A stretch of 64,000 nt of DNA from Prostheceraeus crozeri (lineage: Eukaryota > Platyhelminthes > Polycladida > Euryleptidae), in the NCBI GenBank assembly GCA_907163375.1, contig CAJQUW010009225.1:186001-250000 (forward strand), given 5' to 3'. This document shows, piece after piece, positions 1 through 64,000 of the stretch; the stretch's first letter is position 1, and each line of letters starts with the position of its first letter. Position numbers and translations under genes: made by a program. The notes beneath the pieces are model-generated. The model was given only the letters and a program-made list of their open reading frames with translations, was not told where the DNA came from and did no database searches.

Positions 1-2
1 TA

Positions 3-140
3 AGAGATTTATGTGTAAGAAATAAAGATGAATTTAAACAATCGTGTAACAATGCTTGGTCAAAAGATTATGGATTTATCACAATTAATATTGATAAAAA
101 AATTCATGAAAGAGTTATAGAAAATATTTTCGCGGAGTGA
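3..140 (+). CDS. Partial ORF, probable C-terminus of Polinton packaging ATPase
   Basis: The plus-strand frame is open from the window edge to a TGA at 138-140, giving about 45 residues. The segment SKDYGFITINID followed by a charged tail ending ERVIENIF resembles the end of the element 2 ATPase, which reads EKPYGYLFIDF and then a charged tail. A hydrophobic strand after K-x-Y-G near the C-terminus is usual in A32/FtsK-like packaging ATPases. Walker motifs would lie left of the window, so this rests on the short tail and on context: it runs tail-to-tail with the polymerase. It could be another element gene. Confidence 0.4.
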   Translation, partial: RDLCVRNKDEFKQSCNNAWSKDYGFITINIDKKIHERVIENIFAE

Positions 141-220
141 TAAAAATATACAAATATAGTGTTATAATATTTTTTTATTTTATGTATATATCAAATTTGT
201 CTATCTTAGAAATTAGAAAA

Positions 221-3200
221 TTAAAAAGGTTCAGTAGTTATTCCATCAGGTAAAATTTTTCTTTTATCATCAAATGGATCTAATGCTAATTTATGTTCTT
301 CTTTTAAATACATGTTATGTTTTTTTGAATTAAGTCTATAATTACATGCTGTTTTTATTTCATTATTAAATAATGCATTTTTATAATCTTGAAATGTTAT
401 TTGATTAGCCACTGATGCCTTTGAAATTCCTTTTAATGTTTTATGTGTTTTAATATTATTAGTTGTATCATAACAGTAACATTTAGATTTTAAAAATATA
501 GCTTCTGTTATGAAATCTTCATTTCCTTCTAATTCATCTTTTACTTTACATAAATCAGAAGGATGAATGATATCTTTTATTTTATTAATTTCTTCATCAA
601 GTGTAGAATTATACGGTATTGTTAATTCTAAGAAAACAGAATCGGTATCTGTAAAGTGTAATTTATAGTTTTTGCCATAAGCAGGTGCCAAATAATCATA
701 TATAAATCTATACATAAATAGTTTAGCTAATTCTAATATAGTGAAACCAATGAAATTAAACTTATCATGTTTTACGCTGATTCGACGTAAATGTACAGCA
801 CATAGTTCATCACTAAATCTAGTAGTTCTTTTATATGTAGGTTTCCTTGTTAAATTTTGAAATCTATCTTTATCATAAACTATTTCAATATTTTGTCTAT
901 TACGCACATTTTCTAAAGTCTTACCATAAAATGCATTATTCATTAATTTGAAGAACACGTTTCCAAAATCATCTTTATTTCTTTTAGCTATTTTACGTTT
1001 TTCAATATTGAACTCTATATAATCTTTTAACCATTTAGATTTTCTATACTCTAGTTTTCGATGTATTTTGGTGAGAATCATTCCATGATCTAAATACCAA
1101 TCTAGCATTCTTCCTTCAACAACATACTTTCCTTTATTGCTTTGTGTTAACATAAGTTTTTTTGTTGGCCTATATTTCTTAGGAATTAAAGATTTTTGAT
1201 AATCTGAAAAATCTTCTATATTAGGAATTTTGTTTTCTGGACAGAAAGGATAATATTTTGTTGCTTCTTTTATATAATCAGGGTATACTAAATCAACTTC
1301 ATATATATAACCATGATTATAATTTCCATCATATGTTTTTTGATAAACAAGATTATTACACCATGTCATTTCACCTGTTGGTAATTCTTGTATCATGCAA
1401 GAAGAATATAAGCTATTAAAATCATAATATAACAAATAGTTTTCTCTCATGAATTCATCAATTGCATTTTCACGTTCTACTCCTTCTCGTTTCGTTCGAA
1501 AAATTTCTAATATTTTTTCTTTTTCTTCTGGAGATAAAGGTTTCATTATTCCATATTCTTGTGGATTTACTTTCTTATTATAACATTTAACATATCTATT
1601 ACCTAAAACTGATGAAACTCCACCTCTAATTCCAGATTCAAAAAATAATAATTTATCATATGTATTTTCTTTATAATGTTTAAGTTTAACATTTGTATGT
1701 TTTAATCCTGCTAGCCATGTTAAACCTGGTGTAGAATAACAATAACATGGATCTATTCCGTAATATTCTAAACACATATCACGAAAGTTTTCAAAAAGAT
1801 CAGCTAGTATTAATACATCTATCTGAAGATATTTCATTGTATAATCATACATTGTTCTACAATTTAACTCTCTCCAATTCTTTTCAGCTTCTGCATAGTC
1901 TTCTTCAGATAATTTTGATTGTTTTAATGTTGATTTAAATTTATTTATTGGAGGAAGTTGTTTTTCTTCCATAATTTTATTCACAGAATTAAAATCAGTC
2001 TTCGACTGTGAACCACAGGTTTTATCTCCAGTTATATCAGTCTTCGACTGTGAGCCGCAGGCTATATACTCATACGGAAATATGCCTTTTAAAGGTTTTA
2101 AATTATATTTATTTAATATTTTACATTGTTCAGATTTCAAAGTTTTTCCCATAACATCTAATGAATAAGGAGTAAAAAATCTAAATGCATCTAAAATTCT
2201 AATACAACCTAATTGCATTGAAAAATATTCTTCTTCTGTTTTACATAGTACATTTATTTGTTGTTGTTGTAAATTTTCAGATAAAAATAAATCTTTCATT
2301 ACTAGATGGAAATCATATTTAGAACCATTGTAGAAATATAAAGGAACAAAGTTATATTTAAATTTATTAGCATTAAGATTACAAGAATTATGTGCTGCAC
2401 CTCTATATAATCCATTTAGATGATCATGATCTTTTACCTTGACGGCAGAGCCGTCGCTTCGCCTATCAAGATATCTACCTTTGCCATTTTTATATTTATT
2501 TGTAAAACCTTTTCCACAGTAATAACAATTTATTTCATCATAAAATTCTTTTCTTTCTTCATCCGTTAATGGTATCATTGGTATATTTGTTTCAAGCAAT
2601 TGTGAAAAACGTCCTTGTAATTCTTCTACTTTCTTTGTAAACATTTCTGAACTATCTTCACCATAGTATTGTAAATATTCTGATTTAAATAATTCAGGAT
2701 AATTTGAATGAATGTACATTCCCCAACATAATGGTTTTTGTTCAAATAAATATTTTTCTTTACTTTGTTCAGCTGAACTTTTTCCAGGTGCACTTTTTTC
2801 ATAATTAAAAACCGAAGGTTCTAGGGCTTGGCCCGTACCATTTTCAGAATTATAATTTTCAGAATCGGGTGAAGCCCTGGAACTTTCCGTTCGATTTTGT
2901 GTCATATTAACATTATATGCTTCAAAATCACAATAAATAGTAAAGGGTACTTTATTTTTAAAATACCATTTATTATATTCTAAATAATCATCTTTTGGAA
3001 ATGTGTTTCTGACTGCTTCATTTTGTTGACAATTCTCCAAATGTCTATTCATTTCTTCTTTAGTTCTAAAACTTGTCATACATTGAAGACAAGGAAAATT
3101 TTTATTATCTGAAGTTTTTGTAAATATAGAAACATCTTTACACAATATAAAATGTCCCTGATAATATAATATATTCGCTTGTGCTGGTTGTTTTGACTGT

Positions 3201-3361
3201 TCTAATTTTACAAATTCATCTTTATATATTTCATGTGTTTCATTAATTTCTTTTGTAATATTAAATGTATTTTGATGATAATTTTGATTTAATATTTGTA
3301 GCTGATAAATATATTCTTTATCATATTGTTCTTTATATTGTTGTAGACATTTTTTAAACAT
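221..3361 (-). CDS. polB: Protein-primed family B DNA polymerase, exonuclease and polymerase domains (element 1)
   Basis: This 1046-residue ORF holds the catalytic part of a Polinton DNA polymerase. A C2H2-like finger lies at about residues 89-111. ExoI is DFEAY near residue 145, ExoII is a later N-G-S-K-YD motif, and ExoIII is Y-x4-ID. A Cys/His cluster containing DHDHLNGLYRG sits between ExoI and ExoII. Polymerase motif A is DFNSLYSS (about 644), motif B is KLMNNAFYG (about 805) and motif C is TDTDS (about 905). All catalytic residues look intact. The start ATG overlaps the upstream ORF by 73 bp in another frame; together the two match the usual N-terminal plus catalytic layout of one polymerase, so the gene looks split. 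Insertions such as the doubled CGSQSKTD (about 1996-2063) are encoded by palindromes. It would replicate the linear element from a protein primer. Confidence 0.92.
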   Translation of the reverse strand: MFKKCLQQYKEQYDKEYIYQLQILNQNYHQNTFNITKEINETHEIYKDEFVKLEQSKQPAQANILYYQGHFILCKDVSIFTKTSDNKNFPCLQCMTSFRTKEEMNRHLENCQQNEAVRNTFPKDDYLEYNKWYFKNKVPFTIYCDFEAYNVNMTQNRTESSRASPDSENYNSENGTGQALEPSVFNYEKSAPGKSSAEQSKEKYLFEQKPLCWGMYIHSNYPELFKSEYLQYYGEDSSEMFTKKVEELQGRFSQLLETNIPMIPLTDEERKEFYDEINCYYCGKGFTNKYKNGKGRYLDRRSDGSAVKVKDHDHLNGLYRGAAHNSCNLNANKFKYNFVPLYFYNGSKYDFHLVMKDLFLSENLQQQQINVLCKTEEEYFSMQLGCIRILDAFRFFTPYSLDVMGKTLKSEQCKILNKYNLKPLKGIFPYEYIACGSQSKTDITGDKTCGSQSKTDFNSVNKIMEEKQLPPINKFKSTLKQSKLSEEDYAEAEKNWRELNCRTMYDYTMKYLQIDVLILADLFENFRDMCLEYYGIDPCYCYSTPGLTWLAGLKHTNVKLKHYKENTYDKLLFFESGIRGGVSSVLGNRYVKCYNKKVNPQEYGIMKPLSPEEKEKILEIFRTKREGVERENAIDEFMRENYLLYYDFNSLYSSCMIQELPTGEMTWCNNLVYQKTYDGNYNHGYIYEVDLVYPDYIKEATKYYPFCPENKIPNIEDFSDYQKSLIPKKYRPTKKLMLTQSNKGKYVVEGRMLDWYLDHGMILTKIHRKLEYRKSKWLKDYIEFNIEKRKIAKRNKDDFGNVFFKLMNNAFYGKTLENVRNRQNIEIVYDKDRFQNLTRKPTYKRTTRFSDELCAVHLRRISVKHDKFNFIGFTILELAKLFMYRFIYDYLAPAYGKNYKLHFTDTDSVFLELTIPYNSTLDEEINKIKDIIHPSDLCKVKDELEGNEDFITEAIFLKSKCYCYDTTNNIKTHKTLKGISKASVANQITFQDYKNALFNNEIKTACNYRLNSKKHNMYLKEEHKLALDPFDDKRKILPDGITTEPF

Positions 3362-4857
3362 TCATTTAATCGGAGCGAAGCTCCTCTGGCTTTAGCCGAT
3401 TCTTTATTTTCTTCATTATTTAATTCTTTATTATTTTCTTCATTTAATTTTTGAATCGTTTCTATCTTATTTTGATATTTATGGTGATATTCTTGTAGTA
3501 ACATTTTTGTTTGTTGTTGATAATCTATTTTACATTTTTGTAAACTTTTATTTAAATTTTCTAATTTTTGTTGATATTCTGAAGATAAAGATGAATATTT
3601 GTAATTATAATCATCAGTACGTCCTTTATAATTATTATGATTAATCATTATTGGTGATAGTGTTTTAACAAGTTCAAATTTTTCAGTACATATTATATTT
3701 CCTTGGTAAAAAATATTATGATGCATGTAATTTCCTCTATCATTATATACTATTTCTGTTTTACATAAATTTTTATTATTCAAATAAAATTTTTTTGAAT
3801 CTGAGTAAAGTGGAATAATTTTACCAATAGAAACATAATTCACATTTAATTCAAAAACATTTACTTCTATTAAATTTTTATTCTTTTTATGAAACTTTAT
3901 TAATCTATTATAATCATATGGAAATTCATCTAAGCCATCAGAAAGATCAAATTCATTTATGTATTCTTCTTTATTATAATGACTTAGTCTTTCTTTATGA
4001 TATTCTGCAGGATGTAAATGTGCTATAATACTCCACAGAAAACAATAATCATCTTCATTTTTTATGTTGATTAATTGTGGTGAACTGAAAGGTAAAGAAA
4101 CATAACTACCACCAGTATTATTTTTATATTTATCAATTACTATTTTCTTAGATAGTATTTTAACAAATCTCCAACCAGATTCACGTAACTGGGCTTCAAT
4201 TATGCAATTTTCTAATTTAAGTATCATCGATTCAAATATGGGTTGTATATCATTTACATTATGAATTTCTTGTGAATTTGTAAAATGTCCTTGTATTATT
4301 TCTTCAGGAATTCCATCAGGTCCATTTTTTGTATAAAGTACTTCTACATTCATATAACATTTGAAAGATTTCTTAAATATATTATAAAAGTTGGTTAGAA
4401 TATCAGAAAAAGTTTTATCGGTTTCATTATATTCAACGGGCGAAGCCCTGGAAGACATCTCCGATGTCCCGCGAAAAGACTGATTAAATAAATATTTTAT
4501 ATTTGCTAAGGCTTCATCGTTTCGTTCAGCTTCATCAAATTCATCAGTATCGCTAAATAAATATCTTCCATCTGGTACGGGCGAAGCCCTAGAACCTTCG
4601 GTTTGTATGGTCTCATCTTCACTATTAAAAACTTTTTTATATTCCGAATGTGAATAATCATCAAACATTTTTTTAACTCTTATATCAGTAGGCAATGTTT
4701 CTAGATAGTTTTTATAACTATTTAATTTTAATATATTTCCTTCATCAACTCGTTCTACATTTTGTAAATGCAATTTACTATTTAAATGAGATTGATAACT
4801 TCTTTTTGTTTGCAACTTTTTCTTACATAAGACACAATAAAACTTGGTATTTTCCAT
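3289..4857 (-). CDS. N-terminal part of the element 1 DNA polymerase
   Basis: This 522-residue ORF begins with a C2H2 finger (Cys8/Cys11, then two His). Its middle has the block that precedes the exonuclease in Polinton polymerases: INIKNEDDYCFLWS, H-x-A-E-Y-H, and a later region predicting the virion/terminal-protein-linked N-domain. The element 2 polymerase has the equivalent block (INVDCESQCFKYAVLS). The C-terminal 40 residues run through a palindromic insert (3368-3401) and then diverge from what a polymerase should contain. The ORF overlaps the catalytic ORF out of frame. Two further palindromes encode SRASP-containing peptides (4438-4468 and 4579-4603). Either the gene is broken or the two parts are made separately or by frameshifting; breakage by insertion is my preferred reading. 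Confidence 0.75.
   Translation of the reverse strand: MENTKFYCVLCKKKLQTKRSYQSHLNSKLHLQNVERVDEGNILKLNSYKNYLETLPTDIRVKKMFDDYSHSEYKKVFNSEDETIQTEGSRASPVPDGRYLFSDTDEFDEAERNDEALANIKYLFNQSFRGTSEMSSRASPVEYNETDKTFSDILTNFYNIFKKSFKCYMNVEVLYTKNGPDGIPEEIIQGHFTNSQEIHNVNDIQPIFESMILKLENCIIEAQLRESGWRFVKILSKKIVIDKYKNNTGGSYVSLPFSSPQLINIKNEDDYCFLWSIIAHLHPAEYHKERLSHYNKEEYINEFDLSDGLDEFPYDYNRLIKFHKKNKNLIEVNVFELNVNYVSIGKIIPLYSDSKKFYLNNKNLCKTEIVYNDRGNYMHHNIFYQGNIICTEKFELVKTLSPIMINHNNYKGRTDDYNYKYSSLSSEYQQKLENLNKSLQKCKIDYQQQTKMLLQEYHHKYQNKIETIQKLNEENNKELNNEENKESAKARGASLRLNECLKNVYNNIKNNMIKNIFISYKY
3368..3401. repeat. Double-hairpin palindromic insert at the polymerase split
   Basis: Outer arms AATCGG/CCGATT enclose GGAGC-GAA-GCTCC (3372-3384) and GGC-TTTA-GCC (3388-3397). 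A related block (GGCTAAAGCC, then GGACC-TTT-GGTCC) occurs at 9271-9296. The insert lies just upstream of the ATG of the catalytic polymerase ORF, where the reading frame of the N-terminal ORF stops making sense. Confidence 0.75.
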
Positions 4858-4993
4858 TTTTTTTATTTTTTTAGAGAAAATTTAAGAAAAAATTTGTGTT
4901 CTAATTTTAGATATAAACATTCTAATATCAAGGACTTGAGTGTTATTTTATATTATTATATATTTCACGTTCTTTAGTTATTTTTTTCTTTAT

Positions 4994-5068
4994 CACATTA
5001 AGTTTTATCACATTAAGTTTTATCATATTAAGTTTTATCTTATTAAGTTTCATCATGTAATGTTTTAT
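4994..5068. repeat. Five 15-bp tandem repeats
   Basis: Consecutive units of the form CACATTAAGTTTTAT with slight changes run across the 3' end of the next minus-strand gene; the stop codon at 5043-5045 lies in the fourth unit. This is a simple AT-rich minisatellite between two minus-strand genes. Confidence 0.8.
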
Positions 5069-6341
5069 CAAAAGATAATTTAAATTTTTTTTCACTAACT
5101 ATTGATTCATCATCATCATCATAAATTGTTTCTTCATCATCATCATCATAAATTGTTTCTTCATCATCATAAATTACACTTTTTGGTATAGGATGCCCTT
5201 CCATGATAGGATACCATTCTCTTATTGGAATATCTAACTCTAAATTACATCTTTTATCTGATAATAATATAATAGAGAAAAATATTGGTCTTTGATCTCT
5301 TTTGGAAAATTTAATAACACCACCATAATCTGAATCACTTTTAGTTTTTGTTAAAGATGATAAAATTTTAAATTGATTAGATGTAAATCCTAATTTAAAT
5401 TTTGTAGACCCGACACATAGTTGTCTAACAGTATCTTCAACTATACCATCATTATTATTTTCAATTGTAAGAAAATGAAATTTAGATAAATTTTTATAAT
5501 TACTAATATTTTTATAATCTTTTTTACCATTTACACCTTTTTCAGATGTTACAGAATCATCATTATTATCATAAGATTCTTTAAGATCGGGCAAAGCCCT
5601 AGAATCTTCGGTTCGTTTATTATGATTATGATTATGGTCATTGTTAATAGTATAAGGTGTAGACCACATATAAATTTTCTCTTGTTGAGCTAAACCATTT
5701 ATATAAGATTTTAATAAATTAATATTTAAGTTGGAATATAATCCTATATACGTATCATCATCATATCTTTGGGGCATTTCTAATGTTTCTTGTTTATAAA
5801 TTGTGTCTCTATAATAAACTTGACATAATAATTCTTCATTATGTTTTTTACTCTCTATGTGAATGTTATATTGATTTTGATCGTCAACAAATAATCTAAT
5901 TTTTTCTTTCGAAAAAGATTTTAATTTTTTAACTAATTCTTTAATATTGATATAATTAATAATTTTAGTTTCTATCCAATCAGTATTACTAATTGGTAAC
6001 ACTGCTCTAATAAATCCATAAACATTATTATGACCTATTATAACCATATTTTCTTTATTTAATTCAACATAAGCTACATCATTATATTTACTTACAATCT
6101 CCATAAATTTAATAAATGGATCCCCCGGAAATAAACAATAATTAGTTTCTATAGAAGGTAAACCTTTAGTCTGTTCTCTAAATATTTCGGCTTGTAATTG
6201 AAATAAAATATTAACATCTATACATGGATTATTATTATTATTATTATCAAAACATTTATTTTCAAATCCCGTTGATCTCGTCGAATAAGAAGAAAAGGAT
6301 GATGCGGGCGAATATAATTTTTTTAAATTTGGATTTTCCAT
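5043..6341 (-). CDS. Unrecognised element 1 protein, possibly sliding-clamp-like
   Basis: A 432-residue ORF starting at ATG 6341, same strand as the polymerase. The N-terminal part (about residues 70-175) reads like one PCNA domain: an amphipathic helix (PFIKFMEIVSKYNDVAYVEL), alternating strands, then INIKELVKKLKSF. The C-terminal part (about 300-390) has KLGFTSNQFKILSSLTK, two strands and LELDIP, like a second clamp domain. A low-complexity linker carries Asn/His runs and a palindrome-encoded SRALP (5589-5613). The tail is acidic with repeated ETIYDDDDE. Position beside the polymerase fits a replication factor. I see no decisive motif; the clamp idea is a fold guess, and a minor virion protein is an alternative. 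Confidence 0.4.
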   Translation of the reverse strand: MENPNLKKLYSPASSFSSYSTRSTGFENKCFDNNNNNNPCIDVNILFQLQAEIFREQTKGLPSIETNYCLFPGDPFIKFMEIVSKYNDVAYVELNKENMVIIGHNNVYGFIRAVLPISNTDWIETKIINYINIKELVKKLKSFSKEKIRLFVDDQNQYNIHIESKKHNEELLCQVYYRDTIYKQETLEMPQRYDDDTYIGLYSNLNINLLKSYINGLAQQEKIYMWSTPYTINNDHNHNHNKRTEDSRALPDLKESYDNNDDSVTSEKGVNGKKDYKNISNYKNLSKFHFLTIENNNDGIVEDTVRQLCVGSTKFKLGFTSNQFKILSSLTKTKSDSDYGGVIKFSKRDQRPIFFSIILLSDKRCNLELDIPIREWYPIMEGHPIPKSVIYDDEETIYDDDDEETIYDDDDESIVSEKKFKLSFDKTLHDET

Positions 6342-6450
6342 TTTTTTATTTTTATTAGAAAAAATTTTACTTTTATTAGAAAAAATTTTACTTTTATTAG
6401 AAAAAATTTTACTTTTATTAGAAAAAATTTTATTTTTTTATTGTTAAAAA
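6342..6450. promoter_or_regulatory. Divergent promoter region with 21-bp tandem repeats
   Basis: The 109-bp spacer separates the minus-strand replication side from the plus-strand virion genes of element 1. It contains four copies of a 21-bp unit (TTATTAGAAAAAATTTTA core, TTAG at 6355, 6376, 6397 and 6418). Both flanking genes start within 30 bp of the array, so it probably holds both promoters. No canonical TATA box stands out in this A/T background. Confidence 0.55.
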
Positions 6451-7338
6451 ATGATGTTACCAAATGTTGGTGGAGGTGCATATATCCCGAATAATCGTGA
6501 ATTAGAAATAGAGATAGAAAATTATATCATGAAAACTGGAGACGTTTTATCTGGACCATTGAATCTTTCTATTCTTCCGCAACAAAATACAGAGTTAACA
6601 AATAAACAATATGTTGATACACAAATCAATGATTTAAAAGAAAAATATATAAACGATGTTTTGGTTCCACTGATGAATGAATTAAAAATGCTAAAACTTA
6701 ATGACAAATCATTAAACGAAAAATTATTAAAACTTGATAAAAAGGATAGAGAGCTAGAAGCAGATATAGCAAAACTTTTTAAAAAGATTTCTGAACAATC
6801 AAAAATTTTAATATTACTTTCTATAAAGTTAAAATCTGCAGTCATTAAAAATAAACATCAGATAAAAATGTTAAAAGAACAATTAGAAGATGAAATAGAA
6901 AAACTTCCTGAAAGAATTAAAAAAAATTTAAAGCAGTTACAAACTACATTCCAAAAAAGTGTTGATGAATTAAGTTCTAAAATTACTCAACAAATGAAAA
7001 AGATGAATAGAATAATAAATGAAGTAAACTCACTTAATGAAAAAGTTGATAAAATGAAAACTCTTAAAATCAATTTAGAAAATGAATTAAAGAAAAATTT
7101 ACAAGAAAACTCTAAAGAAAATAAAGAACAGTTAGATTCTGTTAAAAGACAATTAGATGTTCTTAAAATTAAGTTAAATGCACTTAAAACGGCGTTGAAG
7201 ATGAATCAGGTGAAAATGCAAGTTAATAGAAAAGAAATTAAAGTACATCACACGCTGCTTGACGCAATAGATAAAGTGCAACAGTCAATTAATAAAGTTA
7301 TCTCGAAGTTGTTGTCCATTCACAAACGTAAATCTTAA
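6451..7338 (+). CDS. Fibre-like trimeric coiled-coil protein
   Basis: The 295-residue product has a short head, then MKTGDVLSGPLNLS and NTELTNKQYVDTQI, followed by about 220 residues of almost unbroken Lys/Glu/Leu heptads and a basic end (HKRKS). The pattern 'M-x-G-x-L-x-G-x-L-x-L ... P-x-x-x-T-x-L-x-N-K-x-Y-V-D' is the collar found where phage and some adenovirus-like fibre shafts begin, just before a trimeric coiled coil. It is the first plus-strand gene, upstream of the capsid gene. A spike or fibre is therefore a reasonable inference; another structural coiled coil is the alternative. No signal peptide is visible. Confidence 0.55.
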   Translation: MMLPNVGGGAYIPNNRELEIEIENYIMKTGDVLSGPLNLSILPQQNTELTNKQYVDTQINDLKEKYINDVLVPLMNELKMLKLNDKSLNEKLLKLDKKDRELEADIAKLFKKISEQSKILILLSIKLKSAVIKNKHQIKMLKEQLEDEIEKLPERIKKNLKQLQTTFQKSVDELSSKITQQMKKMNRIINEVNSLNEKVDKMKTLKINLENELKKNLQENSKENKEQLDSVKRQLDVLKIKLNALKTALKMNQVKMQVNRKEIKVHHTLLDAIDKVQQSINKVISKLLSIHKRKS

Positions 7339-7380
7339 CACGTAGATATTTTTCCCAAAAGTCAAATTTAATCCTAAAAA

Positions 7381-7872
7381 ATGCCTATAATTTATAAACA
7401 CAATCTTAAACATTTTGCATCAAATAATAAAATTGCTCATGAACCATCTCAGAAACCTGTGTACCATTATGATAGTGTAGAAACTGTCGGAACACAAAAG
7501 TTCCTAGGCACCGCAGGTGCCGTCCAAAAAGAAGGGGATGGCATCTTTTCTGGTATTGGAAGTATCGTTAACTTAATTAAAAATAATAAAGATTTGATTA
7601 CATCTGCTGCAAAAGGAGCAGCTGCTATAGGTAGTACAGCTAGTGCAATATCAAATGCTGTTAAATCACAAAACGAATTAAAACAACTAGAAGCTATTCG
7701 TAAACTCAAGATTGATTCTGAAGAACTAAAAAAATTAAAAAAACTTTCAGATGAAACAAAAAACAAAATTGCTAACATAGCTGTAGAGGGTGATAGTAAG
7801 CATAATGAAAAAACAATTGAAGAAATAAGAGGTAATGGCGTCAGCAGCGGAGCTGGTCTAGCAAAATTCTAA
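7381..7872 (+). CDS. Small minor virion protein, pVI-like hydrophobic/amphipathic
   Basis: A 163-residue ORF from ATG 7381. After a 55-residue polar N-terminus comes GDGIFSGIGSIVNLI, then a Gly/Ala-rich stretch (AAKGAAAIGSTASAISNAV), then a charged helix rich in Lys/Glu/Leu. This hydrophobic Gly/Ala stretch followed by a charged helix is the layout of adenovirus pVI-like membrane-active proteins and of small Polinton proteins near the capsid gene. A GGCACC-GCA-GGTGCC palindrome (7507-7521) is read through within the ORF. It lies between the coiled-coil protein and the major capsid gene. Confidence 0.5.
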   Translation: MPIIYKHNLKHFASNNKIAHEPSQKPVYHYDSVETVGTQKFLGTAGAVQKEGDGIFSGIGSIVNLIKNNKDLITSAAKGAAAIGSTASAISNAVKSQNELKQLEAIRKLKIDSEELKKLKKLSDETKNKIANIAVEGDSKHNEKTIEEIRGNGVSSGAGLAKF

Positions 7873-7941
7873 AATTATATTTTAGTAAAAATTTTTTTCT
7901 ATCTGTGAGAAAAACAAAAAGTCAAATTATTTTTTATAAAA

Positions 7942-9216
7942 ATGTCTTCGCTTATCGAAAATAAATTTAGATTAGACGATCCTCCGTTCGTCAGTTATAA
8001 TCAAAAAAAGAATGACTATATAAGAATTGCTATGAATCCCGGATCTTCCAGTAGAGTAAATACTGGAGGTGATTTAATCTTTGAAGTTGATAATCAGCAG
8101 AGTTATTTATATTTACCTGATTCATTTTTACACTGTGAATATTCTTTGTATAGTGATGCCAATTTTACAACACCATTACCAGAAACCGATAATATTGCAC
8201 TAGAGAATAATTTTTTTCCAAGATTATTTACACAAATGCGTTTAGATGTTGCAACTCAAAATATAGAAACAATAAGTGATTCTCCAGGTGTAATTGATAC
8301 AATGCTTAGATTTGTAACAATTGGTGAAAATAATAAAAAGCATGAAATCGAAGGTTGGTTTCCTGATACTAATGATGGTATAATTATTGATGATTTAACT
8401 CACGCCGGAACAGATGCCGCAGGAATTGCGAAAGATGTAGAAAATATTGCAAAACATTTAAATAAAACAAACAATACTGCATATAAAGAAAGACGTGAAT
8501 TTAACAAGAAAAGTAAGCAAACAGTAAATTGGTCATTGTCTCCATTATTCGGATATTTAGATTATGACAAAATATCATATCAATTTAAATTTAAATTAAT
8601 AATTCATCGTACGGCAAATAATGAATTAATCTTTTTTGGCAAAACTGGAAAAAAAGCATATTTAAAAATTGATAGACTTGAATGGTGGATTAGGCATATT
8701 ACTCCTAGTTTAGAGGTTGAAACAGCTATTGCAAAAAGATTAAATACTAACAAACCAATTCCAGTTAATTTTCTAAAGCGTACTGCTAGTTCAGTAACTT
8801 TTTCCGAACAAAGATTTAACTGGCATTTTACTAGAACTGCGAATACTCCAAGATATTTATTACTAACATTTCAAAGAAATAATTCTCCAAGTTTTGATAA
8901 GAACAATAATCTCTTCCATATTAATACAATTCGAAGTTTACAAGTTTCATTAAATCAAACTCGATATCCAATTGATCCATTAAGATTCGATGATACCAAT
9001 AATCAATTTATGGAAGGATATGATTCTTATAGAAATCTTTGTATAGAATTTGGAGTTGAACCACAATTAACTCCTGGAGATTGGAGACATTTATATCCAA
9101 TTTTCTGTTTCGATTTAAGTGCACAATCTGAAGATATTATTAAAAATGGTTGTGATGTAACAATTAATATTGAAAAAAAAGATTCCACAACTTCATTGAT
9201 GGCTTATGGTTTATAG
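7942..9216 (+). CDS. Major capsid protein, double jelly-roll type (element 1)
   Basis: The 424-residue ORF from ATG 7942 has the size and shape of a Polinton major capsid. The N-terminus is polar (DDPPFVSYNQ). Strand-rich halves follow, including LIFEVDNQQSYLYLPDSFLHCEY and LIIHRTANNELIFFGK. The C-terminal block has a platform (GYDSYRNLCIEFG), then LYPIFCFDLSAQSEDI and a final strand. The same end pattern occurs in the element 2 capsid (FKSGYTIYAFDLTADSDI, then strands). The two capsids are otherwise very different, so they belong to separate lineages. The preceding spacer is AT-rich. Confidence 0.75.
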   Translation: MSSLIENKFRLDDPPFVSYNQKKNDYIRIAMNPGSSSRVNTGGDLIFEVDNQQSYLYLPDSFLHCEYSLYSDANFTTPLPETDNIALENNFFPRLFTQMRLDVATQNIETISDSPGVIDTMLRFVTIGENNKKHEIEGWFPDTNDGIIIDDLTHAGTDAAGIAKDVENIAKHLNKTNNTAYKERREFNKKSKQTVNWSLSPLFGYLDYDKISYQFKFKLIIHRTANNELIFFGKTGKKAYLKIDRLEWWIRHITPSLEVETAIAKRLNTNKPIPVNFLKRTASSVTFSEQRFNWHFTRTANTPRYLLLTFQRNNSPSFDKNNNLFHINTIRSLQVSLNQTRYPIDPLRFDDTNNQFMEGYDSYRNLCIEFGVEPQLTPGDWRHLYPIFCFDLSAQSEDIIKNGCDVTINIEKKDSTTSLMAYGL

Positions 9217-9522
9217 CTAGAAGATACAAAATATTCTATTGAAGTTCTTAATGGGAAGATGGCTAGAATAGGCTAAAGCCAGAGGACCTTTGGTCCGATA
9301 GGCTAAAGCCCAAGACTTCGTCGTTTAATTAATTTAATTTTTTTGATAACTTAAAATTTTGATAACTAGAATAGATTAAAATTTTTTTTAGTAACTTAAA
9401 ATTTTTTCATAACTAGAATAGATTAAAATTTTTGTTAACTTAAAATTTTTAGTAATTAGTAATAAAATTTTTAGTAATTAGTAATAAAATTTTTGTCGTA
9501 ACTTAAAATTTTTTTATTAAAA
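9217..9522. repeat. AT-rich spacer with palindromes and degenerate TAACTTAAAATTTTT repeats
   Basis: The first part holds three palindromes: GGCTAAAGCC (9271-9280 and 9301-9310) and GGACC-TTT-GGTCC (9284-9296). From about 9350 to 9515, repeated phrases of the form 'GATAACTTAAAATTTTT' and 'AACTAGAATAGATTAAAA' alternate. No coding potential is seen. It probably carries the promoter of the next gene. Confidence 0.65.
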
Positions 9523-10006
9523 ATGTCGCAAGCGAAAAGTAATAATAATAAAACTGTTGAATTAAAATTACGTAATATTGTTGACAAAAATACCCCTAAA
9601 ACTATTACTATTAATAAAAAAAAAGTATTACATAAGTAAACCAATGATAGAGAATATTCAATTACAAGAAGAAAAGAATGGCGGGATTCTCCCATTAATT
9701 CCACTAATAATAGGAGGTATAGCAGCAGCAGGAAGTGTTGCAGGTGGGACAGCTGGTATTGTCCAAGCAGTAAATAAAAATAAATCAGAGAAGGCAGCAT
9801 TAGAAGAACAAAAACGTCATAATAGAGAGTTAGAGAAAGTTGCTAGGGGTGACGGAATAGTAGATAATTTTATTAGTAAATTAAAATTAGTTGATGAAGG
9901 AAAACGAGTTCTTAAAAATATTCTCCACAATGTTGATGATTTAATTGAAATTAAAGAAACTAAAGATGGTTCTGGAATATATCTAAGTCCTAGTATGATA
10001 AGGTAA
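9523..10006 (+). CDS. pVI-like membrane-active minor capsid protein, frame break at A9
   Basis: An ORF from ATG 9523 runs 38 codons and ends after a run of nine A (9616-9624). The +1 frame then stays open to 10006. The downstream part has a Gly/Ala-rich membrane stretch (GGILPLIPLIIGGIAAAGSVAGG), then EEQKRHNRELEKV and GSGIYLSP. That combination (hydrophobic Gly/Ala helix, charged helix with 'QKRHN', G-x-G-x-Y-L-x-P) recurs in Polinton proteins compared with adenovirus pVI. The homopolymer makes either a real frameshift or an assembly length error possible. The second frame also has an ATG at about 9644 that would give a complete hydrophobic domain, so a shorter intact gene is an alternative. 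Confidence 0.55.
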
Positions 10007-10013
10007 TAACCTC

Positions 10014-10028
10014 AGAACCTTTGGTTCT
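10014..10028. repeat. Triloop palindrome AGAACC-TTT-GGTTCT
   Basis: A perfect 6-bp stem with TTT loop lies eight bases after the previous stop codon. It belongs to the element 1 palindrome family. A terminator-like role is possible here but no T-run follows, and most other copies are inside genes. Confidence 0.7.
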
Positions 10029-10078
10029 TTTCGGTAAAAAATTTAGTTTATCTTTTAAATTTTTTTTTATCTATTAAA

Positions 10079-11389
10079 ATGAATTCTAAAAATTCCGAAA
10101 ATTTAATTAAATTAAAAATTTCTAATTTAGGTTTATTGAATTATCTATTAAACAAAAATAAAAACTCAAATTGTAAAATTTATGAAGGTAACGACGACAA
10201 ACAAAGTTTGGCTACTACCTACGGTGGTGACATACAAAAAACATTAGAAAACTTTCCTGGATTTATTTGGAGTAAATATTCGAAAGAAAAACATCTTCCT
10301 GGTCATTCATATACCGGTCCAGGAACTCGATTAGATATAAGACTAGATGAGAATAATAATCCGAAACCAGGTGAAGAACCGATAAATAGAGTAGATGCCG
10401 CAGCTTACAGGCATGATTTAGCTTATCGAAATCATGATCTAAGTTCTCGACATGCAGCTGATAAGAAGATGATTCAAGAATTAGATAGTATTCAAAATCC
10501 TACATTTAGAGAAAAAATTGAAAGAATGTTTGTTAAGAAAGCTTTACAAGCTAAAATATTATTCGGTCAGGGTTTAAATGAAAATCATAATTCAGACGTT
10601 TATGCATCGGAAATTCATAAAGAATATAGAAAGCCTAAATATTTATTAAAAGTAAAAGTATTTAATAAAGATGATATTTGGAGTGCTGATCTTATTCATA
10701 TGCCGAATGAAAGGGACTACAAATACGCATTGACAGTTATAGATTTATATACACGATACGCTTGGGTAAAACCTTTAAAAAATAAAAGTGGTCTATCAGT
10801 TAAATATGCGTTTGAAGAAATCTTTAAAGAAAGTAATAGAAAGCCAAAAAAATTGTTTGTTGATAAAGGGTCGGAATTTTATAACAGAAACGTTCAGCCA
10901 TTATTTGAAACTGTTTATTCAACTGAAAATGCTGGGAAGGCCGTAGTGATAGAAAGATTCAATCGGACGTTAAAAAATAAAATTTTCAAGAAATTTACTC
11001 AGCAAGGAAATCAGAAATGGTTGAAGATATTACCAGGAATTGTAGAAGAGTACAATAATAAAGTTCATTCTGGTATTGAAGAAACTCCAAAGAATGCTTC
11101 TGACGACCCTGATTTGATAAGAAAAAAAATATTCGAGAATAATAATTTGAATGAGAGTAATCCAAATTTGCAGAAACTTAAGCCGAAATTTAAAATTGGA
11201 GATAGAGTTAGAATATTTAAATATAAGAATAAATTTGAAAAAGGCTTTGTTGGCTATTGGACTAAAGAAATATTTGAAGTTTGCAAAATAAATCAAAGTT
11301 ATCCGATTACTTATGAAATTAAAGATTTAGATAATGAGGATATCAGAGGTCGTTTTTATCAAAATGAATTACAGAAAACAGAGCTTTAA
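10079..11389 (+). CDS. Fusion of parvovirus-type phospholipase A2 domain with rve integrase
   Basis: The 436-residue ORF has two domains. Residues about 55-165 form a parvoviral VP1-type phospholipase A2: calcium loop Y78-T-G-P-G82, then N-R-V-D-x3-Y-R-HD113-LAY with the catalytic His-Asp at 112-113 and Tyr116, then a second helix (AADKKMIQEL). Residues about 195-345 are the integrase core: D204 in WSADLIHM, D262 in LFVDKGSEF, E292 in VIERFNRT. Residues 365-430 hold the SH3-like tail (KIGDRVRI). There is no chromodomain, unlike element 2. D262 to E292 is 30 residues, against 34 in element 2. PLA2 domains help capsids breach membranes and the integrase inserts the DNA, so either the protein is processed or both activities travel in one chain. 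No break is visible. Confidence 0.88.
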   Translation: MNSKNSENLIKLKISNLGLLNYLLNKNKNSNCKIYEGNDDKQSLATTYGGDIQKTLENFPGFIWSKYSKEKHLPGHSYTGPGTRLDIRLDENNNPKPGEEPINRVDAAAYRHDLAYRNHDLSSRHAADKKMIQELDSIQNPTFREKIERMFVKKALQAKILFGQGLNENHNSDVYASEIHKEYRKPKYLLKVKVFNKDDIWSADLIHMPNERDYKYALTVIDLYTRYAWVKPLKNKSGLSVKYAFEEIFKESNRKPKKLFVDKGSEFYNRNVQPLFETVYSTENAGKAVVIERFNRTLKNKIFKKFTQQGNQKWLKILPGIVEEYNNKVHSGIEETPKNASDDPDLIRKKIFENNNLNESNPNLQKLKPKFKIGDRVRIFKYKNKFEKGFVGYWTKEIFEVCKINQSYPITYEIKDLDNEDIRGRFYQNELQKTEL

Positions 11390-11423
11390 CCTTTAGGTGG
11401 CGCTTTAGCTAGCTTCGCTTGAG

Positions 11424-11882
11424 TTATAGATTGTTTAACTCTAACATAATATCTAGAAATGGTACTCCTTCCTGTAATTTAAATAAAACATAAAGACATA
11501 ATTGTCCACAATAAGTAGTGCCTGGTGTTTGAATTTGAAACGTATTGTATGTTCCCGTTCCAAGTAATTCTTTTACTTCATTTGTAGGGGGCAAACCGTA
11601 TGAATCAAAATAATAGTTCTGCTGATGATTTTTAACGCCTGCTGACCAATGTACACCTTTTTCATTTGACGTATGAAGATTTGTTATGAAATTTACAGTT
11701 ATTGATGGAACTTTGTTCCGGGAACTGAAGGTTCCTGTTGGCCTATTTTTTAGGAATTGTAATTCGTTTCTCATTAGAACATGAAAATTCTTTATTCCTA
11801 ATCGATTAGCGATTTTCTTTAGGTCGAAATTCGTTGTCGCTTGTGTTCCATATAATTTCAAAAACTCATTTATGTTGCTCAT
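11424..11882 (-). CDS. Adenain-type cysteine protease (element 1)
   Basis: The 152-residue minus-strand ORF starts at ATG 11882. It has the adenovirus protease triad in order: His in GVHWSAG (about residue 78), Asp in YYFDSYG (about 93), Gln in the IQTPGTTYCGQ segment, and Cys in CGQLCLYVL. Adenain (C5/C48 family) cuts virion precursor proteins during maturation. The N-terminal region between the start and the His strand contains an insert with two palindromes (11707-11719 and 11721-11735) that adds SSRNK-type residues. It faces the plus-strand integrase tail-to-tail, 34 bp away. Confidence 0.88.
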   Translation of the reverse strand: MSNINEFLKLYGTQATTNFDLKKIANRLGIKNFHVLMRNELQFLKNRPTGTFSSRNKVPSITVNFITNLHTSNEKGVHWSAGVKNHQQNYYFDSYGLPPTNEVKELLGTGTYNTFQIQTPGTTYCGQLCLYVLFKLQEGVPFLDIMLELNNL

Positions 11883-11894
11883 TTTATAATAAAA

Positions 11895-12110
11895 AAATTT
11901 CTTAAGGGACCCCTAGAAGTCAGAGGGGGGATTGAGAGTATTGATTTAAAACTGGTCTCTAATGATGTCTTTCCTTACTACTTAGTCAGAAGGGGGTATT
12001 GATTTAAAACATTTTTATAATGATGACTTTCCTTACTACTTGGGGGGGGGTATTGATTTAAAACTGGTCTCTAATGATGTCTTTCTTTACTACTTATTCA
12101 ATTTTGAAAT
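11895..12110. repeat. Three imperfect tandem repeats of about 70-80 bp
   Basis: The phrase TATTGATTTAAAACTGGTCT, followed by AATGATGTCTTTCCTTACTA, occurs three times (about 11939, 11996 and 12049 onwards); the middle copy is altered. G-runs separate the copies. No coding potential is seen. Confidence 0.75.
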
Positions 12111-12189
12111 GATTTAATTTAATCTAAATTTAAACGTTACATTGTTGCATTGTATTAGTAGAGTTGGTGTTTCGCACATCTTTTATCAA

Positions 12190-12318
12190 TAGTAATTCAT
12201 TACTCATCAATATGTGAAAATTCTTTATTCCCTATTGCTTAGCAATCTCATTTAAATCGAAATTTAATGTGGTTTTGTTTGCTGCATATTTTTTGGAAGT
12301 CCCCCTGATGTTTCTCAT
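12190..12318 (-). pseudogene. Decayed second copy of the protease N-terminus
   Basis: Read on the minus strand from ATG 12318, this matches the start of the intact protease at 11882. Shared stretches are NFDL, a Lys/Asn-Glu-Ile-Ala, GIKNFH and an LM-x-NEL block, but a TAG interrupts the frame within it. The nucleotide match covers about 130 bp. It shows that the protease end of the element was duplicated, or that the remnant of another copy abuts element 1. Confidence 0.7.
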
Positions 12319-12451
12319 TTTTATAGAAGATACAATATTTCTATTATATTCCCGTAAATGAGAAATTAAAAACAACACATGGATATTTCAATTTGGTTAC
12401 AACCACTTTGCATACATTCAATTTGGATACATTGAAATACATGTAAATTTG

Positions 12452-13805
12452 TCCACGCGAGGACAAGGTTTCATTGGATGAGAGAAAAATGACGTCATAT
12501 AACAACATAATGAAAATGATTGAAAACAGGAAATAACATTGCATTTAAAACAGGAAATAACATTGCATTTAAAACAGGAAATAACATTGCATTTAAAACA
12601 GGAAATAACATTGCATATAACAACATAATGAAAATGATTGAAAACAGGAAATAACATTGCATTTAAAACAGGAAATAACATTGCATTTAAAACCGACAGA
12701 TACAAATTTTCTAAACAATAGGATTTCTGTCCACGCGAGGACAAGGTTTCATTGGATGAAACACTCTATTGTATTTACATGTGCAAGAGGAAATAACATT
12801 GCATTTAAAACAGGAAATAACATTGCATTTAAAACCGACAGATACAAATTTTCTAAACAATAGGATTTCTGTCCACGCGAGGACAAGGTTTCATTGGATG
12901 AAACACTCTATTGTATTTACATGTGCAAGAGGAAATAACATTGCATTTAAAACAGGAAATAACATTGCATTTAAAACCGACAGATACAAATTTTCTAAAC
13001 AATGGGATTTCTGTCCACGCGAGGACAAGGTTTCATTGGATGAAACACTCTATTGTATTTACATGTGCAAGAGGAAATAACATTGCATTTAAAACAGGAA
13101 ATAACATTGCATTTAAAACCGACAGATACAAATTTTCTAAACAATAGGATTTCTGTCCACGCGAGGACAAGGTTTCATTGGATGAAACACTCTATTGTAT
13201 TTACATGTGCAAGAGGAAATAACATTGCATTTAAAACAGGAAATAACATTGCATTTAAAACCGACAGATACAAATTTTCTAAACAATAGGATTTCTGTCC
13301 ACGCGAGGACAAGGTTTCATTGGATGAAACACTCTATTGTATTTACATGTGCAAGAGGAAATAACATTGCATTTAAAACAGGAAATAACATTGCATTTAA
13401 AACCGACAGATACAAATTTTCTAAACAATAGGATTTCTGTCCACGCGAGGACAAGGTTTCATTGGATGAAACACTCTATTGTATTTACATGTGCAAGAGG
13501 AAATAACATTGCATTTAAAACAGGAAATAACATTGCATTTAAAACCGACAGATACAAATTTTCTAAACAATAGGATTTCTGTCCACGCGAGGACAAGGTT
13601 TCATTGGATGAAACACTCTATTGTATTTACATGTGCAAGAGGAAATAACATTGCATTTAAAACAGGAAATAACATTGCATTTAAAACCGACAGATACAAA
13701 TTTTCTAAACAATAGGATTTCTGTCCACGCGAGGACAAGGTTTCATTGGATGAAACACTCTATTGTATTTACATGTGCAAGAGGAAATAACATTGCATTT
13801 AAAAC
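12452..13805. repeat. 142-bp satellite array with nested 24-bp repeats
   Basis: From about 12645 to 13805, a 142-bp unit is repeated about 8.2 times with almost no variation; one A/G change is visible at about 13003. Each unit contains two copies of a 24-bp subrepeat (AAATAACATTGCATTTAAAA core) and the stem GTCC-ACGCGA-GGAC followed by AAGGTTTCATTGGATGA. The leading part (12452-12644) contains the same blocks in another order, including a run of four 24-bp units. ORFs read across the array only because 142 is not divisible by three and stops are few; they are not genes. Confidence 0.95.
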
Positions 13806-16800
13806 AGAGGGGTTTAAAGAATGATAAATTTTCTTCACAGCGCGTCATTTGATTAGTTGAATGGCGCAGTATTTTAGCTGAATGGCGCACCATTATTCAA
13901 GAGAATATAATGGTCTAACATTGAAAATAAAGTGTCTTGCGGCCGTATCGCAATAACAATAGCGGAGTTTAACATCCAAATTCCATTGAATATGTCAGCG
14001 CAGTATTATCGCTAAATGACGCACCATTGTTTGAGAGAAGAATGAAATCATTTGGAATGTCACATAATTGCTTTACACAATGAAGTCAATCTTCCGTTAA
14101 CATTAGGTCGTGACTTTTAAAGTACAAGAGAAACAGACACCCAACAAAGCGTAGGAAATTTGTCTGCTAATTTACCTAATTTCATAACAAATGAAACTTA
14201 GGTGCGTGAATAATTGATATGATTTTGCTTCAAGAGACTTTAAAAATAAGACTTGTCATTATCACAAACAGAGAGCAGATAGTGCTTACCGATAAAAATT
14301 TTACACATAACACTGAGTGAATTGTTTCTTTTTTCATGCAACAAGAATTTGTGTAAGTTTACAATTGTATTATTGACTCCACCATTTGGCTCTATGAAAT
14401 CACTCAAAGAATCTGTAAATTCATGCCTCTCCAATTCCTCCCGTAATTTTTTCATCCTCCCTGTCAACGATTGTTTTCTTCTATCTTCAAATTGATCTTG
14501 TCTCATTTTGAGAAATATATGACGAGAGCGTTTTGACACAACCTTCACTGGCAAGAAACACTATTTAATTAAATAAGTCTTCAGCACAATTGTTTGAAAT
14601 AGCCATATCGATTATTGTTGTTGTGTATTGTTACACGGCATTGCAGCCGGAGTAGGATTTGCTGGTTATATATTTCACGTCTTACAAATGACTAAGTGGG
14701 TGTAGCAGCTGTTTGTTCTTTCATACATTGTTTCCTTTCAAATGTTTGAGTTGGAGGACACAGCTCCTTACACTGAAATGCATTTTATTCATAAATGCGA
14801 GAAGCAGATGTTCTCTACAATTGAATGTCAATTGTAAAAGTACCTAAACTTATTGTTAAGAATATGTCAATTCCTTCAAATATTTTTTAATCACATGATA
14901 TATTTTAAAAACCTGAAAAATGGATTTAAAAGACGTTTTTAAAAATACTAATTTTCAGTGTCCTTGAACGGTCATGATTTTGGCGGGGGTGAAAATTGTA
15001 ATTCTCAAATTTTGAGATTCTTAACTTTTATGATTTTTTCGGTGTCCTGGAACGGTCATGATTTAAGCGGTGAAAATTGTAATTCTCAAATTTAAGATTT
15101 TGAAAAATTTGAAAATTGGGTATTTTTAAAAACGCCCAAATTTGTGAATTTAGGTCTTCATAACCTGAAAAAGGGTTCAAATTCATGAATTTATGTCGTT
15201 TTTAAAAAGTACCATTTTTGAAAAAATGGTACTTTTTGAATGGACTAAATCCATGTATTTAGGTCTTAAAAACCTGAAAAAGGGTCTAAATTCATGAATT
15301 TATGTCGTTTTTAAAGATACTATTTTTTTGAATTTTATGGTGGCCTGGAACGGTCTTTTGCCCATTACTGATCAAAGAAAAAGACATGTTAATTGAAGGA
15401 AAATTTTCGACCAATATGTCTGCTTGATGTGTTTGCTTCGACTATGCGAGATCTATTAACTCTAGCTACATTATTTGCGGCATGATATATCTTCTATGCG
15501 TTCTATCGCGTGATAGGAAAAAATTTTATATGCGATATTTGCAAGAGTTGTTAGATACTTAAGGCTTGAGCTGAAATTTGATCAAAATTTCATGTTTACT
15601 TAAGATGCTTGTTGAATCCAAATGTGTTTGGTTTTGGTCGGCAATGGTAGATGATTACATGACTTCATGCCCTGAAAATATATCATGCCACAAATTACAG
15701 CGCTTGAGTTAATATATCTCGCATAGTCGGAGCAAACACACCAAACTTCAATTTTCTTCAATTGCCATGTCTTTTTTCTTTGATCTTGTCTGCATATCAA
15801 AGGGATACGTTGAAACTCGGAAGGCGCGCGTTTTCTTAGTAGGGTTTAGAATATTCTGTGAAAGTCTTATCTTTGGTCTCGTTCCATGCAAAAAACCGTC
15901 CTGGCGCCGGGACTATCAGTAGAGGCTCTCTATTTTTTCATAGCTATTATCTATACTGTCTGTGCGAACCTAGGAACCAAAACAAGAGACCAAAAAAAAT
16001 TATTAACTATTTCTATGCTTTCACTGTATTTGCTATAATCATTAAAATGTTGTGTTTATTCAAGATTGTTATGTCCGAGAAATAGGTGTGAAGGAGCAAA
16101 TCAGTATGAAAAAAGAAGCTAATAAAAATGCTGAATGGTAAAATGTTTCTGTAGTTATCTGAATATTGTTAGTCCGACCTCGATTAAAATCTGCTAAGTC
16201 AAAGTTATTATTCTTTCGGTGAATGTGGGAGGAACTAAATTCAGAAATTCAAAAAAAAACGCTTACAAGATGTCCTAATTGCATTGTAGGCCTACAAAGT
16301 ATCTACTACAAAATGCTGAAAACTTGTGAAAGTGTAGCAAAGTCGATGTGCAAAGCTTAGAGATGAGCTTGAAACGTTGCGTCTCATCAGAGACCACATT
16401 TTTGATTCCTTTGTAGTACGAATTGCCACGTATTCCAAACTTTTACTGGTGTCTGTTTATCACTAAGTTGTATTTTGTTATAATCTCAAATGCAGTTGAG
16501 TACCCTTCTGAAGAATTGTTCTTCCTTTTTCAGAGGCAATGAGAAAACTCCATTATAAAAATGGTAATGCAAGAATCAAGGTCCTTGTGGGGAACTGGCT
16601 AAAACAAGCCCCTAGAAGATTGTCCCGGAGCAGGGCAGAGATGTCAGACGCAGAGGGTGAGAGTGCCGGAGTAGACATTTGATAAGGTGTACATACGTAT
16701 TGGAATAAAATCGTTTGTTTGATGATTTGTGTTTTGATATTCCGGAATATTGCATTCTGATTTTCATAGCTGTGGATAAGTTGGACGGTAGGCCTATTGA

Positions 16801-19800
16801 TTGAGGTGGACTTTTGACAACAAACAAGAAAGGGAGTGATAGAATGTAGCGTAGCGCCAGTGTAGCAGTTGGTAGTGATTACCCGTTAGATCGCCCACCC
16901 GCGTAACGAATTCGTAACGAAGCTGGGTAGCGGGAAAACTTCGTGAAGCATGAAATGACTTGACACGCATTCTGTGCTCACTAGGGCTACTTCCTTCGAA
17001 AGCAGGTTGACACTGAAGTGGTTTTAGACCATTTTAAAACAAAAAAAATTGGTCGGGCAGAGGTCGGAATTTTAATGGGATAACGGTGGTCGCCGGAAGA
17101 TACATGTATTGAGTTCGGGCACCCGGCTATTGCTGTACACACGAAGCATTCCCGTCCACGTAAAATTTTCTGTTATTATTTGAATACCAACTGAAAATTT
17201 TGAGAAAATATAAATTTCTCTCTACAATTTGTACATTTTCAGGAATATGCTGCAAGCGGTAATTTGATTAGCCGTGGCTTGTACCAATTGTCGCTGCTAA
17301 ATGATTGAAATGCTGCAATTAAATCAAGAATTACTATTACAAAATTTCCGCTGTTTTTCAGTCCTTTTACATCATGTCACAGATAAATGGCATCTCACAT
17401 TGTGGTCTCATCACAGTGGTGCGACAGACGCTTTGTAGAGCTGCAAAAGGATGCGGTTCATATGAATGTTTGGTGTTAATTCTTCGCATAATTTGTAGAC
17501 GAACCTAAAATTTTCCGCAATTCTGAATCATTGCCAATTTAGGCAATATAACCGCTGACCGAAGCACTTCTTGGCTAGGACACTCAATCTTATCAAGGAG
17601 TTGCATTGGCTCGAGCTGGAATTGCATAATCATCTATGGGAACATCAACCTTCCACATTGTGGAAATCAATGCCTTCAACTACAAGTGATTTTTGTCGTG
17701 CTTTAAGAGTAATCAAAATCCGAGATATTATGCCGTTATAATTTATTCTTTAGTGCCGGCAAATAATTTCTCGATCAATTCCAAGCTCTAAAGTCGTGTG
17801 AAAATTGTCAAAATAGATTTCTTTCGTGTAATACAATTAAATCAGCTGTAACAGTTCGAATTCAATTACTTTAGTCATTAAAAGAAAAGCAGATAAATAA
17901 TATATTTGATAAAAGTGGCAATTTTTGTCAAAAAATTGATGTTTTTTGATACAACGCAAAACATCTAAATAATTGAAAACTTCGTAGATCTGTTTTGCTC
18001 TCATTCATCAAAAATTATTCAAAATTGTAGCATAGTTTGTTACACAACTTTTCTCTGCGGCATCTGCTCAAGTATACTTGTTCGTTTCCTGGAATCATCT
18101 AATTCTTTAGCTGCCGAGGTTGAATTTCCGTGGCGAGGTAAAATTTGATCATGAATATTGATGAACCTCTTCTCAATAGTCTTGCTCAAAGAAAAGGTAC
18201 TTACTCTATAGTCTTGCTTTTCTCTCTAACCCTCGTTCAACAAAGTAATACCCAAAGATAGAATTACCCTTCTACAAAAGTATAATGTTCTAGTGATGTA
18301 GGTGAATATACTTGCATCGTTGCATCTCAACACTGCTGAAGAATTGCCTAAATGCTAATTCATTCATCGAGGAAAAGCCTATATTATCAAACCAGAATAA
18401 AACTCTATCTGGTTATTTAAAATAATTTTGTTTAAACATATTCGGTTCCTCGGAGATACGAATTTAGGCAGACCACCGTTTTGTCGGGAGCAAGCATGCA
18501 GACCTGGAATCAAGTATTATTCGACTGAGATTCATTGCTGTATTTTCATCAATTGTCCGCTGTCACTTACTCCTTGGCGAATGTGAATGAATGCAAGTCA
18601 TAAGTGGAAAGCAGATTTTTTCAATTCGGTGAGATTGATTCCTATATTGTCATCCACTATCTGCTGTCACTTACTCCTTGATAAATGTGTGACAGCATCA
18701 GTAAGTTACCTGTATGTCAAGTGTACAAAGTAGCACTCAGTATGGTTTGTGCTTGAGGTAGGCTATAGCATCTAATCAAGTGAGCTTTGTCTGTGCAAAT
18801 TGTTGATAGCCGGTTCTAGATGAATAAATGTTCTTCATTTCGTTCTAAACTTCCCACTTATTGCATGGAACTAGTTAATGGGACTAGTAGGAACCGCCTA
18901 AAAATGATTGTCTTCCAAGAGAATATTTTCATCAGGGGAATGAGTGTTTTTCCTGTTCTTATTTTTTCCAGTTCATCAGTCTAGTCCAAACTCGCTCTAC
19001 AATTTTATTTTAATCGTCATTGTGTGATCCTTCAGTGGTGATACTTAAATATTTTCACACAAGGTGAATATTCATAATTGCTGAGTTTTCATGCTCTTCT
19101 CTCAAGCAGCTGCTTGAGTGGATAATATAGGCCTTACTAGCTGTAGCTCTGCATAACTCTTTGACTATTTGATTGTGATCACGCTTTGAACTGTCACGAT
19201 GACATTCAGAATAGTTGCAAATGTGATTGAGTAGGCCAACAGTATTAGTAGTCATCTTTGTAAATCTTTGTGTATCTTTGTAAATAAAAAATTGTAAGTG
19301 GACACATAAGTAACGCGGTACCCACGCCTAATGCAAATTAGCATAGAATCTGCAACTATTGAGGCCTATCTTTTATTTAGCCTAATCGAAGTCTATAGGT
19401 TTATCACTCGTTACTCATCTGGCATGTACATGATTGCAATTTCCATTTTATAAAATAATAGCGTGCAACCGAGATAGTAAAAAGGATGGAACTTAAAAGC
19501 CGGTTATCGAGAATCGAGAATTTTTCGGGATCTGACCGGTGTGGTAATTCCAACCAAAAAAATTACATGCAAATAGAGTTACCCACAGTGAGGTTATCCG
19601 CACGCAACGTTGCGTGGAAATAAGTTGTAGACGCGTTTGTTCCGACGCCAAATTGGTTGGAAAGACCTTAACTAAATACTGATAATTAAGATATATGGTA
19701 AATTATGTATGTTTTCATGTTTTTGAGATTACCTATTCATTGACTAATGGGACTTCGGACTTTTCTATTAAATTCATCTACAGTGTAGTATAAATTGAGT

Positions 19801-20904
19801 GGTTTGTTAAAGAAAACGATCGTTATTCCAACGTAGCGTGCAAATTCCCTCACTATTGGTAATTATCTATTCATACTTCATTTAGCGTCGGAAAACACCT
19901 GGACGAATCCAATTGTAGAAGTTCATCATAAAACCATCTGTTTCTTCGAAATATCTGAAAATGAAAAGTCGCTGACATAAGTCATCCGTGTAAGGTGTTT
20001 CCTTAATTTCATAGCAAATTTGGAAGTCCAGCGCTGCAAGATTCGACAGGTTGACTTTTTTTGACGAAAATCTCGCACGTTTTGAATTTTAGGATCATGG
20101 CTCACACAAAAATTTGAATAATAAATAAGAACTGACTGGACAGTGATATTTTTCGTTTGACTTGGTGCATGCAATTTCAGTAAATTTAGTATAATAGATC
20201 ACAATTATCATAGATGACAAAATACTTTGTTCTGGTTGCTTAATGTTTAAAAGGTGTTTTCTGTCAATGGCCATCTTTTGCAGGACATTAATAATCTAGT
20301 AGCTTAACTTTCTCAGTGTCTAGCGATGTAGGTTTAGTTGGCTAAGAAATTCATAAATTGAAAGAATGATGTAGGCCTGCGTAGGTTCTGTTATTGGATT
20401 ACATTTTCAATTTAGGGATTCCTAGATACTTAAAAGGATGCCATCAAATCAGATCATTTAGTAATATTAGGATTATTTCGCAGTCGCCTTTTATTAATTC
20501 TTTGGGCCGCTGCTAGCTGAGCTCGAAGATTCTGGCCTATCTTCTAGTAAAAATTCTATACCTAGGTCAGGATTCACCAAAAACTAATTGAAATAGTTGG
20601 ACGACAGCAATCAATTAACTGGAATCATCTTATGTCAGCAATCAACTAATTGGATTTTTTTAAATCACAATTTGATTAGATTAATTCTTGATTTTAATTT
20701 TCGACTTAGATAAAAACATGTGCTACACCTATTTAGGCTGCCTAAATTGGCAGATTGTGCAAGTCGTGAACTTGCATACTGCCAATTTGGGCGGTGAGTT
20801 TCTGCATGAAATACATGTTGCTACATTCTTAGTCGGAGTGACTATTCATATATTGTTTTTTAATTAGTTGAAGTATAAATTGTGGCCTGTAAGGTCAACG
20901 TCTA
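13806..20904. other. Host-like non-coding stretch, no gene recognised
   Basis: All ORFs here are short and lack known motifs. Repeats seen: imperfect copies of TGAATGGCGCA-type phrases (13855-14030); tandem phrases at 14941-15360; a GTAGC-rich block at 16845-17110 related to the one at 24740-25130; and a duplicated CTGCTGTCACTTACTCCTTG phrase about 105 bp apart near 18557 and 18662. Base composition is higher in GC than element 1. Confidence 0.6.
14941..15360. repeat. Degenerate tandem repeats of about 100 bp
   Basis: The phrase GTCCTGGAACGGTCATGATTT (variants) recurs at about 14960, 15052 and 15345. AACCTGAAAAAGGGTTCAAATT-type text followed by CATGAATTTATGTCGTTTTT recurs at about 15160 and 15272. 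The copies are too diverged to fix boundaries. Confidence 0.6.
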
Positions 20905-21080
20905 CTCTACCTTACTTGGGGCTCCACTGTGTTGACACAGAGTCAGACTTTGATCTGGCTGTGACCATTTGGTCCGGATGCCCTTTCTGACGACTTCCTA
21001 TGACACTTTCGGTGCTCGATTTCTGGACCGAAAGATCGCTAACCAAGCACCTAGCCTGCACTGTCACGTAGAACACCAAT
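20905..21080 (-). repeat. Possible retroposon 3'-tail fragment
   Basis: On the minus strand, GTCAGAAAGGGCATCCGG followed about 45 bases later by CTGTGTCAACACAGTGG resembles the conserved 3' tail shared by many RTE-type LINEs and the SINEs that use them. No reverse transcriptase coding remains nearby. The assignment rests on this phrase only. Confidence 0.3.
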
Positions 21081-22858
21081 TTCCAATAATAATCCCTGTA
21101 CTAGTAAGAGAGGATTCTCTTTTAATGACAACATGAGCGGTATTTTGACATAGGAAAGATTAAGTAAAAAGCACAATTATCATTCAATAAATGGACATTG
21201 ACCGTGCAGTTTCAAACTGCGTGATTATCTAAAGTGTAAATTTATGTACGGTATCCCAAAATACTTCCCACCTGCTTAGTAAATCCTGATTATTAATATG
21301 TCCCTAACATGTTTTTATTAGCCATCTTGAGTATTTCATAGCATAATGCATGCAATTTCGAAGCAACAAATGTTAGTCAGAATTTTACCTGCAGTGGAGC
21401 AGAACATGCGCATATTATTCTGAGATGGAGGGGCACATTTTCTATCGAGCCATGTACTGTAATCTCATACAATGTCTTCAGCTGACTTCAGTGGCTTGAC
21501 TGATTTCTCTGGTGCAATGATTCATGCTTTAGAACACCTGAACAATATTCATGTAGTCATTCGCTGTTCACTAATTCAGCAATTCATTTGTTCTATCTTC
21601 ATTCGCTATTTTGATTAACATGCTTAAATTTTCAACACTTATCGATTTTGCAACATATCGATTTTATGCAGCATTCCATCGAAGTGTTTTGCTCTGTGAC
21701 ATCAATAAGGTATAGTCATGTAGAACTCTATGGGCATAGTGTGGTGTCATCTCTCAGATTTTGTAATGACTAATTGGTCTTGTGGCTTGTTGTCACTTCC
21801 ACACGCATGTCAGATACACTAATTAGAGCCTATCTTTCGAGTGCGGTCGGGGTACAGAGTTCGGATTGATAGATATCTATGTCATCTTGAGCTGACATGA
21901 GACATTTCCAGCATGTATTCATAACGGATACAAATTCAAAGCAGTCATCTGTGAATGTGTTACACAGTGTTGTTATGCAGTATGCAAATCTAACTGTATG
22001 GACTCATCAGAGGGAAAGCTTTCAATAGGCCTATTCAATATTTAATTACATTGGACGTGCGCTGTACCGACATGAAACAGCATCTCTCATTAACGCTACA
22101 TCATCGTAGCAGTGAATTGTAACTGAATTGTGGACGATTAGTCATGAAATGCCCAACGAGCTGTACAGAAATTCTTGATAAGCTGGTGAGCAACTGGTCT
22201 TTTATTGCATGAGCCTTAGCGTCTTGTCTGAACCTGAAAGATAATTCATTCACAACGATTATAATAATTTCATAAATAACGCACGAACGTTCTGAAACAT
22301 TATAGTAGTCCCTTCTATATAATAAGTAAAAGCAATTTAAATAATTAATTTAATGGCAGTCCCTCTTTCGACGCTAGAGGGACTAGTGTTTGAATATTTG
22401 AAAAGTGATTAATATTTCATACTATTTTGGCATGGTATGGTGCAATTTTCATAGATAGAATCGCATTGCTTCATGATGAGAAATGAAGATTGTGTGTCAG
22501 AACGTACGTGCGTTATTTACGGAATTGCCCATTATCAATTTATGAAGATCAATGACATGTCCAACCATAAAGATAAAATCACCTGTAGAATCGTTCATAG
22601 GCATGTTGGAATATCACTCTGCTCAGTATCGTTTGCAATGGATTATGATGATCAATCATGACAAAATGCAAACAAGAATCATAAGTCTGCAGTCATCTTG
22701 AGGCTGATTTACTTTCAATATTCAAATTTCTTCATTGATATGGATATTATTCTATGAAGGGAAAGTAAACTGCATTCTCCTGAAATGCTTCATGCTTAAA
22801 ATTTTAGCTATTGAATCTAGCTATCTGGCTGACGTATTTTTCCCGTATATTTTTCCGT

Positions 22859-22948
22859 ATATTTCCCCAAAATCGCCGGTTAATCAGGGTTTGTACACCT
22901 AACGTTAGGTGTACAAACCCTGATTAACCGGCGATTTTGGGGAAATAT
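22859..22948. repeat. 90-bp perfect palindrome
   Basis: Two 45-base arms are exact reverse complements around AACGTT (22901-22906), with no spacer. The arms carry CCCCAAAATCGCCGG and GGGTTTGTACACC. It could extrude as a cruciform. No coding region is attached; it may be a minimal foldback element. Confidence 0.95.
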
Positions 22949-23675
22949 TGTAAGGTACTGATGCAGATGTAAACAAAATCAATTTGTCTAGTCTGCAGGG
23001 AAGGCAGCAGCATCCTCGTGACGTCAGTTCATTCCTATTCCTTATAGAAGTTCGGAGAAGAGCCAAGTGAGATGATGTATTGTAGTTAAAAAACTATCTT
23101 TGTCACTGCGAGTGACTAATGCAAGTGCGCTGTGAACAACAAATATCCGTTAAAATTAACAGCTAAAATTACTTTCACGACTGTTTTTACACTCCGAACA
23201 GAAAATATCCGTAGAGACGCTCTATCTGATACTAGCGGATTTTAATTGATATCATCAAATTGTGACTCATCATTTTCAAGTTTCTTACGAATATTTTCTG
23301 TTAAGTTTATATATTATTAAAATTATTATTATTATAAGTTTATATATATATATATATTACTGTAACTGCTGTTTTAGTGGTGTGCAGTTTACAGTGAGAC
23401 CTACATCAGTAAAGCTGTACGGTGCACACCTCCCGTATTTAGTAGATACAAATAATTCATCGCATTATTTTTTCTTCATAAAAGATGATTTGATAGGGAT
23501 TGTAGTGCTTTTCATATTAAGTTCGCTTTTATCATGGCTTGTATTAAGTTCTTGAAATGTGTTAATGATCCGATTGAAACAAGCTTAATGTAAAAGGTAT
23601 TATGCAGGCTTCACGGGGATGCTGCTTCTTCTACTGCTAACTGGTTAGTTTATATACTTCATCAGCGACATCATC

Positions 23676-24116
23676 AATGATCAAGCGTTGGATCGCAAAG
23701 CATCTGCACGCATACTTTCGGCCTAGATAGATTTTGTTACGTTTGTTTAAATTTGGGCATCTAGCATTATAGGAGAGATCAGTCTTTATATGCGCCTCTT
23801 ACTTCAATTCATTAGTTCTTACATAAGACAGTTTCAAAATGAAGTTTTAACCTAAATCACACTTGTCTACAGTTCGTTCAGAAAACAGAAGCCAAGTTCA
23901 TTGGAAAGCAAACTGTAGACAAGTGTGATTTAGGTTAAAACTTCATTTCGAAACTGTCTTATGTAACAACTAATGAACTGAGGTAAGAGGCGCATATAAA
24001 GACATAAGTAATAATCTCTCCTATAATGTTAGATGCCAAAATTTAAACAAACGTGATAAAATCTATCTAGGCCTAAAGTATGCGTGCAGATGCTTTGCGA
24101 CATGATTGACGCATTG
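23676..24116. mobile_element. Foldback/MITE with about 200-bp inverted arms
   Basis: The left arm (about 23676-23874) and the right arm (about 23911-24116) are inverted copies with a few mismatches, separated by a 36-bp spacer. Matching landmarks are GCAAAGCATCTGCACGCATACTT on the left and its complement at about 24077-24100, and ACACTTGTCTACAGTT next to the spacer. No transposase is inside. A clear target duplication was not identified. Confidence 0.8.
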
Positions 24117-24630
24117 CTTGTTATTTTAGGTCTACAGAAGCTCTGATTAATCCATACATTGACTTAAATGTTAATCTCATTATAATTTTGCATGCTATTT
24201 ATAATTGATGCTGGCATAGTAAATACTGCTTAATATAATTTACAGATTTTGTTTCATTTGTGCTTTTATATATAATACATCATGTAATTCTTGCATGGAT
24301 GCATCCTATACATATCCTTGCTTTTTGCGATAGCATGAATCCAGCGTGAAATGTCAATGAAAAATATTTCTTTTTTCAGAGACAATGATTCTCTCATTTC
24401 CGGATAAGATTGGGATATCAAACCAAGTAGGCCTATACATGGATTCTGCGTGGAACTGTTTGCAAGTGTGAAGGCAATTACTGCACAAGGACTGGTTAAG
24501 TGTTACCGAACTGCTGTCAAACTTTCCAGGTACTGTTATTTTTTATCCCAGGCAGTGTTACTGTGGTACGTGGCTATAATTTCATGAAGAATAAACCTAT
24601 TATTTGACGTTTGACTTTTCTCTTTAAGTA

Positions 24631-24736
24631 GGATCCGCCCTGTTGCTTGTAAAAACGGGCTTTCATTTAATCTCCAGCTAAAATACAGAGCACTGGAGAT
24701 TGAATGAAAGCCCGTAAATCAAGCAGCAGGGCGGAT
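24631..24736. repeat. Short inverted repeat
   Basis: Arms 24631-24677 and 24693-24736 (start ATCCGCCCTG, centre AATCTCCAG/CTGGAGATT) pair with a few mismatches around a 15-bp loop. The right arm abuts the GTAGC-rich block. Confidence 0.75.
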
Positions 24737-24739
24737 TTT

Positions 24740-25130
24740 TTTTTTGGAACCTCCTTCGGGTACACGAGCTCGTACCGGTTACGTGACGGTAGGAACGACC
24801 CGTTTACCGGGCCGAGTTCGTGTAACGAAAACGTACCGGAGGCGGGCGATCTAACGGGTAGTAGCAACTACGTAGGGTCGCCGTAGCAGTACGTGGCATC
24901 CAGTAGCAGATACGTAGGAGGAGTAGCAAAAGGTTCTGCTACGTAGCATACCGGTAGCAATTGGTGCCTCAGCGTAGCGGTTCCATTATAGGGTCAATTG
25001 AGTAGCGGCAACGTTTCAATTGGTAGCAACAAGTAGCACCATGCTACGTAGCAGGTACGTGGCCTATGCCGCCATTTTAATTGGTTTCTGCTACTCCCCC
25101 GCTACGTAGCAGATACGTACTTTGTTAGCC
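24740..25130. repeat. GTAGC/ACGTAGCAG-rich repeat block
   Basis: The words GTAGCA, ACGTAGCAG and GTAGCGG recur every 15-40 bases. GGGCGATCTAACGGGTAGTA (24845) has an inverted counterpart at about 16878 (ACCCGTTAGATCGCCCACC), so this is a dispersed family. The ORFs on both strands in this block overlap each other and have no motif. Confidence 0.65.
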
Positions 25131-25194
25131 GGGTGTCAAAGGAAGGAAATGCACTTCGCATGAGGATGAATGAGTTGTAGCATCCTACATCGAT

Positions 25195-26722
25195 ACAGTT
25201 AAAAAACATGCAGGAGCAGAGGCCATCTGTTTGTTTTTCTTCTTACTGTATACTCTTCGACTTGCTGATCAAGAAGATCTACACCACCCTTTGTTTTATT
25301 GTATGATTCAGTTATCATAGCGGGTCGATGTCTTTCAGTGTCATCTGTCCCAGAATCATGATTTCCGGAAGAAATGAGTATCACATTCTTTCTTTTCTTG
25401 GGACAGTAGGAGAGGATCATGATCTTGTTTTCATGATTGTATACCGATCGTGCATCATATCTGTCACGGTTCTCAGTAGAACGAATCTGGTATCTCCCGT
25501 CTATGAGATATAACAGTTCCGAGAATTGTGAGACTTTTCGACAAGGAAGACACCTAAATCATGCGAAATGAAAAAATTATCACAAATGATGCTACGTCCT
25601 GAGCTGTAGAAACGACTTGTCAACTCCTTTACTATGTCAAATGCCGAATTTTGGGGGACGCCCTCTCCGTCTCGCTTACCGGTATATATGTATCCCTTCA
25701 AGGCATGACCGGAATCCGCTTCAAGACCAGAATATCTTGACGCCGTACTTATGCGGCTTTGACGGCATGTAAGTCTTTCCTGGTATACAGCCTCGTTGCC
25801 CTAACAGTTGTTCGTCAACTGTTAGGTTCTCACTCGGGACACAGAATTTGAGGAACTGTGAGTTCAAAAGATTCCATTGGTCAGAGAAAGCTGCCAGGAC
25901 GTCACCGGCGGCTTTGTACGTGCCTCTCGTGTGCGATAGTCATCAAAACGTATACGTATATATATAGCTGTCAGAAAAATTTGAACCCTTTTTTGGATAT
26001 TGTAGCACGATAAAAGGGTTTATGTCTCGCACATTCCACAAGTAGTCGATCTCAGTGAAGCTGTCGCGATCCGCTCCAGCCCGCAGAAGTAAAGCTATAC
26101 AAGCTTTCAATTCATCCATTAAAAAAACACCTTTGTTGAGAGGATAAGGAGAAGAATTCATTGACTTCACTTTGATGTTGGTACACCTCAATGTACGAGT
26201 ATGATACAAAATTTCTTCCGTGAAAATAAGTGAAAACGATTCAATTATCAACGAAGGATGTACGATGCTTCTTGATCGCTGTCTAAGAATGTCACGGTCA
26301 CGCAATCGCTGTGGATAAGGCAACTTCGAGTATATGATTCCCTTTGAATTGCACAGATCAGAAGATGAATTATCATCGGCGATATCGTCATCTCAGTCAC
26401 TGGAATCGTCACTATCATTGGCGAAAACAGGAATATCTCCCTCGTCGTCATTTGTCGGTAGTGGGACCAGGATTGCGCTCTGATTTTCGATGTCCATAGT
26501 CGAAAGGTCTTCCGTATTGTCCTCGGGATCATCTTCATCGGCCGAGGAATCATCTGAACTATCTCTTGAGACTTCACCAACAATATTCAAAGCATTACAC
26601 GCCTGCAAAAATGTCATTCGACGCGGTCTACCGGCGGCCATTTCGTCGCAGATTGTGAAAGTCTCTTGAATTTCGCGCCGGACAAAAATTTGAAAAATGT
26701 TGCACCTGCCATTATTTTGCAA
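25195..26722 (-). pseudogene. piggyBac-family transposase relic
   Basis: Reading the minus strand from 26722 down, an acidic Ser/Asp-rich N-terminus is followed by fragments in shifted frames. These include a helix-rich N-domain, then FYSSGRSIICDNFFIS (about 25620-25550), a catalytic Asp region of DDE_Tnp_1_7, and near the end TKGGVDLLDQQVEEYTVRRKTNRWPL (about 25290-25225), the hallmark C-terminal catalytic Asp motif. Frame changes and stops break it into at least four pieces, so it is dead. No Cys-rich C-terminal domain is recognisable. Confidence 0.8.
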
Positions 26723-27019
26723 CTGAGGAAGATACTACATGGAATCTCATGAGCTCTAGCATCATGTTTGATAACAGTATAATCACTTGAAGATATGTAT
26801 TTAGTTACTCAGACCCTGTCAAAGTATGACAAATTTGCATTTAAGTCATTGGAACAAAATGTTCCACGTTGAACCTTGACGTGAAGGTTTGATCTAGAAC
26901 CGAAACTAATTTAGGTACGAACTCTATATTAGAGCATGTTTAGGGCATTGTACTCTAGTTTGAAGTTCTGGAGTATGAAATACCAGGATTAAATAGTTTT
27001 ATCAGGATGAACATTTTAT

Positions 27020-27064
27020 TGGCCGGTGGAACAAAATGTTCCACGTTGAACCTTTGAGGGTTAA
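27020..27064. mobile_element. piggyBac terminal inverted repeat and TTAA site
   Basis: The text ends CCTTTGAGGG|TTAA; on the minus strand this is TTAA followed by CCCTCAAAGG and TTCAACGTGGAACATTTTG. CCCT next to TTAA is the standard piggyBac end. A copy of the GTTCCACGTTGAACCTT part lies inward at about 26857, in the same orientation. It likely marks the 5' end of the relic at 25195-26722; the other end was not found. Confidence 0.7.
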
Positions 27065-27621
27065 ATAATAATTTATGCTTCATTGTGTCGAAAGCTGCAA
27101 GGGGATAAGCCAAAGAATCCCTCAGATGTGCTTGTTTTAAAGCAGTTGCTTTTATTTCGTGACATGAGACGTCGGCGCTTAAGTGTATCGTCTTAGGCAA
27201 CTATCCCATATAATTAACGGAGACCATTTGATAAACATAGATGATCTAATATTCTTTAATTTGCTAATTTGAAGCCGTCTACTTCACTGTTGCTTTCACT
27301 GAGATGTGGGTTTGGAAGAGAATCTAAGCCTAGCTACAATCTTCTATCAATAATTACTCGAATTTCGCGACATATTGAAACTACATGTACAGGAAGCAGC
27401 ATCTCAGAAATTCACGGAATGACCAGTCCTGCTTCCAACAAATGAAAACATAAGAAGCTACTCCATCCAAATTCACTTTTATTTTACATGCATTAAATAC
27501 TGCGACATTAAAGACAAGAATTCATAAGTTGTACACTATGTTCAGTTACATAATTCGAAGAAAAGATACAAAAACAGGTAACAACGGCAAATGCTCCAAT
27601 TTCATATGATCTACACATTTA

Positions 27622-27687
27622 TTACTGCCGCTTGTATTTTCGAGTAGCGGTAATTGAATCACCATCCGCTTTAAATGCTTCCAATGT
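27622..27687 (-). CDS. Last exon of a fatty-acid-binding-protein-like gene
   Basis: On the minus strand a pyrimidine tract ending in AG (27689-27688) precedes 22 codons ending in TAA. The product TLEAFKADGDSITATRKYKRQ has the final two strands of a FABP, with the R-x-Y motif (TRKYKR) that binds the fatty-acid carboxylate in this family. It joins in phase 0 to the exon at 32980-33093. The intron between them is about 5.3 kb and contains a mariner and tRNA-like repeats. Confidence 0.6.
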   Translation of the reverse strand, partial: TLEAFKADGDSITATRKYKRQ

Positions 27688-27938
27688 CTGAAAAAGAGAA
27701 ATTTTTACGTTTTCTTAAATCATCGAAGATACGAAACCACGAACATCTATGATATGAATTGTCCTACTTGCTGCTTCCTATTGCCTTTTCTTGCTTCTTT
27801 TGCAAGCCGCAGTCCATGTCACTAATTAATTAAATGAGATTGATTAGATTTAATACTGGCACTTTCGACATAGTTGTGATTGTCAAGCGAAAGTGAAAAC
27901 AGTATATTTCGAACCATATTTACAAATATCTGTGGTTA

Positions 27939-29151
27939 AACCAATAAGTTTTGTCCGGTAATTGCACGCAGCTATCTTCTAATGTATTTAATGTATTGCT
28001 TTGAAATTTTGTATGACTATAGAATACTTATTTTGCTAACTTATACTGGAAAATTAATTTACTAAGCCTAAACCGTAACTTGAAAACAATTACTTTTTAG
28101 AAAAAAAACGTTTTTATCTCTTTTTTAAATACACAACAAACTCAATTTATACTCTCGCAGCGTGCCTGCCACCGCTGGTGAAGGCAAACGCCGACCATGG
28201 ATTTCTCAATAACCTATTATCTTATTTGTTAGTGACCTATTGTCCTTATGCATGGCGTTAGTCGATGCATGGCCAATCGCTGATCGGCGTTAGTCTTCGT
28301 CACGCGTTTGTGGTTTGTGTGATTGATTGTTTGCGGTGAGCGGCAGATCAGATATGCTACATCGTGAGTATAAATTAACTCGTCATTCTCTTAGTGTCGC
28401 ACTTCAGTTTGGAAATGGATTTCACACGAGAAGACATTCGCAAGTTAATTTATTATAATTGGAAACGTGGATTGGTACCTGCAAAGATTGCAGATGAAAT
28501 AAACTCAACACTGGGGCAGGACACAACAAATGAGCACACTTGTCGGCGATGGGTTGCAAAATTTAAGGAAGAAAACTTTAATGTTGAAGACCAAGACCGA
28601 TGTGGAAGGCTATCTTATGATATTGACGACCAAATTCGAACCCTTTTGGTTGAACACACCACCACTCGGGAAATGAGCCTTGAGATTGGAGTTTCCCAGC
28701 AGACAATTAGAAACCATCTGCTTGGCATGGGTATGCGTTACCTGTGCAACCGATGGGTTCCACACAAGTTGTCCGAGGAACAAATGGCCAACCGCGAGAG
28801 GATTTGCAACGAATTGCTGTCTAAGCATGCGGCTAATGACTTCCTCGGTCAACTCATTACAATGGACGAAATCTGGATTTATTGGGAATCCATGGTCGGC
28901 GTTTGCCTTCACCAGCGGTGGCAGGCGCGCTGCGAGAGTATAAATTGAGTTTGTTGTGTATTTAAAAAAGAGATAAAAACGTTTTTTTTCTAAAAAGTAA
29001 TTGTTTTCAAGTTACGGTTTAGGCTTAGTAAATTAATTTTCCAGTATAAGTTAGCAAAATAAGTATTCTATAGTCATACAAAATTTCAAAGCAATACATT
29101 AAATACATTAGAAGATAGCTGCGTGCAATTACCGGACAAAACTTTTTGGTT
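27939..29151. mobile_element. Mariner-like element with long inverted repeats
   Basis: The element is bounded by TA dinucleotides (27937-27938 and 29152-29153). The ends read AACCAATAAGTTTTGTCCGG and its complement. The arms extend about 267 bp inward (to about 28205 on the left, from about 28885 on the right), far longer than ordinary mariner ends, and reach the text GGCAAACGCCGACCATGG. The inside carries a truncated transposase. The inner right arm seems to have replaced the transposase 3' half. It sits in the FABP-like intron. Confidence 0.85.
28415..28948 (+). pseudogene. Truncated mariner transposase
   Basis: From ATG 28415 the product starts DFTREDIRKLIYYNWKRGL, a mariner/SETMAR-type N-terminal helix-turn-helix. 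The second HTH (VSQQTIRNHLLGMG) and the first catalytic Asp motif (ITMDEIW) follow. The frame then enters the right inverted repeat, so the second and third catalytic aspartates are absent. The remaining 177 residues could at most bind the ends. Confidence 0.85.
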
Positions 29152-29611
29152 TATCCTATACAATGTATGTTGCAGTTTCTCGATGCATTCCATGCACATT
29201 ATAAGGAAATCCCAACCAGATAAAAAAAAGAAGAAAACTAGCACCATGAATAATTCATTGCTCTTATTTATTCTTAATAGTTGTCTGATTTATTTCTGGT
29301 CGGGATTTCCTCGTAATATTCATGTCCTTACATATAGTGCGATACTTCAAGATATTGAGTATCTGAAGAGAATGAACAACCTTCAAAGAAAACAGTATTC
29401 TTGACTTCGCGACCGCACTTGCCTGAACCAGGAATCGAATCAAAGTCAGCGATGGAGACGAGCTCGCATCTTCTTCCTAGGCCAAGCCAACGGTTGAGAA
29501 GAAAGGTAGTGACGGCAGACGTCATCTCTAAGTGATATCGATAGATAATTGTCCTATAGTTATAGACAGAATGTTATCTGACAGAAGCCACCGCTGACTT
29601 CAGCTCGATTC

Positions 29612-30395
29612 CTTAGTCAAGCGAGTGCTGTCCGGGAATCAAAAGTGCTGCGTCTTTTTTTGACTAACTAGCTGTCATTCAAAACATTATTTGAAATGTT
29701 GGAAAAATGTAGCATTATCACTTTTGCTAGACAATGACACAATTAAAGTGTTGAAAAAGCTAACAATAAAATATTTTTTATTGAATTATGATAGCGATTT
29801 ACTATCATAACTGGCACAGAAGCGATCGCCAGAAGTGAGAAGAACGTAAAGAGGGATGAGTGAGTGATTTACTATCTGCAAGAAACAGAAGATAGCCAGG
29901 AATCTGAGCACATCAGTTTAGCAAAAACAGGAACATTCTGGGTAAAGGTTACTTTAGTTTTCATTATGACCAACTCAAAAATCAATGTTGTTAGATAATT
30001 TCGTCAATCTTCTGTTATTCTAACCATCATTATAATTCAATTTTGTTCGCAATTGCTCATTTACCACAATGTTGAATGACATTGACATAAATGAGACAAA
30101 CACTGAGTATTTATTGGACAAAATCTATCGATAAGCTTTCGGACTTCCGTCAAGCGAGTGCAGCTCGGGGAATCAAGGATGTTGTTATTTTTTAATTTAC
30201 TAGTTGTCGTTCAAAAAATTATTTGAAATATTGAAAAAGCGTAGTAATATCACGTTTTCTTGACAATGAAACAGCAACAGCACAAAAAAGCTAAAGTGAA
30301 AATAGAACATTTCTTACTGAATTATGATAGCGATTTACTTTCTGCAAGAAACAGAATATAAACAAGAATCTGAGCACTTCAGCTTGACAAAAACA
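29612..30395. repeat. Diverged tandem duplication, about 535 bp offset
   Basis: 29612-29800 and 30150-30345 share GTCAAGCGAGTGC, GGGAATCAA, TTATTTGAAAT and GAATTATGATAGCGATTTAC in order. A second shared block, CTGCAAGAAACAGAA with GAATCTGAGCAC, is at 29876-29915 and 30342-30382. No ORF. Confidence 0.7.
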
Positions 30396-30929
30396 TCCTA
30401 CGCAGAATAGTGACGATTTAGCTTTGTTGTGAAAAATAGTCTACGGACCTAGATTCAAAATGTAGTCCACGGTCTTGGTTATCACTTATATATCACTTCC
30501 TGATACAAGGAATAATATTTTTGCAAAACACAAAAAAGCAATGTTTCTAATCCAATTAAGATGCATAGCCAATTTATGTAAATAATCAGGCCTCATTTGG
30601 CCTATAGACTATCAAAAAACAAGCACAGTGATTGTAATATCAAGTAAAATCTAATAGGGTTACTTATAAAGTAATTATGAGTTTTCTATGATGATAAAAT
30701 TTAAAAGCGGTTTAGAATGTAATTTAAATACAACAGCAGTGGAATCATCGATTTAAAGCGGTGGAATCTTCTCGTGTTGATTATTTCAAACAAAAACAAG
30801 CCTCTGTATACCATTCCAAACATTTCAGGATTACTTATTGGCTGATCCAAAAACATTTTCACTATGAATAAGCCTTTAACCACAATGAGATTAAATACAC
30901 AATAGATCAGATTGACATGCAAAATATGT

Positions 30930-31002
30930 GCGGCGGGTAGGATTCGAACCTACGACCAAGGTTAACTGGACCTGTGCTCTAACCAACTGAGTTACGAGCT
31001 AC
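30930..31002 (-). tRNA. tRNA-Thr(AGT)-like pseudogene or SINE head, copy 1
   Basis: On the minus strand, a 73-base segment has a D-arm-like AACTCAGTTGGTTAGAGC (box A), an anticodon arm AGGT-CCAGTTA-ACCT with AGT in the anticodon position, and a perfect T-arm GTAGG-TTCGAAT-CCTAC (box B). The acceptor arms (GTAGCTC against CCGCCGC) barely pair. A second copy 303 bp away shares flanking text (GTCAATTGGCAGGATCAAA), so this is a dispersed tRNA-derived repeat or pseudogene rather than a working gene. Confidence 0.5.
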
Positions 31003-31232
31003 TTACGCGACTCTGTCAATTGGCAGGATCAAACCCTCACCACCACACATCAGTTGTCAAGGCAATAATAATTAAATCAATGAATAAATAACACGTCACA
31101 ATTGTGACCGCCGACATTAAGGCAAGTAGCGGGGAACGATTGTCCACCAAAGCATCTTAAGCCATGTCGTGAATGCAATTAATCACAATGGGATTAAATA
31201 CACGATAGATCAGATTGCCATGCAAAAGATGT

Positions 31233-31305
31233 GCGGCTGGTAGGATTCGAACCTGCGACCAAGGTTAACTAGACCTGTGCTCTAACCAACTGAGCTACGA
31301 GCCAC
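31233..31305 (-). tRNA. tRNA-Thr(AGT)-like pseudogene or SINE head, copy 2
   Basis: This copy is better preserved: acceptor GTGGCTC/CAGCCGC pairs at six positions, the D-arm GCTC/GAGC is perfect, and the anticodon loop CTAGTTA reads AGT. One extra base lies between acceptor and D-arm, and one T-stem pair is broken. The shared repeat unit extends from about 31178 to 31345. Confidence 0.5.
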
Positions 31306-32979
31306 TTACGCAACTCTGTCAATTGGCAGGATCAAACCCTCACCTTGAACGAGATAAACAAATTTAATGAAAATCGAATGTGGAACCATTTTTCTGATAT
31401 TTTTTGCTTCACTCTTTGTATAATGAAAAAGCCAGGATTATTCATAGAATATTGATTCAACCAATCTTTTTTGGTTGATCACTTCATCAGGAAAAAAATA
31501 AATAAAAGTAAATATACATTTTTATGCAGTTTCGAATACTTTAACTAACAATGTCGTCGCTAAAAATATTTGAAAAGTTCGACAAAACGGTATTTTTGAC
31601 GTGATTATGTTTTTGCCTTAATAAATCGATTACGCTTTAAATTGATTTGCAAAATTTCACCTGACAACTATATTGTATTGAGATCAACTTTTCTGCAAAT
31701 CACTGAGAAGGCTGTGAAGCAAAGTAAATATTCAAACATAATTTTTTACAATTCTTATTTGCTTGAAGACTATCACGCGTTGAAGGATTATTTTATGATG
31801 AATTAAATTTTATGACTAGTTTTAAATTCATGTCCAAATTCTAAGTACATTCTCTGATAATGCTGAACTCCTGGGGGCTGACTTCGACATACGAATGTAA
31901 TCCAAACTGCTTGCAAGTATTGCAGACTGCAATAATCTTAGTTGCGCAAAAATCATTTCCTTTACAAAATCATCCAGTTATGCAGCTGCAATAATGCCGA
32001 TGAATACTTTGCTCATGCACATCCTGAAGAACATTGGATCGAATTTTCGAAGTATAGCCGTCACCGATCGATTTAACACGAAGCTATCCTAGATTCTTTC
32101 CGATTTCCTAACAAAGCCTAAAGAGATGTTTCAATGCAGTATTTGCTTTCGTCACGCAGACCATAGTGACAAAAAGAATATCAATCTCAAGCAGTGATGT
32201 AATAAAGAAACGTACTTATCACAGATTCCTCTCTAATATCGACTACAACCTCTCAACTTCCGAACCACTTACAGTTCCGCTGAAAAAGATAAAATCAAGG
32301 ACTGTGATGTATTAACTATTAGATTTCACCTACTGCAACAGAAGCGCTGAAAGTATGGCATACGAGAAAATGTTTATTAAACGTTTTATGAACGTGTTAG
32401 AGCGCCGCATATCAGCTAAAAGAAGAATTTGGACAATTCCTGATGAAAACCATAAATGACAGCAGCTTGCTGATCATTTTCCGATGGGATTTAACGATGA
32501 GACTGATATGCACCAATGGATTAAGCTATCTTTTTTTCCTTCTTGAATGGATGTGCTGAAGGAGATTGAAGCAGTTTGTATTTTGAATTTTAACTTTCGA
32601 ATTTGTTAGTGCAATTTTTTTACTAGCTGCAATTTCGTTTAATGTACTATGAAGATGGCACGATTACTAGAGCGATCTTGACTATAAATGAAAAGAAACC
32701 AAGCATTCACTCCTTTTCTAAAAAAAATACACTTCATTTTTGTGAAAACAAATTTTTTTAATTTTTGAAACCTAACAGTCAATGTTGTACTATGGCCCGT
32801 TAAAGCGTTAAATGAGTACTTGTGGTAAAGCCAAAACAGAAAAACGCTCCACCGGTGGAGATTTTGACGCTGGCGACAAGTCAGAAAGTGACTTATCGAT
32901 CGTTGATAAATACAACGTCAAATCATGCAAAATGTCAGCAAACATAGACTGAAATGAATTAGCAGTCGTTGATTCTTAC

Positions 32980-33093
32980 CATGACAAACGTATCATTATC
33001 CTCTAACCATCGCTTTATAACAGACACAACTGCGTCTCCATCATGCTTCCGTTGAGTGTGAACAAGAGTTTCGCCCTCGATTTTAACTGTAGA
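32980..33093 (-). CDS. Internal exon of a fatty-acid-binding-protein-like gene
   Basis: Minus-strand acceptor TTTTCAG (33094-33095 is AG) and donor GTAAGA (from 32979) bound 38 full codons. The product begins STVKIEGETLVHTQRK and ends DNDTFVM, the strand pattern of FABP exon 3 (a Lys-x-x-x-x-GG/E-x-LV turn, then a basic strand, then x-F-V). Exons 1-2 should lie at higher coordinates; I could not find them before the element 2 insertion at 38038 or after it. Confidence 0.6.
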
Positions 33094-36000
33094 CTGAAAA
33101 GTGATAAACAAGTGATTATTTACAATTATTTGAATCTATTCAGCACCGGTGACAATTAATTGACAGCATCGACGTAAGTGGTTGAATTGAATGTTACTCT
33201 CGAATTCAACCGAAGAATGTACGAAAAACGGCCATTTATAAATTTACAATATTGTGGTCATGACAATCAGCCAGAGTTTCAACAAAAGAAAAGAAGTCGA
33301 CTACTTCACATGTTTTTGACCGTGTATTCACGATCAATTTCACAGCAGACTTACAAATAGTGATGTTTATCTACAATATCTTGACGGTGTTGTTCGTCTA
33401 AATGAGAATAATAGGTTCTCTTCTTGTCCTTATGTATAAGAACATAGTGACTAAATATTATCATGGAAAGCTGATGGAACAATGTCTCAAAAACGTTCGA
33501 TATTAATTGGAGAGCTAATTCGTGTAGACAGAAGAACCACAACTGAAGAAAATAAGCAATTTGCAACAAATTTACGAGTAATCAGCGGGACAAAATCGAG
33601 AAACCTTTAATTTATTAATTACTATTAATTTTTATTATTTATACATTCATATGAAGCAATATGAATTCACGGTCCATGTTATTCCGCAGAAAAAACTTAA
33701 TTTTGTTATCATTGAAGAAATCCCACTCAGTTCTATTATTTTTTTGTTTTGTATTTAGATCAAATGGTAAACTTAAATGCGCGTGCATTATCGGAAGTAT
33801 ACTTTCACGAAGACTACTGCCATCTGGACATGACAATCGAAAAACATATGGCCGCGCAGAATGAATGTTACAGCTGGACCATCAAGTTCAAACTCAACTT
33901 TGAACAAGCGAACAAATAACAACACGATTTACCTGGAAGAATTACAGATCCACCGGTGGGGGGAGCAAGAAAGGACAAAGATGTACTTTTTACATAACCC
34001 TTAGTGTGAATTATACTTTTTACATAACCCTTAGCGTGAATTATCATAAAAGAATAGAGGAACATTCGAATAATGACTTCTTGGAATAACAAGATTTTTT
34101 CACTCTACTTCACTCAATTGTAGTTTATACTCCTCTGACTTTAAAGTTCATCATATTTATTTCATGCTACACAAGATAGACTACTACACTGCTGCTGTCA
34201 CAATTTTCTGGGTACTTGAATTTGGGACATTTTGTCACACCAACAATGAAAAGCACACATTGTCACATTTTTTTTGACATGAAAAAATGAATGTCACAAA
34301 TTGTCAAATCGTCCCACCCCTATTATGAGATATTTTCAGGAAAATTTACGGGAGATTTTTATTTAAGTGATGACAAAGCTTTATTTTGTCGCAAAATTAA
34401 TTAAATGTTTGATTATCGAGCATCATGAATATAAATGATTCAACATGAGAAATTTGGTGATGTTACTCACTAAAGTGAATATCTACATTCTATTAACGAA
34501 CATCGACTCGACAACCAAGGATGAAAATGAATTTATTACATTTCTTCAGAAAATAACAGTTCCACTTTTTTTCAAGAAACCAATTTCTTTCGGAAAACTC
34601 AATCCTGATGTTTTGATACCAATACTATTTAAAACAATGCTACAGAACGAAGGTTATTTTGTAACAAAGCATTCACTACAAAACATATTTCAATGTGTTA
34701 GCAAAATGCTTACAAGAATTATCAAATTTGCTAATGAGATTGAAATTTCATTTCTATGGATATCTATTGAAACGTACCCATTACAATCAGTCCTCTATTT
34801 CAAGAATTTATCAATCTGACTGAAAACTTTGAATTGAAGTAGAATGTCAATTTCACTTTAATTTTGGATGTTATGCAACACACAATATGCACAAGGGTTT
34901 GTCAAGCGATTTCCAGCCGATCATGGACTGTGTTAATAGAGTGCAGATACGAGAATACACTATCTGTACGAGTATATGTAACCAATGGTGTATATTTTGC
35001 TTGCTTAAAGGTGCACTGGACTTATTTATTTTATTGTGTTACCTTAAAACAATCTTCAATTATACTTAGCTCGAATGCACGTAGTCGCAGGCAACGCATC
35101 TCCGCGAGGAAGGAGAAAGCGGCTATTGCCTTTAGCTGATGACATGACACTGCTGTTCGGCTGCCAAAGTGAAGAGAAAATGCCTCGAGCAAACCATGCT
35201 GAGTGCGATGTTCATTTTCCATGTTAACTTTCTTCTGGTATCCTGTGCTTATTCGGGGTTGCTTATTAGCCTCCCCGTGCGAAAGTCTAATCGCATTGGT
35301 TTTACGACCCTCTGACGTTAAGTTTGATGAATTTTGTGATTTTACAATTTCAAGTTAATTAAGATTATTCATCGATTCCTATTTTGAGCTGAAGATTCAT
35401 GAACCAGGATTATGATTATGCCGCAAATGAACATCGCAATCAGTATGGCTTGCACAAGGCGTTTTCTCTTCACTTCTGCAACTGATGAGCGGCTTCATGT
35501 CATCAGCTAAACACACCAGCCGCGTTTTCCTTCCTCGAGGAGACACGTTGTCTGCGACCACGCGCATTGGATGTAAATATAGTTGAAGATTGTTTCAATG
35601 TCAAAGCAAGCTCTGTGTCCCTTTGATAGTCCTTTTTGGAGGAACAGCTATCTACGAACTCGTTAAGCATCACTTTGATTATCATGGCTAAGGGGAAAGT
35701 TATTCCATGCCCATAAATAAGACTGATAATTCTTTAAAATATCTGCAACCAACAAATTGCTAACAGACAACAAGACGTTTCAAAATAACCTGGCTTTGGA
35801 GAATTTCAATTAGAAACTCATGTCGAACTCCTCATGTATGTGGGACCTCAGTTGTGGACTGCATTGAGCGATTGATTATGGCTGTAACATTAAATGCAAT
35901 ATAGTGAGAGAAACTCGCCGATAGTGAATCAGCTTGTATTTGTGCAGAATTGTAGGGAGCGGTTTTCTCACAGTATTGTCATCACAAAGTCATAGTACAA

Positions 36001-38031
36001 TTTTTACTGCAGTCGGATCACAGGGCATGCAATTCAAATTTTTGCATTCATAGATGACCAGCAGGCTCTATGCATAGACTTCTAAATTTCTCTGAACAGA
36101 TAGGTGAGCAAAATTAGAAATCATTTTCTACATGTTCAGGCCAACCAACAGTTGTTTTACAGATCGAATTTTATAGCTAATAGAAGTGGTAAATGCCTAT
36201 TTGAAGTGAGTCTCTTGTGCGATTCATTCGAATGCAAATACCAAACAATTATATCGCTGGTGATTGTCAACCGAAATGCAATGACAGTGTAACATCAATA
36301 CATTCGTCTGCATAACAAAGAAATTTGAATTTGCAGCTGCATCGAGTTAGTAGAGAGTATCCCAACTAAGCATTCCGTCTTGTGTAACCTTCAATTCCAT
36401 GAATGTGACTTCAATGCCACCACGAAGGACATACATCATCATGGCAAGCAAAGAAGAAAAAGAGGAAATGAAAAAGTGTAATCTAAAGGACTGCCATCAT
36501 AATTCCAATTTCTGTCTATATACTTCTCCAAGCAACTACAAAGCCGCAATCCGGCATGGCCACATTTTCCAGTGCATGTCCTGGCAATGGAAACACATCC
36601 AGAGGATCTTGTTATGTCGATTTTGTCTAAAATCTACGAGGAAGCCATTCTATCTGGGTTTGTGACATCTCAAAATGATCATGGATTAAAAATTGCGATC
36701 ATGAGTTGAAATCTTCCCTTCAGCGTCGTCGCATTATTGACTGTCGAAATATTTGCGAATGTTCACATCTATTACAGAGAGAAATCCATTCCAACAAGCA
36801 CATAATGTATTTATCATTTATCACAAGTTTTCCAAAGTTGTCAATATGATGACTTTGTATAATCTCTCTGGGTGACAAGCCAGCAATAGAAATTCGAAAT
36901 CAGATTCAATTATTTTGCACTTCGGAATGATTCACAAAGTTGCTGGTGAAAACGAAGTCAACGGACGGAAGAGTCACCCATAACAATGACCATTGAAAGG
37001 GACAGTTTCGAGTGGAAAAGAGAATCCACCGATTCTCACACCATGAATGTCCTGAAGGCAAGGGGAACAGAACCGGGATCAGGACCGTGAACTATACGGA
37101 GATCCTTCCTTGCATTTACTTTCATGAAAACAATGATGATGGACATAATAAGCATTCCCAACCTGAGCAGCCACATCTGAAGAGGTTGGAACAGATATGG
37201 AGCGATCCGACGTGTGATGGAGCTCTTCTGAGAGCAATGACAAGTACTTGGAAAAGAACATTCGGATTATCTTGAGAAGTGTTTTGACTGGATACGTGAA
37301 ATGACTGAAGAAAATTATTTTATCCCCATCGTCATCGCACAGAGAGTGAAAATAAAATAAAAACAATTTCTTCATTGAAGTTTTCCGGACTCAGTCTGAA
37401 AAATGTTGATGATAAAATATCATGCAGTCAACCACAGAAGATGAAATATATGCAGGATGTGAATGTTTGAGTGCAAAGACTGTTTTCAAAATGAATCCTA
37501 ATAATCGAGATGATCCCAGTGTTGAATGATCCATGCCTTTCACTTTTGAAATGTAAAAAATGTGATTCCTGCTGTGAATGCACTGTCAGAAATATTAAGT
37601 TGGCAATGTTCGAAATTTCTGAAGCTGCATAACTTTTGAATAAAATTTATCATATGGTCTTTTCCACCAAACGCATCTGTGCTTCAACCATGCATTCTTT
37701 GTTGAAAGGTATTCTATGAAATCAAACTGAATAGTTGTCTAAGAAAATAGATTCATCGAAGAGAAAATGAAAAAACGGTGTTCAGAATATCGATATTTCA
37801 TTTTTCTTGGTGACTTTTCCGCTTAATTCTTCGCAAAATCTAGCTGTACATGCGTCCTAAAACCTAGTGCTCATAAATATACCGGTACATAAAGTGCTTG
37901 ACATGCATTGTGCTGGCAAAAATTTGATAATGCAGAATGACAGTCTATTTGTAAGGTAGTCAAATTTAGGATTTCTGGCCTGATCATGTATGAAGTCAAT
38001 TTCAACCTATCTGTCCAGAGAAATTTAGAAG
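33094..38031. other. Host-like non-coding stretch, no gene recognised
   Basis: No ORF here has a recognisable motif. It contains a 34-bp tandem duplication (CATAACCCTTAG phrase, about 33980-34045), a degenerate inverted repeat (35040-35605), and a 32-bp inverted pair (36076-36107 and 38006-38037) whose right copy ends exactly at the element 2 insertion point. Confidence 0.55.
35040..35605. repeat. Degenerate inverted repeat with about 175-bp arms
   Basis: Arms 35040-35215 and 35435-35605 are inverted: CAACGCATCTCCGCGAGGAAGG matches the complement of TTCCTCGAGGAGACACGTTG, and GCGATGTTCATT matches AATGAACATCGC. Many mismatches indicate an old foldback. Confidence 0.65.
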
Positions 38032-38037
38032 TCTATG
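38032..38037 (+). other. Target site duplication TCTATG, left copy
   Basis: TCTATG directly precedes the terminal AGTAGTAAGG of element 2; the identical hexamer follows the other end at 58820-58825. Six-base duplications are typical of Polinton integration. Confidence 0.9.
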
Positions 38038-39021
38038 AGTAGTAAGGAAGTGACAAACACCAGATAGCGCAAGATGGCCGCCATCGCTGACGTCCCCCCC
38101 CCTCTGGAACGACAGAGGTCTGTCGTGGTGTGCCGGCCAGGTTAGTCTACGTTCACAAAATGTTCGCTGACTCCCCCCCCCTCTGCAACGACAGAGTGTG
38201 AGACTCGGGTGAGTTGGTCCGACCGCCTGGTTGACGTGGGCGACCGTCCAGGTTGACGTGGGCGACCGTCTAGGTTGACGTGGGCGACCGTCTAGGTTGT
38301 CGTGGATGGTGAAATGGCTGCCAGATTCGGATTCAGCGTAAAATTCTGCATCTGTGGTGTGATTTCCAGCTCAATCGGCGAGAAAAAATTTTCTTCAAAA
38401 TTTTAACAGTTAAAATTTGGGACGTTTTGGTGTGTAGCGCCAAAACGAACCATCGGATGAGAAAACGGAGGCCAGATTCGGATTCAGCGTGAAATTCTGC
38501 ATCGGTATGGTGAGTTTCAAGTCAATCGGAGAGAAAAAATTTTCGCTGACGTCCCCCCCCTCTGGACAGCTCGCTTCGATTTTGTCTTCCAGTGGACGGA
38601 TTTTGTCGTGCCATAGCTCGTTTGAAAGCTAAGAGTGAGAAAAATTCACTGAAAGAATCGGCTTGTTCCTATCTGTCTTCGTTTAGATGTGAGACGCCAT
38701 TTAAGATTTTCGGACATTGGCGAAAAACGACAGAGTTAGAATTTGGGACGTTTTGGGCTGTAGCTTCAAAACGAAGCATCGGATTGGAAAACGGATTTCA
38801 GATTTGGAATCAGCGTGAAATTCTCTATCTGTATGGTGAGTTTCAAGGCAATCGGCGAGAAAAAATTTTCAACATTTTTCGAAAAAACGACAAGAGTTAG
38901 AATTTTTGCGATGGCTGCCTACTGTAGAGCCAAAACGAAGCATCGGATGGGAAAACGGAGGCCAGATTCGGATTCAGCGTCAAATTCTACATGGAAATGG
39001 TGTATTTCCAGCTCAATCGGA
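38038..39021 (+). repeat. Left terminal inverted repeat of element 2
   Basis: It matches the complement of 57798-58819 with small indels. It includes C-runs (CGTCCCCCCCCTCTGG), a 22-bp tandem unit (GACGTGGGCGACCGTC core, three copies at 38234-38293) and repeats of GATTCGGATTCAGCGT. The right copy has four 22-bp units. Confidence 0.92.
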
Positions 39022-39304
39022 GAGAAAAAATTTTCGCTGACGTCCCCCCCCTCTGGACAGCTCGCTTCGATTTTGGCTTCCAGTGGACGGATTTTGTCGT
39101 GCCATAGCTCGTTTGAAAGCTAAGAGTGAGAAAAATTCATTGAAAGAATCTGCTTGTCCCTATCTGTCTTCGTTTAGATGTGAGACGCCATTTAAGATTT
39201 TGGGACATTGGCGAAAACGACAGAGTTAGAATTTGGGACGTTTTGGGCTGTAGCTTCAAAACGAAGCATCGGATTGGAAAACGGATTTCAGATTTGGAAT
39301 CAGC
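39015..39304 (+). repeat. Direct duplication of part of the left inverted repeat
   Basis: This 290-bp segment repeats 38524-38814 nearly exactly, about 490 bp downstream. The right end lacks the extra copy, so the element's ends are asymmetric. Confidence 0.88.
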
Positions 39305-39324
39305 TTGATGTTATTGTCCAATGA

Positions 39325-39465
39325 GGATCATCATCCAATGAGAATCAAGCATTTCTATATAAATAGCGAGCCTTCCACAGTGAGAATCATTCCATCGTTG
39401 AATCATACGAGTGACGGACGCACATTTTCTCTCTCTCTCTCTCTCTATTCTATTATCCAACTAAA
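39325..39465 (+). promoter_or_regulatory. Promoter and leader of the left operon-like cluster
   Basis: CCAATGAG occurs twice (about 39318 and 39335), then TATATAAATA at 39356-39365. A 24-bp motif starts at 39400 with GAATCATACGAGTGACG. It is followed by a CT run and the ATG at 39466. The same TATA-to-motif distance (35 bp) and the same motif occur on the minus strand before the polymerase gene (53737-53802). Transcription should start about 30 bp after TATA. Confidence 0.8.
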
Positions 39466-40238
39466 ATGGTAAGTCGCTACTTTCCTCCCTCTCCTCCCTT
39501 GAACGTAAACTTAATACAATCTTTTTCCATTTTCAGGCATCTACTCCATCTGCTGCACTAGTAGGACAAAATGGCGGTCAAACGTTACAAGGTTCGCTAC
39601 GGTCAGATCATCTACAACTGAGGCCAGTGGAAGAAACAACCAAGGTACATAACCCTCCACCGCTACAGCGTAAATTTAAACAAGTCTTACGTTATGACGA
39701 TCATAGCGTAGTACTCCAAACGGGAATGCTCCCTTCCACGGATGTCAAGATAATGCGCAATCAGTATGGGGACTACATACTGATCCCCGTGAGTCCATAC
39801 ATTCGCTGCCAACTTGATATCATTGAGGAGTACGTCACATTAAATATGGACATTCCTACTCCTCTTGCTCAAGAGTGGAAGGCGAGAGATGCCAAGGATA
39901 CTCCCTATAGAACGATTTGGGGTGGTAATCACATTTGCCTACCGGTATCACATTGGTGTAGTTATTATAAAAAGGATGGAGATCAATCAATACCCATCAG
40001 ATGTGATGAGCTCGGAGAAGGTACTTGGGATATCCTTTTCAAAGTGAATGGGCTATATTATGGTCGACACAAGGATAATAAAATAGCCTCTCTCTCCATG
40101 CATATGGAATCCATCCTATATATTCCAAAACCACCCAACGTGGACGACATAATTGATCAAATCCTTAACAGCAGTGGTACGAAGCGCAAGTCGGAGAAGA
40201 ATGCTGCATCAAAACGCAAATCAAAGGAGAATTACTAG
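39466..40238 (+). CDS. Unrecognised early protein with ATG-only first exon
   Basis: The gene reads as join(39466-39468, 39537-40238). ATG is immediately followed by GTAAGT; the 68-bp intron ends in a pyrimidine tract and CAG at 39534-39536, and the second exon is open in frame from its first base (GCA TCT ACT) to TAG. The product of about 234 residues has strand-rich text (GDYILIPVSPYIRCQLDII, ICLPVSHWC) and a basic tail (KRKSEKNAASKRKSK) that looks like a nuclear localisation signal. I recognise no family. Without the splice there is no ATG before about residue 40, which supports the intron. Confidence 0.65.
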
Positions 40239-40419
40239 TCCTTTCCTAACTCTACCCTATGACAATTCGCTTATGTGCTTTGAGTGTCGTAGACGTGGTC
40301 TTATTAGAATCGTTGCCATCATATCATTTGTGTATTTTGTCGTGAAAAGCATCGATGTAATTCTTCATTTTGTAATATGTTATAGAACGCTTCCTTAGAT
40401 GTGTAAATTTCCGTTTTAG

Positions 40420-40917
40420 GCTTCTATCATCATTTTTATGGATTGTGAGGGTGAACCTGTACAGGAGCTCAGTGCTATTGCTATGAACAATTGGACATAT
40501 CAGATTGTTAGTGTTTATCATCAACATGCCAACTGCGATCCCAATGTTGATCAATGGGCGAGAAAACACATTCATGGACTTAATCTGAAATATTTGCAAG
40601 ACTATGGCTTTTCTTGTGAGAGAGCTCTTCTTATTGACTTTAAACGATGGTTAGCTGCTTTCAATGTTATACGCATCTTTTGTAATAATCCTGGTAAGGA
40701 GAGGAAAGTATTTCCCAATCTAATCATTGATGATATTTTGCTCCCGCCTTGGGATAGTAGAGTGAATCAACACTACCATGAAGTCACGAAACGTTTTAAG
40801 GATTTGTGTGTTCCTATTTTGTCTATTCGTTGTAGTAGCTACGTTCATAACCAATGCTTCTTTCCTCCTTACCTCAACACTGCCAAAGTCCTGTATGGTT
40901 ATCATTGCTCGCTGTAA
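40420..40917 (+). CDS. DEDD-type 3'-5' exonuclease-like protein
   Basis: The ORF can start at ATG 40438, but an in-frame extension begins right after a 3' splice site (CCGTTTTAG, AG at 40418-40419) with Ala-Ser-Ile-Ile-Ile-Phe. This supplies the hydrophobic strand expected before the catalytic D-x-E. Motif I is MDCEGEPVQELSAI; later blocks are a Lys/Asp region (LLIDFKRWLAAF), FCNNPGKE, LPPWDSR, H-x-V-x-K-x-F-K and a final His. This order suits RNase H-fold exonucleases carried by Polinton-like elements. No GT donor with its own ATG lies directly upstream, so the leader ATG at 39466-39468 is the likely start. An alternative is simple use of ATG 40438 with a shortened strand. Confidence 0.5.
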   Translation, partial: ASIIIFMDCEGEPVQELSAIAMNNWTYQIVSVYHQHANCDPNVDQWARKHIHGLNLKYLQDYGFSCERALLIDFKRWLAAFNVIRIFCNNPGKERKVFPNLIIDDILLPPWDSRVNQHYHEVTKRFKDLCVPILSIRCSSYVHNQCFFPPYLNTAKVLYGYHCSL

Positions 40918-41055
40918 GATAGTTACCAGCTGTATCTATTTTATCTCTTTCAAACCATTGATTTATAATGCATGCTTGTTACAGTTATTCAATAAATGTT
41001 ACTATGAAAAGAGTTGTTGTTTTCATGCAATGGATGGGTTAGATAAAGGGCGATC

Positions 41056-41466
41056 ATGTCTTTCTCAAACGACTGCGGAACATTACATTTTCATAGGCAA
41101 AGTTTAAAAGGAGCTGTTCAAGATTATGTGATAAATTTTCATAAAGATGAGACCGACATCGAAGCAGTGGTCGATGATGCTAGCACTCTATTTCTAGAGT
41201 TAATGAATACATTCTCTGATAGCATTGTCATGGCGCGATTAGTTGCGAAAATTAAGTTTAGTCATTTTGGAAAGGAAGAGGTGGAAAGTCGCTCTTTCCA
41301 TTTTGCTTCTTATTCAATGGAAGTGGTAGATCACCCCAAAGAATTTTTCAAAAGACATATGATAAAAATTGCTGAACGTCTTAACGCATTTAACCATCAT
41401 GGTAGCAGTCTAGTGATTGAAGCGATTTCAGATATTCACATTCAACTTTCCATAAACAAAAATTGA
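41056..41466 (+). CDS. Unrecognised 136-residue protein
   Basis: From ATG 41056 the product has a run of alternating strands and helices (GAVQDYVINF, LFLELMNTF, MARLVAKIKF, VVDHPKEFFKRHMIKIAERL). It resembles the N-terminal helper region that precedes some Polinton polymerases, such as the strand-helix text in the element 2 polymerase at residues 120-220, but I see no clear motif. It lies between the exonuclease-like and RING genes. Confidence 0.5.
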   Translation: MSFSNDCGTLHFHRQSLKGAVQDYVINFHKDETDIEAVVDDASTLFLELMNTFSDSIVMARLVAKIKFSHFGKEEVESRSFHFASYSMEVVDHPKEFFKRHMIKIAERLNAFNHHGSSLVIEAISDIHIQLSINKN

Positions 41467-41468
41467 AA

Positions 41469-41792
41469 ATGCAGTGGTACTTGATTGTAGCACAACTGGT
41501 TTTCGAGCTATGTCTGCTCACTCTCGAAGTATATTCCTTCTGTACATGTGTCTATTATTTAGAAAAGGCTAGCAAATTCATATCTTCAAAAAGACTTGCT
41601 ATAGACATCACTAACGGTGAAACTATGTGTTGCGATGTATGTAAGCGAAAGGATGGAAATGAAAAGCGCATCTTCAAGAGATGTAAGCATGCTTTTTGTC
41701 AACGCTGTTTCATACGTAATTGCATTCAACTTTGCCAATGTAACCACTGTGATATTGCTCATTTCGAGTGTCACTTATGTCGCAATAGTTAG
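41469..41792 (+). CDS. Membrane-anchored RING-finger protein
   Basis: ATG 41469 gives 107 residues. The first 30 form a hydrophobic anchor (YLIVAQLVFELCLLTLEVY). The C-terminal half has CDVC, then CKHAFCQRC and CNHC, a C3HC4 RING pattern with the His in the fourth position. RING proteins usually act as E3 ubiquitin ligases; a viral one in a membrane could target host proteins. It begins two bases after the stop of the preceding gene. Confidence 0.65.
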   Translation: MQWYLIVAQLVFELCLLTLEVYSFCTCVYYLEKASKFISSKRLAIDITNGETMCCDVCKRKDGNEKRIFKRCKHAFCQRCFIRNCIQLCQCNHCDIAHFECHLCRNS

Positions 41793-41843
41793 TACCTATG
41801 CAAATGTGGTAAAGATAGGTTTTAGCAAAGACTAACACGGAAA

Positions 41844-42200
41844 ATGGCGAAACGTAAAATGACGAAATGTAAAAGTCAAAAGTTTTCTTCTGCCATTCAA
41901 GCTCTCCGACGAATGAAAGCATATCAGCGATACAATGCTATACGACATGCTAACGATAAATTCATTTGTGAAATTATTTCTCATGTGAGGAAGTTGAGGA
42001 CGAAGAAATTAGCGCCAAAACAACGAAAGTTACTTAAGCGATATGCTACAAAATTGCGTTTCATCTCCAATCCTAAAGTCGCCCTTCAAAGAAAGAGGAA
42101 AACTCTAACACAAAAGGGCGGTTTCCTTTCAGCAATACTTCCAATGATAGCTCCTGCCGTGGGCAACCTATTGGGTAATATCTTTGGCTCTAAGCGTTAA
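41844..42200 (+). CDS. Basic minor protein with hydrophobic C-terminus
   Basis: A 118-residue, Lys/Arg-rich protein. The middle has KKLAPKQRKLLKRYATKLRFI and the end QKGGFLSAILPMIAPAVGNLLGNIFGSK. This pattern, basic helices then 'K-x-x-L-x-Q-x-GGF-L-x-x-L-x-P', recurs in Polintons immediately before the packaging ATPase. A DNA-binding or membrane-active virion role is inferred. Its 3' end runs to within 32 bp of the ATPase start. Confidence 0.6.
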   Translation: MAKRKMTKCKSQKFSSAIQALRRMKAYQRYNAIRHANDKFICEIISHVRKLRTKKLAPKQRKLLKRYATKLRFISNPKVALQRKRKTLTQKGGFLSAILPMIAPAVGNLLGNIFGSKR

Positions 42201-42231
42201 TTATGCAAATGTTGAATCTCAAAGTATTAAA

Positions 42232-42849
42232 ATGGATTTCAGACTTCAATGTGATAAAGTTCTGACTGTATCAGGTCCATCTCATGCAGGTAAAACTGTT
42301 TTCACGCTGAATTTATTGGATAAAAGTAGGGAGTTGTTTAAGGAACCTATCAATCGAGTGATTTGGTGTTATGGTATTTATCAACCGTCGCTGTTTCAGG
42401 AATTGCAAAGTCGCAACTTTATTCGACATGAAGGAATTATTCCAGTGGATAAACTTCAGTCCAATGATGTTGTTGTATTGGATGATTTATTAAAAGAAAG
42501 TAAGAATTCAAAAGATGTTACAGATATGTTCACTCGCGCAGCACACCATAAAAGGTGCTTTATCATCTATATCACACAAAATTTGTTTCCTGATGGAAAA
42601 GAAGCTCGTACACGAAACCTGAATACACACTATTATGCTATTTTCAAGAATCCGCGAGATAAAAGTCAATTTGAAATTTTAGCGCGACAAGTTGCACCCA
42701 GAGGATCAAAAGCCTTAATTGAAATTTTTCAAGCAGCTACTGAAAAACCATACGGTTACTTATTCATTGACTTTACGCAAGAGTGTCCGGAAGAATTTAG
42801 ATTTCGAAGTGATATTTTGAAAACTCCCATGATTATCTACAAACTATGA
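42232..42849 (+). CDS. A32/FtsK-like DNA packaging ATPase (element 2)
   Basis: I start at ATG 42232; the frame is open further upstream but without ATG. The 205-residue product has Walker A SGPSHAGKT (residues about 15-23), Walker B DVVVLDDL (about 79-86), a sensor-like IIYITQN, and an arginine-rich motif (ARTRNLNTHYY). The ATPase pumps the genome into the capsid. The stop overlaps the next ATG (ATGA). Confidence 0.93.
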   Translation: MDFRLQCDKVLTVSGPSHAGKTVFTLNLLDKSRELFKEPINRVIWCYGIYQPSLFQELQSRNFIRHEGIIPVDKLQSNDVVVLDDLLKESKNSKDVTDMFTRAAHHKRCFIIYITQNLFPDGKEARTRNLNTHYYAIFKNPRDKSQFEILARQVAPRGSKALIEIFQAATEKPYGYLFIDFTQECPEEFRFRSDILKTPMIIYKL

Positions 42850-43538
42850 GTTCTTATTCTCGCATGATTGTTATTCCTCAGGATGAATATGTACAATTGA
42901 CTGCCATGCAGCAAGTAAAGCAACCTCTTGCAAATCAAATGTATAGGAAAGAAATAGATTATCAGCAAAATATTCACATCAAAGATCCACATCGTGCTGT
43001 ATTATTACAATCGGAAACTGTTGAGCAATTGAAAAACTTGAAGAATAAGATGCGTGACTCTGTATCGACTGCTACACCTTTAGCATCTCGCGCACATGCC
43101 ATATCTCTTTTCAACAGTATTGAGCCCCATCTCAATGTAAATGATAGAGGAGAAATCATTACAGATGAAAATAAAGTGATTGATGCTTCACGTTATGAAG
43201 ACTTGATTCAGTATGCGACACGTAGAAAGCGCCGTCAGGGCTATGTTCCACCTGGTTGGTCATACTTTCTTAAACTATTGAAAAAGCATAATGTGCCAAA
43301 ATTTGCTTTGAATAATGAGACATTGAAAGAACTTGATTCAACAGTGGCTACTACTCCAATGCTTCAGGGGATGAAAATGCCAACAAACTGGTTTAAGACG
43401 TCACCTGCTACATCCCCTCCCACACTCACTAAGCAAACAAGAGGAAGAACTCGACGTAGATCTACATCGCCACTAAAACTGGTAAAAGGAAAACGTAAAA
43501 CAGCTCCTCCCAGAAAATACATGTTCTCAGACTATTAA
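42846..43538 (+). CDS. Conserved Polinton late protein of unknown function
   Basis: The 230-residue protein starts inside the ATPase stop codon. It has an N-terminal helical part with LLQSETVEQLKNLKN, then a central block (YEDLIQYATRRKRRQGYVPPGW, LLKKHNVPKFALNN) that recurs between the ATPase and integrase genes of Polintons. The Ser/Thr/Arg tail (RGRTRRRSTSPLK) is basic. A core or scaffold role is possible; I cannot assign it. Confidence 0.65.
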   Translation: MSSYSRMIVIPQDEYVQLTAMQQVKQPLANQMYRKEIDYQQNIHIKDPHRAVLLQSETVEQLKNLKNKMRDSVSTATPLASRAHAISLFNSIEPHLNVNDRGEIITDENKVIDASRYEDLIQYATRRKRRQGYVPPGWSYFLKLLKKHNVPKFALNNETLKELDSTVATTPMLQGMKMPTNWFKTSPATSPPTLTKQTRGRTRRRSTSPLKLVKGKRKTAPPRKYMFSDY

Positions 43539-43539
43539 T

Positions 43540-43755
43540 ATGAAGCAGATGTGTTGCTTGCCATGTAATGAGCCGCCAGAGGTGAATGTCGTTGTCACTT
43601 GCACTTGCTGCGCCAGCTCTCATAATTAAACCCCTAAGCAATGTGAACACGATCGCAAAACCGCTAAAGCTAAATGCTGCAGTTGTTGTAAATGTAGAAA
43701 GGCAAGAAAACAAAAAGATGAGAAGGAGGAAAAAGAGTCAGTCGTCATCGACTGA
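43540..43755 (+). pseudogene. Small Cys-rich protein with an in-frame TAA
   Basis: From ATG 43540 the frame codes for CCLPCNEPPE and TCTCC, then stops at TAA 43627-43629. The same frame goes on with KCCSCCKCRKARKQK to TGA 43753-43755. The clustered cysteines on both sides of the TAA suggest one original gene of about 70 residues. It starts two bases after the previous stop and overlaps the integrase start. Confidence 0.55.
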
Positions 43756-44806
43756 ACGTTTGAAGTCAATCTATTATGATGTAAAACATCCGGCAGGATT
43801 TGCATCTATCAAGAAATTATGAAAAGCGAGTGGCCTTCCACAATCACAAGTGAAACGATGGTTAAAGGGTCAGGCTACCTATACACTCCACAAACAAGCG
43901 AAAAAGAAGTACCGCACTCGCCATTATATTGTTCATGACATCGATGAACAGTGGCAAGCAGATTTGTGCGATGTCGCCTCCATTTCAAAACATAACTCGG
44001 GTAATAATTTTATTTTAACCGTCATTGATATTTTCTCGCGTTATGCGTGGGCTCAACCTTTAAAAACTAAAGAAGGGAAAGGAGTAGCAAAAGCATTCCA
44101 AACAATTTTTCGAGAAGGTCGGATTCCAAAAAGAATTCAGAGTGATCAAGGAAAAGAGTTTGAAAATCAGCATGTGAGAAGATTATTTGAGAGGCATGAC
44201 ATTGAGTTGTTTAGTGTAAAGAGTGCTTATAAAGCTGCACTCGTTGAACGTTTTAATCGCACATTAAAAAATCGCTTGTGGCGACATTTTACTGCCAACT
44301 TGACACAAAATTGGACAAAGGTTCTACAAGATACACTCCATGCCTACAATCACTCTATCCATCGTTCTATTGGAGTCAGACCAGTAGATGTAAATGCTGA
44401 CAATGTAGATAAAGTGCGCGAATCATTCCAACGTAAACGCACTCATGTGAAAAGTGATGTGAAAATTGGTGATAAAGTTCGTATCTCAAAAGTGAAAAGT
44501 GTTTTTGCTAAAGGGTACCTTCCGAATTGGACAGAGGAGGTATTTACAGTATCAAGGATTAATCAAAAAGACTCTCCAACCACCTACAAGTTGAAAGATT
44601 ACTATAATGAAGAAATTGAGGGTAGCTTTTACCGCGATGAGATTGAGGTAGTCACTGAAAGTGAAACATATTTGGTAGAGAAAATCATTCGATGTAAAAA
44701 ACGGCAAGGTGAAGAATGGTGTCTTGTTAAATGGAGTGGTTATCCTTCAAGTATGAACTCTTGGATGCGTCGTGCCGACATCTTTCATCTAAGTGATCGA
44801 CAGTGA
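43718..44806 (+). pseudogene. rve integrase with chromodomain, interrupted by TGA (element 2)
   Basis: From ATG 43718 a Polinton integrase N-terminus (YYDVKHPAGFASIKKL) runs into TGA 43820-43822. The same frame goes on at once with the expected text (QVKRWLKGQATYTLHK). The core has D in WQADLCDV, D in QSDQGKEF and E in LVERFNRT, then the KIGDKVRI tail and a C-terminal chromodomain (TYLVEKIIRCKK ... WCLVKWSGYPSSMNSW). No ATG follows the TGA before the catalytic core, so only readthrough, or a non-AUG start near 43850, would express it. The break is a single nonsense codon. The chromodomain would steer insertion to modified histones. Confidence 0.9.
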
Positions 44807-44847
44807 TTCATGCAAAGTTGTAACTAACAATATTTAGGGTTTGAGCT

Positions 44848-45303
44848 ATGAATCCAACTGCCTCATTTTATTCACGACCCTCCTATGTAAGTGGTGGAGG
44901 ACAAATTTACATCGGCGCTCGCCGCCAACGTGGAGGTAGCATACTTGGTGCACTGAAATCTGTTGTAGCACCTCTCATATCCAATGTCGGTAGATCTTTA
45001 AAACGAAATGTTTTAAGTAATGCCGTTGGTTTTGCTGGTGATGTTGCTAGTGATCTTTCCAGAGGTAGAATTTTTAAGAGCAGTTTGTTGAATCGTGGGA
45101 AGGAACGCGGTTTAAAAACATTGAAGCAGACCTTTGCTGGTGTTACTCAAGGAAAGAAATCACCTAAACGAATGAATAAAGGAAGGAGGAAACATCGCCG
45201 AGCTGGTAAGGTGCGATCTTCAGTCAAAAGGCATTCACGCAAACGTCGCAGAGGCTCTAATCATTCATCAGGCGCTAAACGACGACGCTGCTATAACTTC
45301 TAA
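44848..45303 (+). CDS. Basic core protein, adenovirus pVI/pX-like
   Basis: The 151-residue protein begins with GGGQIYIGARRQRGGSILGALKS, a Gly-rich stretch of adenovirus pX/pVI type. An amphipathic region (VVAPLISNVGRSLKRNVL) and a strongly Arg/Lys-rich tail (KRRRGSNHSSGAKRRR) follow. Polintons carry such a protein just before the capsid gene; it probably condenses DNA or disrupts membranes. The stop is one codon before the capsid ATG. Confidence 0.65.
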   Translation: MNPTASFYSRPSYVSGGGQIYIGARRQRGGSILGALKSVVAPLISNVGRSLKRNVLSNAVGFAGDVASDLSRGRIFKSSLLNRGKERGLKTLKQTFAGVTQGKKSPKRMNKGRRKHRRAGKVRSSVKRHSRKRRRGSNHSSGAKRRRCYNF

Positions 45304-45305
45304 TC

Positions 45306-46581
45306 ATGGAGTGTAAAACTTCCGGGTTTTGTTTGTTTGATCAACAAGCCATACAGACAGATATTCTTAGTTCAAGTATTGTAGATTATCATCCTCGAAC
45401 AGCTGAGAATGCTGGCCCCATTGAATTTGTTATTCCTGGTGGTAGTGATGACTACATAGATTTGAGTTATGCGATGCTTGATTTGAGGTTTAGAATTCAG
45501 CAAGCAGATGGAACTGCTATTGACGATGCACATAAAGTTGGACTGAACAATTTACCATTGACTACATTACTTCGCGATGTTTCTCTAACGATTGGAGAGC
45601 AGCAGGTGGAAGGTGGTCAAAGCGATTATCCCTATAAATCATATTTCAATCATGTATTACAGTTTCATCCAGCAGCACAAAAAAGTCATGGAAGCCATGG
45701 GATGGTACAGAGATGAAGCAGGAAAATTTGATGTTGAAACAAACAGTGGCTTTGTAAAGCGATCTGCTATGATTAAAGATAGTAAAGTATGTCAGCTATA
45801 TGGTCCGCTGAATTTAGACTTCTTTAGACAGTCAAAGTTTTTACTCTGTAATACCAGCATGCGACTCAAGCTGACATTGAATAAGCCTGAATTTGCGCTG
45901 AATGCATTTGCTAAAGTTGACAATTTTAGAATTCATGTGGAAGATATTGCACTTTACATTCGTCGAGTAGTACCGAATCCAAGTGTCATTAGAGGGCATG
46001 CTGAAGGCCTTAGCCGCCAAAATGCCATTTACCCCGTTCAGCATACAAAGCTTCTCACCTTTACAATTCCGAAAGATCAAAAGAGTTTCATGAAAGATGG
46101 CCTCTTTCCATCGGAAGCACCGAAGCTCCTCATGGTGGCAATGGTTGAAAATGATGCATTTAATGGTAATATAAAGAAGAATCCTTTCAATTTTAAACAC
46201 AATCAGTTAAGTGAAATTGCTTTACGTGTAAATGGTGTGAGTCATCCTGGTCCACCCTACAAACCAGATTTTGCTTCGGATCAATTTATGCGCAGTTATG
46301 TTGATTTTATGGATGTCTTTGGCTTTTACAATACGGATGACACCAACGGACTTACTATGAAAGAGTTTAAGAGTGGATATACTATTTATGCATTTGATTT
46401 GACTGCTGACAGCGATATTAGTGCACCCTATCGTCAAGCGAACGTGCCTCATAATATTCGTTTGGATTTGACGTTCAAAAGAACACTACCTGAGACGATC
46501 AATGTATTAATTTATGCAGTCTTCGATTCAAATATTGAAATTACAAAGTATCGTGACGTGATTCTTCAGTATAATCGTTAA
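45306..46581 (+). pseudogene. Major capsid protein, double jelly-roll, frameshifted (element 2)
   Basis: ATG 45306 opens with FCLFDQQAIQTDILSS and VDYHPRTAENAGPIEFVIPG, the standard Polinton (F54H12.2-type) capsid start, followed by DDYIDLSYAMLDLRFRI. This frame ends at 45716. The remaining jelly-roll text (MGWYRDEAGKFD onward to the end block YTIYAFDLTADSDI) is in the +1 frame. The change lies at a run of six A (about 45678-45683). A real indel and an assembly homopolymer error look the same here. Apart from it, the capsid reads complete at about 424 residues. The gene stop overlaps the protease ATG. Confidence 0.88.
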
Positions 46582-47042
46582 TGAGTTGGTTGACTGCTGA
46601 CGATATTAAGACTAAAGTGCAGCGTAATGCAGACGAAGCGACGTTGAAAGCTTTCGATAATGTCTATTCACTCGATACCTTACCACCTGCAGTAAATCAC
46701 TATCCCATCTTTATTGTACTAAACACTCATTCGCAGAATTTAGGCGGTGAGCATTGGAAAGCGATCTTTATTGGAGAAGACCGACGTGGTGAACTATTTG
46801 ACTCTCTTGCTCAACCTCCAAATACACCAACACAGCAGTGGTTGAGAAAACATACGCGTCAATATCAGCAAAATGAACGCATACTACAACATCCACTTTC
46901 ATCAACGTGTGGTGCTTTTGTACTGTACTTCATCTTAAAACGTTTACATGTATCTCGATTTGCATCTATTATTCAAAACTTTTCATGTAATCCATCCTCT
47001 AATGAAAAAATGATTTGTAAGTTCTATCATGATTTGAAATAA
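46581..47042 (+). CDS. Adenain-type cysteine protease (element 2)
   Basis: The 153-residue ORF starts within the capsid stop codon (TAATG). His is in GGEHWKAIF, Asp in ELFDSLAQPP and Cys in STCGAFVLYFI, with Gln in the preceding segment (ERILQHPLSS). The triad order fits adenain. It is uninterrupted. An AATAAA signal overlaps its end (47038-47044), near the minus-strand TBP gene that converges on it. Confidence 0.9.
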   Translation: MSWLTADDIKTKVQRNADEATLKAFDNVYSLDTLPPAVNHYPIFIVLNTHSQNLGGEHWKAIFIGEDRRGELFDSLAQPPNTPTQQWLRKHTRQYQQNERILQHPLSSTCGAFVLYFILKRLHVSRFASIIQNFSCNPSSNEKMICKFYHDLK

Positions 47043-47068
47043 AAACATCATGTTGGAAAAATTGTTTT

Positions 47069-47615
47069 TTATTTTACAATCCGCTGGGTACGTACATACT
47101 CAATGAGATAGTCTAGGATCACATTTGCTTGTACATGAGATTTTAGTCCAGTAATGATCACTTTACTATTATGAAAGATTGCCACATGCACAGGTAACCA
47201 ACAACTAATGAGAGCTGCAGGAAAAAGTTCGGGTTCATAACACAAATTATAACTGCTGGTACGAATCTTCAAAAAATGATAGACTGTCACTCAATTGAGT
47301 AGAGATCACCATATTGTCCACAGTCAGATTCGACATCACACACCTCTCCCTCTTCCATATCCGACGTAGTAGTCTTTGTAGCTCTAAGCGCATTGACTGC
47401 GCCGATGAATGAGAAAGGGCGCCGAGAATCTGTACAGTCCCATTTGGGAAGAGTTGAAGATTCCGTGAATTGTTCATCTTCACCACTAACATTTGAGGTC
47501 GGCCCGGGTAATACTTGCTGTTTGGAAGGTGTTGGTGTAATGTTGTGAGATCGATTTTGGTGTCGAGTCTGAAGCGACGGAGAATGTTGACGATGGTGTA
47601 GCGATGGCGCTTCAT
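47069..47615 (-). CDS. TATA-binding-protein-like protein, two repeats, one frameshift
   Basis: From ATG 47615 the first TBP repeat is visible: YTIVNILRRFRLDTKIDL, then the Asn-x-x-Y-x-P-x-R block NSKYYPGRP, then NLQLFPNGTVQILGA and a long helix with Arg/Leu. The second repeat starts with NLTVDNMVISTQLSD. At a run of six T (about 47268-47273) the text moves to another frame, which continues with CYEPELFPAALI and VAIFHNSKVIITGLKSH, the YEPELFPG-type centre and 'sGKvvlTGaK' strand of TBP repeat 2. TBP folds as a saddle on TATA DNA. The break may be decay or a homopolymer error. The gene overlaps the PC4-like ORF upstream in a different frame and lies convergent with the protease. Confidence 0.78.
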
Positions 47616-47937
47616 GATGAAAGAATGAGTAAATTGAGCGATGTACCTTCCTTTTATACTTTTCCCAACTACCTTGATGAAATGTGAAGTTAGTATGAAG
47701 TTGGGAATGATAGAGTTGAATTCGCCGATTGTTGACGTGCAGCCAGATGCGATTTCCAATACGTGAATGTCTTTTCATATAGAAGTATTTCAAATCCTTC
47801 ATGATATGATGTAGAGATTGAAAATGACGATAAGATAAAGCAAACTCTCTTCTCACATTTCCAGTTGAATCTTTGAAATAGACGTTTCGATCATGATCCG
47901 TTTCAATACGTTGTAGGGAATCTAATTTCCAACTCAT
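47287..47937 (-). CDS. PC4-like paralogue 2, overlapping the TBP-like gene
   Basis: The 216-residue ORF starts SWKLDSLQRIETD and has NVYFKDSTGNVRREFALSYRHF and WEKYKRKVHRSI. It is clearly homologous to the neighbouring ORF at 47960-48316. The block 'strand-DG-strand, then IS/ALT-x-x-x-F-x-x-L-x-x-I-x-x-DL' resembles the PC4/p15 ssDNA-binding coactivator domain. The paralogue stops after about 120 residues, but this ORF continues for about 100 more across the TBP-like gene in another frame. That extension is Ser/Thr/Asp-rich and may be real overprinting or chance. The function is inferred from fold-like text only. Confidence 0.5.
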   Translation of the reverse strand: MSWKLDSLQRIETDHDRNVYFKDSTGNVRREFALSYRHFQSLHHIMKDLKYFYMKRHSRIGNRIWLHVNNRRIQLYHSQLHTNFTFHQGSWEKYKRKVHRSIYSFFHHEAPSLHHRQHSPSLQTRHQNRSHNITPTPSKQQVLPGPTSNVSGEDEQFTESSTLPKWDCTDSRRPFSFIGAVNALRATKTTTSDMEEGEVCDVESDCGQYGDLYSIE

Positions 47938-47959
47938 GGTGCGTGGTAATCATGTCTGA

Positions 47960-48316
47960 TTAAGATTTGCATAGTAGGGCGATGAACTCACGACGAATAA
48001 ATGTCATGATGGAGCGATGTATGTATCTTCTATACTTCTCCCAATTGTATTTGCGAAATGAGAAACAGTTTGCGGAATGAGAATGGTAGATTTGAATTTC
48101 ATTTCTGTAATGTTGAAGCCAAACTTGATCACCCAAGGAGATGAATCTTAATGTTTCAAAATATTCCAAATCCCTCATGATATCATTGAGGTTGACAAAT
48201 TGTCGCCATGTTAATGTAATACCTCTTGATGTATGACCATGAGAATTTTTGAAGTGTATGTTTCCATCACGATCAACTCTGATATATTGTAGAGAGTCCA
48301 AAATCCAAGTCTTCAT
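47960..48316 (-). CDS. PC4-like paralogue 1
   Basis: From ATG 48316 (an in-frame ATG also lies at 48328) the product begins KTWILDSLQYIRVDRDGNIHF, then GITLTWRQFVNLNDIMRDLEYF and WEKYRRYIHRSIMTF. The alignment with the downstream ORF covers almost the whole length, so this is a tandem gene duplication. The ITLT-x-x-x-F-x-x-L helix suggests PC4-type ssDNA binding. Only 35 bp separate its start from the divergent penton gene. Confidence 0.55.
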   Translation of the reverse strand: MKTWILDSLQYIRVDRDGNIHFKNSHGHTSRGITLTWRQFVNLNDIMRDLEYFETLRFISLGDQVWLQHYRNEIQIYHSHSANCFSFRKYNWEKYRRYIHRSIMTFIRREFIALLCKS

Positions 48317-48351
48317 GATGTTATGCAAAGTCGCAGATCAGCAATATAAAA

Positions 48352-49750
48352 ATGTCGTTTTATCATATTTTGCTTAGCAATGCGGCCGCAAATAGATTTG
48401 CTAGTAATCGAGCCGCACTCTTTTCTACTCCCATTGATCATACACAACAGCTAAATGGGAATTGGGAAGTGGGTGTCACTCAACTTGTTTATAGCAACTG
48501 TGTCTATACTTTTGATCATGAGGTGATGACTATTAATATGAGACGTACAGCTGCTTACCAATGTGAAAAGGGCTGCCGAGTATACATTCCACAGTGGCCA
48601 AAGAAAGATCTCTTATTATGTAAAAAGTTTATATATGATTTCCTGAATAAAGCGTGTAAACATATTGTCCAATTTACTCCGCACAATGATGATTATACTT
48701 ATATACATCATGTAGTTGAGAAAGATTGGATTGTTGGTTTAAGTCCAAGTTTAAGAAATGATTTAGGCTACCTCGCTAGCGCCTTGACAAGCTATGATAA
48801 TTTTAACGTTAATTACCACATAAGTGGTCATAAACAGTTAATATATCGAGAGGAAGCTTATTATGTAGATCTTATTCCAAAAAATGAGAAGACGTTGGTG
48901 AAGAAGATTGTGATTAAGCCAAGAAAGACAAACATGACTCCTGAAACATTATTGAAGAAATTTAATTATCTCCTTCGAGTTGATGGTAAACAAGTGGCAA
49001 CATTGACTTATATCAAATCATCTAATCATATTGCAATAAGTAAATTAAATGATGATGATCTAGTATTAGTTTGTTCAAAAGATTTTCATCAGTTCTTGCG
49101 ACATCATTCTGCAGCTGTTCATGGAAAATTTAATATGCAACATTTACCATGTGAAAGGTCAAATCAATTTGATACAGAATGGACCGTATCTTTATACAGA
49201 AAGTGTGTAGAGCCTTTAGGTGGTATCTTACATGAAACAAGAGTGTTGATGCCTCGCATCATTACTTCAGTTAAATTGGTTGTAGATTATTTAAATGAAG
49301 TGATTAATGAGCAACATATTTCATTTTCTGAAAAAGAAGGTACTTTGTCTCTCACTATAAGTGGAAAAGGTATTGAACTAATTATGGATAAAACTCTAAT
49401 GGACATTTTGGGTTTTGACCAAAATATCTTTAAAAGTGGTACTGTAACCAAAGCTAGCGCAGACATGTCGCTATCGCGTCGTATTAACTATTTTCAGATA
49501 TATTCCAATATTGGTGAAGATGTACGTGTGGGAGATGTTGAAGCTCCATTGCTAGCAATGATACCATACCAGCCAAAAAGCTGCAGTATTTTATCTGAGC
49601 ATACTTTCAAGAAAGTGCATTATACAAAGCTGAAATCAAAACTACATCCCACAAATTGATATTGCCATTTATGACGATGCTGGTGCGTTGATTCCTTTTC
49701 ATAAAGATGCTGTGACAAGTATCACACTCCATTTCCGAATGAAGAGCTAA
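48352..49750 (+). CDS. Penton-like minor capsid protein 1, frameshift near the end
   Basis: The product starts FYHILLSNAAANRFASN and has LNGNWEVGVTQLVYSNCVYTF, the Polinton minor capsid (penton) signature: 'Y-x-x-L-x-SN-x-S', then 'G-x-WEVAL'. The internal strand/helix text contains LLKKFNYLLR and LIMDKTLMDILGF. The frame of ATG 48352 ends at 49659, but the expected final strands (DIAIYDDAGALIPF, ITLHFR) are in the +1 frame up to TAA 49748-49750. The switch is near an AAAA run at about 49637. Penton proteins close the capsid vertices. Confidence 0.82.
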
Positions 49751-49789
49751 TGCAAAAGTATGCTAATATATTTTTCCAATGTGAATAAT

Positions 49790-51310
49790 ATGGAAAGTGA
49801 AAATAAGGACTCGTTTCTAATCTACTTACCCAGTAATGCTTCTATGAATAAATTTCCCAAAAATAAACCATCAGACTATCGAGTAGAATTAAATCGCCCA
49901 CTGCATTTAGAAGGTGAATGGGAGGTTGGCGTTTCTAGTATTTGCTATGATAGCAATATTCAGAATGTGAATGATTTGGAAGAAATGATATTGACTCCTC
50001 GCACCCATGATGGAATAACGATGAATAATGCATTTCAGTTCCCATACAATTTAACATCAGATGGAAAGTGGAACTATGAATGGATTCAGATAAAATCAGA
50101 TTCTTATGAACCATTTGGGAATGAGAAAATTATTAAGGCATTCAACAGTGGTAATACTTCCATCATGAAGAATAAAAATCAGAAAGCTTATGAGTTTACT
50201 ATCTATCATTGGAGTGGGAGACAGTTCCTCCGCTTTCATTCTTTTACTAAAGGTCTTACGCTGAGGTTGGATAGTGAATTCTATCCACATCTTGGTTTTG
50301 GTCATGGACTACATCTAACGTCAATTGCTACTGCAAATGTTAAAAAAGTTTATTCAAATCGAATCAACAAATTTCATTATAGATTTAAAATATTTGATGA
50401 AGATGTTGTAGAATGCGAAGAACGCATCATTTTGAAAAAGCGTGGTGTTCAACCTTTATCACTTATTGAGTTAGTAAAACGATGGAATGAGACTGTGGGT
50501 AAGAAGTATGGAGAAAAAATTATGGCGGACAAAAATAAGTTGGTTATTCAGAAATATAATGACAAACTTACAGTTTATTTCTCTCCAACCTTGCGTCATT
50601 TTGTAAGACATTATACACCTATTATTTGAAGCGGTGTGGTGTATGGTTCTCATGAATATCACACTAAAGCTGATTCAGTTAATGATGAATGGTGGGTGGA
50701 CATCTATGGCGATCGCATCAAGAAAATTTACCAGTCTTATGAAGAATCTAAAGTTGCTATCAATATAATGCCGCGTCTATATCATACAGTTGAAAGCCTC
50801 ATTCATGTAGTAAATTCTTATATACAACAGAAGTTGAAGCATGTGATGAAAAGTAAATATGATGTAAAGACACACCACATTTCGTTTTCAATTGATAATC
50901 AACGCATTGTTCTGAAACTGGGTGATGACATTCAATGTCAATTGAGTAAAAATTTGAAAAAACTCTTTGGTTTTTCAATGCTACAAACAGTGTTTGCTGC
51001 TGCGCATACGATTGGTATAGAAACACCAATGACACTTGATAAACATGAACAGCACCTTTACATTCAAAGTGATTTGATTCTACCTATTTCTGTTGGTGAG
51101 AAAAAAGAATACATTTTACGCGATTTCATTCATGATAAAGACGCTTCATATGGAATAGTCGAGAAGATGTTTGAATCTATTTTCTATCATCCCGTCATCA
51201 AACAAACTATACCCTCTATTGCTATCAAAATTACCAATGGTTTACAAGAGTGCATCCATGTGAAAGATACTAAATCACTCGTAACTTTAGTGTTTCGGAA
51301 AACAAAGTGA
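49790..51310 (+). pseudogene. Penton-like minor capsid protein 2, in-frame TGA
   Basis: A second gene of the same family as its upstream neighbour. It begins at ATG 49790 with DSFLIYLPSNASMNKFPKN, followed by LEGEWEVGVSSICYDS. TGA 50627-50629 breaks the frame after the TPII residues; the same frame then stays open with SGVVYGSHEY through to 51310. The C-terminal half has the usual helix (LIHVVNSYIQQKL) and closing strands. Read through, it would be about 505 residues. With the stop it is two pieces; no ATG stands directly after the TGA. Confidence 0.82.
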
Positions 51311-51821
51311 AGTCTTTATACAACATTTATTGAAATATGTACATGAATGTGAAGCAATGGACTTTATACAACATCCACTGAAAATATATACATGAGTGTA
51401 CTTCAATAAACATTGCTATATACAAAAAGTCTTTTTACTTCGTGAAGGGTGGAAATATACAGGGATAGGAAAAATGTCTTTCAGTGGAAAAGTCATAACA
51501 TGGGGAATGTACAGATGTGGACACATATTCACAAGGAAAAAACAATCTCATGCGATACATAAAACAACAATGTTTATCTACAGAAATCAACATCAAAATA
51601 CTAAGTTAAGGATGATTATGCTAAGACGTCTCCTGAATGTGGTAGTGTGGGTTTAATTCTTTTGGGTGGTGGTATGCCTGTATCAGGATGTCCATGTGGA
51701 AGAGATATGTTGTGTTATAACCAGCACCTCTTATCCTCCCATGCTGAAAGCGCCCGTTTCCTAAAAGTATGAGTTTTGATCTCATGCGACTTAGATTTTA
51801 AGATTGTCATATTGACAAACG
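51311..51821. other. Spacer where the polymerase core should be
   Basis: About 510 bp separate the second penton gene from the stop of the truncated polymerase gene. The minus strand has stops in all frames and no exonuclease II or polymerase motifs. A plus-strand phrase CGHIFTRK (about 51515) resembles the first finger of the polymerase (CGHIFTRKWDLTRH) and may be a small rearranged piece. Direct phrases TTTATACAACATHYA recur at 51315 and 51362. Confidence 0.6.
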
Positions 51822-53690
51822 TTATATTTTTATGACGGGTAATGTACGCCGTTTCATCCTAAGTGAAAAATTGCATTTTGAACATAGTGCGTTTCTAAAT
51901 TTACCAGTGATGTGATCATGGTCGCGCACTTTCTTAATCTTATCATCATCAAATGTTTTCCTACATTTGGGGCAAACGTTGCAACTATCAAATTTTGCTT
52001 GATCATCTGCTGTCATATGCAATGATCTGCGATAGAGTTCACCATCATACTTTTGTTGAAATTTTACAGCCTGTTCGAGGAATTGTAGGAATTGGTAAAT
52101 ACAATCCTCACCTTGCCAGACGTGCATTTTATTTTTTCTATTTTGGAAATGGTCATGCCATACTTCATAGCAGGAAATGGCTGCTGGCTTGTGGATGATA
52201 TCATCGATATAGCATTCGATGTCAGCATAGATGACACGAAGAGGACTTAGTTCATCGCCATTCTCTCTATATGAAAACTCCTTATCTTTGGGCATGCGCT
52301 CCATTTGTAGTTTACCTCGCTTACACCATTCGTAATGAGTTTCAAATTTAGTTTTCCTCCTAAAGTGGCGAATACATCTGTCGCAGTAATATAACTCTCT
52401 ACTAGAGTTTTCTAAGTGGTGGTATAAGCGAGAGATTTTGGGAATACCGCAGTAGTGCCATTCCTCACTATCATCCTGTTTTACTAATAACAGGTTTACT
52501 GTACGTTCATAACAACTCGAACGCGAGTTGTAGCGCACACCCTTCAATCCTTTTTCCCAAACATGGAGAACTATTTTAATGTTGTTCAATTTTTCAAATT
52601 TTTCTATATCTTTAATTTTCATATCGTCACTATTACAGTCATCGAAGTTTAATTCATTCTCCCACTGCCTATAGCTATATGTGCGATTTCGATTCGCATT
52701 GATATCATTATAGTGGAGAATGGAGAGGACAGCATATTTAAAACATTGCGATTCGCAATCGACATTAATGACTGCTGTTTTGTTTTTTAAAATTTTTGGA
52801 AGTTTAAAGGAGCCTCGACCACTATGATTTCCTAATAAACTGATTTTAAATAAGGCGGACTCAATGCCGTCAAAAATGAGACCGCTATCGCGCTCGTTAA
52901 ATTTATCTATATTTAATTTTAATCCTTGGATGTGAAAATTTATCCAAGACTCATAGTCTACAACCTCGGTTGCAGGAGAGGAGGGTATGTGAAACTCCAA
53001 CCTCTCTACTATTTGACCAGTATGGTGGTCGATTTTTACATATTTTATTTTAAGATAGATGAGCGCCTTCATCCTAAGATTGTCTAAATTGTTGAAGAGC
53101 GCTTCTATCAATGATGAATTTTGATGAAACCATTCCTCAAAGTTAGCAATGGTTTCTGAGGAGTCCATCTGGTAGTTCCTCACTAAATTATTTATGGACA
53201 CTTCAGTGAGTCGGATAGAGGAGGTACCGTTGGTGTAGGTATCGTTCGTGTGTGTATGTTGAAGTCTGTGCGAAGATAGTTCAAAACGTGTCTCGAAAGA
53301 CTGAGCGCACAAGTCGCAAGAAAAGGAGACGACGTTAACAGAATCATCCCCACCTCCGGAGATTGATGCCGGCTTAGGTCGACAAACACCTCGCTTGATG
53401 TGTCGGGTGAGATCCCATTTCCTCGTGAAGATGTGCCCACAGTCAGCACATTCCCACTCGTTGCCATGTCGCGACAGTTCTGAGCTGGAACTCACATCAC
53501 CTGAAAGAGAAATCATTCTATCATCTCTGTTCAAGCCTCAGTGTATTGTTACAACCTACCTTGACTCAATAACTCTAAACTTTCCTCGAGAAGGGAGGGC
53601 GTTGGTGATGAAGTTGATGCCTGAAATTGAGGAAGATGCTATTAGTCACACGTTTGAGGGAGATGAGAGAGGAAATCTTTAACTTACCAT
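51822..53690 (-). pseudogene. polB: Protein-primed polymerase gene truncated before its core, spliced start (element 2)
   Basis: The gene reads as complement join(53688-53690, 53560-53620, 51822-53500). ATG is followed at once by GTAAGT; introns of 67 and 59 bp end in CAG, and all junctions keep the frame. Three C2H2-like fingers are visible (WECADCGHIF, FSCDLCAQSF, YYCDRCIRHF), then the N-domain block (INVDCESQCF) and the ExoI motif YADIECYI, then a Cys/His cluster (CPKCRKTF, VRDHDHITG). The frame ends after TLPVIKI, where ExoII should come. ExoII, ExoIII and polymerase motifs A-C are absent anywhere in element 2. The product of about 580 residues cannot polymerise. Confidence 0.85.
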
Positions 53691-53840
53691 TTTAATGAAA
53701 TATGATCAGACAGAATAATAGTCAAAGAGAGAGATCGTGCGTTCGTCACTTGTATGATTCACAGATTAAATGAAATGACATGAATGTCAGTTTGCTTATA
53801 TACTTTCATTCTCTTCATTCATTGGATGTTCATTCTGATT
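53691..53840 (-). promoter_or_regulatory. Polymerase promoter and leader, copy of the left promoter
   Basis: On the minus strand: CCAATGAATG (about 53823), TATATAAG at 53802-53795, then the 24-bp motif from 53760 to 53737 starting GAATCATACAAGTGACG, a CT-rich stretch, and ATG 53690 followed by GTAAGT. Only two of the 24 motif bases differ from the left copy (39400-39423), and the TATA-to-motif distance is identical. Confidence 0.8.
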
Positions 53841-53915
53841 GGCTGCTTGTGTATACTTAAGAATTAGAAAAATGTTAAAGTTATCATTATTCAAAGTCAG
53901 CATTTCAAAGACAAC

Positions 53916-54356
53916 ATGACAAGTCCTCCAACAACACCAAATACCGCATTGGAGTTCTCCTCTCCATGCACATCAGCAAAGGTGCTCGTTACACCAAATG
54001 CACCAAGAAAGGCGAAGGTGGAGAAGACGACATACAATCTCGACAATATACGAAAGTTATCATTATCGGAGGACGATGAAGAGGAGTTGCCCGACCTAAC
54101 AGGCATACGGTGGAAATATTTACAATATGATGCCGAAGGGGTGATGGAGATGACCAGCAAGTCGCACTTGCATCAAATATGGGAGTGGTACACCCCTAAC
54201 TCCCAACCGCGAACCGTGGCGGAGTGGGCGTACATTGACAAAGTGAGGGACGCTGCAGAAGAACGTTTAAAGCAGCTCAACTGTTTTTGTGATCTATGTG
54301 AAGTCAGACTCTGGGACGATATTGACGATGAAGACCTTTTGAAATACATGCCATAA
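53916..54356 (+). CDS. Unrecognised acidic protein
   Basis: A 146-residue ORF from ATG 53916, divergent from the polymerase. The first 45 residues are Ser/Thr/Pro-rich (TSPPTTPNTALEF). The rest is acidic and helical (LSLSEDDEEELPDL, IWEWY, AEERLKQLNCFCDLCEVRLWDD) with a Cys-x-Cys-x2-Cys cluster. It ends near AATAAA (54356-54361). I recognise no family; an early regulatory protein is a guess from its position. Confidence 0.55.
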   Translation: MTSPPTTPNTALEFSSPCTSAKVLVTPNAPRKAKVEKTTYNLDNIRKLSLSEDDEEELPDLTGIRWKYLQYDAEGVMEMTSKSHLHQIWEWYTPNSQPRTVAEWAYIDKVRDAAEERLKQLNCFCDLCEVRLWDDIDDEDLLKYMP

Positions 54357-54947
54357 TAAATGTTTATTTCGTATTATCTTTGCTTTCATACTGACTTACT
54401 TGAATGGGGCTTTAGTGAATAATTTAACCATGTATACTTTTTCATTAGGAAATAGTAGCACGCTTAGTTTAACTTGAAAATCTTATAACATTTCATATGG
54501 GTGATGATGATAATAGATGAAATAGTGTCAAATAAATTAAGATAGCTTACATGATTCTGGGATAGCAATCGACTGCGATCCATGTGTAAAGAGCTTGTTA
54601 GACTACGGAAGAGAGAAGTGTGTTATGTTGCGTGTGGCGCGTGAGTGTCCTCCCTTTCATTCCATTCATCAATTCATCTCATTGATAGAGACAGGTAGAA
54701 CTCATGGCTCTCATAACGTATGCAATGGAAAGTTTTAGGCAACCTTCGACAGTTGGCTAAATGTCGCCCTGGCGCGAATGCATACTACGTTGAGACAGAG
54801 GCAATCACTTGCAAACATGACGCAGAGAGGTTTAACAAGATTGACCATTGCCGAATGTCCCTTGCGGTATACATAGCTACGGGTTTCACCGCCGCCCTTT
54901 ACAGGAACGCCCGTCGAAAGGAAGTATTACACCGAACTTCATTTGCA

Positions 54948-55091
54948 ACGTTCAAGTTGACTGATAGCAGATTCAACTTAATGATAGTATTCGCCAGTCC
55001 GAAGACTGCCCAGGGCAAACCGCGTGGAGGTTCTATCATGTCTTGCCCCATGGTGGCCCTTAAGAGAGCCGGTGGTTCGTTCTCGGGGTGC
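54948..55091. repeat. 143-bp direct repeat, copy 1
   Basis: ACGTTCAAGTTGACTGATAG to TTCTCGGGGTG is repeated at 55471-55613 with about four changes. One plus-strand frame is open in both copies (TFKLTDSRFNLMIVFASPK), within a weak 127-codon ORF at 54720-55103. A GGGATAGCAATCGACTGC phrase also recurs (54562 and 55450). The small minus-strand gene lies between the copies. Confidence 0.85.
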
Positions 55092-55103
55092 GAATTAAGT
55101 TGA

Positions 55104-55358
55104 CTATTGGCTGGAGTAGTCAAGGGGTATGACGGTTAGGTTCTCATAGACCCTATACCGCCTAAGCCGTGCTGGTGCATCTGGCACCTTTCGGATGCGA
55201 GTGGTATTCGGAGTCCACACCTCATCCGTCCAAATGATGTTCCTAATCTTCCCCTTCTTCTCATCCTCTTCATCCCACTCGTCGAGGATGACGAACTCGG
55301 GAATGGCGTTGTCTTCATCGATGAAGACGGGAATGCTGTTGGCAGATGTGGCTTCCAT
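55104..55358 (-). CDS. Small acidic protein with its own TATA box
   Basis: From ATG 55358 the product of 84 residues has an acidic first half (FIDEDNAIPEFVILDEWDEEDE), then WTDEVWTPNTT and a basic end (RLRRYRVYENL). TATATAAG is at 55406-55399 on the minus strand, 41 bp before the ATG, so the leader is very short. It lies between two direct repeat copies. No family recognised. Confidence 0.5.
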   Translation of the reverse strand: MEATSANSIPVFIDEDNAIPEFVILDEWDEEDEKKGKIRNIIWTDEVWTPNTTRIRKVPDAPARLRRYRVYENLTVIPLDYSSQ

Positions 55359-55470
55359 CGTGACTTGAAATTGAATGAGAAGCGCTACAATCTTCTGGCT
55401 TATATAGGGTTTTCAACAATGAATTGCTCAACAGCGAATCAGAATGCTTCAGGGATAGCAATCGACTGCA

Positions 55471-55613
55471 TAACGTTCAAGTTGACTGATAGCAGATTCA
55501 ACTTAATGATAGTATTCGCCAGTCCGAAGACTGCCCAGGGCAAACCGCGAGGAGGTTCTATCAGATCTTGCCCCATGGTGGCCCTTAAGAGAGCCGGTGG
55601 TTCGTTCTCGGGA
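55471..55613. repeat. 143-bp direct repeat, copy 2
   Basis: It is nearly identical to 54948-55091. It ends 21 bp before the stop codon of the next minus-strand gene. Confidence 0.85.
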
Positions 55614-55633
55614 TGATTGAAAAAATATGGGAC

Positions 55634-56968
55634 TCAAGCTTGCCGCTTCGCCTCCGGCTCGTTGACGGAAGCAGGTGGGCGCTTCTCTTTGATATCTGTA
55701 AAGAAAGAAGTTGTTAGTTATCATCTTGAACTCTAAGTTACTTGTTTTAACTTACAGATCTTCTCCGGACGTGGTTCGAACAGGAATCCTGTGATTGCCT
55801 CCTTATGCTCGAATGTAAAATGAAGGCATTCGATACCTTTTTTAGCCCTGCTGTAACACATTTCGTCTCTGCCACGTTCACAGAGGAGCGGTCTTGCGGG
55901 CACACGTCCTTTCTTATCTAGAGGAATGTGGAGGCGACTTGATCGTCGAGTACTGCCACTCATCACTTGTTGGTGCAGCTCCTGATTAGTCGCCACCACC
56001 TTCCCCAACTGCTTTCGCAGCCCTTCCACCTCCTCCCTCATCTTTCTCAACTCCTTCTCTTGACTCTCTCTCTCGATCAGGAGCTGTTCTTCTCTAGCCT
56101 TACTAGCGAGGTGCGAGAACCTCTCGCGATCGAGCTCTCCTTCTTTCTCAAAAAGACTAGCTTGAGTCTTCTTGAGCTCCTGAGTGACTAGCGAGAGGTT
56201 CTCGGAACTCGCTTTATAGAAGAAACAGTCCCTCTTCCACACCTCCAACTCATTCTTCAACTTGTCATAGTTATCGACCAGTGGTGGGCGCATAATGAAG
56301 TTGCGACATTGAGCCGCAATCCCACCACTGCTCGATAACTTAGCCGGCTGCACCTCGCTATCGAGGTCAACTTCCCTCACCGCCTCTACCTCGCTATCGA
56401 GGTAGACACTCTCGACTAGGTCAGCCTTCGTCGAGCCTTTTTCCTCCTCCTCCTCTTCCTCACTGTCGCTGCTACTAGTAGCCGACTCATCGCTAGAGGA
56501 GGAGGAGGATTTACTCGACTTCGGAGAAGACTCAATCGGGGTGGGTGAGAGAGCCTTTGCTGGCACACTAGATGAGGGAGCCTCTGCTGACGCGATAGAC
56601 TCGACAGCACACTGAGTCTCCAGAATCGGGGTGGGTGAGAGAGCCTTTGCTGGTGCACTAGATGAGGGAGGCTTTGCTGACGCGATAGCCTCGACAGCGC
56701 ACTGAGTCTCCAGAGCTTTTAACTCTGAGCTGAAGAGACTTTGCTTCGCCTCCTCAGTCAGCTCTGGTTGACTGCAACTGCTATGCTTCGCATGCCACTC
56801 CGGTAACGTCTCGACAAGGCGAGATGCATTATGGCTGCTGCAAAAGTATCGAATGCCCCCTACCATTCGCTTATTTACACAAGAGTGTTTCTTGAAGGCA
56901 TCACTGCGAAAAATCTTTGTACAAACGCAGAGCTTGAAAGCCGTCTTGGCATTATTGTAGTTAACCAT
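55634..56968 (-). CDS. Cys-finger, Ser-rich and coiled-coil protein with a 60-bp intron
   Basis: From ATG 56968 the N-terminus has a Cys/His pattern (LCVCTKIFRSDAFKKHSC, then a WHAKHSSC segment). Two copies of a 25-residue unit follow (ETQCAVE, APAKALSPTPI), then a phosphosite-like Ser/Asp/Glu run (SSSSSSDESATSSSDSEEEE) and a coiled coil (about residues 255-365). On the minus strand GTAAGT begins at 55755 and TTTCTTTACAG ends at 55696; the splice adds 20 codons that are basic and Pro-rich and end at TGA 55636-55634. An AG acceptor also lies four bases upstream of the ATG. It could be a nuclear regulatory or scaffold protein. Confidence 0.6.
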
Positions 56969-57797
56969 TTTCTGAAGTGAAAAGGGGAAAACAATGATTA
57001 TAATTCCGTAAACGTTTGATAGCAAACGATTGATTCCTAGTTTATAAAAACGGAAAAGAATGATTTTACACTTAGTGAGATGATAGATTTGAGTGTAATG
57101 AGTGGCACTAGATCCCGTCGACAGCCCGAAGGCCTTGTACTGATCACTAGGGAAGTGAGAGATCTTCCCCGATACCCGCTATTTACAGCTTAAGACATCA
57201 TTGTCACTGCCCCGAAGTGGTAACAGCAACGCCGAGTCAAAGGTAGTGAACAGTAGCTGGGATCTAACCCCTCAAAGCTGCCTTAGACTTAGTTAAATTT
57301 GAAATCTGATAGTAGATTTGAACTCAGCATACTTGAAAACCCCAGAAAACCTCCAAAACTAGTGAATTTAAATTTTTCAACTTTTTAGCACTACTTATGA
57401 AATTTTATAAGTAGTCTGTCACTTAGGCCAGGTCAATAGCGACCGAACCCTTTTTGAATCAAGTCAAACGGACTTGTATAAGCAAAGTTACAAGCCTTTA
57501 AAGTTTTGGAGTCTTTTATGGCCTGGAGACGAAGGCCATCTCCTGGCAAACCTCTAAGTCTGACGCCTTAGCTGATATCAGCAATGAAATTTTCTAAGTC
57601 GGTTTCTTACACAAACTCGGGATTTGGAATGTCCGAAGCTATCATCGGAGCTCAGAGAGACGACTTACCGTTGGCAATCTCTCGTCTGAATGACAAGTCT
57701 CTGTCGGTTCCCAGCTTATATAGTGTGTGGCGATCAGCTGATGACGTAATACCCATCATCCAAACACTCAAAACCCGTCTATCTCCGGTTCTGGAGG
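56969..57797. other. Spacer before the right inverted repeat
   Basis: No gene recognised. A TTTATAAA TATA-like word at about 57040 (minus strand) could serve the upstream gene. The text contains short G/C-rich phrases such as CTTCCCCGATACCCGC without clear structure. Confidence 0.5.
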
Positions 57798-58819
57798 TCC
57801 GATTGAGCTGGAAATATACCATTTCCATGTAGAATTTGACGCTGAATCCGAATCTGGCCTCCGTTTTCCCATCCGATGCTTCGTTTTGGCTCTACAGTAG
57901 GCAGCCATCGCAAAAATTCTAACTCGTTTTTCCGAAAAATGTTGAAAATTTTTCTCTCCGATTGACTTGAAACTCTCCGATTGACATGAAACTCACCATA
58001 CAGATAGAGAATTTCACGCTGATTCCAAATCTGAAATCCGTTTTCCAATCCGATGCTTCGTTTTGAAGCTAGAGCCCAAAACGTCCCAAATTCTAACTCT
58101 GTCGTTTTTCGCCAATGTCCGAAAATCTTAAATGGCGTCTCACATCTAAACGAAGACAGATAGGGACAAGCCGATTCTTTCAGTGAATTTTTCTCACTCT
58201 TAGCTTTCAAACGAGCTATGGCACGACAAAATCCGTCCACTGGAAGACAAAATCGAAGCGAGCTGTCCAGAGGGGGGGGGACGTCAGCGAAAATTTTTTC
58301 TCTCCGATTGACTTGAAACTCACCATACCGATGCAGAATTTCACGCTGAATCCGAATCTGGCCTCCGTTTTCTCATCCGATGGTTCGTTTTGGCGCTACA
58401 CACCAAAACGTCCCAAATTTTAATTCTGTTAAAATTTTGAAGAAAAATTTTTTCTCGCCGATTGAGCTGGAAATCACACCACAGATGCAGAATTTTACGC
58501 TGAATCCGAATCTAGCAGCCATTTCACCATCCACGACAACCTAGACGGTCGCCCACGTCAACCTAGACGGTCGCCCACGTCAACCTAGACGGTCGCCCAC
58601 GTCAACCTGGACGGTCGCCCACGTCAACCAGGCGGTCGGACTAACTCACCCGAGTCTCACACTCTGTCGTTGCAGAGGGGGGGGAGTCAGCGAACATTTT
58701 GTGAACGTAGACCAACCTGGCCGGCACACCACGACAGACCTCTGTCGTTCCAGAGGGGGGGGGACGTCAGCGATGGCGGCCATCTTGCGCTATCTGGTGT
58801 TTGTCACTTCCTTACTACT
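57798..58819 (-). repeat. Right terminal inverted repeat of element 2
   Basis: It is the complement of 38038-39021 with indels: four rather than three 22-bp GGTCGCCCACGTCAACCT units (58546-58633) and an extra CTCCGATTGACWTGAAACT duplication (57956-57995). The end is CTTACTACT. Confidence 0.92.
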
Positions 58820-58825
58820 TCTATG
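58820..58825 (+). other. Target site duplication TCTATG, right copy
   Basis: It is identical to 38032-38037 and directly follows the terminal ACTACT of the right inverted repeat. Confidence 0.9.
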
Positions 58826-60730
58826 CTCTATGCAACATAGTTAAGTCAATCCATAGACATCCATAATGATAGATCTAAATATAATTGAACAGTCATGTAA
58901 TTGACATAGACATATAAAATTGAGAAGCAGCTTTGAGATCAAAGGGAAAGGAGAACTCACAACAAACAAATCCAATAATGACCACAAGGTATGGGCGTTC
59001 ATCGATCAATTGCAAAAGTAGCGAGACTATCTAACAATCATGATTATATTCCTCAGAAATATGGACTACGAAATCATCGGTACTCCCTCCGTGGGTGACA
59101 CAAAAGGAATTATCCTCAGCGAATATTGAGTTCAAATTTTCGTGAGCACTTTATCAACCAAAGCAGTCGCCATGTGGCTGCGCCCGTCAAAAATATATTT
59201 GAAATTGAAGATGATTTTCCAATAAGATTGTTTCTTCTACCGCAAACCAGCTTTTAGTACACAATGGCATACCGAAAATATGCCGACAATCAATAAATTT
59301 AAATGATCACATTTGTCTCGGAGTTTTGAACTTTGACTTATAAATACATAATAAAATACAGAAGAGCACACTGATACTATCAGAGGAAAATATAATCTCT
59401 GCATATAATCAAATTCTCATCAGCAACCTTTAAAAGTGAGCCTTTTCCATATAAAGATTATAGATATTCAATCCTTCAATGATAAGATGAACTCTCTGGG
59501 TGAAATAAACACGTTCACTCACACATTGTTTAGTAAGAGGAATAATATCATGAGAGAAAAGCAAAATGATACCTGTGAAATCAATCCTCTGCTGCGGCAT
59601 CTGAAATATTTACAACATGACCAAAAATGTGCAATTGAAGATGCAACAATTTTTGAATTTATAATCTTTATAATCGTTTTTAATAAAACATGATAATTCA
59701 GTAATCAAGAATTCACGCTTAACTCATTCGCTATAAGTGACACAATGAGACTGCAAGTGTAATCAACCATTTTCTGCAAATTGACTGACTTACTTTCAAA
59801 ATTAAACGTTGCTACTAATAAGAACTGAAAGCACAGCGTGCAAAAAATTTTGTGCTAGATACGAGTCCTATTCTACTTTAGAGTTGAGAGCAGCGACAGT
59901 TTGTCGCGACTCATGTCTGACCAATCAGTTTTTTCTGGCGGAAATGAATGCCACAATCTTAGGGCAGTTCTCGAGAGCACCTAGCGAATGCTATCACACT
60001 GCTAACATTAAGAAGGTAATTGAGCGAAAATGTCTACTAAAAGTTACAAATATATCCAACATTAGTGAAGTAATGACACTCGAGAGTCGACTATCAGCAT
60101 TCATAAGTTGCATGAGTTGTGAAAGAGTAGTTTTTTCGAAATTTTGAACCCCATAATCGGCCCCGTAATCGCTGTTGAAATACCACTGAACGACACCGAT
60201 TGAGTAATCGCCAGTCCAACCACCTACATATAAGATCGATCTTCTCACTGTTTTATTGCGATTGCAATCTCTGAGCGTGCATTAAGGCCTCATATTCATT
60301 TGAATGACCGGTAGTCCTATATACGTCAAGGGCATAGCTGCACGTACATTCATCCTTTCAATATACTGCAGCTTTAACGTATTTTTGTGAGCTTTACCTT
60401 TGAATGGGAATTTTACTTTATGCACACAAGAGTTAGCATTCACATGTGCACAATGCACATTTATGCCAGAAATTCGTGTAACAGCCATGAATTTCAAGTC
60501 TTTGAAGAGTTTATATTATTAAAAATTCTTAGTGAGTCAGCAATTGGAATTGAAAGCGAAATAAAGACGTCGGAAACACAACTATTTATTCAATATGTAA
60601 AAATAAGGCTTTCGAAAAACATCATGATTGAAATCGTAGTCGCAGACATAAAATCCAAACAACAAAAAATGATATCATGTTCTAATAGCTCTAAAATAGT
60701 CTAAAAGAGCAAATTATGATTTATGTTGTA

Positions 60731-61005
60731 GGCATTGCTGCTGGTTGTTGAATAAAATGTTTGATAGAATTATTTTATTTTATTAGTTTTGAAGCAGTAT
60801 TTCAGAGTTATGACTCCATTCTCAAGTATACAAGATAACATGACTAAGCTAGCTAAATACAAAAAGCAAAGTATTTACTATTTAGATAGCTTAGTCTTTT
60901 TATCTTGTACACTTGAGAATGGAATCATAAGTCCGAAATATTGTTTCAAAACTAATAAAATAAATTAATTCTTTAAACATTTTATTCAACAATCAACAGC
61001 AAGGC
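60731..61005. mobile_element. Foldback/MITE with about 120-bp arms
   Basis: Left arm 60731-60860 and right arm 60885-61005 are inverted with some mismatches: GGCATTGCTGCTGGTTGTTGAATAAAATGTTT against the complementary text at about 60975-61005, and ATTCTCAAGTATACAAGATAA near the centre. No ORF is inside. Confidence 0.75.
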
Positions 61006-62079
61006 TTACAATATAGATCATAGTTACCCTCAAATTCCATCAAAATGCTGCTTAAGGAAAATTGCGTTTTGGTAATAGTCTAGAAGAGTTTATTCATGCC
61101 GGAATAACTAAAAACGGACTAAAGTAATAGCCGAAGCACTAGACATGTAATATGTTGAACTTATTAATGGAAAAACAACAACGAACTAGTGATATTTTTT
61201 CTCCCAATCTTACTTAATCGTTACCCCAATCGTTACCCTACCTCAAATTTCCCGCAATCATCTCAACGATCCTTTTTCTCCCCCTTGGAGCTGAAATGCT
61301 CACCTGCTATTTCGTCAGCTTGCAAACACAACCAAGATTTATCTGTATGAAATATTCGAATCTTAGTTACATTAATTTTACTTGAAACGACAATGCTGCA
61401 CTCGATTTGGAAGTTTTACATCTGCAGTTGCAGATGATCGTCATTGATAATTGCCTCACTAAATCCCAAAACAATTCGTATCGTAGTTCAAAGTCAAATA
61501 TTCATTGAAGTCATGGATGAACGTATACAATTCGAATTTGTTAGGAAGGATGGAGGTCGGGGAAGACCGGCGGTCAGGGGGGTTTTATTTGATGGGGAGA
61601 AAGTCCTCTATTGACTGATAATAGCACGCGATAAGCATTGCCCAGCCATTCACGCGAGCCCCATGCACGAAATACCACGAACCGAAAGTGGTGGCAAGAA
61701 TGACTCATGTCAGTCCGAGTGAGATGTAGCGATGCTAAAAGTACACGGGAAATAAGGCATTGCATCAAACAACAACAGGAAGATAATTAAAGCCAAATTT
61801 AGCGAAAGAAAAGTTAAAGGATAAATCAACGAAACAATTATGATGAAATTTGCGTCATTTTGTTCTCATGTTGTTGATATGACAATTTACATTCGAAACG
61901 GGAACGCTTCATTTCATTTCAACAATTCTGTTGTTGAAATGTCAAACTTGATCGCTGAACTTGATGAGTTAATATTGCTAACGGACATGTCATTATGCAG
62001 TTAATATGTCTATGCTTACTATGAAATGGATGATTATAGCTTCCTGATAGGTCAAAATTATAGAGTACAGGGGCCGTAT

Positions 62080-62290
62080 TAATAGAGATAGCACTAGCCT
62101 AGCTCTATCCTAGTGCTAGGCTAGCAGCAACTTCCGTATTACTAAAGGTAGCAAAAGGGTAGCACTATGTCTGAGACCTAGCGCTAGGCTGTCGTATTAA
62201 TAAAGATAATAGCTATCCTAGTGCTAGCCTAACACTACCCTAGAGCTATGTCCAAAATCTGGCAAATTCCCTAGCAAGGTCGAGAGCTTG
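62080..62290. repeat. Self-complementary CTAGTGCTAG block
   Basis: Variants of CTATCCTAGTGCTAGGCTAG recur at about 62104, 62175 and 62213, with CGTATTAATARAGATA at 62085 and 62190. The words are largely self-complementary. No coding. Confidence 0.6.
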
Positions 62291-63231
62291 CTAGAGATGA
62301 TGCTCCATTGAATATTTAAGCGCAATATTGAAGGATATCTAATGTGATGTTTGCAGCATAGTAATGTTCAGCGCATTAGCTTCAAGATGGTACATGATTT
62401 TTCTAATTTGAATAGACATATCGAATCATAAATTGCAATTATAAAAGTTATTCTATAACTGAATAAATTTTGCGCTAAAATGGAATTTAAGCGACACATT
62501 CTATTTATGCATTACACTTCTGCACCTGACGTCCTGATTAATGGAACGGATAGCTATTTTCAACATTTACACAACAAATATTCATATTTGTGAATTTCAC
62601 TTAATGACAACAAAATTGTCATTGATACTAATTGCTTGCGCATGAAGTAATACAACGGTGCTAACATTCCGTGATTTTCATAGCTTTCAAATTTACTGAA
62701 TCGTGGGTTTGCTACTTTAGAATCTCAAGCGCATTTTTAAATACCCATACAAACGCATTTCAAACTGCTTGACATTCATAATCGTTGATGAATTTGTATG
62801 ATACTGAAATTGTGATGAAATAGTATGCTTGAAATTGCTAAGTAGTCGAATTGTAATTTTTTATCTCAGTAGCCTGATAATAATCAAGATGTATTGGCAA
62901 TAAATTGACAAACAATTTTCTCTCCAGAAAGCTTTAGAAAGTAATTCAGAATTATAGAAGAAATTCAGTAAGTAAGAAAGCTTTCAATCAATACATCTGA
63001 CACTGCTTATGATTTAATCAAAAATGTTCAAGACAGGAATTACAATAATACATCATATTCTTTTTATATGTAGGGACTTGTTCATAATTTGATAAGTCAG
63101 ACAATTCGATGGATTCATTTTCTCATGTTTCATTCTCAGATATTAACTTATACTCTAAATTCATAATTAGAGCAATCATGGCATGAGAGGATCCCACTAC
63201 GCTTAGATGTTAATTGTTGAGAATTACTTAC

Positions 63232-63283
63232 TAACTAGTCATTAGCTTGTTTTTTTAACTTTGTTACATTGACGCACTTTGCT
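63232..63283 (+). repeat. 52-bp direct repeat, copy 1
   Basis: TAACTAGTCATTAGCTTG then a T7 run and ACTTTGTTAC recurs at 63948-64000, 716 bp away, with one or two changes. The window ends in the second copy, so its full length is unknown. The two could be ends of a small element or units of a long tandem array. Confidence 0.8.
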
Positions 63284-64000
63284 ACGTTGAATTGTTTTTG
63301 CAGCACGTCTTGAGTTGAAGGTGGATTATGTCCCCGCCTCTTGACCTCTACTGGCTGGACTCTGTCCTTCTTTCAAATGCCTGAGGTACATTTCAGTCAA
63401 TAGTGACTCTGTTTTTTTTTTTGATAGATGCTAATCTTTCTCTATTATAAATTTAATTTTTGAGGCTGTGCATCTTAAATGTACAGGACTGCGCTTGGTC
63501 GGGTTTGAGCGTCCAGGATCAAGCGGTCGAAACGCGATCGTCCTGACCAAGTTCCTGTTGATGACCTCATTAAAAATAGTCAAATAATTTGTATGCATAT
63601 TTTGTACAATTCTATTTCACGTTTTAGCTTAAGGAACTAATATTAATTCTCTTACACACTTGGTAGATTTTAGATAGCGTAATCCCGCTGTGTTATTAGT
63701 TAGATCTGGTATTTTGATTGGAAACAGACCCGTCCTCTTATCATCTGAATGGGCAGACTGTAAAATAGGATCTTTTCAATATATAAGTGATAAACATAAT
63801 TTTGAACAGAACGACTTACTCTCCAATTCATTACACATGAGGAGAGGAGAAGCGTTGTTTGTCCTTCTAGTAAGTATTTTTAAAATTTTTAGACATCTTA
63901 GGATATAAAAATTTTCTTTTAAATCATACTTTGTACCTATTGAAAAGTAACTAGTCATTAGCTTGTTTTTTTAACTTTGTTACCTTGACGCACTTTGCCA

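Follow-up and report, generated by a model that had tools for sequence, protein, structure and literature searches.

The minus strand at positions 47069-47615 of the window (the whole 64,000-nucleotide stretch of Prostheceraeus crozeri DNA analyzed here) raises the question of whether an integrating element of a flatworm encodes a TATA-binding protein (TBP) of its own and, if so, what use it would make of it. The sequence-only reading had recognized both TBP repeats on this strand, and the peptides that it quoted were present. TIVNIL...KIDLTTL, KYYPGRP, and DNMV lie in the frame ending at 47247, and YEPELFP and SKVIITGLK lie in the open reading frame (ORF) 47069-47290. The first piece (47247-47615, ATG at 47615) covers repeat 1 and enters repeat 2, and the second piece (47069-47290) holds the remainder of repeat 2 with its stirrup. 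These two ORFs are in different frames and overlap at 47247-47290, so the window copy is broken within repeat 2. When the pieces were searched separately with the frame left unmended, both exceeded the Pfam TBP (PF00352) cut-off of 22.9 bits: 47250-47615 matched with 46.6 bits (E 3.2e-12) and 47072-47290 with 23.7 bits (E 4.3e-5), as the sequence-only reading had anticipated.

The similarity is not a chance one, since relatives with an undivided reading frame are known from this genome (13 of the 22 copies examined) and from elsewhere. Two of these, L018 and L010, scored 66.7 and 83.1 bits against PF00352, each in two stretches, and the first window piece was 82% identical to protein P0001 over 93% of the query. 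A relative was predicted by structure modeling to adopt the two-repeat saddle fold, with structural alignments giving about 20% identity to cellular TBP. It is near certain that 47069-47615 encodes a TBP residing in a Polinton.

The assignment to a Polinton, also made by the sequence-only reading, follows from the ends, the target duplication, and the gene set. The element spans 38038-58819 (20,782 bp), has inverted repeats of about 1 kb beginning AGTAGTAA, and is flanked by a 6-bp target duplication, TCTATG, at 38032-38037 and 58820-58825; a copy on contig C4631 also has inverted repeats and a 6-bp duplication, AGTAGA. As in Polinton/Maverick elements, an rve integrase and a PolB gene are both present. 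The integrase carries a chromodomain (43850-44806, plus strand; rve 44.4 bits, Chromo 29.9 bits). The PolB-type protein is a fragment here, with an Endonuclease_7 domain (51822-53534, minus strand; 28.3 bits), and PolB stretches are longer in other copies. A probable adenain/Ulp1-type cysteine protease (46581-47042, plus strand) matched Peptidase_C48 with 18.2 bits and Peptidase_C5 with 13 bits, and a probable packaging-type ATPase (42184-42849, plus strand) matched Pox_A32 and AAA, all below cut-off. At 45306-46581 (plus strand), two frames (45306-45716 and 45592-46581) gave no Pfam match and contain what we take to be a capsid-type protein, named from its position and from the usual gene sets of Polintons.

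A TBP search of the 2.05-Gb assembly gave at least 150 scored matches among 10,982 first-look candidates, and a DNA search using the window TBP gene gave at least 40 matches, scored out of 86 candidates, with 96-100% identity. We examined 22 copies, namely the window, L008, and 20 places taken as 8-10-kb pieces. The choice fell mainly on the highest-scoring matches, a bias toward better preserved copies. In 13 of them a single frame spans the two repeats (173-188 aa), and in nine, the window included, the gene is broken. The copies fall into three Polinton lineages of one genome: lineage A, the window type (n=11: window, L013, L014, L015, L016, L017, L020, L021, L022, L024, and L026), with L023 as a single diverged relative; lineage B (n=3: L009, L010, and L012); and lineage C (n=7: L008, L011, L018, L019, L025, L027, and L028). 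The estimated synonymous divergence among the three lineages is 1.2 to 2.6. In lineages A and B the TBP gene lies between the protease gene and a gene of the type found at 48352 in the window; the expected protease neighbor was thus found in these two lineages, but in lineage C the gene lies near PolB instead. The dN/dS ratio of seven window-type TBP copies against L023 was 0.27-0.31 (7/7), a ratio to be read with care given the dual coding of repeat 1. Among copies of the window type it was noisy (0.29-3.78, 21 pairs), the L014/L017 pair being spoilt by starts set in the overlapping frame.

This overlapping frame belongs to a PC4-like gene, gene a (47287-47937, minus strand, 216 aa), whose last 108 codons run over the TBP gene in a different frame. 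The first part of TBP and the PC4-like tail are therefore written on the same DNA in two frames (47287-47615, an overlap of about 300 nt). A paralogue, gene b, lies at 47960-48316 (minus strand, 118 aa from its ATG) and has a 99% relative, P0121. The overlap is present in all three lineages; the sequence-only reading mentioned neither it nor a lineage without detected capsid and integrase. The PC4-like frame stays open for at least 100 codons beyond the TBP ATG in 19 of the 22 copies (A 11/11, L023, B 1/3, and C 6/7), and in four of the 19 (L021, L025, L027, and L028) it extends beyond its usual stop. When the TBP codons were shuffled synonymously, the frame stayed open as far in 1, 0, 12, 1, 0, and 0 of 3000 shuffles for L022, L013, L023, L010, L019, and L018, respectively. 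The tail peptides were also similar between lineages, with z values of 3.7 to 5.9 in 5/5 pairs that were reached by 0 of 1000 shuffles. The stop-rich third frame gave z values of 1.2 to 3.2 for the same five pairs, indicating that shared ancestry accounts for part of the tail similarity.

Over the PC4-like proteins as a whole, B matched C along nearly the whole length (E 1e-24) and A matched C with E 2e-12; part of this cross-lineage similarity stems from the stretch shared with TBP. The part outside the overlap also matches across lineages, by tblastn for B and with E 6e-5 for C. Judged on these comparisons, the two genes appear to form an overlapping dual-coding pair in which the second frame is both open and conserved beyond the constraint imposed by TBP, an arrangement that would clearly exemplify overprinting in an integrating animal element. 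As for the identity of the partner, the AlphaFold2 model of P0121 featured four strands and a helix, twice, and in our own reading of the model this predicted topology fits a PC4/Whirly/PUR-type fold. By sequence, no match to PC4 appeared in Pfam up to E 5 or E 1, or in the PDB up to E 10. For the "PC4-like pair" of the sequence-only reading, the name is a tentative one that follows the predicted order of strands and helix.

The PC4-like gene also contains a candidate TBP promoter. The box TATAAAAG (47651-47658, minus strand) falls within the coding region of gene a, 43 nt ahead of the ATG of TBP. A TATAAA box precedes the TBP ATG in 22/22 copies, 20 of which read TATAAAAG; the distance is 43 nt in lineages A and C and in L023, and 46-47 nt in lineage B. 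The box has been kept in the three lineages despite their synonymous divergence. In the PC4-like protein the box is spelled by Tyr-Lys-Arg codons, and by the codon use of the element the choice TAT-AAA-AGG has a probability of 0.70 x 0.72 x 0.12 = 0.06; the paralogue, gene b, has Tyr-Arg-Arg codons at that place and no TATA box. A transcript starting about 30 nt downstream of the box would begin about 13 nt before the TBP ATG.

TATA promoters as a general feature of the element were not supported. The early genes had been said to have clear TATA boxes, a claim that found no support: TATAWA was found within 120 nt of only 2 of 18 gene starts of the window element, one being the TBP start and the other having its box 7 nt before its ATG. 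Counts of TATA at gene starts against expectation were 2/22 vs 1.08 in the window element, 2/12 vs 0.44 in L023, 2/20 vs 1.78 in lineage B, and 2/10 vs 0.28 in lineage C. The TBP start is one of the two TATA-bearing starts in the window element, L023, and lineage C, and there was no clear enrichment at the other gene starts. It follows that, if TBP serves the whole element, another motif must be read.

Relatives of the protein were found well beyond this genome. The first protein search with the window TBP gave five proteins, and a profile built from 10 sequences gave 232 at E<=0.01 among 1512 candidates. PF00352 was present in all 120 listed of the 232, the contigs being at most about 20 kb long, and we infer that these environmental relatives are Polinton genes. 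The TBP protein P0001 and the PC4-like protein P0122 both have a longest contig of 1771 bases, a hint of shared context. In three other collections, where records near the window's genome may be missing, two scans of IMG/VR contigs and a search of prokaryote genome contigs gave no TBP relatives, and phage records gave one haloarchaeal virus TBP at 26% identity.

The residues that matter for DNA and TFIIB contact were examined in an alignment of 48 of the 120 listed relatives, which does not include the window piece. The phenylalanine at position L5.1, a DNA contact in the numbering of PMC7221094, was kept in both lobes (F77 and F168) in 48/48 relatives. Three of the four kinking phenylalanines are kept in this alignment; the first one of repeat 1 is Pro in 48/48, so TATA binding may be altered. 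The stirrup reads YExELFP, and its TFIIB-contact glutamates are kept in 48/48 and 47/48 relatives. The basic N-lobe patch, which in eukaryotic TBP proper binds TFIIA, Mot1, TAF1, and Brf, is not kept: where the TBPs of the host and Encephalitozoon have basic residues in the helix, the relatives vary or carry the opposite charge, as with Glu in 41/48 at column 99.

Compared with cellular TBP (PF00352) of archaea and eukaryotes, the Polinton protein has the same two-repeat saddle, three kinking phenylalanines, and the TFIIB stirrup YExELFP. It differs in being only about 20% identical, in the Pro at the first phenylalanine, in the loss of the N-lobe basic patch, and in the near lack of an N-terminal region, the 13 one-frame copies being 173-188 aa long. 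A virus-encoded TBP is also found in large DNA viruses: three conserved phenylalanines are reported for B263R of African swine fever virus (PMC5825884), megavirus has a TBP (PMC11464507), and 59% of mirusviruses are reported to carry one (PMC10132985). In the survey of PMC7221094, nearly all TBP-bearing viruses also carried a TFIIB-like gene, and the first stirrup glutamate was kept in only about 40% of the viral TBPs. Unlike these viruses, the Polinton relatives keep that glutamate in 48/48, no TFIIB-like gene was found among the 23 ORFs of the window element, and the carrier is an integrating element of 16-21 kb. With animal Polintons/Mavericks and adintoviruses the element shares the rve integrase, the PolB-type gene, the inverted repeats, and the 6-bp target duplication; the points of difference are TBP, the PC4-like overlap, and one lineage in which capsid, protease, ATPase, and integrase were not detected. 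Sporadic TATA-binding proteins are reported in algal elements of putative mirusvirus type, in which that study found no double jelly roll capsid gene (PMC10675990). A described Polinton TBP, of which the sequence-only reading knew none, was likewise not found in the open-access literature searched.

The lineage in which these genes went undetected is C, and one of its elements lies on contig C6670 (L029:8954 to L030:5475; G000:C6670:507453-523774). This element is 16,322 bp long, its inverted repeats measure 948 nt, and the target duplication is 6 bp, ATCATA. Like the window element it has AGTAGTAA at its ends, where a 140-nt stretch of the two is 86% identical. Its genes are the PC4-like gene, TBP, PolB, and small genes shared with the left end of lineage A; no other long ORFs were listed inside it. 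In tblastn searches of the element, no match to the integrase or capsid proteins appeared up to E 1, and the protease and ATPase proteins produced only matches of E 0.14 or worse. A second copy (C1819, its left repeat cut by the fetched piece) gave the same gene picture. Lineage C looks like a satellite that would be moved by the integrase of another element, on the evidence of two copies in which a very diverged integrase would escape.

We considered that the Polinton TBP probably functions as a promoter factor that places host TFIIB and RNA polymerase II, bypasses host regulators, and drives its own promoter, the reading that we favor with some reserve. The protein would bind TATA-type DNA using three of the four kinking phenylalanines, and its conserved stirrup glutamates would place host TFIIB and hence host RNA polymerase II. 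Loss of the first-repeat basic patch would let it largely escape Mot1, TFIIA, and TAF1, and so the host regulators of TBP. The gene would be read from the TATA box inside the overlapping PC4-like gene, and the TBP, once made, would thereby drive its own promoter. From sequence alone, promoter work via host TFIIB together with self-regulation is likely. The presence of the gene, and the DNA that it shares with its neighbor, suggest that the elements bring a factor with which to steer transcription in the host. Weighing against the favored reading are the Pro at the first phenylalanine, the want of clear TATA enrichment before other genes, the noisy dN/dS within the window type, the nine broken copies, found even though the copies were top-ranked, and the overlap being open in only 1/3 of lineage B. 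A TBP keeping the TFIIB contact without the regulatory patch would be a natural case of these two functions coming apart, and Polinton expression from host chromatin becomes testable through one small protein. More tentatively, as a proposal that we consider less likely than not, the whole could be a compact overprinted cassette, in which TBP DNA provides the acidic C-terminal tail of the PC4-like protein and TBP recruits host TFIIB, bypasses host control, and drives its own promoter, accompanied by smaller capsid- and integrase-less Polinton satellites that would retain the cassette along with PolB and that full elements would move with their integrase.

The TBP could instead be directed against the host, occupying TATA sites or tying up TFIIB so as to compete with or shut down host transcription. 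The lost basic N-lobe patch, the Pro in place of one phenylalanine, and the want of clear TATA enrichment at the element genes would suit such a role, which we regard as unlikely: the TATA box at the gene's own start is kept in three lineages, and the lineage without detected capsid or integrase keeps TBP beside PolB, as would be expected of an expression or replication module. That neighborhood, and the resemblance of the PC4-like model (in our own reading) to a single-strand DNA-binding fold, would also agree with the TBP fold serving DNA replication, for example with the PC4-like protein and PolB as its partners in recognizing element ends or an origin. Replication alone would have no need of the TFIIB-contact glutamates, kept almost without exception, and this role is less likely still.

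A functionless host TBP fragment captured by one element is very improbable. The broken TBP of the window and eight other copies would fit it, but the host's own TBP gene is a separate one, located elsewhere in the assembly (C9306; L001 and L003), TBP is present in three element lineages and in 232 environmental relatives, and dN/dS is about 0.3 against L023. In a quick tree of 125 rows (115 relatives, six genome copies, and four cellular TBPs), for which the program warns of long branches, a very long branch (support 100) set off the cellular rows. P0001 and P0002 joined lineage A and P0006 joined lineage C, whereas lineage B lay apart from both. Given that branch to the four cellular TBPs and the three element lineages, recent host capture is unlikely, and host capture was rejected. 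The preferred reading remains that of a promoter factor of the element's own.

Several further observations were made in this genome and in the window. Four of the 150 scored TBP rows lie on C9306 and C3829 and are not element copies. The gene on C3829 (L002, G000:C3829:150235-153438) is a second host TBP-like gene with, by eye, Trp at the N-lobe phenylalanine position; it is taken for TBPL1/TRF2, since TBPL1 is reported to have Trp at that position (PMC7221094). Such a gene would suit an animal host, probably a bilaterian. In the window element, a small basic protein at 41844-42200 gave a weak match, 18.1 bits against a cut-off of 25, to adenovirus core protein X. A family of small proteins for which Pfam gave nothing above cut-off (window 41056-41466, L018:90-489, L030:2113-2499, and L031:1354-1752) occurs in lineages A, B, and C and is repeated within lineage C elements. 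The window also holds a second, AT-rich Polinton-type element with PolB (221-11882), in which no TBP match was found among the five ORFs scanned. Its rve integrase (10079-11389) is fused to a phospholipase A2-like domain, and a DJR-like capsid protein is encoded at 7942-9216.
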